Part shown: piece after piece, positions 1-33,166 of the stretch
Layout: every line of letters starts with the position of its first letter
Position numbering within the stretch: position 1 is the first letter of the stretch
DNA from: a virus
Virus record (IMG/VR): IMGVR_UViG_3300035698_007203
Location: 1-33,166 of that record
Direction: 5' to 3' (one strand)
Length of the DNA stretch: 33,166 nt
Program-made: the position numbers and the translations under genes
The notes under the pieces: model-generated
Told to the model about the DNA's origin: nothing
Database searches by the model: none
Seen by the model: the letters and a program-made list of their open reading frames with translations, nothing else

Positions 1-285
1 AATATTTGGAAGGCTGTAGTTGGTGGTGGTAATTCTACCCGCGATGATTATGCATTCGAACATCCAGCAATCTTGCCCGAAATAATTGCGGAACAACATA
101 TATTATCTTGGACTAATGAAGGCGATACCGTATTCGACCCGTTCATGGGAAGTGGCACTACAGGCAAAATGGCACTGAAGCACAATAGAAATTTTCTTGG
201 AAGTGAGATTGTTGAAAAGTATTATCAAATATCAACCAAGCGATTGAAAGGTATGCAAACCTTCAACGACTTGGTTGATATGTAA
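1..285 (+). CDS. DNA methyltransferase, C-terminal part (cut by window edge)
   Basis: The reading frame is open from the first base, so the gene begins upstream. The visible 94 residues contain HPAILPE and, near residues 42-51, DPFMGSGTTG. The second is the AdoMet-binding motif I of the permuted (beta-class) N4-cytosine/N6-adenine methyltransferases (N6_N4_Mtase family). The end, with GSEIVEKYYQISTKRL, is the usual C-terminus of this family. It stops at TAA and faces the leftward nrd operon convergently. The DPPY-type catalytic motif and target-recognition part lie outside the window, so specificity cannot be judged. A second methyltransferase of the same class lies at 20411-21163. Confidence 0.85.
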   Translation, partial: NIWKAVVGGGNSTRDDYAFEHPAILPEIIAEQHILSWTNEGDTVFDPFMGSGTTGKMALKHNRNFLGSEIVEKYYQISTKRLKGMQTFNDLVDM

Positions 286-293
286 TAACTATC

Positions 294-476
294 TTAGAAA
301 AGTCTTAGAAAAGAAAATGTCCATCTAAGATAACGACGTGGGAAATATTTAATAACCCACCACGAATTCCATGCTTTATTTTTTGGAATGTTTAATCCAT
401 AGTGCATAGAATGTCCACCAGTACAATATGAGCAATTACAATCGTGGTGATGCATATCAACTTTTGCGGTTATCAC
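294..476 (-). CDS. small Cys/His-rich protein of unknown function
   Basis: A 60-residue frame starting at GTG; the start overlaps the glutaredoxin stop (GTGA), and AAGGA lies 8 nt upstream. This coupling is the main reason to believe it. Residues 8-18 read MHHHDCNCSYC, which could bind a metal. The C-terminal half is rich in Trp, Arg and Phe. I recognise no family. It would be the last gene of the leftward nrd operon. It could be a chance frame, but no other gene claims this space. Confidence 0.5.
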   Translation of the reverse strand: MITAKVDMHHHDCNCSYCTGGHSMHYGLNIPKNKAWNSWWVIKYFPRRYLRWTFSFLRLF

Positions 477-745
477 AATGACAGTCCTTGAAGAGCTTCA
501 ACACCAGCAGACAAAATTTCGAGCTGGTTAAGACGCGTCTTTAATCCACCAAAGTCAGTTTCTTTATCATCCATCATAATAACGGGGACACTGCGGACAG
601 GATGTCCGACGATTTCTGTTAATTGATAAATGGTAAGGTCTTCACCGACGGTTTCGTATGTGTAATCGATACCTTTTTCTTCAAGATACTTCGTTACGGT
701 TTTGCAATTTGGACATACTGCTGTCCCATATACATTTACTTTCAT
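473..745 (-). CDS. glutaredoxin-like redox protein
   Basis: A 90-residue thioredoxin-fold protein with redox motif CPNC at residues 11-14 after a first beta strand (KVNVYGTAV), and the cis-proline segment SVPVIMMDD near residues 52-60, as in glutaredoxin/NrdH proteins. It probably re-reduces the class I ribonucleotide reductase encoded just upstream (nrdB, nrdA). The length is typical of glutaredoxins. The start is preceded by AAGGAG. Whether it accepts electrons from glutathione or thioredoxin reductase cannot be told from sequence. Confidence 0.9.
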   Translation of the reverse strand: MKVNVYGTAVCPNCKTVTKYLEEKGIDYTYETVGEDLTIYQLTEIVGHPVRSVPVIMMDDKETDFGGLKTRLNQLEILSAGVEALQGLSL

Positions 746-758
746 CGTGTTTATCTCC

Positions 759-1907
759 TTATAAACTCATTCCACCAAGCATGTCATCATCAACATCTTG
801 TTTAACATCTGACACAAGATACGAACTAATTTCCGCTTCTTGTGGTGCGACTTGTACGTTCTTGCCACTAATCCAACTCTTCGTCCATGGTAGTGGGTCG
901 GATGTGGGGTAGTTGAATGGTACTTCATAGCCAAGCGTTTTCAAACGGCGGCTTCCGATGAAATCAACATATTGACAAAGTATTTCTTCACTCAAGCCAA
1001 TCATAGAACCGTCTTTAAACAGGTACTTAGCCCATTCTTTTTCTTGTTTGATAGCGTTTAAAAACATTTCCAAAACTTCATCACGACATTCTTCTGCTAT
1101 CTTAGCATAAATTGGGTCGTCGTTTGGTAATGTTTTTAAGAGCCATTGTGTTGCACCAAGGTGTAGGTTTTCGTCGCGACAGATTAATTTAATCTCCTTA
1201 GCATTACCTTCCATCTTTTTGTTTTCTGCAAAGTTCCATGAACATGCGAACGATACATAGAAGCGAATACCTTCTAAAATGTTAACACTATTTAGTGCTA
1301 ACCAAAAAGTTTTCTTGTGTGCATATTCGTCATAACGACCCAAAACGGTGAATACCTTTTCAAACCATGCTTTGTTTTGCCAAACAGTACGCAAGGCGTT
1401 CCAGTTACCGAGAGCGTCGTAATATTTAGAAACTTCCGTAGCACAATCCAAAATTTCTGGAATGTCTGTAATCTTATCAAATACTTCAGACGGATTGGCA
1501 TAGATATTCTTAATGATGTGTGTGTAAGCACGACTATGAACCGTTTCGTTCGTTCCCCATGTTTCAATCCACACCTCAACTTCTGGTAAGGTTGCGATAG
1601 GCAAGAACATCAAATTAACACCACGACCTTGAACACTATCCAAAAGAATCTGGCGGAACAAGTTGCTCGTAAAGATGTGTTGTTGTTCTGGCGGTAAGTC
1701 GCGGAAGTCTATTTTATCCTTCGATAAATCAACTTCTTCGGGTCGCCAAAAGAACGACATTTGCTTCTCTGTAAAATTTTCCATAGTCTGGTATCTTACT
1801 TGGTCGTACCGTGCTATTTCTGGACCACCATTAGGGTCAAAAAACATCAACGCCTCTAGGTGGTTTGTTGCCTTTCTGTTAAATACTTTTCCTGTTATCT
1901 GTTTCAT
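759..1907 (-). CDS. nrdB: ribonucleoside-diphosphate reductase beta subunit, class Ia
   Basis: A 382-residue R2 protein holding the diiron-tyrosyl radical cofactor. By alignment from memory with E. coli NrdB, the iron ligands are D90, E121, H124, E228, E246 and H249, and the radical tyrosine is Y128 in SRAYTHII. Signature blocks include ETWGTNETVHSRAYTHII and CRDENLHLGATQ. The C-terminal tail, rich in Asp and ending MLGGMSL, should dock on NrdA. It supplies dNTPs for phage DNA synthesis. It lies 17 nt downstream of nrdA and directly upstream of the glutaredoxin gene. It looks intact. Confidence 0.97.
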   Translation of the reverse strand: MKQITGKVFNRKATNHLEALMFFDPNGGPEIARYDQVRYQTMENFTEKQMSFFWRPEEVDLSKDKIDFRDLPPEQQHIFTSNLFRQILLDSVQGRGVNLMFLPIATLPEVEVWIETWGTNETVHSRAYTHIIKNIYANPSEVFDKITDIPEILDCATEVSKYYDALGNWNALRTVWQNKAWFEKVFTVLGRYDEYAHKKTFWLALNSVNILEGIRFYVSFACSWNFAENKKMEGNAKEIKLICRDENLHLGATQWLLKTLPNDDPIYAKIAEECRDEVLEMFLNAIKQEKEWAKYLFKDGSMIGLSEEILCQYVDFIGSRRLKTLGYEVPFNYPTSDPLPWTKSWISGKNVQVAPQEAEISSYLVSDVKQDVDDDMLGGMSL

Positions 1908-1924
1908 ATAGTTCTCTTTTTATT

Positions 1925-4261
1925 TTATAATTTGCACGCTGCACAGCTTTCGTCTTCGTAAAAATCACCGCTACCATCATGCGTATTTTGATAATATAGT
2001 GTCTTAATTCCAAGCTTATATGCATATACCACGTCTTTCATAAGCTCTGACATCGGTACTTTATTGCCCTCATAGTTTGCTGGGTTGTACGATGTGTTTG
2101 TTGAGATAGACTGGTCTGTCCACTTCTGGAAGATTGCTGCTATTTCAAGATAACCACGCGAGTGCGGCATATCCCAAAGATATTCATACTTATTCTTCAA
2201 TCCGCGAATTTCTGGAACGACTTGCTTCAATGTGCCATCCTTAGAAGCTTTGACACTTACAGGACTGCGAGGTGGTTCCATGCCGTTGGTTGCATTGATA
2301 ACTTGCGAAGATGATTCAACAGGCATCAATGCCATCACGGTAGAGTTTCGCATTCCGTGTTTCTTAACGTCGGCTATAAGCCCAGTCCAGTCCAAGTAAT
2401 TTTTCTTATCGCCAAGTACACCATCAACTTCCTTCTTATAGGTGTGTATAGGAAAGATACCTTTCGAGTATTTTGTTTCATCAAACCAATCACATGCGCC
2501 CTTTTCCTTAGCGAGTTCCATGGATGCTTTGATAAGATAATATGACATTGCTTCCGCATATTCATTTATTAGGTCGTTTGCTGTTCCATCTGAATACTTC
2601 ATATCATGCTTGGCAATAAAGTACGCAAGGTTACAAAGACCAATACCCAATGAGCGTCGCTTCATCGCTGGCACCCCTGCTGCTATCATAGGATAGTTTT
2701 GATAATCTAAAAGTTCATCAAGAGCGCGTATAGCAAGAGCACATGGTTTCTCGAAGTCTGATGGTTGGGTAATTGCGCCCCAGTTAAGCGAAGACAATGT
2801 ACACAATGCAATTTCACCATACTCATCGCGGAATTCTTGTGCTGTTGTATATTTGAATTTCTCCAATTCCGAAGCAATGTAATCCCGACGACTTTTTCTT
2901 GTTAGTTCGGCAGTCGGTAATGTAATTTCAACGCAAAGGTTGGACATGCGTACTGGACTGGATTCGGTCAAAAATGAGCTATGTGTATTTGAATGGTCAA
3001 CGTTCTGAATATAAATTCTGCCTGTATTGTTGCGTTCCATTAATGTGTTCGATATGTGTTCCAATGCCGAAACTTGTGTTTTGCGAATGGAATACGCACG
3101 CTCGTACTTTTCATACAATTCACCAAACAATACTTGGTCTTCGAAGAAAGCGTCATAAAGGTCAGGCACATCATGTGGACTGAATAAGGTTATTTTTTCG
3201 TTGCGTATCAGACGACCATACAAATAACCATTAATCTGGACACCGTAGTCCATATGCCGAACACGGGTTTCTTCTGTACCCTTATTATTTTTGAGAACGA
3301 TTAAGTCTTCTGCTTCCAAATGCCAAATGGGAAAGTACACCGTGGCGCTGGCACCACGTATGCCACCCTGTGAACAGCTTTTTAAAGCTCCCAGCATGTA
3401 TTTGTAGTAAGGTATGTTTCCTGTGTGAAAAACTTCACCACCACGCACAGCAGAACCCTTGGCACGAATCTTACCCACATTCAAACCGATGCCAGCGCGA
3501 AGGGATGCATAATCCGCGATGCTGCTGGTTGTTTCGTTAATAGAAGCCAAACTATCACCAGTTTCAATCAACACACAGCTGCTGAATTGTCTAGTTGGTG
3601 TGCGAACACCCGCTAACAGAGGTGTCGGTAGTGTTAGTGTCGATTTCGTGCCTTTTGAAATCGCATCATAATAATCACGGATATACTGCATGCGGGTTTC
3701 TTTAGAATATTTCCTGAACAGAGTAGCAGCAATCATTATATATGCCATCTGTGGGGTTTCATAATATCTGTGCGTCGTTCTGTCTTGAACAAGATACTTA
3801 CCACGAAATTGTTCAACAGCCGCAAACGATAACCTAAAATCGCGTTCATGTTTTACTATTTTTTCTAAGCGGGCCCATTCATCTTGGTCGTAATGCTTTA
3901 AAATGTTTTTGTCGTATACCTTATCTTCGATACATTTCAATGCATGTTCATATAATGTAGGCGGTTCAAAGCATTGATATACTTGTTTGCGCAAAGTAAA
4001 GATAGCTAAACGTGCGGCCACGTATTGATAGTTGGGTGATTCTTCGGATATAAGGTCAGCAGATGATTTGATTAGTGCTTCGTGGATTTCCGAAGTAGTA
4101 ATCTTATTGTATAGTTGCATCTCAGTTTTAATTTCAATCTCCGAAACTGATACGCCTGTAATCCCTTCTGTGCCCCAAAAAAGGACTTTGTGCCATTTAT
4201 CAAAACTAAAAGGCTCTGTGTTACCATTGCGTTTGGTAACGAGTATCGGTGTTTCTGTCAT
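1925..4261 (-). CDS. nrdA: ribonucleoside-diphosphate reductase alpha subunit, class Ia
   Basis: A 778-residue catalytic subunit. The N-terminal ~95 residues form an ATP-cone-like domain (VTKRNG...PFSFDK), suggesting allosteric activity control. Catalytic residues are visible: C229 in FSSCVLIETGDS, the N441-x-C443-x-E445 triad in SNLCVEITLP, and C487 in ALCTLSSLNWG. The C-terminus ends CAACKL, the mobile cysteine pair reduced by thioredoxin or glutaredoxin. It reduces ribonucleoside diphosphates to deoxy forms together with NrdB. No intron or intein interrupts it, although this gene often carries them in phages. Confidence 0.97.
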   Translation of the reverse strand: MTETPILVTKRNGNTEPFSFDKWHKVLFWGTEGITGVSVSEIEIKTEMQLYNKITTSEIHEALIKSSADLISEESPNYQYVAARLAIFTLRKQVYQCFEPPTLYEHALKCIEDKVYDKNILKHYDQDEWARLEKIVKHERDFRLSFAAVEQFRGKYLVQDRTTHRYYETPQMAYIMIAATLFRKYSKETRMQYIRDYYDAISKGTKSTLTLPTPLLAGVRTPTRQFSSCVLIETGDSLASINETTSSIADYASLRAGIGLNVGKIRAKGSAVRGGEVFHTGNIPYYKYMLGALKSCSQGGIRGASATVYFPIWHLEAEDLIVLKNNKGTEETRVRHMDYGVQINGYLYGRLIRNEKITLFSPHDVPDLYDAFFEDQVLFGELYEKYERAYSIRKTQVSALEHISNTLMERNNTGRIYIQNVDHSNTHSSFLTESSPVRMSNLCVEITLPTAELTRKSRRDYIASELEKFKYTTAQEFRDEYGEIALCTLSSLNWGAITQPSDFEKPCALAIRALDELLDYQNYPMIAAGVPAMKRRSLGIGLCNLAYFIAKHDMKYSDGTANDLINEYAEAMSYYLIKASMELAKEKGACDWFDETKYSKGIFPIHTYKKEVDGVLGDKKNYLDWTGLIADVKKHGMRNSTVMALMPVESSSQVINATNGMEPPRSPVSVKASKDGTLKQVVPEIRGLKNKYEYLWDMPHSRGYLEIAAIFQKWTDQSISTNTSYNPANYEGNKVPMSELMKDVVYAYKLGIKTLYYQNTHDGSGDFYEDESCAACKL

Positions 4262-4280
4262 TTTATGTTCCTTCTTATTA

Positions 4281-4715
4281 TTATTTTTTTGTAACTTTTA
4301 TAACTTTGATGCCATTTTTCTCAAGATATTCTATGCCTTCTGTATTTCTATAAACCTCCGCATAGTATACATCGGTTATTTTTGCATCAACCAACTTTTC
4401 AGCGCAGCGGATACACGGACATGTTGTGATATACATACTAGCCCCGGCGCTAGTATCGTTGCATGTGATTAATTTTTTTAAACAATTCTCTTCGGCGTGA
4501 GCTACGCCGGGCAACGTCAATCCATTCGTATCTTCGCAATTATTATCTTCTCCAGCTCTAGTACCATTCCATCCCATTGAAATAATTCTACCATCTCGTA
4601 CCAAAACCGCACCAACTTTTCTTCTTTCGCAATACGACATTAATGAAACTGCCTGCGCAATCCCCATATACATATGGTTATATTTTTGTTTCTTTTTTTC
4701 GCAATGTTCTTCCAC
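4281..4715 (-). CDS. cd: deoxycytidylate (dCMP) deaminase
   Basis: A zinc-dependent dCMP deaminase making dUMP for thymidylate synthesis. The zinc motifs HAEENCLKK and PCIRCAEKL and the strand RRKVGAVLVRDGRI are clear. The frame is open further upstream, but that part lies inside the HNH gene. I chose GTG at 4715 because AAGGGTGG precedes it; ATG at 4673, just past the HNH stop, is the alternative and would start MYMGIAQAVSL. With the GTG start it overlaps the HNH gene by 38 nt, so translation may be coupled. Confidence 0.92.
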   Translation of the reverse strand: MEEHCEKKKQKYNHMYMGIAQAVSLMSYCERRKVGAVLVRDGRIISMGWNGTRAGEDNNCEDTNGLTLPGVAHAEENCLKKLITCNDTSAGASMYITTCPCIRCAEKLVDAKITDVYYAEVYRNTEGIEYLEKNGIKVIKVTKK

Positions 4716-5310
4716 GTTTCCACCCTTTGGGTATTCGTTTATTTTTATCATTCCATTTATTGTTAATTCCATCGGTTATCCAAATACAATCTGATAGTTT
4801 TCGTTTACGAGGTAGTTTGGCTATTTTAGATAAATGTCCATTCTGCGCATTTATCTTACCTTGAACTTTACCACCCATCGAGGCGATTTGGGGTCTAAGT
4901 GTGGGGTCAAAAAAAGCATTAACTTTTCGTTTTCTACATATCTCTGCCGTTCTTCTTCCATTTGCGCTCCAATCTACCATTTTTCGTATTCTGTGAATAT
5001 GTCCATTCTGCGCATTTATCTTACCTTGAACACTACCACCCAAAGCCGAAAATAATTTCTTCCGTTCATCAGATGAAATCCCCTTCATAAATTTATAGGC
5101 GACTTCATCTTCTAATCTGTCGTATATTTTCCATAACAATAAATGTGCTAAGATATGTTGTCTAAATGTAAGTTTTACGATATTTGCTATATCATCACTA
5201 CCTGCGCAATGACGGGGAACAATGTGATGTTTTTCGGTGTATACGCTTTCGCTTAGGATTTGCATTTGCCCTTTTTGTATTAATTGATTATACCAATTTA
5301 AATATTTCAT
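4678..5310 (-). CDS. HNH homing endonuclease
   Basis: A free-standing HNH endonuclease of about 210 residues between the divergent promoter region and the dCMP deaminase gene. The N-terminal KHHIVPRHCAG...FRQHILAHLLLW is the HNH fold (HH, then N, then H). Two near-identical repeats, QGKINAQNGH, lie in the middle, and the C-terminal block WITDGINNKW...IPKGWKRGRTL is a DNA-binding module often attached to phage HNH and GIY-YIG enzymes. ATG at 5310 is preferred over 5325 because a late octamer GATAAATA ends 5 nt upstream of it. Its 3' end overlaps the dCMP deaminase start, suggesting it inserted at the boundary of nrdA and cd. Confidence 0.85.
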   Translation of the reverse strand: MKYLNWYNQLIQKGQMQILSESVYTEKHHIVPRHCAGSDDIANIVKLTFRQHILAHLLLWKIYDRLEDEVAYKFMKGISSDERKKLFSALGGSVQGKINAQNGHIHRIRKMVDWSANGRRTAEICRKRKVNAFFDPTLRPQIASMGGKVQGKINAQNGHLSKIAKLPRKRKLSDCIWITDGINNKWNDKNKRIPKGWKRGRTLRKKETKI

Positions 5311-5315
5311 GCCTA

Positions 5316-5323
5316 TATTTATC
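5316..5323 (-). promoter_or_regulatory. T4-type late promoter octamer GATAAATA
   Basis: GATAAATA followed by TAGGC and then ATG at 5310. With late initiation about 6 nt past the octamer, the transcript would start at the ATG, so the mRNA would be leaderless. Confidence 0.5.
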
Positions 5324-5385
5324 ATTCATGCAGAAGCACTTACAATACAGGTAGTTTTATTTATTGTTGTTATTATTTTTTCAGT

Positions 5386-5414
5386 ATGATATCAGGAAAT
5401 TATTGATTCGTCAA
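5386..5414 (-). promoter_or_regulatory. leftward sigma70 promoter of the nrd operon
   Basis: TTGACG, 17-nt spacer, TATCAT, with an extended -10 (TGA before the hexamer). It drives the HNH-cd-nrdA-nrdB-glutaredoxin transcript, with a leader of roughly 70 nt. Confidence 0.75.
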
Positions 5415-5439
5415 CAATAATTTTTAAATAAATGGGGGG

Positions 5440-5468
5440 TTGACAAATGTTACCAATTCTATTATACT
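5440..5468 (+). promoter_or_regulatory. rightward sigma70 promoter
   Basis: TTGACA at 5440-5445, exactly 17 nt, then TATACT at 5463-5468. It is divergent from the leftward promoter 26 nt away and serves the rightward gene block starting at 5533. Confidence 0.85.
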
Positions 5469-5490
5469 CATTTGGCACATATGTGTATGA

Positions 5491-5503
5491 CACCAATTTG
5501 GTG
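5491..5503. promoter_or_regulatory. 13-bp palindrome, possible operator
   Basis: CACCAATTTGGTG is a perfect dyad around its central T. It lies 23-35 nt downstream of the rightward -10 box, in the leader. It may be an operator or a small hairpin; its function is unknown. Confidence 0.4.
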
Positions 5504-5532
5504 ACCTTTTAACCTTTTTGAGAATAATAATA

Positions 5533-5802
5533 ATGATAGAAAAGGAAATCAACTTAAACGACGTGGTCAAGTACCTCAACCGTGCGTTTTCCAAAGCGGC
5601 ATACAATGCCTCCAATAGCTTGGGAAAAAGTGCGGTGGGTTTTAAAAACGAGCAGGGTGGATGGGAAACTACCAGACTGTATGACTATCAAGTAGACTTT
5701 GCTTACTTGATTAACAAAATCCAGCGTGAGCCTACTTACGCATCACGGAAAGCTATACAAGCTGCGAATGATTTGATTCGCGATTTGGAAACAGAAGCAT
5801 AA
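5533..5802 (+). CDS. hypothetical small protein
   Basis: An 89-residue protein starting MIEKEINLNDVVKYLNRAF. A TTG 15 nt upstream is in frame, but the ATG is preferred. The predicted character is soluble and mostly helical, with Asn, Lys and Arg spread throughout. It is the first gene of the rightward block after the TTGACA promoter. No strong Shine-Dalgarno is visible (GAGAA only). I recognise no family. Confidence 0.7.
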   Translation: MIEKEINLNDVVKYLNRAFSKAAYNASNSLGKSAVGFKNEQGGWETTRLYDYQVDFAYLINKIQREPTYASRKAIQAANDLIRDLETEA

Positions 5803-5811
5803 TACGTAGTT

Positions 5812-5845
5812 TTAATTAACGCATAAATACATGCATGTTAATTAA
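5812..5845 (+). promoter_or_regulatory. hairpin with late promoter in its loop, over the start of the next gene
   Basis: TTAATTAAC (5812-5820) and GTTAATTAA (5837-5845) form a perfect 9-bp stem. The loop contains CATAAATA (5822-5829), and the ATG at 5835 sits at the loop/stem edge, 5 nt past the octamer. Read-through transcripts would hide the start, while late transcripts would begin at the ATG. Confidence 0.65.
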
Positions 5846-6413
5846 CGATGTACTATATTCCGCAGACTATAGCGAGTTTGCACCTATTGGGGAAAGCTGT
5901 CAGCAATTCTTTGAAGAATCTGACGGTTTCCCTATGGTCAAACTATTACCCAAATCTTACGACGACTTCCAGAAAGTAAAACTACGGAAACGTAAAAACG
6001 GCGATAGCTTCGCAGCGTCTTTTAATGAAGCGTTCCAACACGAAATATATCATCTTCGCGAACGCTCGCTATTCGCAAATGGGGAAATATACCTTAAAGA
6101 CAATCACAATTTGGACGATACAGTTGAACCCTTTTATGTATTCCCGATAGATGGATATGATTTTATATACAGCAGAGAAATTCGCGATTCGGCTGAAAAC
6201 TATTCCACCGTATTCAATGAAATCTTTAACCAATTAGGCGAAACGTCTGCCGAAAAAGTTTTTGCGGACCTTGTTAAATTCAATTACACATCAACCGATT
6301 TACGAGAAGGGTTATCCAGTGGTGCCGAAATAATCGTATATGGGATACCGTATTACTACACGATTCGCAAAACAGCAGTTAAAGATTACGAAAAGTTGTT
6401 GACATCCATTTAA
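5835..6413 (+). CDS. hypothetical protein with late promoter
   Basis: A 192-residue soluble protein of unknown function, starting MLINDVLYSADYSEF. It is rich in Phe, Tyr, Asp and Glu, with a central segment QHEIYHLRERSLFANGEIYL and a C-terminal tyrosine cluster (GIPYYYTIRKTA). There is no signal peptide or membrane segment. No Shine-Dalgarno precedes the ATG; instead a late octamer ends 5 nt upstream, which fits leaderless late expression. Late timing suggests a structural or assembly role, but this is inference. Confidence 0.8.
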   Translation: MLINDVLYSADYSEFAPIGESCQQFFEESDGFPMVKLLPKSYDDFQKVKLRKRKNGDSFAASFNEAFQHEIYHLRERSLFANGEIYLKDNHNLDDTVEPFYVFPIDGYDFIYSREIRDSAENYSTVFNEIFNQLGETSAEKVFADLVKFNYTSTDLREGLSSGAEIIVYGIPYYYTIRKTAVKDYEKLLTSI

Positions 6414-6427
6414 AAGCATAGTATCAT
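6399..6427 (+). promoter_or_regulatory. sigma70 promoter inside the 3' end of the previous gene
   Basis: TTGACA (6399-6404), 17-nt spacer, TATCAT (6422-6427). It lies across the stop codon of the 5835 gene and serves the membrane protein gene at 6463. Confidence 0.7.
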
Positions 6428-6462
6428 ATATACCATAACAATAATAAGAATAAGGTACATTA

Positions 6463-6744
6463 ATGGATAATTTCGCTGTTTCTCTACAGCAATGTTGGTT
6501 AATTTACGGCGAACGATACACATTTATAGAACGCATCAAATGGCTTGCAACCTGTCTGATGATATTAAATGTTGTTGTTATCGCCGTGTCACTGACAGCA
6601 GCAAACTCGCCTTGGACTTACACCAGCTTCATTGTAGCACACCTTTTGTGGGTGTATGCCGCGTGGAAAACTGGCGAAAGACAAATAATGGTGCAGTCAC
6701 TAGCGATGATTCCCCTGAATATGTACGGAATTTATATACGATAA
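6463..6744 (+). CDS. small integral membrane protein
   Basis: 93 residues with three predicted membrane spans, about residues 24-45 (IKWLATCLMILNVVVIAVS), 52-68 (TSFIVAHLLWVYAAW) and 75-92. The last span has an Asn/Tyr end (LNMYGIYIR) recalling small transporters of the PnuC or PQ-loop type, but I cannot assign a family. AAGG precedes the ATG, and the gene has its own sigma70-type promoter. It probably lies in the host inner membrane. Confidence 0.75.
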   Translation: MDNFAVSLQQCWLIYGERYTFIERIKWLATCLMILNVVVIAVSLTAANSPWTYTSFIVAHLLWVYAAWKTGERQIMVQSLAMIPLNMYGIYIR

Positions 6745-6766
6745 TAATAATAAATAGGAGTAACGT

Positions 6767-7090
6767 ATGGAAATAATAGTAATTAAGTTAACGACTGGTG
6801 ACGAAGTCATTGGTAAAAAAGTAAACACACCGAGCGGGGACAAATGGACTGACTCCGACAATGGCGATTTTGTCGTTCTTGAAAGTGCACGCACTTTGGT
6901 AATGCAACAGACGGATAGCGGTCAAATCGGATTAGGCATGATGCCTTTTATGCCATCAGCAGACAATCCTTCTACAGACGGCGAAAGTGACGTTAAGATT
7001 TACACAAAATTTATCGTGGCAGAGCCTGTAACTGTACCGAAACCATTGGAAGATGCGTATATTAGAAGTACATCTAAAATACAATTATAA
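6767..7090 (+). CDS. Sm-like conserved phage protein
   Basis: A 107-residue protein starting MEIIVIKLTTGDEVIGKKV, followed by a strand-rich core (DFVVLESARTLVM) and a segment GQIGLGMMPFMPSADN. This pattern (a ligand-binding-like opening, then LGxMPxM) matches a small-beta-barrel family widespread in T4-like and cyanophage genomes, usually left as hypothetical or LSM-like. The Shine-Dalgarno AGGAG is 8 nt upstream. RNA binding is possible by fold analogy, but not shown. Confidence 0.75.
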   Translation: MEIIVIKLTTGDEVIGKKVNTPSGDKWTDSDNGDFVVLESARTLVMQQTDSGQIGLGMMPFMPSADNPSTDGESDVKIYTKFIVAEPVTVPKPLEDAYIRSTSKIQL

Positions 7091-7105
7091 ACTAAGAGGG
7101 AATTC

Positions 7106-8125
7106 ATGGCAATAGTAGTCTATAAATGTGACGTTTGTAAACGTGACATCGAACTCGAACAAAACATCAAAGGATTAGAAAATATCCAACGTTGTACAAT
7201 TACGCACGGATGTCGTGGTAAGTTGTACCAGACGAAGGTTTTAATGGATTATGTTCGTGGGAGACTACCTAACCAAGTAGCAGGGCTGGACGATTGGCGA
7301 CAACGGAAAGTACTATATAATCATTCACAAACGATTGAAAGACAGAATTGGGCAATTAACCACGACCTCGGAACGTTTCCATCGGTATCTGTATTTGTTA
7401 ATATACCAACAGAGGCAGACCCCAAGAATCAACAAGAAATCATTCCGATAGATATTGTCATCGTAGACGAAGATAATATTTTGCTTAAGTTCGATAGACC
7501 GTTGGCTGGTTTAGCTCAATTAGTGGCTAGACAGTCCGACCCAAATTTATTACGGCCTTATGTCGGAATAAATATTGCGGTGGAAGAATTACAACAACTA
7601 TCGTTTACTGGTGATATTGCAATAGCTACAAAAATATCAACGGTGGGTGATAATCAATTCATTGGACTTGTAGTAGAGTATACAACAACAACCAATGCGG
7701 TAATCAACCATACCTACAACGACGTTGATAATAACGAAGTAGGTACAAATTCACCGTGGAGTGATATTGATAGGGTGATTATAAAGGGGAAAACCTATAC
7801 TGTACGGAGCTTTAATGCTTTGTTGTCAGAAATGGAAACGGAAACTATTGGTTCTGGTTCTACGTTCAGTATCACCAATATTACAACCAATCCTGCTGGC
7901 TCACCGCCAAGTGCACTACGCACAATCAATCAAGACGAGGTGCTTATTTTATTTGCATCAGCGCCGTTTGATACTATAGATAAAATTACTTCACAATACA
8001 TCGACGTGTATGATGTAATTGCATCTACTAACAATTTCACATTTGTATACGACACAGGTGAGTTCTTCGCCGATAAGGAAATCATACAAGACACATATCC
8101 ACCTATTAGGTCTGTACAGATATAA
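7106..8125 (+). CDS. N-terminal zinc-ribbon protein, probably virion-associated
   Basis: 339 residues. The N-terminal ~45 form a zinc-ribbon pattern, CDVC...CTITHGCRGKLY. After this comes a linker with RGRLPNQVAGLDDWRQRK, then strand-rich repeats typical of phage structural proteins (PSVSVFVNIPTE, IIPIDIVIVDEDNILLKF). The family, with YKCDVCKR at the start, is common in T4-like phages of environmental bacteria, but I know of no proven role. It has a strong Shine-Dalgarno (AGAGGGA). It lies 17 nt ahead of the helicase gene, so the two are probably co-transcribed. Confidence 0.8.
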   Translation: MAIVVYKCDVCKRDIELEQNIKGLENIQRCTITHGCRGKLYQTKVLMDYVRGRLPNQVAGLDDWRQRKVLYNHSQTIERQNWAINHDLGTFPSVSVFVNIPTEADPKNQQEIIPIDIVIVDEDNILLKFDRPLAGLAQLVARQSDPNLLRPYVGINIAVEELQQLSFTGDIAIATKISTVGDNQFIGLVVEYTTTTNAVINHTYNDVDNNEVGTNSPWSDIDRVIIKGKTYTVRSFNALLSEMETETIGSGSTFSITNITTNPAGSPPSALRTINQDEVLILFASAPFDTIDKITSQYIDVYDVIASTNNFTFVYDTGEFFADKEIIQDTYPPIRSVQI

Positions 8126-8142
8126 CATAAGAATAAAAACAA

Positions 8143-9504
8143 ATGGATAGTAAGAAACAAAAATTATTAATAGAATATTTAATATCTTCTACTGATACGT
8201 TTGCGCTTTGTCAAAACATTGTAGTTCCAGATTACTTTGACCCTGAGTTTAGACAATCAGTAACGTTTATAAAAGAATATTACGACGCATACAGTTCTAC
8301 ACCGAATCCGCTACAAATAGAAGCAGAATCGAGCATAACTTTCGGTACGCACAATATTCAACCAGACGAAATTAAATACTGCGCTGCAGAAATAGAAAAA
8401 TTCTGCAAACATTCCGCGATGCGTAAGGCATCTAATGCGTTACCTGCACTTATCACGGAAGGCAAATATGCAGAGGCAGAGGCTATGGTAAAGGATGCCG
8501 TCATGGTATCACTTACCAGCGAATTAGGTTTGCGATACTTCGAAGACATTGATGGGCGCATACAGCGCATGTTAACCGAAAACAAAACCAATCCTACGTA
8601 CTGGACTGATGTGGATGATGCGTTATTCGGCGGTATATCAAGAAAAGAATTGTTGCTCTTAGCGGCGAACTCTGGTGGTGGAAAATCGCTTACGCTTGCG
8701 AACTTGGGATTCAATTTCATGACCCATGGCTTAAACGTGCTTTATATATCATTGGAATTGGACGAAGATATTGTAGCACAACGCTTTGACAGTATGTTTA
8801 CGGGTATTAGTCGTAAAGTATGGAAGGATAAGGTAGACGAAGTTTCTACCAGACTTCATGCTGCCGCCACTGAAGATAATATGGGCATATTGGATATTAT
8901 TCAAATGCCATCAGGAACGACGTCATATCAGATACGGGCGTACTTAAAAGAGTTCAACCTTCATTATGGTATGATGCCAGATTTGATAATTTTGGACTAC
9001 CTCGACAATATGTCACCGAACGAACATGTATCGGCGGATAATGTATTTGAAAAGGATAAGCGCAGTTCTGAACAATTTAGACAGATTTGTGTTGACTACA
9101 ATATGTATGGAGCGACAGCTTCACAACTTAATCGTGGTGCCGTTGGTGCGACCGACCATGACCATTCGCAGATTGCGGGTGGTATTAGTAAAATTAACGT
9201 GGCTGACGTATACATGTCAATCATCTTCACAGAGCAGATGCGCGCTATGAACAAAATAATCTTCATCCTTCAGAAGACCCGCAACAGTGATGGGCTTGGT
9301 AAACAAATTCATCTTAGATGGGAACCTAAGTATCTACGAATTGTCAACGAAGCTGATAATACCAAACCACAACCATTGGAAATAAATCTTAGGAAAAAAT
9401 CCGAAACAACGGAAGAATCAAATGATTTATTGAGCGATGAAACGCCATCCAAAGTAAAGGATGGTAACAAATTAATGGATATGCTCATGAGCAGTACCCT
9501 TTGA
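8143..9504 (+). CDS. 41: replicative DNA helicase, DnaB/T4 gp41 family
   Basis: A 453-residue hexameric helicase, close to the length of T4 gp41. Residues 174-182 are the Walker A motif AANSGGGKS, followed by LNVLYISLELDEDIVAQR (motif H1a), the Walker B strand DLIILDYLDNM near residue 277, and an SQLNRGA motif-3 segment. The N-terminal ~130 residues would form the primase-interacting collar. It unwinds DNA 5' to 3' at the phage fork. The C-terminal 60 residues are charged and probably flexible. Start codon context is weak (AAGAA). Confidence 0.95.
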   Translation: MDSKKQKLLIEYLISSTDTFALCQNIVVPDYFDPEFRQSVTFIKEYYDAYSSTPNPLQIEAESSITFGTHNIQPDEIKYCAAEIEKFCKHSAMRKASNALPALITEGKYAEAEAMVKDAVMVSLTSELGLRYFEDIDGRIQRMLTENKTNPTYWTDVDDALFGGISRKELLLLAANSGGGKSLTLANLGFNFMTHGLNVLYISLELDEDIVAQRFDSMFTGISRKVWKDKVDEVSTRLHAAATEDNMGILDIIQMPSGTTSYQIRAYLKEFNLHYGMMPDLIILDYLDNMSPNEHVSADNVFEKDKRSSEQFRQICVDYNMYGATASQLNRGAVGATDHDHSQIAGGISKINVADVYMSIIFTEQMRAMNKIIFILQKTRNSDGLGKQIHLRWEPKYLRIVNEADNTKPQPLEINLRKKSETTEESNDLLSDETPSKVKDGNKLMDMLMSSTL

Positions 9505-9510
9505 TAAATA
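9503..9510 (+). promoter_or_regulatory. T4-type late promoter octamer GATAAATA
   Basis: GATAAATA overlaps the TGA stop of the helicase gene and lies 44 nt before the next ATG, leaving room for the TAGGAG Shine-Dalgarno. Confidence 0.5.
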
Positions 9511-9553
9511 AAGTAACTTATGCATAATAACAATAATAATATAGGAGAATAAT

Positions 9554-9841
9554 ATGCCAACAGTAAACGACATCACAGTCCTTAACATCGATGAAGTACC
9601 ATACGAAGTATCAAGCCTTTCTGAAGAAACTCAGGGTCTTGTTGAAGTATATAACAATTGGAATCGCAAAGAAAATGAAGCACGCGGCGAATTAGCCATA
9701 CTTCAAGCAGCAAAACAGACGTTATCTGCGCAAATCGTTGCTAAAGTACGCGAAGAAACCGCTGCTGAAGAGGTTGCCAACGCGGCAGAAACGAATGTTA
9801 CTACGTCCGAGGCTGATATTGAAGTTCCCGGTGCCGAATAA
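9554..9841 (+). CDS. small coiled-coil phage protein
   Basis: 95 residues. The N-terminal NIDEVPYEVSSLSEETQGLV is followed by a helical stretch (residues ~30-80) and an acidic tail ending VPGAE. This matches a family of short phage proteins in which a self-naming strand pair precedes LSEEAK-like text and a coiled coil (DUF6447-like, from memory). The Shine-Dalgarno is TAGGAG. A strong terminator follows at 9864. Confidence 0.75.
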   Translation: MPTVNDITVLNIDEVPYEVSSLSEETQGLVEVYNNWNRKENEARGELAILQAAKQTLSAQIVAKVREETAAEEVANAAETNVTTSEADIEVPGAE

Positions 9842-9863
9842 GTTTTATTCGGGTTAAAATCAT

Positions 9864-9891
9864 AAAAATCCCCTATTAAGGGGATTTTTTT
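9864..9891 (+). terminator. intrinsic terminator
   Basis: AAAAATCCCC, loop TATTAA, GGGGATTTTTTT. The stem is 9-10 bp with a T tract on both strands. It closes the helicase/9554 transcript. Confidence 0.9.
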
Positions 9892-9925
9892 CGTCTACAA
9901 AAATGTAACTACATAATCTAAAAAG

Positions 9926-9933
9926 CATAAATA
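9926..9933 (+). promoter_or_regulatory. T4-type late promoter octamer CATAAATA
   Basis: CATAAATA sits 32 nt upstream of the ATG at 9966, with GGAAAAA as Shine-Dalgarno between them. It follows the terminator, so the next operon is probably late. Confidence 0.6.
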
Positions 9934-9965
9934 GTTAAGAATATTCACAACTTTGGAAAAATATT

Positions 9966-11099
9966 ATGTCTTTATTGAAAACCTTTATGGAAGAAATGGC
10001 TGCTGGCGCTACAGGCGCGGGTGCAATATCCACTGGTGGTGGTTACGAAACCGTGGCTGACTACAAACCTAAGAAAAAGAAAAGTAAGGTACAAAGGGAA
10101 GGAACGCTGTTTTCTGGTGGTGTTGTCAACGGTACGAAACGTAACGTTTTGCGCAGGGTTATGAACATGGAAACCGTAAAACACAAAATGGGATTCTTAG
10201 AATCTTTGGGCGTAGACCATGGAAAAACAAACTTTGACTCTTCTGATGTTCTATCCAAGATAGATTCAGCACAAAAACAAGAGCGGCTCAACGACGATAC
10301 CACAGCATTCGGACTTGAAGATGACGAAGGAAACCTTGTGAAAGTATACGTCAAGTCAGACCAAGCCGAAGAATTTGAAAAAACCTTAGCCGCAATGTTG
10401 GCTGGCCAGTTGGCAGATGATGGAAACGACACGGATGGTAATGCAAACGCAAAAGAAATAGCGGAAGTACTATATGAACTAAAAGACAAGTTCGACATCG
10501 TAGATGTTGAATGGCCGGGTGTTGAAACGGACGAAGAAGAGGAACAAGAAGTTGCTGACCCTGCTATGGCTGGTGGTGCAGGTGGTGCAGGTGGTGCCGA
10601 AGGTGGTGAAGCTGCTGGTGGCGAAGATATGGCTGCTGTAGATGGCGGCGATTTAGGTCTTGAAGGTGGCGAAGGCGAGCTGGATGGACTTGGTGACGAA
10701 GAAGGTGACATGACTGCTGACGGCGACGCAAAATCTGCATTACAAGCGGTAATTGACGTCATGAAGGCTGATGCAGAAGCAAAACAAGCGGAAGCAGAAG
10801 CTCGTACAGCAGAGGCTCGTGCTAAAGAAGCAGAGTATGCTGGTCAGGCTGCGGCGCATAAGGTTAAACGCGAAGAACAAATATTTGATATGGAAGCTGG
10901 TGAAAAGGAACAGAAAGACCGTAAGAAGGAAGCGGAGCAGATGGCTAAGTTAGCAAGATTCCAACATGGCAAAGCACAAGATGCCGAAGCCAACCTTTCT
11001 TTTGAAAGTGTTGAAAGCGATGAAGACGATGATTCTGAAGAAATTACACTACGCGAATTAACCGACCTTATATTTAAAAATTTAAGACATCAGGGGTAA
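9966..11099 (+). CDS. acidic low-complexity coiled-coil protein, possible scaffold-type protein
   Basis: 377 residues. The N-terminus is Gly/Ala rich, then basic (KPKKKKSKVQREG). Residues ~110-170 are a compact domain (EDDEGNLVKVYVKSDQAEEF). Residues ~185-255 are a Gly/Ala/Glu/Asp low-complexity tract with GGAGGAGGAEGGE. Residues ~260-340 form a long charged coiled coil rich in Ala, Glu and Lys. Late promoter, acidic character and coiled coil would fit a prohead scaffold or internal protein, but no sequence motif proves this. On the opposite strand the repeat makes a long Ser/Pro false frame. Confidence 0.8.
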   Translation: MSLLKTFMEEMAAGATGAGAISTGGGYETVADYKPKKKKSKVQREGTLFSGGVVNGTKRNVLRRVMNMETVKHKMGFLESLGVDHGKTNFDSSDVLSKIDSAQKQERLNDDTTAFGLEDDEGNLVKVYVKSDQAEEFEKTLAAMLAGQLADDGNDTDGNANAKEIAEVLYELKDKFDIVDVEWPGVETDEEEEQEVADPAMAGGAGGAGGAEGGEAAGGEDMAAVDGGDLGLEGGEGELDGLGDEEGDMTADGDAKSALQAVIDVMKADAEAKQAEAEARTAEARAKEAEYAGQAAAHKVKREEQIFDMEAGEKEQKDRKKEAEQMAKLARFQHGKAQDAEANLSFESVESDEDDDSEEITLRELTDLIFKNLRHQG

Positions 11100-11101
11100 T
11101 C

Positions 11102-11764
11102 GTGGCGGAGCGACAAAGTAAGAAGAAGACAGATACCCAAAACCTTGGGTTATTTAAAGAAACACTGTCTGTAATGTTCGGACTACACCCAAACACAATA
11201 GATAGGGTTATGGCTGTTGTTAGTAACAGCGAAGATAAACTTAATGTTAAAACGTATATTACCAGAGATAAAGCTGGTCCACGAGCGGTTGCATGGCTAC
11301 GCAAAGCTATTGAGTATGCACGACACGAAGGTAGTGCGAAACATGAAGATGATGATACCGACTTCGAACTTACAAAAGAATTTGACATAGAACAAACCGC
11401 GCGTGATGAAAGACCGCGAAGATTTGAACAACCACAGGATGAAATAATAGATATGGACAAACCAATCAAAGAATGTACATTTAGGGATTTCCTTATGATG
11501 GAAGTTGAAATCAGCGATGACCCAATACAAGGGCGACTTGATGCACAAGCTGCAGCAAGAAATCCAGACAGATATCGCAAGGAAAAAATAAAAGATAACG
11601 TTAATACGAAACGCGATGTCCAACAATCTCAAGATGACCCACACAAGGCAGAAAAATTGCGAATTTTACAACGCAAGATTCAAACACAAAAAGACGAAGA
11701 ACAACTTTCAAAGAAAACACAACAGGAAGTTGGGGCAGCTCGTCCAGTAGCAGGAATGGCATAA
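11102..11764 (+). CDS. hypothetical charged protein
   Basis: 220 residues starting at GTG, 2 nt after the previous stop, with GGGG just upstream. It starts MAERQSKKKTDTQNLGLFKE. A central segment (KPIKECTFRDFLMMEVE) looks folded, and the last 80 residues are Lys, Gln and Asp rich and probably a coiled coil. No family recognised. Tight spacing places it in the same late operon as its neighbours. Confidence 0.75.
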   Translation: MAERQSKKKTDTQNLGLFKETLSVMFGLHPNTIDRVMAVVSNSEDKLNVKTYITRDKAGPRAVAWLRKAIEYARHEGSAKHEDDDTDFELTKEFDIEQTARDERPRRFEQPQDEIIDMDKPIKECTFRDFLMMEVEISDDPIQGRLDAQAAARNPDRYRKEKIKDNVNTKRDVQQSQDDPHKAEKLRILQRKIQTQKDEEQLSKKTQQEVGAARPVAGMA

Positions 11765-12093
11765 TGAAATTAGATGAGTTGCTTTACGATTGCGAATGTG
11801 TTATAGTAGACGAAGACGACAACATCTTAGACGAAGCTTCTGTGCGACAGTGGAAGAAAACTAGCAAAGGCAGAACCATGAAGTATCGTTGCTTATCTGG
11901 TCCAAAGAAAGGAAGATTAGTTTCAAAACCCGGCGGCTGCGCCACACGTAAAGACCCAAAGAAAAAACGCATTGGTAAGAAAGTGATGCGTTCCAAGAAA
12001 AATATGATTCAACGCAAATCTGCTATATCCAAACGAAAGGGTATTAGTAAGATGTTAAAGAAATTAAACGCTCGTTTAATGGGCAAAACTTAA
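11764..12093 (+). CDS. basic small phage protein
   Basis: 109 residues, overlapping the previous stop as TAATG, with AGGAA upstream. After an acidic start (ELLYDCECVIVDEDDN), a central motif MKYRCLSGPKKGRLVSKPG is followed by a very basic tail (KKKRIGKKVMRSKKN). The motif RCxSGPxKGR recurs in a family of small phage proteins without known function. The basic tail suggests nucleic-acid binding. It may be packaged, but that is inference. Confidence 0.75.
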   Translation: MKLDELLYDCECVIVDEDDNILDEASVRQWKKTSKGRTMKYRCLSGPKKGRLVSKPGGCATRKDPKKKRIGKKVMRSKKNMIQRKSAISKRKGISKMLKKLNARLMGKT

Positions 12094-12105
12094 TAAGTCT
12101 GACAT

Positions 12106-12534
12106 ATGAAAGGGAAAATATTGATAATGGGGTTGCCCGGTTCGGGCAAGTCTACGTTGGCACGTGCGCTATTAGATGTAATTGATACTGCTGTATATTG
12201 GAATGCGGACGAAGTTCGTGCAAATATAAATTCACACCTCGGTTTTTCACTAGAAGATAGAATCAAACAAGCAAAAACCATGAAATGGCTTTCTGATAAA
12301 GTTGTTGAATCTGGTAATATGTGTATAGTGGATTTTGTATGCCCCACACCAGAAACACGCGAAGCTTTTGGGACAGATACTGCATTTGTTATTTGGGTTG
12401 ACAGAATAGATAAGGGTAGGTTTGATGACACAAATAAGTTATTCGTTCCACCAGAAAAATACGACTTCAGGGTCGAAGATAAAACTATCGACCCTGAAGT
12501 CGTAGCAGGACAAATACTACACTATATCTTTTAA
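12106..12534 (+). CDS. P-loop kinase, adenylylsulfate/polynucleotide kinase-like
   Basis: A 142-residue single-domain P-loop protein. Walker A is GLPGSGKST at residues 9-17, followed by LARALLD. A conserved acidic pair appears in WNADEVRAN, and the second strand is NMCIVDFVCPTPETR. This arrangement matches APS-kinase-like and polynucleotide-kinase-like small kinases. The substrate is not predictable. Codons 119-133 hold a perfect 15-bp inverted repeat (12461-12503). The stop lies 5 nt before the 3' end of the convergent RNase P-like RNA. Confidence 0.8.
   Translation: MKGKILIMGLPGSGKSTLARALLDVIDTAVYWNADEVRANINSHLGFSLEDRIKQAKTMKWLSDKVVESGNMCIVDFVCPTPETREAFGTDTAFVIWVDRIDKGRFDDTNKLFVPPEKYDFRVEDKTIDPEVVAGQILHYIF
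12461..12503. repeat. perfect 15-bp inverted repeat inside the kinase gene
   Basis: ACGACTTCAGGGTCG (12461-12475) and CGACCCTGAAGTCGT (12489-12503), loop 13 nt. It is a very stable hairpin on either strand, without a T tract. It could stop transcription or translation, or guide RNA processing, between the convergent units. Confidence 0.75.
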
Positions 12535-12538
12535 TAAA

Positions 12539-12738
12539 AAATATCAATCACTAGCCGGGATTCTGTATAACGGTAACCATTCGTCTATTGGCCGCGACCC
12601 GTTCATCATAAGGTGAAACTTCCCTAGAACTGTTTGCGTTGCAAGCCACGTTAGTAGTACAAACGAATTTCTTCTCCTACCAGTTTCGAGCCTGTCCCGA
12701 GCTTCCTCACAATAGTGCGGTTACCCAGATTGATATTT
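12539..12738 (-). ncRNA. rnpB: miniature RNase P RNA (phage-encoded rnpB-like)
   Basis: A 200-nt RNA that folds like bacterial RNase P RNA. P1: AAATATCAATC (12738-12728) pairs over 11 bp with GATTGATATTT (12549-12539). P2: GGTAACC pairs with GGTTACC directly after TAGACGAAT, the same place as E. coli P2. P3 is cut to CAC-TATT-GTG. P4: AGC-T-CGGGA (12703-12695) pairs with TCCCG-GCT (12560-12553), leaving one unpaired U, the universal bulge. CR-I GAGGAAGCTCGGGA and CR-V TAGACGAATG...ACAGAATCCCGGCT match the bacterial consensus (from memory). The specificity domain is almost absent (E. coli is about 377 nt). A T tract follows P1. The RNA begins 9 nt after the vWA stop, so it is probably co-transcribed. 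Likely role: tRNA 5' maturation, perhaps with host RnpA. Confidence 0.9.
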
Positions 12739-12746
12739 AAACCTTT

Positions 12747-13475
12747 TTATGTTATGTCTTTAAGGACGTTTGCTGGATTATCAACGACAGCACCAGTGTC
12801 TGATAAATCAGCCGATGCTTGTGCATACATTGCCTTAGCATTTAGTGCGTCGCCTTTACTCATTGTACGAAGCGAACCAACATACGCGGTAGCCGTAGCT
12901 GCGCCTGCTGCAAAGCCGCGAGAATTGTTACCAAAACTAAGTGAGTCTTCTGCGGCAAAACCATATGAACTACCAACCGAAATTGCATCTTGGTTGGAAG
13001 CAAGGAATAAGAATTCCCAACCAGCATCTTTGCGTTCTGTAATTAATTCAAATATTTTATCGCGCGACCATTCTTTGCTGGCATTTTCGCCACCATCTGT
13101 TACAATTACTACGATAGTTTTACCATCGTCAGATTTATATTTTGTGGCGTCGCCCACAACTACACCGATAGCATCCAAAAGTGCCGTATAACCGCGTGGT
13201 CTTAGTGTGTATTCTTCAGCTTCGGTGATATTAACTTGTTCACAAACAGTATTAACAGTATCGTCAAATTCTACGATTGTTAATTTTGCCTCACCAAGTT
13301 CAGCCTGTTCTTTAATGAATGCATTGAGTCCGCCTTGTGCGTCTTCTCTTATGCTACCCATTGAACCCGAACGGTCAACTATACATATGATTTGGTCTGT
13401 GCCTTTGGACTTGCCTGCGGCTTGGATTTTTGCTTTTACTTTATCTTTTACGTCTTGAAATAAATCTTCTGACAT
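12747..13475 (-). CDS. von Willebrand factor A domain protein
   Basis: 242 residues. The MIDAS metal-binding motif DRSGS is at residues 34-38, with IVTDGGENASKEW as the later MIDAS loop. The core covers about residues 25-190. The C-terminus has a Gly/Ala-rich stretch and ends PANVLKDIT. vWA proteins of this type (cytosolic, no signal peptide, TerY-like) bind partner proteins through a divalent metal. Strong Shine-Dalgarno AGGAG; promoter at 13519-13548. The RNase P-like RNA follows immediately. Its partner is unknown. Confidence 0.9.
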   Translation of the reverse strand: MSEDLFQDVKDKVKAKIQAAGKSKGTDQIICIVDRSGSMGSIREDAQGGLNAFIKEQAELGEAKLTIVEFDDTVNTVCEQVNITEAEEYTLRPRGYTALLDAIGVVVGDATKYKSDDGKTIVVIVTDGGENASKEWSRDKIFELITERKDAGWEFLFLASNQDAISVGSSYGFAAEDSLSFGNNSRGFAAGAATATAYVGSLRTMSKGDALNAKAMYAQASADLSDTGAVVDNPANVLKDIT

Positions 13476-13518
13476 GGATTTTCTCCTTATTGTTATTATT
13501 ATTATATGGAACTATATA

Positions 13519-13548
13519 AGTATACCACACTATAATATATATTGTCAA
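13519..13548 (-). promoter_or_regulatory. sigma70 promoter
   Basis: TTGACA, 18-nt spacer, TATACT. It drives the vWA gene and probably the RNase P-like RNA. Confidence 0.8.
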
Positions 13549-13582
13549 ATTTTCAAGACGTACAACCTAAGTTAATTTACAA

Positions 13583-13774
13583 TCATCCACCATCTGACAC
13601 AGCATACGTTTGATGAATTTCTTCTGGATAGTGGTCAATTGTTGGGTCATATTTGGGGATAGTACCCATATTGGGGCTTGTCGTACCCAAAGTGGGGATG
13701 GCGGCTTTTACTTCAAGCTTTCTTCGTTCAAATGCTGCTACAATTTTAGAAAAGTCAGGTGGGTTGTTTTTCAT
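13583..13774 (-). CDS. hypothetical small protein
   Basis: 63 residues starting MKNNPPDFSKIVAAFERRKL. The first half is likely helical; the rest is Thr/Pro rich. ATG is preceded by AGG 7 nt away. The gene directly follows tRNA-Met (13792), and the two probably share the promoter at 13878. No family recognised. Confidence 0.55.
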   Translation of the reverse strand: MKNNPPDFSKIVAAFERRKLEVKAAIPTLGTTSPNMGTIPKYDPTIDHYPEEIHQTYAVSDGG

Positions 13775-13791
13775 GTCATAACCTAATTAAT

Positions 13792-13868
13792 TGGTGGTCC
13801 TTACTGGAGTCGAACCAGTATCTTACCAATTATGAGTTGGCAGCATTAACCAATTATGCTAAAGGACC
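13792..13868 (-). tRNA. tRNA-Met/Ile2 (anticodon CAT)
   Basis: Acceptor GGTCCTT/AAGGACC, D arm GCATAATTGGTTAATGC, anticodon stem GCCAA/TTGGT with loop CTCATAA, T arm ACTGG-TTCGACT-CCAGT, encoded CCA. It could be elongator Met or the lysidine-modified Ile tRNA. Confidence 0.93.
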
Positions 13869-13877
13869 GAAGACGGT

Positions 13878-13906
13878 ATTATATCAGATTGTAACCTTAA
13901 AGTCAA
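13878..13906 (-). promoter_or_regulatory. sigma70 promoter at the tRNA 5' end, AGGTTAC spacer class
   Basis: TTGACT, 17-nt spacer TTAAGGTTACAATCTGA, TATAAT. Transcription should start about 3 nt before the mature 5' end of tRNA-Met. Confidence 0.85.
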
Positions 13907-13929
13907 GATTTTAACGCGCAAATCTTTCT

Positions 13930-14232
13930 TCAATCATCAGCTTGTAAAACCCCTCTTAGTTCATTAAGACCATATTCACGACACCACGATTCCAACAAAG
14001 CGGTTTTATCGACTTCGTAATATTCTGCGATGTGCGGAAGTACTGCCATCATTCGTGTCATAGCATCTGGGTCTTGGTCACCAAGCAACGCTTCAAATAA
14101 TATAGGATGACTGAATCTATAAAATTCATTAAGGGTTTCTGGTGCCGTCCATGCGAGGTCTGCTTCGGGGTCATTCAGTTTATGTGGATAACCCAATACT
14201 ACATTACAAATTATCAATGGTTCTTTAGTCAT
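13930..14232 (-). CDS. hypothetical protein
   Basis: 100 residues beginning MTKEPLIICNVVLGYPHKL. An upstream in-frame ATG (14301) would lie inside tRNA-Gln, so I chose the ATG after AGAGGAAAAT. The sequence has an acidic, helical C-terminal half (AEYYEVDKTALLESWCREYG). Family unknown. It follows the tRNA-Gln gene. Confidence 0.7.
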   Translation of the reverse strand: MTKEPLIICNVVLGYPHKLNDPEADLAWTAPETLNEFYRFSHPILFEALLGDQDPDAMTRMMAVLPHIAEYYEVDKTALLESWCREYGLNELRGVLQADD

Positions 14233-14272
14233 ATTTTCCTCTTTATCGCATGCTGGAATTGCTTCCTGTTTT

Positions 14273-14347
14273 TGGCTGAGGTATAGGGACTTGAACCCCA
14301 AATGCCAGAATCAAAATCTGGTGTGTTACCAATTACACCATACCCCA
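14273..14347 (-). tRNA. tRNA-Gln (TTG)
   Basis: Acceptor TGGGGTA/TACCTCA, anticodon stem CCAGA/TCTGG with loop TTTTGAT, T arm with TTCAAGT, discriminator G, encoded CCA. Confidence 0.93.
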
Positions 14348-14356
14348 AATGTTTCT

Positions 14357-14947
14357 TTACGTATTCCAGTTCAACTTCGAACGCAAAATTCCTACTACGT
14401 CTTGAAGAACATTCTGCTCAGATTCGTCACCACGAAGTTCAATACCTTCATATACGATGATGTCACGGGCAGCATTAATACATTCACCAAGCCAGTTAGT
14501 TCCTTGCCAGTTCGCAGGGTTTTCGATACCGGGTGTGTTTTCTGCCAATCCAATTCCCCAAATTTTATCATAAGGGCTTGCTTCAACAAAGAACTTCCCT
14601 TTGTTATCTTCGAGGAATGACGCAAATTCTGGATTCTGTGTGAACTTATTATAGTTTCCCAACGTAACATAATCACGAGCGAAAGTTTCCCAAACATACA
14701 TGTCAAAGTTTTTAACTTGGCGACCAAGTTTCTTTTGTTCGCTTGGAGAATCGGTTGCCATGATTTTAGCATACGTTTCATCGTCACCAAATACCTTAGC
14801 TTTTGCTGCCATCATGAACTGTTCGGCGGTGTTGAATGTTTCACCAAATTCTTCAAACGGTGATTCAATCCACTGCGAACAATAACCACCCCAAAAGAAA
14901 TAGTAGTCGGGGTTATCGAACACCGAAATATCTTTATCTAAATCCAT
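14357..14947 (-). CDS. NADAR (YbiA-like) ADP-ribose-related hydrolase
   Basis: 196 residues matching the NADAR/YbiA fold: YFFWGG near the start, FNTAEQFMMAAKAKVFGDDE around residues 40-60, LGRQVKNFDMYVWE, GNYNKFTQN, and the signature EASPYDKIWGIGL near residues 122-134, then NWLGECINAARD. NADAR enzymes act on ADP-ribose-linked or riboflavin-pathway N-glycosidic bonds; some remove ADP-ribose from guanosine and neutralise DarT-type toxins. In a phage, counter-defence is a reasonable inference. It has a strong Shine-Dalgarno (AGAGGAAAA) and lies next to the Acb1-like gene. Confidence 0.88.
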   Translation of the reverse strand: MDLDKDISVFDNPDYYFFWGGYCSQWIESPFEEFGETFNTAEQFMMAAKAKVFGDDETYAKIMATDSPSEQKKLGRQVKNFDMYVWETFARDYVTLGNYNKFTQNPEFASFLEDNKGKFFVEASPYDKIWGIGLAENTPGIENPANWQGTNWLGECINAARDIIVYEGIELRGDESEQNVLQDVVGILRSKLNWNT

Positions 14948-14980
14948 TGTGTTTTCCTCTTTTATTTTTTATAATTTGGG

Positions 14981-15052
14981 TGCCCTCGACAGGATTCGAA
15001 CCTGCATTGTTTAGCTTAGAAGGCCGACCGTTTCCAATTGACTCACAAGGGC
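14981..15052 (-). tRNA. tRNA-Arg (TCT)
   Basis: Acceptor GCCCTTG/CGAGGGC, loop CTTCTAA, T arm GCAGG-TTCGAAT-CCTGT. CCA is not encoded exactly (ACCCA). The anticodon stem has a C-A mismatch. The stop codon of the upstream 64-residue gene lies inside the acceptor start. Confidence 0.88.
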
Positions 15053-15237
15053 AATATTTCTTTCATTTCATTAACGTACAATTCCAATTCTATATCCAAC
15101 TTATTCGTTCGGACGTAGATGTAATCACCGCAACGGTGATATACGGTTGCAATCATATCGTTAGCACGCAAAATATCTTTGTGGACATCTACGCGTGTAA
15201 TTTCTATAGTTTCGCCAATTTTTGGGTATCTATTCAT
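15043..15237 (-). CDS. hypothetical small protein ending in a tRNA
   Basis: 64 residues, starting MNRYPKIGETIEITRVDVH and predicted to be beta-rich (IEITRV, MIATVYH, DYIYVRT, IELELYV), suggesting a small barrel. The last codons and the TGA stop overlap the first 10 nt of tRNA-Arg(TCT), so maturation of the tRNA would cut the mRNA end. A TTGACA-17-TAGTAT promoter lies upstream. Confidence 0.75.
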   Translation of the reverse strand: MNRYPKIGETIEITRVDVHKDILRANDMIATVYHRCGDYIYVRTNKLDIELELYVNEMKEILPL

Positions 15238-15261
15238 AATAATTTAAATTGTGCAAAATTA

Positions 15262-15290
15262 ATACTATCATATGTATATATGTTTGTCAA
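15262..15290 (-). promoter_or_regulatory. sigma70 promoter
   Basis: TTGACA, 17-nt AT-rich spacer, TAGTAT. It serves the 64-residue gene and tRNA-Arg(TCT). Its -35 box overlaps the end of the Acb1-like gene. Confidence 0.8.
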
Positions 15291-15709
15291 TACCAAGTCC
15301 TTCCGATTGTTATATGTTGCTTCCATTTAGATGGAAATCCAAATTCATCACGAATTTGTTTCAAGAGTGGACAATCAACTTCAACAAACCAATAGTGGTC
15401 AGGGCGGTCGCCGCCTGTCGTATCACCAGACTGTCGTACATGGTGCTTATACTTAAATTCAATTTTTTGTCCGTCGTATTTCTTCCAAAGATATTCTAAC
15501 TCTTTGGGTGGTTTTTCGCCACGGATGATAGAAATGTGCGCATCCCAAGAAGGTTGCTTCAGGTCTACCCATAATTCTTTCATAACCCACCAGCGGAAGT
15601 AGCGTGTAATCTCGCGGTCAATTTCTACAACCGCCCACCAGTTCGTTCGCTTTTTCATACCCCCACGGTAGGGGTCATATTTAATAATACCCGTACCAGT
15701 GTGCCACAT
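15287..15709 (-). CDS. acb1: 2H phosphoesterase, Acb1-like anti-CBASS nuclease
   Basis: 140 residues with two catalytic HxS/T motifs: H58-I-S60 (AHISIIRGE) and H132-I-T134 (QHITIGRTWY). The blocks WWAVVEIDREITRYFRWWV, VRQSGDTTGGDRPDHYWF and the length match T4 gp57B, which is Acb1 (recognised from memory). Acb1 hydrolyses the cyclic oligonucleotide messengers of CBASS and so blocks abortive infection. The start is 4 nt after the upstream stop. It lies beside the NADAR gene. A 2H RNA-processing role (2',3'-cyclic phosphate) is the alternative. Confidence 0.88.
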   Translation of the reverse strand: MWHTGTGIIKYDPYRGGMKKRTNWWAVVEIDREITRYFRWWVMKELWVDLKQPSWDAHISIIRGEKPPKELEYLWKKYDGQKIEFKYKHHVRQSGDTTGGDRPDHYWFVEVDCPLLKQIRDEFGFPSKWKQHITIGRTWY

Positions 15710-15713
15710 TATA

Positions 15714-16649
15714 TCATTCCTCGTACCGTTCTTTCCGCCACTTGCGTTGTGCTTTGGCAGATGATAGTGTTAATCGTGCGCATAGTTCCTGTGCATTCGT
15801 TGCGTCGTCTTGCGACCCCATACCCGATGGAACAGTGTATGTTTTTCTTGCATCGTTCATAAAGATATTAAAAAAAGCAAACCGTAGTGCGTTGTTAAGA
15901 ACGCCATCGTATAAATCTGATTTCTCTTCACGCAGGGTTGCTAATATAGCTATAACATCAACAGGTCTACCGACTGCCATCATGCCATGATTCTTATAAC
16001 CAATAAGGTTTGCGGTAACAGTGTCGGCGCTACCATCGTACATCTTATACCGCCTTATACTTTGTCTAATTATTATTTCTTCTTTGTCTAATCCATCTTC
16101 GTCGATTGGTTCAAGAAGTTCATCGAGAGCTTGGGTGAATTCGCTAACATCTATTTTGTCAATCGTAAGATTATTTCTTGAGTCCCAACATGTACCAAAT
16201 TTTGTCTTTGCAACTATGCCGTCATATACATCTTTACGAACGACGATATGTTTAACACTACATAGTTCTGGTCCAAGTTCACTTCTTATGGGATTCTTAA
16301 TATAGAACCGACCTTCATGGTCAAGTCGAAACATGTATTCTATGTCAAAGTCTTCTTTTTTCGCGGGGATGTCATGATATTCATTTTCACCAACTTCCAT
16401 TTCGTGTAAGTTTTCGCAAAGCTTGTCAACTATAATGTTGAGGGCTGGACCTTGGCAATTTTCAACAGAACCATAATCATTGTATGTTCCACTGAATGTT
16501 AGCGGAATTGGCGTCCAACTCGTGTCGGGGTAGCAATAAGAACCTCTGTCATGATTAAAACTGGGTGTCCTTAGTAAGATGACTTCAACTTCTTCATTTT
16601 CAAAGATTGGTAAGTTTGTTATCGCGCATGTATGATTCCAACAGCCCAT
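15714..16649 (-). CDS. conserved phage protein of unknown function
   Basis: 311 residues starting MGCWNHTCAITNLPIFENEEV. The Cys-containing opening (GCWNxTC...NLPI) is typical of a phage and bacterial family without known function. The middle is acidic, and the C-terminal ~90 residues are helical and basic (AKAQRKWRKERYEE). No catalytic motif is obvious. The promoter is at 16680-16708, and it is co-transcribed with the Acb1-like gene 4 nt downstream. Confidence 0.8.
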   Translation of the reverse strand: MGCWNHTCAITNLPIFENEEVEVILLRTPSFNHDRGSYCYPDTSWTPIPLTFSGTYNDYGSVENCQGPALNIIVDKLCENLHEMEVGENEYHDIPAKKEDFDIEYMFRLDHEGRFYIKNPIRSELGPELCSVKHIVVRKDVYDGIVAKTKFGTCWDSRNNLTIDKIDVSEFTQALDELLEPIDEDGLDKEEIIIRQSIRRYKMYDGSADTVTANLIGYKNHGMMAVGRPVDVIAILATLREEKSDLYDGVLNNALRFAFFNIFMNDARKTYTVPSGMGSQDDATNAQELCARLTLSSAKAQRKWRKERYEE

Positions 16650-16679
16650 AATATTCTCTTTTAGGTTAAATACTTGTGA

Positions 16680-16708
16680 AGTGTAACAGACTGTAACCTA
16701 AATGTCAA
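16680..16708 (-). promoter_or_regulatory. sigma70 promoter, AGGTTAC spacer class
   Basis: TTGACA, 17-nt spacer TTTAGGTTACAGTCTGT, TACACT. A second, inverted copy of the motif (TTTAACCTAAAA) lies about 20 nt downstream in the leader, which suggests a paired operator. Confidence 0.85.
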
Positions 16709-16713
16709 GCGGT

Positions 16714-17742
16714 TTAATCAGTTACTAAAAATTGTCCACATGCCGCTTTAACTTCTGAACCAGCAGATATCTGCACCTTGATGTAAGGATGTACTTCCAT
16801 TAATCGTTTGATAATGTTCTTGAAGTTATCACTTTCATGGATGTATGTCGATACTTCGCAAGTATTATAGCGAAGGATACGCAATTCATATTTGTCCAGA
16901 CCATACTGTTTGATTAATGAGATTAGTGCCTCGATTTCTTCTTCGGTATCATTGAACCCATCCATAAACATATGGTGGAAAATAACATTGTGTTTGTTAT
17001 CTTCTGAATATTCCAACAATGCAGGGATAGCTTCATCAAGCGGCAGGGCATTGGGTATCAGGTTATCACGGGATGATTGTATCGCAGAGTGTAGTGAATA
17101 AAATAATCTGAACCTGCTACGACTTGGGTACGTTAATGCCAAGTTACTAAATTCTTTATCACGATGGACGAGGATATCACTGTGTGGATTCAGGGGGTAC
17201 TTTGCCAACTTCTGTTCTAGTTGTTTTAAACGTAAAAACGTTGGCGTCAGGTCTTTGATTTTTGGCATAACAGTGGACATATCCACACCATCTAAACCAA
17301 CAGCATACTCATTTTCCATGATAGTGTCCAACAAACTTTCAGTAACTATCAATGAACGGAAAGTGTTGATAAATGCATCGCCCATACCCATCCAACAAAT
17401 TTTCACAAACTTGTTGCGGATTTCAGGCATACCATTTTTCTGTACAGAATCAAGTCGAGCAATGATTGCTTCTTTGATATTTGCCACAATCCCATCAGCG
17501 TGCAACTTTTGATACTTCATGTCTTTGAGTGTTAAGTAACAAAACTTACACTTCATATAACAGCCAGCAGAATCGGAAACAAATATGCTATATTTGTTGC
17601 GGTCCGTTTCATTTAAGGTAAATGTACCATCATCGTGCATGTGTGTGTCGCAACTGGAAACAGTTTTGATTGCTGTTTCGCTATTATCTGCGTGAATGAA
17701 TTTGGTTACAGTCTGGTCATCGGAAAATAATATGTCTTTCAT
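16714..17742 (-). CDS. radical SAM methyltransferase, RlmN-like
   Basis: 342 residues. The [4Fe-4S] motif is C61-x3-C65-x2-C68 (AGCYMKCKFCYL), RlmN spacing. Later blocks RLFYSLHSA, HHMFMDGFNDTEEEIEAL and the C-terminal VKAACGQF (C335) match RlmN, whose near-terminal Cys forms the methyl-enzyme adduct. RlmN methylates A2503 of 23S rRNA and A37 of some tRNAs. I chose the ATG at 17742: an in-frame ATG at 17772 lies within the promoter. No Shine-Dalgarno is seen; ATG is 8 nt past the -10 box. It lies among tRNA genes of the type RlmN modifies (Gln, Asp, Arg). It is divergent, so the substrate may differ. Confidence 0.85.
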   Translation of the reverse strand: MKDILFSDDQTVTKFIHADNSETAIKTVSSCDTHMHDDGTFTLNETDRNKYSIFVSDSAGCYMKCKFCYLTLKDMKYQKLHADGIVANIKEAIIARLDSVQKNGMPEIRNKFVKICWMGMGDAFINTFRSLIVTESLLDTIMENEYAVGLDGVDMSTVMPKIKDLTPTFLRLKQLEQKLAKYPLNPHSDILVHRDKEFSNLALTYPSRSRFRLFYSLHSAIQSSRDNLIPNALPLDEAIPALLEYSEDNKHNVIFHHMFMDGFNDTEEEIEALISLIKQYGLDKYELRILRYNTCEVSTYIHESDNFKNIIKRLMEVHPYIKVQISAGSEVKAACGQFLVTD

Positions 17743-17750
17743 GGTAGGGC

Positions 17751-17779
17751 ATGCTACCACAAAAATTGACACAAATCAA
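17751..17779 (-). promoter_or_regulatory. sigma70 promoter for near-leaderless rlmN-like mRNA
   Basis: TTGATT, 17-nt spacer, TAGCAT with extended TGG. ATG follows after 8 nt, so the leader is nearly absent. Confidence 0.65.
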
Positions 17780-17785
17780 GCGTTT

Positions 17786-18034
17786 TTAACGTTTTGGGAA
17801 TACTTTATACCAAGTAATGATAGCAACCAGTATTAAGTTCATACCATAATTGGCTATAAGAGGATATTGTCTATCTGGTAAGATGTATACAAAAACGAGG
17901 ATTTCGCCAAGTCCCCACATTAAAAGGAACCAACTCGACAACCCATCCGAATTTTTATCTATGATGCTTTTTAATGCTTGCGGAAACGCACAGACTGCCA
18001 ATAAAATTGACCCTACCCATCCCACATATTCCAT
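17786..18034 (-). CDS. SemiSWEET/PQ-loop membrane transporter
   Basis: 82 residues, three membrane spans, beginning MEYVGWVGSILLAVCAFPQAL. The Pro-Gln pair in span 1 and the segment SDGLSSWFLLMWGLGEILV are hallmarks of SemiSWEET/MtN3 half-transporters, which dimerise to move sugars. The in-frame extension to 18088 would run into tRNA-Gln(CTG), so the ATG after AGGGA was chosen. A metabolic role in the infected cell is plausible but unproven. Confidence 0.85.
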   Translation of the reverse strand: MEYVGWVGSILLAVCAFPQALKSIIDKNSDGLSSWFLLMWGLGEILVFVYILPDRQYPLIANYGMNLILVAIITWYKVFPKR

Positions 18035-18053
18035 ACATTCCCTACTTTTTAAT

Positions 18054-18129
18054 TGGCTGGCGTACTTGGATTTGAACCAAGGTTTCAACGGTCAGAGCGT
18101 CGCGTGATAAACCACTACACTATACACCA
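18054..18129 (-). tRNA. tRNA-Gln (CTG)
   Basis: Acceptor TGGTGTA/TACGCCA, anticodon stem CGACG/CGTTG with loop CTCTGAC, T arm CTTGG-TTCAAAT-CCAAG, discriminator G, encoded CCA. Confidence 0.9.
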
Positions 18130-18139
18130 GTAATTCTTT

Positions 18140-19135
18140 TTATGCAAGGGTAAATACAACAATACCTGCAATAATTAATGCACCTACCAGATACATCCAT
18201 ACCTTGGATTTCTTTGGTTCTTCGGCAACAAGATTTAAAGCCTCAACTGGCGCCGTTTCTGGTTCTTGTAAGCCCGTACCAATATATATTGGTTCCAAAA
18301 ATTTAGTAGCGAACAGGTCACCAGAGCCATTAAGTTCTGGGCGCTGTGTATAACCATATTTCACCATGGAAGCATTCATCTCATCAATAATCGTTTGGTG
18401 GGTCGCGTCGTAATTGTTGTTTTTAAGGCTTTGTGATAGGTAATATGTAGCTGCACCCATATACTTGTTATTAATCCATGCGTCTGCGCTTGTCTGGTGA
18501 GATTGACAGCCACTAATAAGCAACCCTGTGTTGTTGACGTCCCTAGATTGTACAGAACGCGGACGTGGCTGTAGATTAATACCACGTCCTCTATTGGCGA
18601 TGTCGGCTGGCATTGGCAGATAACGGTTGCGGGTTTCAGGAGCTGCGAGTTCGCGAGCATCACCAAGTGGTTGATATTGGTTATCTTGGTCTAACCCTGT
18701 GCCAGAATTACAACAGTCAAGGACAACAGTCAAAGCAACGCCATTTGGTACTTTATTAAAGATACGTTTCAAATCATCATCGCGGATGACTTTATCACGC
18801 CAGTTAAGGTCAACAGGGCAAATAATTTCGTCCAAACCATCAGGTTCAACATCAGCTTCGTAAGTCTGGTTAACCAATTGGGAACCGTGACCACTGTAAT
18901 GAAAATAAAGAACATCGCCTGCTTTGGTATCGGCTACAAGCCATTCTAAGCGTTCCAATATGGCGGCGGTAGTAGCGGAAGCATCAGTAAGCATACGACG
19001 CTGTGTGGCGTCTGTGAACCCGTAGTGTTCGGTTAGAATGTCTGCCATGAGATTGACATCATTGACGCAACCTTGTAATGGATATGTTGTGCCGGGATAG
19101 TTGATACCGACTAAAAGTGCTCTGCGTGTTGACAT
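18140..19135 (-). CDS. metacaspase (peptidase C14) with C-terminal membrane anchor
   Basis: 331 residues. The caspase fold begins MSTRRALLVGINYPG. The catalytic dyad is H83 (HYSGHGSQ) and C142 (LDCCNSG), with acidic S1-pocket residues such as D98/D102, typical of Arg/Lys-specific metacaspases. Residues ~155-285 include ISGCQSHQTSADAW. The last 20 residues (MYLVGALIIAGIVVFTLA) are a membrane anchor placing the protease on the cytosolic face. Shine-Dalgarno AAGGAG; late octamer upstream. It may act late on host or virion proteins. Target unknown. Confidence 0.9.
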   Translation of the reverse strand: MSTRRALLVGINYPGTTYPLQGCVNDVNLMADILTEHYGFTDATQRRMLTDASATTAAILERLEWLVADTKAGDVLYFHYSGHGSQLVNQTYEADVEPDGLDEIICPVDLNWRDKVIRDDDLKRIFNKVPNGVALTVVLDCCNSGTGLDQDNQYQPLGDARELAAPETRNRYLPMPADIANRGRGINLQPRPRSVQSRDVNNTGLLISGCQSHQTSADAWINNKYMGAATYYLSQSLKNNNYDATHQTIIDEMNASMVKYGYTQRPELNGSGDLFATKFLEPIYIGTGLQEPETAPVEALNLVAEEPKKSKVWMYLVGALIIAGIVVFTLA

Positions 19136-19159
19136 AATATTCTCCTTGTTATATGGGAA

Positions 19160-19167
19160 TATTTATC
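19160..19167 (-). promoter_or_regulatory. T4-type late promoter octamer GATAAATA
   Basis: GATAAATA lies 24 nt upstream of the metacaspase ATG, with AAGGAG between. An AATTAGGTTAC motif is adjacent. Confidence 0.55.
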
Positions 19168-19182
19168 AATTAGGTTACAGAA

Positions 19183-19290
19183 TCAGGAAAAGTAGCAATT
19201 GGACAAAAGGTAGCCAATGAAAACAATCATTGCGAATGCCACCAAATAACCTAAAATATTTCCTGCATCTTCTTTGTCTTGTTTGTTCAT
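19183..19290 (-). CDS. 35-residue membrane peptide
   Basis: A very short frame beginning MNKQDKEDAG, then a hydrophobic helix (ILGYLVAFAMIVFIGYLL) and the end SNCYFS. The Shine-Dalgarno GGAAGGGGGG is among the strongest in the window, 6 nt before ATG. It lies directly upstream of the metacaspase gene. One membrane span is predicted. Function is unknown; it could be a holin-like or regulatory peptide, or partner the anchored protease. Confidence 0.7.
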   Translation of the reverse strand: MNKQDKEDAGNILGYLVAFAMIVFIGYLLSNCYFS

Positions 19291-19329
19291 TGTAAACCCC
19301 CCTTCCCTGTGGTATCATATTATTTATGA

Positions 19330-19551
19330 TTAGGTTATGATTTCTGACAGCCGTTTTTTATGATGGGGTGCTTTTATACACACAATCCAACAATTATGGT
19401 GGGCGCGGAAATATATTGATTGGGTGGATTTGCCTATGGCAAGGCATATTTCTTCAAGTGGTTCCTTAATGGTACAGAAGATGTACCGGTTTCCACTAAT
19501 TCCTACTTTTGTTGTGGGGATATGACTCACTATTTTATTCACGCGTGTCAT
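19330..19551 (-). CDS. hypothetical small protein
   Basis: Up to 73 residues. The first ATG lies in the dyad at 19516-19557; a GTG at 19542 with AGGGG upstream is the better start (MNKIVSHIPTTKV, 70 residues). It contains RAHHNCWIVCIKAPHHKK, with His and Cys that may bind a metal. No family recognised. It follows the tRNA-like gene, with which it may be co-transcribed. Confidence 0.45.
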   Translation of the reverse strand: MTRVNKIVSHIPTTKVGISGNRYIFCTIKEPLEEICLAIGKSTQSIYFRAHHNCWIVCIKAPHHKKRLSEIIT

Positions 19552-19557
19552 ATCCCC
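19516..19557. repeat. 11-bp perfect inverted repeat at a tRNA-like 3' end
   Basis: GGGGATATGAC (19516-19526) and GTCATATCCCC (19547-19557), loop 20 nt. On the minus strand the 5' arm shares the GGGG of the tRNA-like acceptor, so acceptor pairing and this hairpin would compete. Confidence 0.65.
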
Positions 19558-19623
19558 TATCAGGATTCAAACCTAAACTACCCATCAATCGGCTGGTACG
19601 GAGGTCAGTTACACTATAGGGGC
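19553..19623 (-). tRNA. tRNA-like gene, anticodon unclear
   Basis: Acceptor CCCCTA/TAGGGG, T arm TTAGG-TTTGAAT-CCTGA, but no encoded CCA. The D arm and the anticodon arm (TACCA/TGG-G-TA around GCCGATTGA) are irregular. It is either degenerate or an odd tRNA. Confidence 0.5.
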
Positions 19624-19630
19624 AATTATT

Positions 19631-19704
19631 TGGCAGGCTGACAGGGAATCGAACCCCAGTCAAGACGTTTGGAATGTCTCATGTTACCACTACACCATCA
19701 GCCC
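19631..19704 (-). tRNA. tRNA-Trp (CCA)
   Basis: Acceptor GGGCTGA/TCAGCCT, stem AGACA/CGTCT (one mismatch), loop TTCCAAA, T arm TTCGATT, discriminator G, encoded CCA. A shifted reading would give Gly(TCC), but the stem then fails. Confidence 0.8.
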
Positions 19705-19710
19705 ATTGTT

Positions 19711-19797
19711 TGGCGACCCGTGAGGGATTCGAACCCCCAATGTCCTTTCGGACGCCGGTTTTGGAGACCGGTGCAATACCAGTTATGCGAACGAGCC
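19711..19797 (-). tRNA. tRNA with Trp anticodon (CCA) and a long variable arm
   Basis: Acceptor GGCTCGT/ACGGGTC, anticodon stem CCGGT/ACCGG, loop CTCCAAA, then an extra arm GTCC-GAAA-GGAC, T arm GGGGG-TTCGAAT-CCCTC, encoded CCA. A type II body with a Trp anticodon is unusual. Confidence 0.85.
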
Positions 19798-19804
19798 ATT
19801 GTTC

Positions 19805-20266
19805 TTATTCCCACCAATGTGGGGTTGTTCTATTCTTCCAAGCGGCAATTGCACGCTTGTCATTCATATAGTATTTACGATATGAATCTACGGCGTTGGC
19901 GGACTTATAGTCATCTGGCATTGCTAACCTAAAATCTGTCAGCCCAATGTCATCAATGTTCGGTTGCGGTAACCCACATACCACATCATAAGATTTATGA
20001 TTGACGGTCTTGGCATATCTGAAGCAATATTCTTCGTTCAATGCGGATGTCAAATCGCGTAGCCAAATCCAGTTGGATAAAGATTCCCTGACCCAAATAG
20101 AACAGGGGTGGTTTTGATGGGTCAAACGATAGCCAGCGTCAATGCCAGATAGTCTAACAGCCCCACTGAGTAATTGTGCTGATTCGAGTATCATTTTAAC
20201 GACGTGCTTATCGACATGATATTCGGCACACAATTGGATATTGGTATCTAAGACAAATATATTCAT
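19805..20266 (-). CDS. conserved phage/bacterial protein, unnamed family
   Basis: 153 residues starting MNIFVLDTNIQLCAEYHVDK. Signature text includes HVVKMILESAQLL, THQNHPCSIWVRES, FRLAMPDDYKS and SYRKYYMNDK near the C-terminus. This family is common in phages and bacteria without proven function; conserved His, Asp and Glu residues could suit a metal or nucleic-acid enzyme. The ATG lies exactly 6 nt past the -10 box at 20273, so the mRNA should be leaderless; a frame extension to 20284 precedes the transcription start. Confidence 0.85.
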   Translation of the reverse strand: MNIFVLDTNIQLCAEYHVDKHVVKMILESAQLLSGAVRLSGIDAGYRLTHQNHPCSIWVRESLSNWIWLRDLTSALNEEYCFRYAKTVNHKSYDVVCGLPQPNIDDIGLTDFRLAMPDDYKSANAVDSYRKYYMNDKRAIAAWKNRTTPHWWE

Positions 20267-20272
20267 TGTGGT

Positions 20273-20301
20273 AGTATACCACAATTAGGTTAAAGTGTCA
20301 A
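20273..20301 (-). promoter_or_regulatory. sigma70 promoter giving a leaderless mRNA
   Basis: TTGACA, 17-nt spacer CTTTAACCTAATTGTGG, TATACT, then ACCACA and ATG. The spacer holds the TTAACCTAA motif in the opposite orientation to other promoters. Confidence 0.85.
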
Positions 20302-20307
20302 TATTAT

Positions 20308-20403
20308 TGGCAGAGAGTATGGGATTTGAACCCATGGTGCCAAGTTTTTGCCTGACACACTTCGTTTCCAACGAAGCACAATAAGCCACTCTGTCAACTC
20401 TCT
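20308..20403 (-). tRNA. tRNA-Ser (GGA)
   Basis: Acceptor AGAGAGT/ACTCTCT, anticodon stem CTTCG/CGAAG with loop TTGGAAA, long variable arm as expected for Ser, T arm ATGGG-TTCAAAT-CCCAT, encoded CCA. Confidence 0.95.
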
Positions 20404-20410
20404 ATAATTT

Positions 20411-21163
20411 TTACATTCCTAATAGTTCCGCCTTGTTGTAGGCGGTGGAAATTCTTTCTTCACTTACTTTGAAATAATCGTCATCTTGTTCCATTCCAAT
20501 AAATTGCCTTCCTGTGTTTGCGGCGGCAACTCCTGTCGAGCCTGACCCCATTGTGTTGTCTAAAACAACATCACCTTCGTTAGAATAGGTTCTAATTAAG
20601 TATTCGAGTAGCTTAACAGGTTTCTGTGTAGGATGCAATGCTAATTTTTGCTTATCTGTGGGAAACTGCAACACCGACCGTGGATATCGTTCCGTAGAAC
20701 CACCACCAGAAATACCAACCTGTGTTTTGCCATATATTTCGCCATCGTCTTGATGCTTGGTATAGCTATTCACTGGCTTATGTCCTGTAGTCATTTGTGG
20801 GTTATACGTCGGTAGGCTATCATAAAAGACCATGATATTTTCATGAGCTTTCATAGGCATCTTCTTAGCGTTAAGGTGTCCAGTTGCCGTTGACTTTTCC
20901 CAAATCCATTCATATCGCAAATCTTTTAAGTTACTATTCCCCAAAGTTATATTAAATGGAATTTGCGCAAATAAAAGAATCGCAGCGTTGTATTTGGTTA
21001 CCCATGCGTATTGCGACCACAATTTATCTAAGTCTATCACGGAATCCCATTTACAATTAGTGGTGCCGAACGGCAAATCGCAGACAACTAAGTCTACAAT
21101 CCCATCTTCAAGATGGTGCATAAGTTCGAGGCAGTCGCCGTGGAGAAGTGTGTGGTTACTCAT
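20411..21163 (-). CDS. DNA adenine/cytosine-N4 methyltransferase
   Basis: 250 residues, beta-class. The catalytic motif IV is DLPFGTTNCKWD near residues 29-40 (DPPY-like), and motif I, LDNTMGSGSTG, is near residue 206, followed by GRQFIGMEQDDDYF. The arrangement, catalytic motif first, is as in phage Dam/CcrM-like enzymes. It probably protects phage DNA from restriction; the target site is unknown. The ATG lies 6 nt past a TATACT box, with no Shine-Dalgarno, so a leaderless mRNA is expected. Confidence 0.92.
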   Translation of the reverse strand: MSNHTLLHGDCLELMHHLEDGIVDLVVCDLPFGTTNCKWDSVIDLDKLWSQYAWVTKYNAAILLFAQIPFNITLGNSNLKDLRYEWIWEKSTATGHLNAKKMPMKAHENIMVFYDSLPTYNPQMTTGHKPVNSYTKHQDDGEIYGKTQVGISGGGSTERYPRSVLQFPTDKQKLALHPTQKPVKLLEYLIRTYSNEGDVVLDNTMGSGSTGVAAANTGRQFIGMEQDDDYFKVSEERISTAYNKAELLGM

Positions 21164-21169
21164 TATGGC

Positions 21170-21198
21170 AGTATATCAAGGATTTCATATACTGTCAA
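21170..21198 (-). promoter_or_regulatory. sigma70 promoter giving a leaderless mRNA
   Basis: TTGACA, 17-nt spacer, TATACT, GCCATA, ATG (methyltransferase start at 21163). Confidence 0.85.
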
Positions 21199-21204
21199 GG
21201 ATTT

Positions 21205-21306
21205 TGGCGGAAGAAGGGGGATTCGAACCCCCACGCCAGCTTTTTACACTGACCGACTGTTTTCAAGACAGCTGCCGGTACCCAGAATTTTTCGGCTTAC
21301 TCTTCC
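21205..21306 (-). tRNA. tRNA-Ser (TGA)
   Basis: Acceptor GGAAGAG/TTCTTCC, enlarged D loop inside GCCG/CGGC, anticodon loop CTTGAAA, long variable arm, T arm GGGGG-TTCGAAT-CCCCC, encoded CCA. Confidence 0.93.
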
Positions 21307-21312
21307 AATAAT

Positions 21313-21579
21313 TTAATCGTTCGGACGTGTTTTCACAACTTCCGTAAGTTCATCTTGATTGATATACCAAAATGGACGTTTTCCATCAGGATATTGCATC
21401 TTACCAAAATCACCCGGATGGGTAGCGAGGTGTGCAACAACCCTATAAATGTTTGTCATGTTTGAATCATCCCATGCATCGTCGCGGCGGGCACGCATGA
21501 ATATAACAAGGGGGAATAGAATCAACCCCAAGAAGAATGACAAAACACCAACAACAATTGCAATTATTACAACATTCAT
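21313..21579 (-). CDS. small membrane-anchored protein
   Basis: 88 residues. The N-terminal ~28 (VVIIAIVVGVLSFFLGLILF) form one membrane helix; the rest is a soluble tail with RRDDAWDD and YPDGKRPFWYINQDEL. The start overlaps the previous stop as TAATG, so translation is coupled with the 21579 gene. Function unknown. Confidence 0.75.
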   Translation of the reverse strand: MNVVIIAIVVGVLSFFLGLILFPLVIFMRARRDDAWDDSNMTNIYRVVAHLATHPGDFGKMQYPDGKRPFWYINQDELTEVVKTRPND

Positions 21580-21950
21580 TATTGGTCCATCATCTTAACG
21601 ATGCGCTGTAATGAACCGCGAATCCTATTAAGGTTACCCATTACGCGGGACTTGTTTCTAGTCCTCGAAGAACTATCGGGCATCTTGTTTAGGATAACCA
21701 TGGCTTTCTTTACTGCCACCATTTGTTTAACAGCATCTTCAAGTGCTGATGACACGTCGTCATCAAGCGTAAAGATAGCATCATCTGCCATACCCGGTTG
21801 TGGCATGTGTCTACCTGTAACGTTGGCTGGCATCCCAATTTCTTCGTTTATTTGTATAAACAAGGCATTGATACTTTCTGTCAGTTCAGCATAATAGCTT
21901 TCAAATTCTTCATCAACGAAGTTTATATTCTTAACTTGTTCTAATAACAT
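21579..21950 (-). CDS. hypothetical helical protein
   Basis: 123 residues starting MLLEQVKNINFVDEEFESYY. Predicted helical throughout, with a basic C-terminal end (RTRNKSRVMGNLNRIRG). TTGGAGAAA precedes the ATG, and a perfect late octamer TATAAATA lies 25 nt upstream. It is coupled to the membrane protein gene downstream. No family recognised. Confidence 0.75.
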   Translation of the reverse strand: MLLEQVKNINFVDEEFESYYAELTESINALFIQINEEIGMPANVTGRHMPQPGMADDAIFTLDDDVSSALEDAVKQMVAVKKAMVILNKMPDSSSRTRNKSRVMGNLNRIRGSLQRIVKMMDQ

Positions 21951-21974
21951 TAATGTTTCTCCAAATATGTCATG

Positions 21975-21982
21975 TATTTATA
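21975..21982 (-). promoter_or_regulatory. T4-type late promoter octamer TATAAATA
   Basis: An exact match to the T4 late consensus, upstream of the 21950 gene with a Shine-Dalgarno in between. Confidence 0.75.
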
Positions 21983-22002
21983 CAAAATATATCATGGAAT
22001 GC

Positions 22003-22028
22003 AAAAAGCCCACAGAAGTGGGCTTTTA
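22003..22028 (-). terminator. intrinsic terminator
   Basis: AAAAGCCCAC, loop (AGAA on the plus strand), GTGGGCTTTT. A 10-bp stem with T tract ends the 22050 gene; it is also bidirectional in form. Confidence 0.88.
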
Positions 22029-22049
22029 ATTTTCAAATACTAAAATGTA

Positions 22050-22397
22050 TTAAAATGTTATGTTAACTGTATCAGTAACGGGGGTGCCACTAATTGTAAC
22101 AGTTGCTGTTATTACGTGTGCTGTTGCTGGTGAACCACCACCTGTTGTTAGGACTGCTGCAACATTTGCGCCTGTTCCAAGTGCGCCATCTACGGACGAT
22201 GTCCATACGATAGTTGATGAAACATCACCAAGTAAATCGTCAAGTGCCTTACCCCTAAGAGTTACATTACCTGCAAGTGGCGAACCGCTTGCTACAACCA
22301 CGAAACCGCCTACTGGTGAAAGAATTTCAACGGTGTGTATCAACCCGCCTGCGCCGTAACGTCCTTTTTTTGCTTTCATACGAGGTGATAGACCCAT
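22050..22397 (-). CDS. Ig-like virion surface protein (putative)
   Basis: 115 residues. After a basic, Gly-rich start (MGLSPRMKAKKGRYGAGG) comes a single beta-sandwich of the bacterial Ig-like type: FVVVASGSPLAGNVTLRGKA, STIVWTSSVDG, AHVITATVTISG. Such domains decorate phage capsids and tails (Hoc-like). A late promoter of exact TATAAATA sequence upstream supports a structural role. It is followed by a terminator, so it is a single-gene late unit. Confidence 0.75.
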   Translation of the reverse strand: MGLSPRMKAKKGRYGAGGLIHTVEILSPVGGFVVVASGSPLAGNVTLRGKALDDLLGDVSSTIVWTSSVDGALGTGANVAAVLTTGGGSPATAHVITATVTISGTPVTDTVNITF

Positions 22398-22425
22398 ATT
22401 ATTTCTCCTTAAATTTTAACTTGTT

Positions 22426-22468
22426 AATTGTAATAGTATTTATACTTTTAGTAAAAACTATTACAATT
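22426..22468 (-). promoter_or_regulatory. late promoter TATAAATA in the loop of a 12-bp hairpin
   Basis: AATTGTAATAGT (22426-22437) and ACTATTACAATT (22457-22468) are perfectly complementary. TATAAATA (22437-22444, minus) begins in the loop and ends at the stem. The Shine-Dalgarno AAGGAG lies outside the stem, unlike the other cases. Confidence 0.7.
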
Positions 22469-22472
22469 TTAT

Positions 22473-22552
22473 TGGCACCCTCGACAGGAGTTGAACCTGC
22501 ATGGTTCCAGTTAACCTTTCTACTGGTTCGAAGCCAGAGGGTTTACAAGGGC
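22473..22552 (-). tRNA. tRNA-Arg (TCG) with abnormal arm order
   Basis: Acceptor GCCCTTG/CGAGGGT, T arm GCAGG-TTCAACT-CCTGT, encoded CCA. The hairpin CTGG-CTTCGAA-CCAG (anticodon TCG) lies only 8 nt after the acceptor, where the D arm should be. GGTT-AACTGG-AACC, which looks like a D arm, comes after it. Compare tRNA-Arg(ACG) at 28505. Confidence 0.75.
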
Positions 22553-22558
22553 ATTATT

Positions 22559-22647
22559 TGGAGGAAGGCAGTGGATTCGAACCACACCCGGCAATACCGA
22601 GCAATCTGATTAGCAATCAGTTTCTACGCCTTGTAGATTTACCTTCC
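22559..22647 (-). tRNA. tRNA-Ser (GCT)
   Basis: Acceptor GGAAGGT/GCCTTCC, anticodon stem CTGA/TCAG with loop TTGCTAA, variable arm GCTCGGTATTGCCGGG, T arm GTGG-TTCGAAT-CCAC, encoded CCA. Confidence 0.92.
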
Positions 22648-22664
22648 ATTGAATCAATATTTTC

Positions 22665-22844
22665 TTAATTTTTTTCTTTGTTGACTGCTCGCCGTTCTTC
22701 GAAGAGTTCATCGTAAAAGGGCAAATGACTTTTCCATAGATATATAATCGCCGGGTCTGTTTTTCCTTTTTCTTTTGCAAACGACCTAATCGAAGAATGG
22801 TTACTAGCAATAAACTCAGGAAGGACAATTAGCCTCTCTGTCAC
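22665..22844 (-). CDS. hypothetical small protein, GTG start
   Basis: 59 residues from GTG (GGAAGC just before), starting MTERLIVLPEFIASNHSS, with a charged helical end (YDELFEERRAVNKEKN). The frame is open upstream, but that part is the tRNA-Gly gene read as protein. Composition looks like a real protein; family unknown. Confidence 0.55.
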   Translation of the reverse strand: MTERLIVLPEFIASNHSSIRSFAKEKGKTDPAIIYLWKSHLPFYDELFEERRAVNKEKN

Positions 22845-22860
22845 GCTTCCAATATTTGTT

Positions 22861-22937
22861 TGGAGCAGGGGATGGGATTCGAACCCACGGCATCTTCGTT
22901 GGCAACGAAGTGCTCTACCAGACTGAGCTACACCTGC
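22861..22937 (-). tRNA. tRNA-Gly (GCC)
   Basis: Acceptor GCAGGTG/CCCCTGC (one mismatch), D arm GCTCAGTCTGGTAGAGC, anticodon stem CTTCG/CGAAG with loop TTGCCAA, T arm GTGGG-TTCGAAT-CCCAT, encoded CCA. Confidence 0.95.
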
Positions 22938-22945
22938 ATATCTTT

Positions 22946-22953
22946 TATTTATC
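22946..22953 (-). promoter_or_regulatory. late octamer GATAAATA before tRNA-Gly
   Basis: GATAAATA ends 8 nt before the mature tRNA 5' end and overlaps the stop of the upstream gene. It could give late expression of tRNA-Gly. Confidence 0.4.
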
Positions 22954-23338
22954 ACAACGACAATTTCATATAAGCAAATAGTTCCTTATGGCGGTTTTTT
23001 AGTACCCGCATAAGAAAAATATACGCGTATGCTTCACCTTTTCGGAACGCTTTGGTTTTTGGGTCGTACCCATATCCTGCGTATTGTATATTAATACGAA
23101 TAGCATTCCACTCATCAAAAAGTCCATGTAAGTCAACAAGAGATGTGCATGCACCAAGGTCTGAAATGGCTTTTCGAATGACTGTCATTGCATGAATAGA
23201 ATCAAGTTCGTTGGCTGTCAGTGTGCCCAAAACAGCATTGTCTTGATATTTGTCATAAGGACAGGACAATTGAAAGTTTAGCTTAATAGCTTCGAGTTTC
23301 AAATCCTGCATAAAATCATCGACTAAAGTAGTATCCAT
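22952..23338 (-). CDS. hypothetical protein
   Basis: 128 residues beginning MDTTLVDDFMQDLKLEAIKL, coupled as TAATG to the 23338 gene upstream. Helical character, with a central WNAIRINIQYAGYGYDPKTK and a C-terminal FLMRVLKNRHKELFAYMKL. No family recognised. Confidence 0.72.
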   Translation of the reverse strand: MDTTLVDDFMQDLKLEAIKLNFQLSCPYDKYQDNAVLGTLTANELDSIHAMTVIRKAISDLGACTSLVDLHGLFDEWNAIRINIQYAGYGYDPKTKAFRKGEAYAYIFLMRVLKNRHKELFAYMKLSL

Positions 23339-23754
23339 TACTTTCTACTTTTTAGATATTCTTTCTCTTCGGGTGTAAGGTCAACAACGAGCACTGGTAC
23401 TTCGGTTATTCCCGCTTCTTCGGCTGCTAACGCGCGGTGTAATCCCTCTTGGGATAACCGACCTTTGGAATAATCCAATGTCAAAATTGGAAACTTTGTT
23501 CCACCTTTCATCAACTCTGCATACTTACTTATCGTAACTGGGTCTCTATGACTTAATATATCTTCGCGAGTAACGTTCTTTGCTTTCATTACCGCGCTGA
23601 TATATTCGGCTGGTGGCATGTTCACTAACTTAGATTGTAACCCCTTTTGTTGTGCAAAGTAATCTGGGTTCTTCATCATGTCGTCGTAAAATGGCATTTC
23701 TGTTGTGTCGGCATGGAACGAACCGTTTTCGTTTAATATTTCATATATTTTCAT
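23338..23754 (-). CDS. ParB/sulfiredoxin-like small protein (tentative)
   Basis: 138 residues from MKIYEILNENG (the frame before it runs into tRNA-Leu). The segment FPILTLDYSKGRLSQEGLHRALAAEEAGITEVPVLVV has the GRLSQEGxHRxxAAxxxG pattern of ParB/Srx-type nuclease-like domains, which bind nucleotide at the G-x-HR stretch. The MKIYEIL start is common in T4-like proteins of the virion assembly region. Late octamer TATAAATA ends 5 nt before the ATG; a leaderless late mRNA is expected. Confidence 0.75.
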   Translation of the reverse strand: MKIYEILNENGSFHADTTEMPFYDDMMKNPDYFAQQKGLQSKLVNMPPAEYISAVMKAKNVTREDILSHRDPVTISKYAELMKGGTKFPILTLDYSKGRLSQEGLHRALAAEEAGITEVPVLVVDLTPEEKEYLKSRK

Positions 23755-23759
23755 ATACC

Positions 23760-23767
23760 TATTTATA
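23760..23767 (-). promoter_or_regulatory. late promoter TATAAATA giving a leaderless mRNA
   Basis: TATAAATA, then GGTAT, then ATG at 23754. Same 5-nt spacing as at 5310 and 5835. Confidence 0.65.
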
Positions 23768-23781
23768 TTAAATTTGATATT

Positions 23782-23863
23782 TGGTACCCAACCCCGGAGT
23801 CGAACCGGGAAACATATCACTACGTTTTGAGCGTAGCCGCTTTACCAAATTGCGTAGTTGGGC
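23782..23863 (-). tRNA. tRNA-Leu (CAA)
   Basis: Acceptor GCCCAAC/GTTGGGT, anticodon stem CTACG/CGTAG with loop CTCAAAA, variable region 10 nt, T arm CCCGG-TTCGACT-CCGGG, discriminator A, encoded CCA. Confidence 0.92.
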
Positions 23864-23866
23864 ATG

Positions 23867-23892
23867 AAAAAGGCACCCGAAGATGCCTTTTT
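23867..23892 (-). terminator. intrinsic terminator
   Basis: AAAAAGGCA, 8-nt loop, TGCCTTTTT. It ends the SPFH lipoprotein operon just before tRNA-Leu. Confidence 0.85.
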
Positions 23893-23915
23893 GATTTTCT
23901 TAATTTGATTAAGGC

Positions 23916-24710
23916 TTACCGTCTGGCAGGCATATTAATCAACGGCTTTACACCAGTTCCATTTGTGAAGTCAATGATACAGGTGTTATTCTGACACGCT
24001 GCCACCATAGCATCGAGTTCGCGAATACGCATAATGTTGGGTGACAAGGAACCAGCCAATGCGTTATTTGCTTCGGCTTCTTGTGCCTTAATTTCAACTT
24101 CTTTTTTCTTGGCTTCCAATTCTTTATCTTTCTTAATTGCCAGCTGGATTGACTGTTCTAAAGAACTATCCGTTTTCGCCTGCTTGATGATAACTTTTGT
24201 AATCGTAAACACGGTTGGGTCATCTACGTTAAGCATATCCTGCAAAAGATTCCGAACCCTACTGCTTAGTGCCGCGCGATTTTTGTGAATCAACAACGAA
24301 TCAAGCTCGGCTGCCGCTTTGTATATTGCTTCGCGACCTTGTGCTTGTACAAGCCTATACGCGGGGTATGTATAGCCATTTGTTTTTACTTGCGCGTTCG
24401 CATATTTTATTTTGAGTGAGGGCATTGCTTGGATGTCTGTCATGTAATAAATTTCTACATCCAAATCTTCCATTGTAAGATTATCACCAGCCTTTGGTGT
24501 CATATTCTCAAGCTCAATCATGATTTCCTTACCGACCCATTCATCAACATCTGATATGAGTGCGGTATAGAAACCCGCCGGTACGATTTCGGTCTTAACC
24601 TGATTGTCCCATGAAGTACGGACACCAGCATTATTTGTATCAATAGCACCACAACCGACTACCGTAAGCGAGATGGTAGCCAGTGCGATAAATTTTAATA
24701 TTTTGTTCAT
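23916..24710 (-). CDS. SPFH/prohibitin-like lipoprotein
   Basis: 264 residues. A lipoprotein signal peptide with lipobox ending at C20 (SLTVVGCGA) is followed by a Band 7/SPFH domain (residues ~30-190: GVRTSWDNQVKTEIVPAGFY, REAIYKAAAELDSLL, FTITKVIIKQAK) and a charged coiled coil (KDKELEAKKKEVEIKAQEAEANN). SPFH proteins form ring assemblies at membranes. A lipid-anchored, periplasm-facing version from a phage may shield the envelope or block other phages. It is the last gene of the leftward operon from 26419. Confidence 0.88.
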   Translation of the reverse strand: MNKILKFIALATISLTVVGCGAIDTNNAGVRTSWDNQVKTEIVPAGFYTALISDVDEWVGKEIMIELENMTPKAGDNLTMEDLDVEIYYMTDIQAMPSLKIKYANAQVKTNGYTYPAYRLVQAQGREAIYKAAAELDSLLIHKNRAALSSRVRNLLQDMLNVDDPTVFTITKVIIKQAKTDSSLEQSIQLAIKKDKELEAKKKEVEIKAQEAEANNALAGSLSPNIMRIRELDAMVAACQNNTCIIDFTNGTGVKPLINMPARR

Positions 24711-24725
24711 TGTATTACCTATGTG

Positions 24726-24893
24726 TTATGCGACTTCACCAAGATATACGAGTATCGAAATGATACCCGACAATATAGCGGCAAAGACTAATTTGCCTGC
24801 TACCTTAACGTCAGACTTAGTAATTTCTTTATAACCAAAAACCAACGCAGACATTATTGTAAACAGGATGAGGAATAATGCAAGTAAGCGCAT
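24726..24893 (-). CDS. small two-span membrane protein
   Basis: 55 residues starting MRLLALFLILFTIMSALVFGY, with a second span AGKLVFAAILSGIISILVYL. The start overlaps the previous stop as TAATG. It sits just before the SPFH lipoprotein gene, hinting at a shared membrane role. No family recognised. Confidence 0.75.
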   Translation of the reverse strand: MRLLALFLILFTIMSALVFGYKEITKSDVKVAGKLVFAAILSGIISILVYLGEVA

Positions 24894-25099
24894 TATAATA
24901 TACCGCGCATCCGCAGGACGGTGCGGGCAGACTGATGCCATCTACTTTTGTCTTTTGCTTCAAGCACAGCTTGTAACTCAGCAGTTTTCATAGCATTCGC
25001 GGCCTTGCCCGTTTTGCGTGTTCCGATGCGCAATTTTGCAGGAACTTTTTGCTTATGAATATTGTTGTTTATTTTCGTAATCTTATTATTTTTTGGCAT
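24893..25099 (-). CDS. small basic protein
   Basis: 68 residues, strongly basic (MPKNNKITKINNNIHKQKV...RIGTRKTGK), with a helical C-terminus LQAVLEAKDKSRWHQSARTV. It may bind nucleic acid. It is coupled to the membrane gene by TAATG. Family unknown. Confidence 0.65.
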   Translation of the reverse strand: MPKNNKITKINNNIHKQKVPAKLRIGTRKTGKAANAMKTAELQAVLEAKDKSRWHQSARTVLRMRGIL

Positions 25100-25164
25100 T
25101 TCTTAATCCTTTGTTAATTTACATCAATATCCTATCAGAAAGTAACATCCTTGTCAAGTTGTTT

Positions 25165-25485
25165 TTACCAGTAGTTGTACTGAAGGTCGCGCGACCATGG
25201 TTCGAACATAGGTTCGTCGTTACAATCGCGGATTGCACATCTAAGTATTTGTTTGTTTTTGTTGCGCTTGCTGCGGTTAAGGTCGCGACGAAATTCAGCA
25301 TCGATGGCCCAACCTATTACTGGGTTGTCGGCGTGATAACGCGCCAGCTCACGTTTAAGTTCCTGTCCTTCGAAATAGCGACGGTAGTATGCACATCGAT
25401 GGTGACCGAAGGTTCCGTAATATTCGCGTTCAAAAGTCCAGTTAAACTCTTCGTATGAATTTTTTCTTCTGTATGTTCTGCTCAT
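25165..25485 (-). CDS. hypothetical Arg/Tyr-rich protein
   Basis: 106 residues from MSRTYRRKNSYEEFNWTFER, rich in Arg, Tyr and Asp, with HHRCAYYRRYF and a C-terminal LRCAIRDCNDEPMFEPW. The ATG follows CGGAGAATCACAC; the Shine-Dalgarno is inside a hairpin (25488-25524). An in-frame extension to 25524 would cover that hairpin and is unlikely. No family recognised. Confidence 0.65.
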   Translation of the reverse strand: MSRTYRRKNSYEEFNWTFEREYYGTFGHHRCAYYRRYFEGQELKRELARYHADNPVIGWAIDAEFRRDLNRSKRNKNKQILRCAIRDCNDEPMFEPWSRDLQYNYW

Positions 25486-25487
25486 GT

Positions 25488-25524
25488 GTGATTCTCCGAT
25501 TGTGATTACACATTCGAGAATCAC
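25488..25524 (-). promoter_or_regulatory. hairpin sequestering a Shine-Dalgarno
   Basis: GTGATTCTC (minus 5' arm) pairs with GAGAATCAC over 9 bp across a 19-nt loop. GGAG of the 25485 gene is at the edge of the 3' arm. No late octamer lies in the loop. Confidence 0.55.
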
Positions 25525-25544
25525 AGCTATGATAAATTTTCATA

Positions 25545-25946
25545 TTATTCCTTATCTTCAGGAACATGGTGTCCATGTTCAAAAAAGTATTTATTTCTTT
25601 TGCGGAACTTTCCATTGACCCAAAAACCCCATTGGCGTTTTTCTGGTCCTGTTATCAGGAAAGTCCAACAATCTTTAGTCAAAACTTTAACGCTATGTTG
25701 GTGTTCTGCCTTGCGGAATTTGATGTTACCTGCGGAACACATATCGTTTCCAGTTGGTGAAACATCTTCATACTTGCCCCAAAGGACAAATGTAATGAAC
25801 GACCAAGCATGGTCGTGTGGATATCTTAGGTCGTCCGACGACCGCCAGTGATGTAACCTAAATGATATGAATCCTAAATCAAGTACCCAACGGATAAGAT
25901 AAGGATTTTCTTTTAAACCAAGTTTTTCGTTCTATGTAAATTTCAT
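25545..25946 (-). pseudogene. conserved phage protein interrupted by an in-frame amber codon
   Basis: From ATG 25946 the frame reads MKFT, TAG (25934-25932), then NEKLGLKENPYLIRWVLDLG and continues 128 codons to TAA. The downstream text (SFRLHHWRSSDDLRYPHDHAW, AEHQHSVKVL, CWTFLITGPEKRQWGFWV, FFEHGHH) is a well-conserved cupin-like phage family rich in His. No ATG, GTG or TTG exists in frame between TAG and the conserved part; the first later ATG (25742) would remove half. So it is read through, suppressed, or dead. The same TAG ends the upstream 25932 gene. TAG is a normal stop elsewhere (for example 29708, 30249). Confidence 0.7.
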
Positions 25947-26225
25947 TTCTTCTGACTCCACGTCTTTTGTTGTTAAATTTATTTCTTTACCGTCCAATTG
26001 AAACGTTGAAACTACTTCTGTACTTATAATTGCTTCTGGTTGGATTTCTATCTTACAAAATCTATACATACAAGGCGAATAATGGATATTCTGTTTACGG
26101 TCTTCGTAAGCATTTACAGCATTTTCATACGTGTAGAATCGCCAGTCAATGCTTTTTCCACCCCACACAAACCAACATTCGTAGTCATCATTCCATTCTT
26201 GTACTGTCCAGCGCTCCTGTGTCAT
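25932..26225 (-). CDS. hypothetical protein
   Basis: 97 residues beginning MTQERWTVQEWNDDYECWFVW, aromatic-rich in the first half (WRFYTYENAVNAYEDRKQ, a layout common in small phage proteins that read their ligand through Trp/Tyr). It ends at the TAG that also interrupts the following frame, so a read-through product joining both would be 226 codons. Its start overlaps the previous stop as ATGA. Confidence 0.75.
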   Translation of the reverse strand: MTQERWTVQEWNDDYECWFVWGGKSIDWRFYTYENAVNAYEDRKQNIHYSPCMYRFCKIEIQPEAIISTEVVSTFQLDGKEINLTTKDVESEEMKFT

Positions 26226-26419
26226 TTTGAATACATCGATGCAATGTGGCAGGCTTTACCATCCACAATTGGTGTATCATCATACAATGATATTTCTGAT
26301 ACTTTAACCGTTCGGTCTGGATTAGACTGTGTAGGTACTGGTAATATTGCAGTCCAGTTAAACGCCCTGTCTATAATACCAGAACCATCGAGAGGAATAA
26401 GAACCATATTAGCAATCAT
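26222..26419 (-). CDS. hypothetical small protein
   Basis: 65 residues from MIANMVLIPLDGSGIID, with AGGTGG as Shine-Dalgarno. Beta-rich text (FNWTAILPVPT, RTVKVSEISLYDDTPIVDG). It is the first protein gene of the leftward operon that runs to the SPFH lipoprotein, after the tRNA group. ATGA coupling to the next gene. Unknown function. Confidence 0.65.
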   Translation of the reverse strand: MIANMVLIPLDGSGIIDRAFNWTAILPVPTQSNPDRTVKVSEISLYDDTPIVDGKACHIASMYSK

Positions 26420-26440
26420 AATAACCACCTTTTTAAAAAT

Positions 26441-26583
26441 TGGCGCGCGAGGGGGAATTTAACCGTTGTAGCGACTTGCAAATCAACTACACCCATCCAT
26501 CAGATTAAGAGTCTGCTGCCTTACCTAACACGTTTACGACATTGGCCAGATGTCTGCTATATTAAGTTATTAGACCATCACGC
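26441..26583 (-). tRNA. oversized tRNA-Lys (CTT), 143 nt, with insertions
   Basis: Acceptor GCGTGAT/CTCGCGC (one mismatch), encoded CCA, anticodon arm CAGA-CTCTTAA-TCTG (CTT). The D region TCTAA/TTAGG encloses about 41 nt, including GACAT-CTGGCCA-ATGTC, which itself looks like an anticodon arm (GGC). The T stem GGGGG/CCCCC (loop TTAAATT) appears only if 27 nt, a TGTAG/CTACA hairpin, are removed after GGG. Confidence 0.7.
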
Positions 26584-26589
26584 ATAAAT

Positions 26590-26771
26590 TGGAGCGACGG
26601 GGTGGACTTGAACCACCACTCTGCCCCTATCGGGGGCTGCTACTTACTACGATTTAGTCGCTATCGTCAGAGTCTGGAGCGACCAGAGAATATGATAGTA
26701 CGTCCATCAGTAGTACGATTGTTTACTAGGAATGCATTGTTCGACAACACACCAGTTATAGCTACCGTCGC
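26590..26771 (-). tRNA. oversized tRNA-like gene, 182 nt
   Basis: Acceptor GCGACGG/CCGTCGC pairs 7 of 7, T arm GGTGG-TTCAAGT-CCACC, a type II arm GCCCC-CGATA-GGGGC, encoded CCA. Between GCTA (D 5' strand) and TAGC lie about 90 extra nt with a TCTGG-TCGCT-CCAGA hairpin. The anticodon cannot be fixed; GTGTT-GTCGAAC-AATGC would give Ser(CGA). Confidence 0.6.
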
Positions 26772-26782
26772 ATATTTTAAAT

Positions 26783-26934
26783 TGGTCCCCGTGACGGGAT
26801 TTGAACCTAAGTCCGGTTTCTTGTTACGTCACCATGGTGTACTGCCACAGAATATAACCGTCTACCTTTCTACGTGACCTCCGCCTTGTATGTTAACTAC
26901 TTGGGCGGCGCTCTACCAACTGAGCTACACGGAG
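26783..26934 (-). tRNA. oversized tRNA-like gene, 152 nt
   Basis: Acceptor CTCCGTG/CACGGGG, D arm GCTCAGTTGGTAGAGC, anticodon stem CCGCC/GGCGG with an 18-nt loop CAAGTAGTTAACATACAA, variable AGGTC, encoded CCA. The T stem is ACG...GG TTCAAAT CCCGT, regular only after removing 65 nt between ACG and GG. Anticodon not determinable. Confidence 0.65.
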
Positions 26935-26945
26935 ATAGTGTGTGT

Positions 26946-26974
26946 ACTGTAACATAGTGTAACCTATTTGTCAA
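26946..26974 (-). promoter_or_regulatory. sigma70 promoter, AGGTTAC spacer class, before oversized tRNAs
   Basis: TTGACA, 17-nt spacer AATAGGTTACACTATGT, TACAGT. Start site falls about 5 nt before the tRNA-like gene at 26934. Confidence 0.85.
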
Positions 26975-26983
26975 GTACTAATT

Positions 26984-27068
26984 TGGAGCGGGCAGACGGG
27001 ATTCGAACCCGCATGTCTTTCGACGATAGCTTGGAAGGCTACGAGGCTACCAACTGCCAAACACCCGC
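26984..27068 (-). tRNA. tRNA-Gly (TCC) with an extra arm
   Basis: Acceptor GCGGGTG/TGCCCGC (two wobble pairs), anticodon stem GTAGC/GCTAT with loop CTTCCAA, extra arm GTC-GAAA-GAC, T arm GCGGG-TTCGAAT-CCCGT, encoded CCA. Gly tRNAs normally have a short variable loop. Confidence 0.9.
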
Positions 27069-27147
27069 ATATAATCAATAGCCGCTTTCGATACGGCATT
27101 TCCACGAGCCTACGTGGCGTCCTCCCTTTAGACGACATTAATTATAT
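27069..27147 (-). ncRNA. structured leader RNA abutting tRNA-Gly
   Basis: ATATAATTAAT (27147-27137) pairs with ATTGATTATAT (27079-27069) over 11 bp with one G-U. Inside are three hairpins: CGTC/GACG, CCACG-TAGGCT-CGTGG, and GCCG/CGGC. The 3' end is exactly the base before tRNA-Gly, so RNase P cleavage would release it. There is no T loop, so it is not a normal tRNA. Confidence 0.6.
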
Positions 27148-27166
27148 TATTCTGATATTGGCTTAA

Positions 27167-27679
27167 TTAAGCCATATCACCGAACACAGCTTTTTCGATG
27201 CGTTCGTATGTTCCACCAAGGTACCCATAAACTCTTTTGCCGATGCGATACAGAATGTCGCCGAAGAAAGTACCAATGATACTGAACGGCCAGTGACCTA
27301 TCCATGACATTAATCTTGCCTTATTGTTTCTTGCATAAGAGTTGCTCGGTCTTTCTTTTCGCTCGTGTTCTTTCATGTCATCGCGTACATTGGTAAGGTA
27401 CAAATACCATTTGAACAGTGACCAAACACCACCAACAACAAAATACCCAAAAAAGAACAAGAGCATTGCGCCAAGGTTTTGCCATACAAGGACAAATGGG
27501 TTGTGGTCACCCGCTACCCAAACCAAAGCTGCTGTGCCGATTATCATCAGCGCCGTACCAAACGTTGCGCTTTCATTTTCTACCAATGCTGCGTCAATAA
27601 GACACAATACGACGAAGATACCTAAGCCCCACCAAGGCCACATAAGTAGCCCCATAAACAATCCAAGCGTGAATTCCAT
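27167..27679 (-). CDS. multi-span membrane protein
   Basis: 170 residues beginning MEFTLGLFMGLLMWPWWGLG. Three or four spans: residues ~3-33, 40-57 (TALMIIGTAALVWVA), 65-92 (LGAMLLFFFGYFVVGGVWSLF), and possibly 126-142. A charged loop (DDMKEHERKERPSNSYARNNK) separates the last. The C-terminal part has amphipathic, basic text. Shine-Dalgarno AGAGG. Such proteins are common in T4-like accessory regions; function unknown. Confidence 0.8.
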   Translation of the reverse strand: MEFTLGLFMGLLMWPWWGLGIFVVLCLIDAALVENESATFGTALMIIGTAALVWVAGDHNPFVLVWQNLGAMLLFFFGYFVVGGVWSLFKWYLYLTNVRDDMKEHERKERPSNSYARNNKARLMSWIGHWPFSIIGTFFGDILYRIGKRVYGYLGGTYERIEKAVFGDMA

Positions 27680-27712
27680 TATTTTTACCTCTATATTTTA
27701 TAAGTTAATTTA

Positions 27713-27919
27713 TTATTCGTTCTCATGAAGTGGCATACAAGACACTTCCGATAACACGTTATATATTCTAAACAATCTCCAACGGAACCACTGCACAGTG
27801 ATATCACATTTAGGAAGCTGGTCTGGAATTGCTGCTTCTACTTCTTCTGGATAGTATACCGTCCTTTGATGTAAAGTTTGGCATGAATTTTCACTCGTTT
27901 GTTGATTAAGTGGCAACAT
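27713..27919 (-). CDS. hypothetical protein, start uncertain
   Basis: Up to 68 residues, with core YYPEEVEAAIPDQLPKCDITVQWFRWRLFRIY. The only in-frame ATG (27919) falls inside the -10 box of the promoter at 27918, so it cannot be read from that promoter. Either transcription comes from upstream or a non-ATG start is used. Downstream is the membrane protein gene. Confidence 0.5.
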   Translation of the reverse strand: MLPLNQQTSENSCQTLHQRTVYYPEEVEAAIPDQLPKCDITVQWFRWRLFRIYNVLSEVSCMPLHENE

Positions 27920-27946
27920 TATACCCTAAATAGATATTGATGTCAA
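27918..27946 (-). promoter_or_regulatory. sigma70 promoter
   Basis: TTGACA, 17-nt spacer ending TTTAGGG, TATAAT, all consensus. An AATTAGGTTA motif lies about 20 nt upstream of the -35. Confidence 0.85.
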
Positions 27947-27975
27947 GGGGGGTTTAAAGAAAATAACCTAATTAT

Positions 27976-28063
27976 TTGGTGCGCCACGGGGGACTCGAAC
28001 CCCCACGCCCTTGCGGACAGGAGGGTCTAAGCCTCCCAAGACTACCAATTCCATCAGCGGCGC
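27976..28063 (-). tRNA. tRNA-Leu (TAG)
   Basis: Acceptor GCGCCGC/GTGGCGC, anticodon stem GGAGG/CCTCC with loop CTTAGAC, variable arm TGTCCGCAAGGGCGT, T arm GGGGG-TTCGAGT-CCCCC, encoded CCA. Confidence 0.94.
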
Positions 28064-28072
28064 ATATTATTT

Positions 28073-28227
28073 TGTCGGGCGAGGTAGGATTCGAACCTAC
28101 AAATGTGGTGCGTATTCGATACTTTATTCTCCCTATACAAGTGCACTCATATAGGTACCGGCAACCGTTACAAACCCACCTTGGATAACAATCCCAAGTA
28201 CGTCTACCAAAATTCCGTCACTCCCCG
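28073..28227 (-). tRNA. oversized tRNA-like gene, 155 nt, Leu-type body
   Basis: Start CGGGGAG pairs with CTCGCCCG with one bulge; the D arm ACGG...ACGT is of Leu type; T arm GTAGG-TTCGAAT-CCTAC. The anticodon arm CTTGG/CCAAG has a long loop GATTGTTAT. About 75 nt replace the variable arm, containing CCTATA/TATAGG around AGTGCACT. No CCA is encoded. Confidence 0.55.
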
Positions 28228-28234
28228 ATTATTT

Positions 28235-28309
28235 TGGCGCCAATGATGGGACTCGAACCCACCTATATCTCGCAGACAACGAGGTGCACTCCCTGAGTGC
28301 TACATTGGC
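28235..28309 (-). tRNA. tRNA-Asp (GTC), loop unusual
   Basis: Acceptor GCCAATG/CATTGGC, D arm GCAC/GTGC, anticodon arm CTCG-TTGTCTG-CGAG, T arm GTGGG-TTCGAGT-CCCAT, encoded CCA. U37 is odd for an anticodon ending in C. Confidence 0.8.
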
Positions 28310-28342
28310 ATATATGTATTAATGTATATGTTTTAATAAATG

Positions 28343-28415
28343 CGGAACCGACGGGAGTTGAACCCGCACAACCTTCCGTGACAGGGAAGTGCACTACCAA
28401 TTATGCTACGGCTCC
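28343..28415 (-). tRNA. tRNA-Asp (GTC)
   Basis: Acceptor GGAGCCG/CGGTTCC, anticodon stem CTTCC/GGAAG with loop CTGTCAC, T arm GCGGG-TTCAACT-CCCGT, discriminator G. CCA is not encoded. Confidence 0.9.
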
Positions 28416-28504
28416 AAGACATGCGAACGTTTTACCAGCCTATTGTATCTCAACCTTACGGTGAACGTTTCCAGTGACTACAGTATCTCATCATGTTTTA
28501 AAAT

Positions 28505-28584
28505 TGGCGCCCACGGCAGGGTTCGAACCTGCATGTGTCCAGTTAACCTTTCAACACGTTCGTAGCGTGAGGGTATACGTAGGC
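28505..28584 (-). tRNA. tRNA-Arg (ACG) with abnormal arm order
   Basis: Acceptor GCCTACG/CGTGGGC, anticodon hairpin CACG-CTACGAA-CGTG only 8 nt after the acceptor, then 22 nt with GAAAGGTTAACTGGA, T arm GCAGG-TTCGAAC-CCTGC, encoded CCA. It shares this layout with tRNA-Arg(TCG) at 22473. The 90 nt on its 3' side (28416-28504) hold no gene; two copies of a CTGG(T)AAA(A)CGTTC motif are visible. Confidence 0.75.
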
Positions 28585-28585
28585 A

Positions 28586-29356
28586 TTAATTTGAAATTAT
28601 ATTTCTTATGGTATAATAGTTTCCACCAGAATCATTACATTTCAGAAAATGACAAATCTTGCGCGGTGAAATTCCTGCGGCGGATGCTTCTATAATAAAT
28701 TTACTATTTTCGATTAAGTTGTTATATACAATACCATACTTAAATGCAATTGAATCCACCAATTTCGATGTAGCGGCATCCTTTTTTGTTTGTATAATAT
28801 TTGCATGTTCCGCTTTACATTTATTAGAACAAAATTTCTTATTGTGTGATGTATATTCGAATTCAATTTTACATTTTTTACATTCTTTTTTGGATGGTGC
28901 CCATTTGAGCTTTCTTCCTTCAAACCAACCATTGGGCAACTTATCATTTTTGGGTATCTTTTTACTCTTTTGCAAAGCGTTATTATAAATCCATCTGGTA
29001 TTGTATTGCGAATTTTTATTTCCAAGTTGGGCGTCTGACATAACCGCAGAAAAATTACTTCTAAGAGATTCATACAAATGCGAATTAAAATATCGCCCGT
29101 GCGGTGAAGGGGTTGCCTTCATCATCAAAAAAGCATGATTCATTTTATACCATTCAAAAGTTTCTGGTTGATACATTTTTGCAAGCAAATAGTGACATAT
29201 GAAGTGCTCGCGGGGGGTTAATTCAACAAGGTTGGTACATTCATTAGTACCACCAAGTGACCTCGGAACAATATGATGATTTTCAAAATAACCAACACAT
29301 TCTTTTCGACCAACCGCCTTAGCGATAATGTTATTATAAAGTTTAGTATAGTTCAT
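28586..29356 (-). CDS. HNH homing endonuclease with zinc finger
   Basis: 256 residues. HNH core: ENHHIVPRSLGGTNECTNLV then TPREHFICHYLL (residues ~25-60). A middle module WIYNNALQKSKKIPKNDKLP...WFEGRKL is DNA-binding. Next comes a CxxC...CxxxC zinc finger (CKKCKIEF, KFCSNKCKAEH) and a helix-turn-helix-like end (EASAAGISPRKICHFLK). Free-standing between tRNA-Arg and two membrane genes. Its ATG and Shine-Dalgarno are buried in a 16-bp hairpin whose loop has a late promoter, as in T4 I-TevI. The stop codon lies 2 nt before tRNA-Arg. Confidence 0.88.
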   Translation of the reverse strand: MNYTKLYNNIIAKAVGRKECVGYFENHHIVPRSLGGTNECTNLVELTPREHFICHYLLAKMYQPETFEWYKMNHAFLMMKATPSPHGRYFNSHLYESLRSNFSAVMSDAQLGNKNSQYNTRWIYNNALQKSKKIPKNDKLPNGWFEGRKLKWAPSKKECKKCKIEFEYTSHNKKFCSNKCKAEHANIIQTKKDAATSKLVDSIAFKYGIVYNNLIENSKFIIEASAAGISPRKICHFLKCNDSGGNYYTIRNIISN

Positions 29357-29420
29357 TATTTCCTACGAATTGGATTATGAAAGTATTTATACTTTACATA
29401 TTTTAATTCGTAGGAAATAA
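29356..29420 (-). promoter_or_regulatory. 16-bp hairpin with late promoter TATAAATA in the loop
   Basis: TTATTTCCTACGAATT and AATTCGTAGGAAATAA (29405-29420 and 29356-29371) pair perfectly. The 33-nt loop contains TATAAATA (29384-29391, minus). AGGA and the ATG of the HNH gene are in the 3' arm. Confidence 0.85.
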
Positions 29421-29474
29421 TTTAAGTTAGGATGATAACATGACATTTCTGTACTGTTAACATGGTGTGAGAGG

Positions 29475-29696
29475 TTATCTTCCTAATTGAGCTAAACGCT
29501 GACGCAGATAGCGTAGCGTTGCAATGTCCTGCGTCGTTGCAGTACCATCGTTTACCTTTTGTTGAAGGTATGTAATTTGTTGTTGAAGTTCCTGCACATA
29601 CATGTCCGTTGACATTCCAGATTGTACATTATGACTATAAAACGTTCCAAATAAAACAAATAATACGCAAAGAGTTATTACTATCTTCTTGAACAT
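29475..29696 (-). CDS. small secreted or membrane-anchored coiled-coil protein
   Basis: 73 residues: one N-terminal hydrophobic segment (MFKKIVITLCVLFVLFGTF), then a coiled coil (YVQELQQQITYLQQKVNDG) and a basic helix. Strong Shine-Dalgarno GGAGG. Lies 11 nt after the 29708 gene, which it resembles in design; both end with short motifs GTATxxDxAxx, suggesting a duplicated coiled-coil pair (IGTATDYDKAK and DGTATTQDIAT). Confidence 0.75.
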   Translation of the reverse strand: MFKKIVITLCVLFVLFGTFYSHNVQSGMSTDMYVQELQQQITYLQQKVNDGTATTQDIATLRYLRQRLAQLGR

Positions 29697-29707
29697 GATT
29701 CAGCCTC

Positions 29708-30049
29708 CTATAAATGAATTACCTTTGTTTCCAAAGCAAGTTTCTTGGCTTTTAATTCTGCTAGGCGACGGTCTATGTTAGTCTTTTTTGCTTTATCGTA
29801 ATCAGTGGCTGTACCTATTTGAATCTTGATTTCCAGACTCATAAGGTCGTCTTCATAACGCATGATAGCGACATTTAATATTTCAACTGATATGGTATCA
29901 GATTTTCGTTCAAGTTCACCTTCGGTAACAAAATCATCAAGTTTTTCATAAACAGTATATAGCGATGCGGCGGCGCCGACAATCATCGATACTATTGTTA
30001 ATACCGATATGATGGATGTGATTGGGTTTTCCTTTATTGCACGTATCAT
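29708..30049 (-). CDS. membrane-anchored coiled-coil protein
   Basis: 113 residues: N-terminal span ITSIISVLTIVSMIVGAAAS followed by a charged coiled coil. The gene ends with TAG. It has an exact late promoter octamer upstream. Shared motif GTATDYDKAK with the next gene. Such one-span proteins with periplasmic coiled coils may be spanin-like or superinfection proteins, but no signature proves it. Confidence 0.75.
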   Translation of the reverse strand: MIRAIKENPITSIISVLTIVSMIVGAAASLYTVYEKLDDFVTEGELERKSDTISVEILNVAIMRYEDDLMSLEIKIQIGTATDYDKAKKTNIDRRLAELKAKKLALETKVIHL

Positions 30050-30068
30050 ATAAATCTCCTGTATTGGG

Positions 30069-30076
30069 TATTTATA
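30069..30076 (-). promoter_or_regulatory. T4-type late promoter octamer TATAAATA
   Basis: An exact octamer 19 nt before the 30049 ATG, with CAGGAG between. A TTTTAACCTAAAT motif lies next to it. Confidence 0.7.
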
Positions 30077-30092
30077 TGATTTAGGTTAAAAT

Positions 30093-30167
30093 TGGTGGAA
30101 CCTGACAGATTCGAACTGACCTCTCCGTGGCTTCAACACGGCGCTAATCCAACTCAGCTAAGGTTCC
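30093..30167 (-). tRNA. tRNA-Phe (GAA)
   Basis: Acceptor GGAACCT/AGGTTCC, D arm GCTGAGTTGGATTAGC, anticodon stem CCGTG/CACGG with loop TTGAAGC, T arm with TTCGAAT, encoded CCA. Confidence 0.93.
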
Positions 30168-30170
30168 AAT

Positions 30171-30247
30171 TGGTAGGACAGGTTGGATTTGAACCAACAA
30201 CACCAAGACCTTCAATCGAGTGCTCTACCAATTGGAGCTACTGTCCC
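30171..30247 (-). tRNA. tRNA-Phe-like (GAA), weak anticodon stem
   Basis: Acceptor GGGACAG/CTGTCCT, D arm GCTCCAATTGGTAGAGC, loop TTGAAGG, but the stem CTCGA/TCTTG pairs poorly. T arm TTGG-TTCAAAT-CCAA is good, CCA encoded. The identity is tentative. Confidence 0.75.
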
Positions 30248-30248
30248 A

Positions 30249-31256
30249 CTATTTTATTATTTCAACTTTAATACTACGATAATAATCACTTACGTTTTCT
30301 GTAGCGAACTTACCGTATCGTGTCATGAAAGTAAGCACGGGGTCATATGTTGTTGGATGCAAGCCAAATCCGCCTGTCATCAGGGGTACATAAGGACAAT
30401 AGATATAACCATTATCAGCTTCGCCTGATTTCCCCTTATATCCAATTAATATTTCATCGTCGGGTATATCCGCTACTAAAATATCAACAGTTTCACTCAT
30501 CGTACCAACTTTTGTTATGTTGTGCATTTCGCACTTATCGACCAACGTCTGGTCAATTTTTATAGTAGACTCTTCCGATAACATAGTTGCCGTTGCTTCT
30601 GAAACGACAACCCAATTGCCATGTGCGCGGCGCGACCATAATGCGATAGCCGAACAATTAGAACGGATTCGGCAAACTAACTTCGTAAGTTCGTTGGCTT
30701 TGTCCGCAGTGGTTGTATCATATTTAACAATTTCCGCTTCGGGAGCAACCGTCTTCAAATCACAAAGCACTTCATTGATAATTTCCTTTCTAATCTCTTG
30801 GGACAATGCCAAACATTGTTCTGCTTCAAGGTCAATACCATAACAATGTGATTGTAATTTGCGGGAACCAGCTTCAATTTCAAGCTTATCAATTTCAAGC
30901 TTCATTCTTTTATCTTTATCTGTATGATACTGCATCACAAACACAGAATCCACAGGATTGTTCATCGGTTGCACACCAACTAGATGTCTTATGGGGAGGT
31001 CATCAATTATTCTTCGAACTATTGGAATTATAGTATTTCTTATCTGCGCGTATTCGTGCCTTTGATTTGTAGATTTGGCGTATGTACACCGTTGTAAATA
31101 ATCCCATTGTTGCTGCAAAACGGGTTTCAATATCATCTTAGCATATCGTTCGTCTACACCTTCAAGAAGAATGGGTAGTGCTTCTTCCCACATAGAATTA
31201 TCAATTTCTTTTTCTTTGTCCATTATTTTTTCGTTGACCTGTTCGCTGGGTTTCAT
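30249..31256 (-). CDS. gp23-like major capsid protein homologue
   Basis: 335 residues from MKPSEQVNEKIMDKEKEID (ATGA overlap with the previous stop). Recognisable gp23 blocks: LVGVQPMNNPVDSVFVMQY; LEIEAGSRKLQSHC; WSRRAHGNWVVVSEATATML; GYKGKSGEADNGYIYCPYVP; and the C-terminal PVLTFMTRYGKFA. T4 gp23 is about 520 residues, so this is a shortened paralogue, perhaps a vertex or minor capsid protein (gp24-like). It ends with TAG, 1 nt before a tRNA. Its distance from a structural cluster is odd. Confidence 0.85.
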   Translation of the reverse strand: MKPSEQVNEKIMDKEKEIDNSMWEEALPILLEGVDERYAKMILKPVLQQQWDYLQRCTYAKSTNQRHEYAQIRNTIIPIVRRIIDDLPIRHLVGVQPMNNPVDSVFVMQYHTDKDKRMKLEIDKLEIEAGSRKLQSHCYGIDLEAEQCLALSQEIRKEIINEVLCDLKTVAPEAEIVKYDTTTADKANELTKLVCRIRSNCSAIALWSRRAHGNWVVVSEATATMLSEESTIKIDQTLVDKCEMHNITKVGTMSETVDILVADIPDDEILIGYKGKSGEADNGYIYCPYVPLMTGGFGLHPTTYDPVLTFMTRYGKFATENVSDYYRSIKVEIIK

Positions 31257-31504
31257 ATCGATTCGTCCAGTTGTGGTTCGTCGATTTCTTCTTCTATACA
31301 CCCAAGCAAACTACCACTGAACTTAATTGTACTATAATAATCCGAAGCATTGTCGATTTTTTTAGTTCCATATCGTGTCATGAGACTAACGTGCGGCTTC
31401 ATTGCACGCTTTGCGGCAGCACGTAGTAATACTTGTTGTAAGTCTTGACCTTGGACTTTTAATGCAAGGTGGCGTAATTTTGATAGTTTAGTCTGGTATT
31501 CCAT
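31253..31504 (-). CDS. small protein with capsid C-terminus-like motif
   Basis: 83 residues. The segment VSLMTRYGTKKIDNASDYYSTIKF closely resembles the C-terminus of the next gene (LTFMTRYGKFATENVSDYYRSIKV). The N-terminal half (YQTKLSKLRHLALKVQGQDLQ) differs. It looks like a capsid-protein end joined to another sequence by partial duplication. It is coupled to the capsid homologue by ATGA. A degenerate late motif (GTAAATA) lies upstream. Confidence 0.75.
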   Translation of the reverse strand: MEYQTKLSKLRHLALKVQGQDLQQVLLRAAAKRAMKPHVSLMTRYGTKKIDNASDYYSTIKFSGSLLGCIEEEIDEPQLDESI

Positions 31505-31575
31505 ATTAATTCTCGTAAGTTCTTGTTATGTACAAGGTATTTACAAGTTTAAAAATTGGACTTACTGATTGAATT

Positions 31576-31653
31576 TGGGGTGAGTGAGGGGAGTCGAACC
31601 CCCATCTTTCACATTCACAGTGTGGGGCTTTAACCAATTAAGCTACACTCACC
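31576..31653 (-). tRNA. tRNA-His (GTG)
   Basis: It carries the extra 5' G (G-1), acceptor GTGAGTG/CACTCAC, loop CTGTGAA, T arm GGGGG-TTCGACT-CCCCT, discriminator C, encoded CCA. Confidence 0.94.
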
Positions 31654-31660
31654 ATAACGA

Positions 31661-31807
31661 AATGTTCCAAGGACATTCAGGAACATTCCAAATAAGTTAC
31701 ACCATAGATTATATCAGTAATGGCGCTGGCAGGCGTCAAAATCAATACAACCGATGGTGTTTTCCCGATAAGATTACAACCACCTGCCAGTGGGTTTGTC
31801 TTATCTC
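31661..31807 (-). other. structured, gene-free segment between tRNAs
   Basis: Several inverted repeats: AATGTTCC/GGAACATT (31661-31687), CTGGCAGG/CCTGCCAG (31726-31733 and 31783-31790), and GATAAGA/TCTTATC (31767-31773 and 31799-31805). The last two interleave, as in a pseudoknot. Read as an RNA, CTGGCAG...CTGCCAG followed by CGCCA resembles an acceptor with CCA but no T arm. No protein frame is convincing. Confidence 0.4.
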
Positions 31808-31881
31808 GCGTATCAGTAGGATTCGAACCCACGTTTTCCAGTCTCATGCCGGACGTGTTATGCCAATTATACTATGATACA
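31808..31881 (-). tRNA. tRNA-like gene, anticodon unclear
   Basis: Acceptor TGTATCA/TGATACG, T arm GTGGG-TTCGAAT-CCTAC. The anticodon arm TCCGG-CATGAGA-CTGGA lacks U33; the middle triplet would be TGA. No CCA is encoded. It may be degenerate. Confidence 0.6.
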
Positions 31882-31891
31882 CTATTCTTTT

Positions 31892-31967
31892 TGGTTGTCA
31901 CGGTGGTGCTCGAAACCACATTTTCCAGTTTATGAAACTGACTCTCTTCCTCTTGAGATACGTGACA
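31892..31967 (-). tRNA. tRNA-Met/Ile2 (CAT)
   Basis: Acceptor TGTCACG/CGTGACA, anticodon stem TCAGT/ACTGG with loop TTCATAA, T arm GTGGT-TTCGAGC-ACCAC, discriminator A, encoded CCA. Confidence 0.92.
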
Positions 31968-31990
31968 ATATTATGTAATTTTTCTACCAC

Positions 31991-32656
31991 CTATCCAACC
32001 ATGATTAATATGTTCTTGTAGTTCAGATTTATTAATCTTTTTAGTAATATTTTCGGTCGGAGATGATACCCAACATGTACCATATTGTGAATTGTTTTTT
32101 CCACTACTTTTCCCCTTTTTAGCATCAGACATTTTTCGTTTTGTTTCTTCTGAATGTTTTTTTTTTCATTCCAATATGCATTACCTTGTGCGGCGGCTTT
32201 ACATCTCCCACGATACCACTTTCTATATTCGGAGTCTTCCTTTAATCGCTTATGGTGTTTGTTGCTATTCTTTTTGTTCCATTCATCCCCACCAGCTGCA
32301 ATATATCCTATTTTTGCGATGCGAATTCTTTCTTCCTTTGTCATAACTTCATTACAACGACCCCAATCACCCCTACCACCTACCGTCAAGTTCATACACA
32401 TATCTTCATCTAATAGTCGCTTATTGACTATTTCTTCTTCTCTTTTTTTAAGTGATTCTCTATCTAATAAATATTCTAAAATTTCTGTTTTGTGATTTTC
32501 TTTACCGTGTTTATTAATTGAATACCATAATCGTTTACCAGAGCCAATATACCCGTCGTTTAAGTTATCCGTTGAATGCATACCAATATAGAACTTATTG
32601 TTTAGTATATTGGTTGTCTTATAGATATAATGATATTTCTTTTGTTTTCTTGGCAT
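31991..32656 (-). CDS. GIY-YIG homing endonuclease (Seg-like)
   Basis: 221 residues. The GIY-YIG core is visible: YIYKTTN at 10-16, FYIGMHST at 22-29 (Y-x10-11-YIG), R/K and the catalytic Glu in LLDRESLKKREEEIVN (~63-78), and the NLTVGGRGDWG segment. The rest is basic (EWNKKNSNKHHKRLKE), with repeated KKN text for DNA binding. Free-standing among tRNAs. ATG with AGAGGA in a 13-bp hairpin containing a late octamer. The C-terminal part ends at TAG. Confidence 0.88.
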   Translation of the reverse strand: MPRKQKKYHYIYKTTNILNNKFYIGMHSTDNLNDGYIGSGKRLWYSINKHGKENHKTEILEYLLDRESLKKREEEIVNKRLLDEDMCMNLTVGGRGDWGRCNEVMTKEERIRIAKIGYIAAGGDEWNKKNSNKHHKRLKEDSEYRKWYRGRCKAAAQGNAYWNEKKNIQKKQNEKCLMLKRGKVVEKTIHNMVHVGYHLRPKILLKRLINLNYKNILIMVG

Positions 32657-32660
32657 AATT

Positions 32661-32692
32661 GTTCCTCTTTGATGTATTTATCAAAGAGGAAC
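32661..32692 (-). promoter_or_regulatory. 13-bp hairpin with late octamer, sequestering the GIY-YIG Shine-Dalgarno
   Basis: GTTCCTCTTTGAT and ATCAAAGAGGAAC pair perfectly around a 6-nt loop. GATAAATA (32675-32682, minus) spans the loop. AGAGGA, the Shine-Dalgarno, is in the 3' arm. Confidence 0.85.
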
Positions 32693-32703
32693 AAAACGTC
32701 AAC

Positions 32704-32781
32704 TGGTAGCGGGGGCAGGATTCGAACCTGCGTTCTAAGGGTTATGAGCCGATTGAGATGACCAGACTTCTCCACCCCGCT
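32704..32781 (-). tRNA. tRNA-Met (CAT), initiator-like
   Basis: Acceptor AGCGGGG/CCCCGCT, D arm GAGAAGTCTGGTCATCTC, loop CTCATAA, T arm GCAGG-TTCGAAT-CCTGC, encoded CCA. It resembles bacterial initiator tRNA, but 1-72 is a paired A-T and the lower anticodon stem is mismatched. Confidence 0.85.
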
Positions 32782-33109
32782 ATAGTTTTTTAATTCCTTT
32801 CTTCCATTGGTGGACTTCAATATGAAGATTTCTTAATTCCTCTCTTCGGCTATCCATCATGGTTCTGTAAAACTGTTTGTCTTCAGCAATTCTTTTTTCA
32901 TGAGAGTTATTTGAACGACTGGTTCCGAATCTCCATATACGTTCGACTCGCTCACACTCTTCGTCAGAGTCATCCCATTGTTTGTTGAATACACGCTGAA
33001 ATTCTTCTTTCATTGCTAGGTATTCGCCGCACCAACAGAGTCCTCTACCACAGCCACCACCATCACACCAGCCACCATCTATTTTAGGGAACTCTTTTGA
33101 ATCAGACAT
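32780..33109 (-). CDS. hypothetical Cys-rich protein
   Basis: 109 residues starting MSDSKEFPKIDGGWCDGGGC, with CGRGLCWCGEYLAM making five Cys in the first 30 residues (possible zinc site). The remainder is a charged helix (DSDEECERVERIW, DSRREELRNLHIEVHQWKK). The TAG stop overlaps the first two bases of tRNA-Met. Shine-Dalgarno AAAGG. Family unknown. Confidence 0.7.
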   Translation of the reverse strand: MSDSKEFPKIDGGWCDGGGCGRGLCWCGEYLAMKEEFQRVFNKQWDDSDEECERVERIWRFGTSRSNNSHEKRIAEDKQFYRTMMDSRREELRNLHIEVHQWKKGIKKL

Positions 33110-33137
33110 TACGATTACCTTTATGTTATTAAGAAAC

Positions 33138-33166
33138 TGGAAGCGGGAGTTGGATTTGAACCAACG
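33138..33166 (-). tRNA. tRNA, 3' part only (cut by window edge)
   Basis: CCA, acceptor 3' strand TCCCGCT and T arm TTGG-TTCAAAT-CCAA are visible. The anticodon lies outside the window. Confidence 0.8.

Follow-up and report, generated by a model that had tools for sequence, protein, structure and literature searches.

The DNA analysed here, called the window throughout, is a 33,166-base record of a bacterial virus that carries genes for a T4-type major capsid protein Gp23 (30249-31301), a ribonucleotide reductase and a DnaB-like helicase, the last having its nearest named relatives in jumbo phages such as Atu_ph07. On the minus strand, at 12539-12738 with its 5' end at 12738, lies a predicted miniature type A-like RNase P RNA of 200 nt (the mini RNA). 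The gene for a VWA-like protein (12747-13475, minus strand) ends 8 nt upstream of it, and at the related locus L008 a mini RNA also follows the gene of a VWA protein, which is 70% identical to that of the window. About 35 nt 3' of the mini RNA, a perfect 17-bp hairpin followed by U5 (12459-12505, minus strand; fold z -6.4) probably terminates the tRNA/RNase P transcript of that strand; it is only partly conserved in L008, and on the plus strand the same positions are coding sequence, the 3' end of a convergent kinase gene.

Upstream of the mini RNA and on its strand, ARAGORN identified 21 tRNA genes (13792-32781, minus strand), 19 of which encode the CCA end, and the nearest lies about 1 kb from the mini RNA. 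The original prediction had placed the RNA at the border of a region with about 28 tRNA genes; that number was not reached, and all of the genes lie on one side of the RNA. Neighbouring tRNAs of the same anticodon are predicted on the minus strand at 19631/19711 (Trp), 28235/28342 (Asp) and 30093/30171 (Phe). The same strand encodes a caspase-family (Peptidase_C14) protein (18140-19135; E 2.9e-34), here in a T4-like phage genome, and a NADAR-domain protein (14357-14947; E 1.7e-41) that may target ADP-ribosylated molecules or serve in counter-defence.

Architecture of the mini RNA

From 5' to 3', the RNA is composed of P1, P2, P3, GAGGAA (CR-I), P4, P5, the 5' strand of P6, a hairpin region of about 35 nt and CR-IV, followed by P15 with the 3' strand of P6 in its loop, GGGUCGCGGC, AGACGAA and then the 3' strand of P2, ACAGAA (CR-V) and the 3' strands of P4 and P1. 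This is the helix order of type A RNase P RNA, including the P2/P4 crossing and the P6 pseudoknot. All coordinates that follow are on the minus strand. The 11 bp of P1 are formed by AAAUAUCAAUC (12728-12738) and GAUUGAUAUUU (12539-12549), and P2 joins GGUAACCG (12718-12725) to UGGUUACC (12572-12579), the latter directly after AGACGAA; P2 reads GGUAACC/GGUUACC and reaches 8 bp when the next pair is counted. As read from the sequence, P3 (12708-12717) is a 3-bp hairpin with a tetraloop, CAC-UAUU-GUG, and relatives have CUG-GCAA-CAG, CAG-GCAA-CUG, CUC-UACG-GAG or CAC-UACG-GUG at the same position. CR-I and the 5' strand of P4 (GAGGAAGCUCGGGA, 12695-12708; bulged U at 12700) are matched by CR-V and the 3' strand (ACAGAAUCCCGGCU, 12553-12566), giving a P4 of AGC-U-CGGGA/UCCCG-GCU. 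The original prediction had described an 11-bp P1, P2 in the E. coli position, P4 with one unpaired U, CR-I and CR-V, a nearly lost specificity (S) domain, a three-pair stub for P3 and no P18, and every one of these features was recovered in the window. Missing from it were P5 (CAGGC, 12690-12694, with GCUUG, 12642-12646) and the P6 pseudoknot (GAAACU, 12682-12687, with AGUUUC, 12615-12620, within the P15 loop).

We did not find CR-II or CR-III of the S domain in the window; their place is taken by a small hairpin of about 35 nt, GUAGGAG-hairpin-CGUUUGUACUAC (12647-12681). Short relatives such as L014, L017 and L010 conserve an internal-loop pattern, GURGGAG-[hairpin]-CGNNNNYACYAC, which is possibly a new contact with substrate or protein. 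CR-IV (CAACGCAAACAG, 12630-12641) is assigned through the relatives, in which it aligns to CR-IV (GCAA...) of RF00010. The P15 stem, GUUC/GAAC, and its loop occupy 12601-12630, and the adjacent GGGUCGCGGC (12591-12600) contains GGU, a triplet present near P15 in nearly all relatives. In bacterial RNase P RNA, GGU pairs with the tRNA 3' RCCA; by analogy, the GGU of the window would do the same, a role that is inferred. J15/2 is AGACGAA (12580-12586), compared with AGAUGAA in E. coli-type RNAs, and relatives have a similar stretch of the AGAYNAAUG type. By itself, the folding energy of the mini RNA is uninformative (z -1.2).

Bacterial type A RNase P RNA (RF00010, E. coli M1) shares with the mini RNA P1-P6, P15, CR-I, CR-IV and CR-V, the helix order, the bulged U of P4, the GGU near P15 and the P6 pseudoknot, which is absent from type B RNase P RNA. 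There are also differences: type A RNAs are usually 340-420 nt long, whereas the mini RNA has about 200 nt, with a small hairpin instead of P7-P14 and CR-II/III, a P3 of only 3 bp and neither P16, P17 nor P18. In addition, mini RNAs, unlike type A RNAs, are encoded by phages within tRNA arrays, and that of the window has no RF00010 match.

Relatives, homology and covariation

Relatives were sought in IMG/VR contigs with a gapped pattern of CR-I/P4 and CR-V/P4 in which pairing was not forced, at gaps of 116-146, 146-176 and 176-206 nt; a shorter-core pattern with a gap of 86-116 nt found nothing. Once chance hits and duplicates were removed, 41 distinct RNAs remained, counting that of the window, those of the first two scans and that of the cultured phage A3Wally, and about 21 more from the third scan brought the total to about 62 distinct viral RNAs, with two further cases in bacterial assemblies. 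L008 was also reached independently, through its neighbouring VWA protein, and has the mini RNA in the same place. Four isolated Microbacterium foliorum phages carry the mini RNA at 91-100% identity, and in A3Wally, Zooman and Big4 it lies in an unannotated gap between tRNA genes. Pattern hits at L011/L015/L029, L025, L034, L042, L045, L049, L052/L053 and L140 were dropped as chance, as were all six hits of the exact pattern TAGACGAATGGTTACC in viral contigs. Searches with blastn of single RNAs against named phages mostly gave no match.

No RNase P family of Rfam matched the window, either at the gathering threshold or at E<=10, and its weak Rfam matches (miRNA and U7, on a nearby hairpin) were spurious. 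A covariance model, R2, was built from 18 relatives, excluding the window and its sister L008; its sole match in the 33 kb is at 12741-12537 on the minus strand (126.3 bits, E 3.9e-39). R1, an earlier model of the relatives in which the P4/P2 crossing pairs were mis-encoded, gives the window 113.6 bits and is cited only for which loci match; the E-values of both models are only rough. There was no convincing R1 match in the tRNA-carrying or jumbo phages T4, KVP40, RaK2, Munch, XacN1, Atu_ph07, G, Phosso or a Vibrio phage, the weak ones in Phosso and G being rejected as chance. R2 scores 73.6 bits in A3Wally, 73.6 in L064 and 46.3 in L019, and in a Flavobacteriales assembly it also recognises the full-size RNase P RNA (61.4 bits, E 2e-17); a marginal match in L042 (18 bits) was taken as chance. 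Conversely, RF00010 covers the A3Wally RNA end to end (positions 1-367; 64.8 bits, E 6.8e-20) and matches L010 (52.5 bits, E 1e-15), and class A scores best of the RNase P clan in both. The Infernal comparison with Rfam that was proposed along with the original prediction thus fails on the window itself but succeeds on relatives that R2 recognises. Altogether, 16 of the 31 phage records tested had an RF00010 match at the position of the mini RNA (E about 1e-14 to 8.4e-39), comprising 9 of the first 11 (E 2.6e-14 to 8.4e-39) and 7 of a further 20 (E 3.7e-14 to 7.7e-27). Because R2, built on phage relatives, finds the window and a cellular RNA, and RF00010 finds the relatives, the link runs both ways. 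The RF00010 scores of the relatives (43-85 bits) remain below the gathering score of 100 bits, which only L019 exceeds (118.5 bits), and phage RNase P RNAs have been overlooked because such scores fall under the standard annotation cut-off.

Covariation was assessed in a MAFFT alignment of the 18 relatives, in which P4 was encoded as a helix that crosses P2. Paired cells amounted to 90.3%, against 66.2% after shuffling, and two-sided changes to 162 cells against 53; when pairing partners were slid by 1-3 columns, only 29-43% remained paired. All six P2 pairs are formed in each of the 18 relatives, with 2-5 pair types per pair. In a permutation helix test that is independent of strand alignment (L019, L038 and L047 left out), none of 5000 permutations reached the observed mean best helix for P1, P2, the outer part of P4, P5, P6 or P15. 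Relatedness inflates such permutation tests; the size of the gaps (in P6, for instance, 6.74 for true partners and 4.23 for permuted ones, sd 0.20) and the 26 distinct P6 helices among 38 RNAs leave little doubt that the covariation is real. In P4, seven of the eight pairs are formed in all 41 RNAs, which fall into 18 P4 sequence classes, and the bulge is U in 41 of 41 even though the search pattern permitted C, the letter found in four of seven chance hits. P1, P2 and P4 thus covary in related phages, a check that had been set for the original prediction, and its statement that the helices differ from those of E. coli yet keep their pairing is met in P4, the most conserved part of RNase P. 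Against the E. coli P4, whose letters also occur in L064, four of the eight pairs of the window are exchanged two-sidedly (67-359, 68-358, 71-356 and 74-353), whereas the bulged U and its neighbours are kept.

The relatives form a series in which the core, measured from GAGGAA through the last base of P4, is 151 to 232 nt long. By eye, some long members (L127, L130, L132, L137 and L149) appear to have S-domain stretches like CR-II/CR-III; middle members (L036, L037, L055 and L058) have P18-like hairpins between GGC and AGA, and the RNA of the window belongs to the shortest group. P4 is canonical in L050, L063 and L064, intermediate in, for example, L010, and widely exchanged in the window, L008, L012, L014 and L016.

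tRNA genes, cellular genomes and the protein partner

ARAGORN detected 560 tRNA genes in 37 of the 41 loci, every one of them (560/560) on the strand of the mini RNA, and none in the remaining four. A tRNA lies within 100 nt, often within 10 nt, of 27 of the 41 mini RNAs, and in many relatives one begins within about 10 nt of the mini RNA 3' end. Eight records were picked for having few or no tRNAs near the mini RNA, and seven of them have tRNAs elsewhere. Record G005 had no detectable tRNA and G011 only one; one or none was found in the L055 and L036 records, both of which may be fragments. The share of tRNAs with an encoded CCA varies sharply between phages, from 0 of 11 in L048 to 31 of 32 in L017, and the GGU near P15 is present in both. 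CUA-anticodon tRNAs, labelled Pyl by ARAGORN, occur at L031 (4321-4395) and L044 (1747-1821) and are perhaps suppressors that read UAG.

The identity of the window RNA as a phage-encoded miniature RNase P RNA is near certain, because the R2 match, the links to RF00010 and a full-size bacterial RNA, the covariation including P6 and the co-orientation with tRNA genes all point to it; the original prediction, which had arrived at this reading, is thereby supported. More broadly, our data favour, with some reserve, a picture in which many tRNA-rich phages of diverse bacteria encode an RNase P RNA, in a reduction series that leads to a ribozyme without an S domain, with a compensated re-working of P4, acting alone or as a hybrid with host RnpA and tuned to the phage tRNAs.

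The short pattern was also scanned against 84,980 bacterial and archaeal species, one genome per species. Only two of the 32 matches are mini RNAs: L102, a window-like mini RNA with tRNAs on a small contig of a Flavobacteriales assembly, and L096, on a contig of Achromobacter anxifer in which an 8-kb stretch carries 32 tRNA genes in one orientation. The others were either chance hits or ordinary RNase P RNA in a damaged or masked copy. Since the only two cellular cases come from assemblies that each hold a full-size RNase P RNA elsewhere, the mini form looks like a trait of mobile elements and not a cellular form. AlkB-like reading frames were seen by eye between the tRNA genes of L096.

RnpA (PF00825) was not found in 28 records (16 and 12), including the complete genomes of A3Wally, Zooman and Big4; the same search detected RnpA in 10 of 14 control genomes, most of the records are fragments and a very diverged RnpA could escape. 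HARP-type PIN_5 (PF08745) was absent from all 15 records searched, which therefore show no such protein-only RNase P. RnpA proteins are interchangeable between bacteria (PMC4919922), so host RnpA would be the likely partner of the mini RNA. That none of the phage records examined yielded RnpA is consistent with a mini RNA that matures tRNAs with the host protein.

Proposed function and alternatives

We consider it probable that the mini RNA arose from a type A RNase P RNA that lost its S domain, and that it serves the phage as a ribozyme subunit, combining with host RnpA to mature phage tRNAs. The original prediction had, on good grounds, inferred tRNA maturation too, perhaps with host RnpA; the activity is inferred, without expression or cleavage data. 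According to this model, the mini RNA would be excised from a long tRNA transcript, bind host RnpA and cut phage pre-tRNAs at their 5' ends, and contacts of P6 and P15 would stabilise the core, a task of the S domain in cells. Where a tRNA starts within about 10 nt of the mini RNA 3' end, processing of that tRNA by RNase P would at the same time release the mini RNA at its own 3' end. The phage would probably gain a sufficient, or better-adapted, supply of RNase P for its dozens of pre-tRNAs while the host is dying. Several points count against the model: the window is too diverged for RF00010, some E. coli-type P4 letters are changed, with compensation, the L055 and L036 records (perhaps fragments) yielded one tRNA or none, and RnpA may have escaped detection.

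Precedents exist for such a reduced RNA. The type T (P) RNase P RNA of the archaeon Pyrobaculum is small and consists of the C domain only (PMID 21135215, as described in PMC4919922), and P6 has been modelled there too (PMC5839562); it resembles the mini RNA in its degenerate or lost S domain and in lacking P18, but it works with archaeal proteins, and type T gave no match on the window at E<=10. E. coli RNase P RNA stripped of its S domain retains cleavage activity in the presence or absence of protein; a P6-like contact helps, and P18 is dispensable in such C-domain constructs (PMC5839562). The phage RNAs have kept and lost just these parts; they are natural and further reduced, whereas the constructs are engineered.

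A core retained without its S domain, in phages that encode no RnpA and often disable host machinery, might instead be an RNase P RNA mimic, one that sequesters host RnpA or pre-tRNA and blocks the host enzyme without cleavage. We regard this as unlikely, given that a decoy would not need the catalytic bulged U in 41 of 41 RNAs or CR-I and CR-V under strict compensation, and that an inhibitor of tRNA maturation placed in phage tRNA arrays would damage the phage's own tRNAs. It is similarly improbable, perhaps slightly more so, that the main substrates are host tRNAs, tmRNA or phage mRNA; the record without tRNA, the one with a single tRNA and the tmRNA and GOLLD genes near the mini RNA in some relatives would fit such substrates, but the same-strand tRNAs in 37 of the 41 first-set loci, and the presence of tRNAs in seven of the eight records that looked tRNA-poor, argue for phage tRNAs. 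Loss of the S domain and scores under the Rfam cut-offs could also mean that a host RNase P gene was captured and is now decaying without function, an explanation we hold to be very improbable: covariation in every tested helix, and core motifs that stay invariant over about 64 diverse loci, indicate continued selection. Finally, the lack of any Rfam RNase P match for the window alone might suggest a structured RNA of other origin whose likeness to RNase P is accidental, yet the transitive links to RF00010 and a cellular RNase P RNA, together with the type A P6 pseudoknot, leaves this with almost no credibility.

RNase P, which trims tRNAs, is among the few ribozymes thought to be common to nearly all cells. 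A viral RNase P RNA subunit of the kind proposed here would extend RNase P beyond cells and would account for continued tRNA maturation in phages that have dozens of tRNA genes. The series also represents natural bacterial-type RNase P RNAs without an S domain, so that the minimal ribozyme, long known through artificial deletions, can be studied in evolved forms, and the changes in P4 separate the letters of the active-site helix that count as bases from those that count only through their pairing. The isolated Microbacterium phages make a phage RNase P RNA testable now. We found no earlier report of one in the open-licence literature; priority is not certain because subscription journals and most preprints lay outside the search. 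RNase P is not mentioned in a paper on huge phages (PMC7162821) or in a 2026 survey of phage tRNA genes (PMC13015707), nor phages in a paper on rnpB annotation (PMC7191817), and mycobacterial surveys, in the parts available, report phage-derived tmRNA and GOLLD and no phage RNase P RNA (PMC9569102, PMC6582537). tmRNA and GOLLD share the same phage tRNA clusters as the mini RNA (L010, L046 and L050); both are already in Rfam, whereas phage RNase P RNA is not listed among such RNAs in the literature that could be searched. At L046, a GOLLD RNA, a tmRNA, the RNase P RNA and 18 tRNAs lie within 14 kb.
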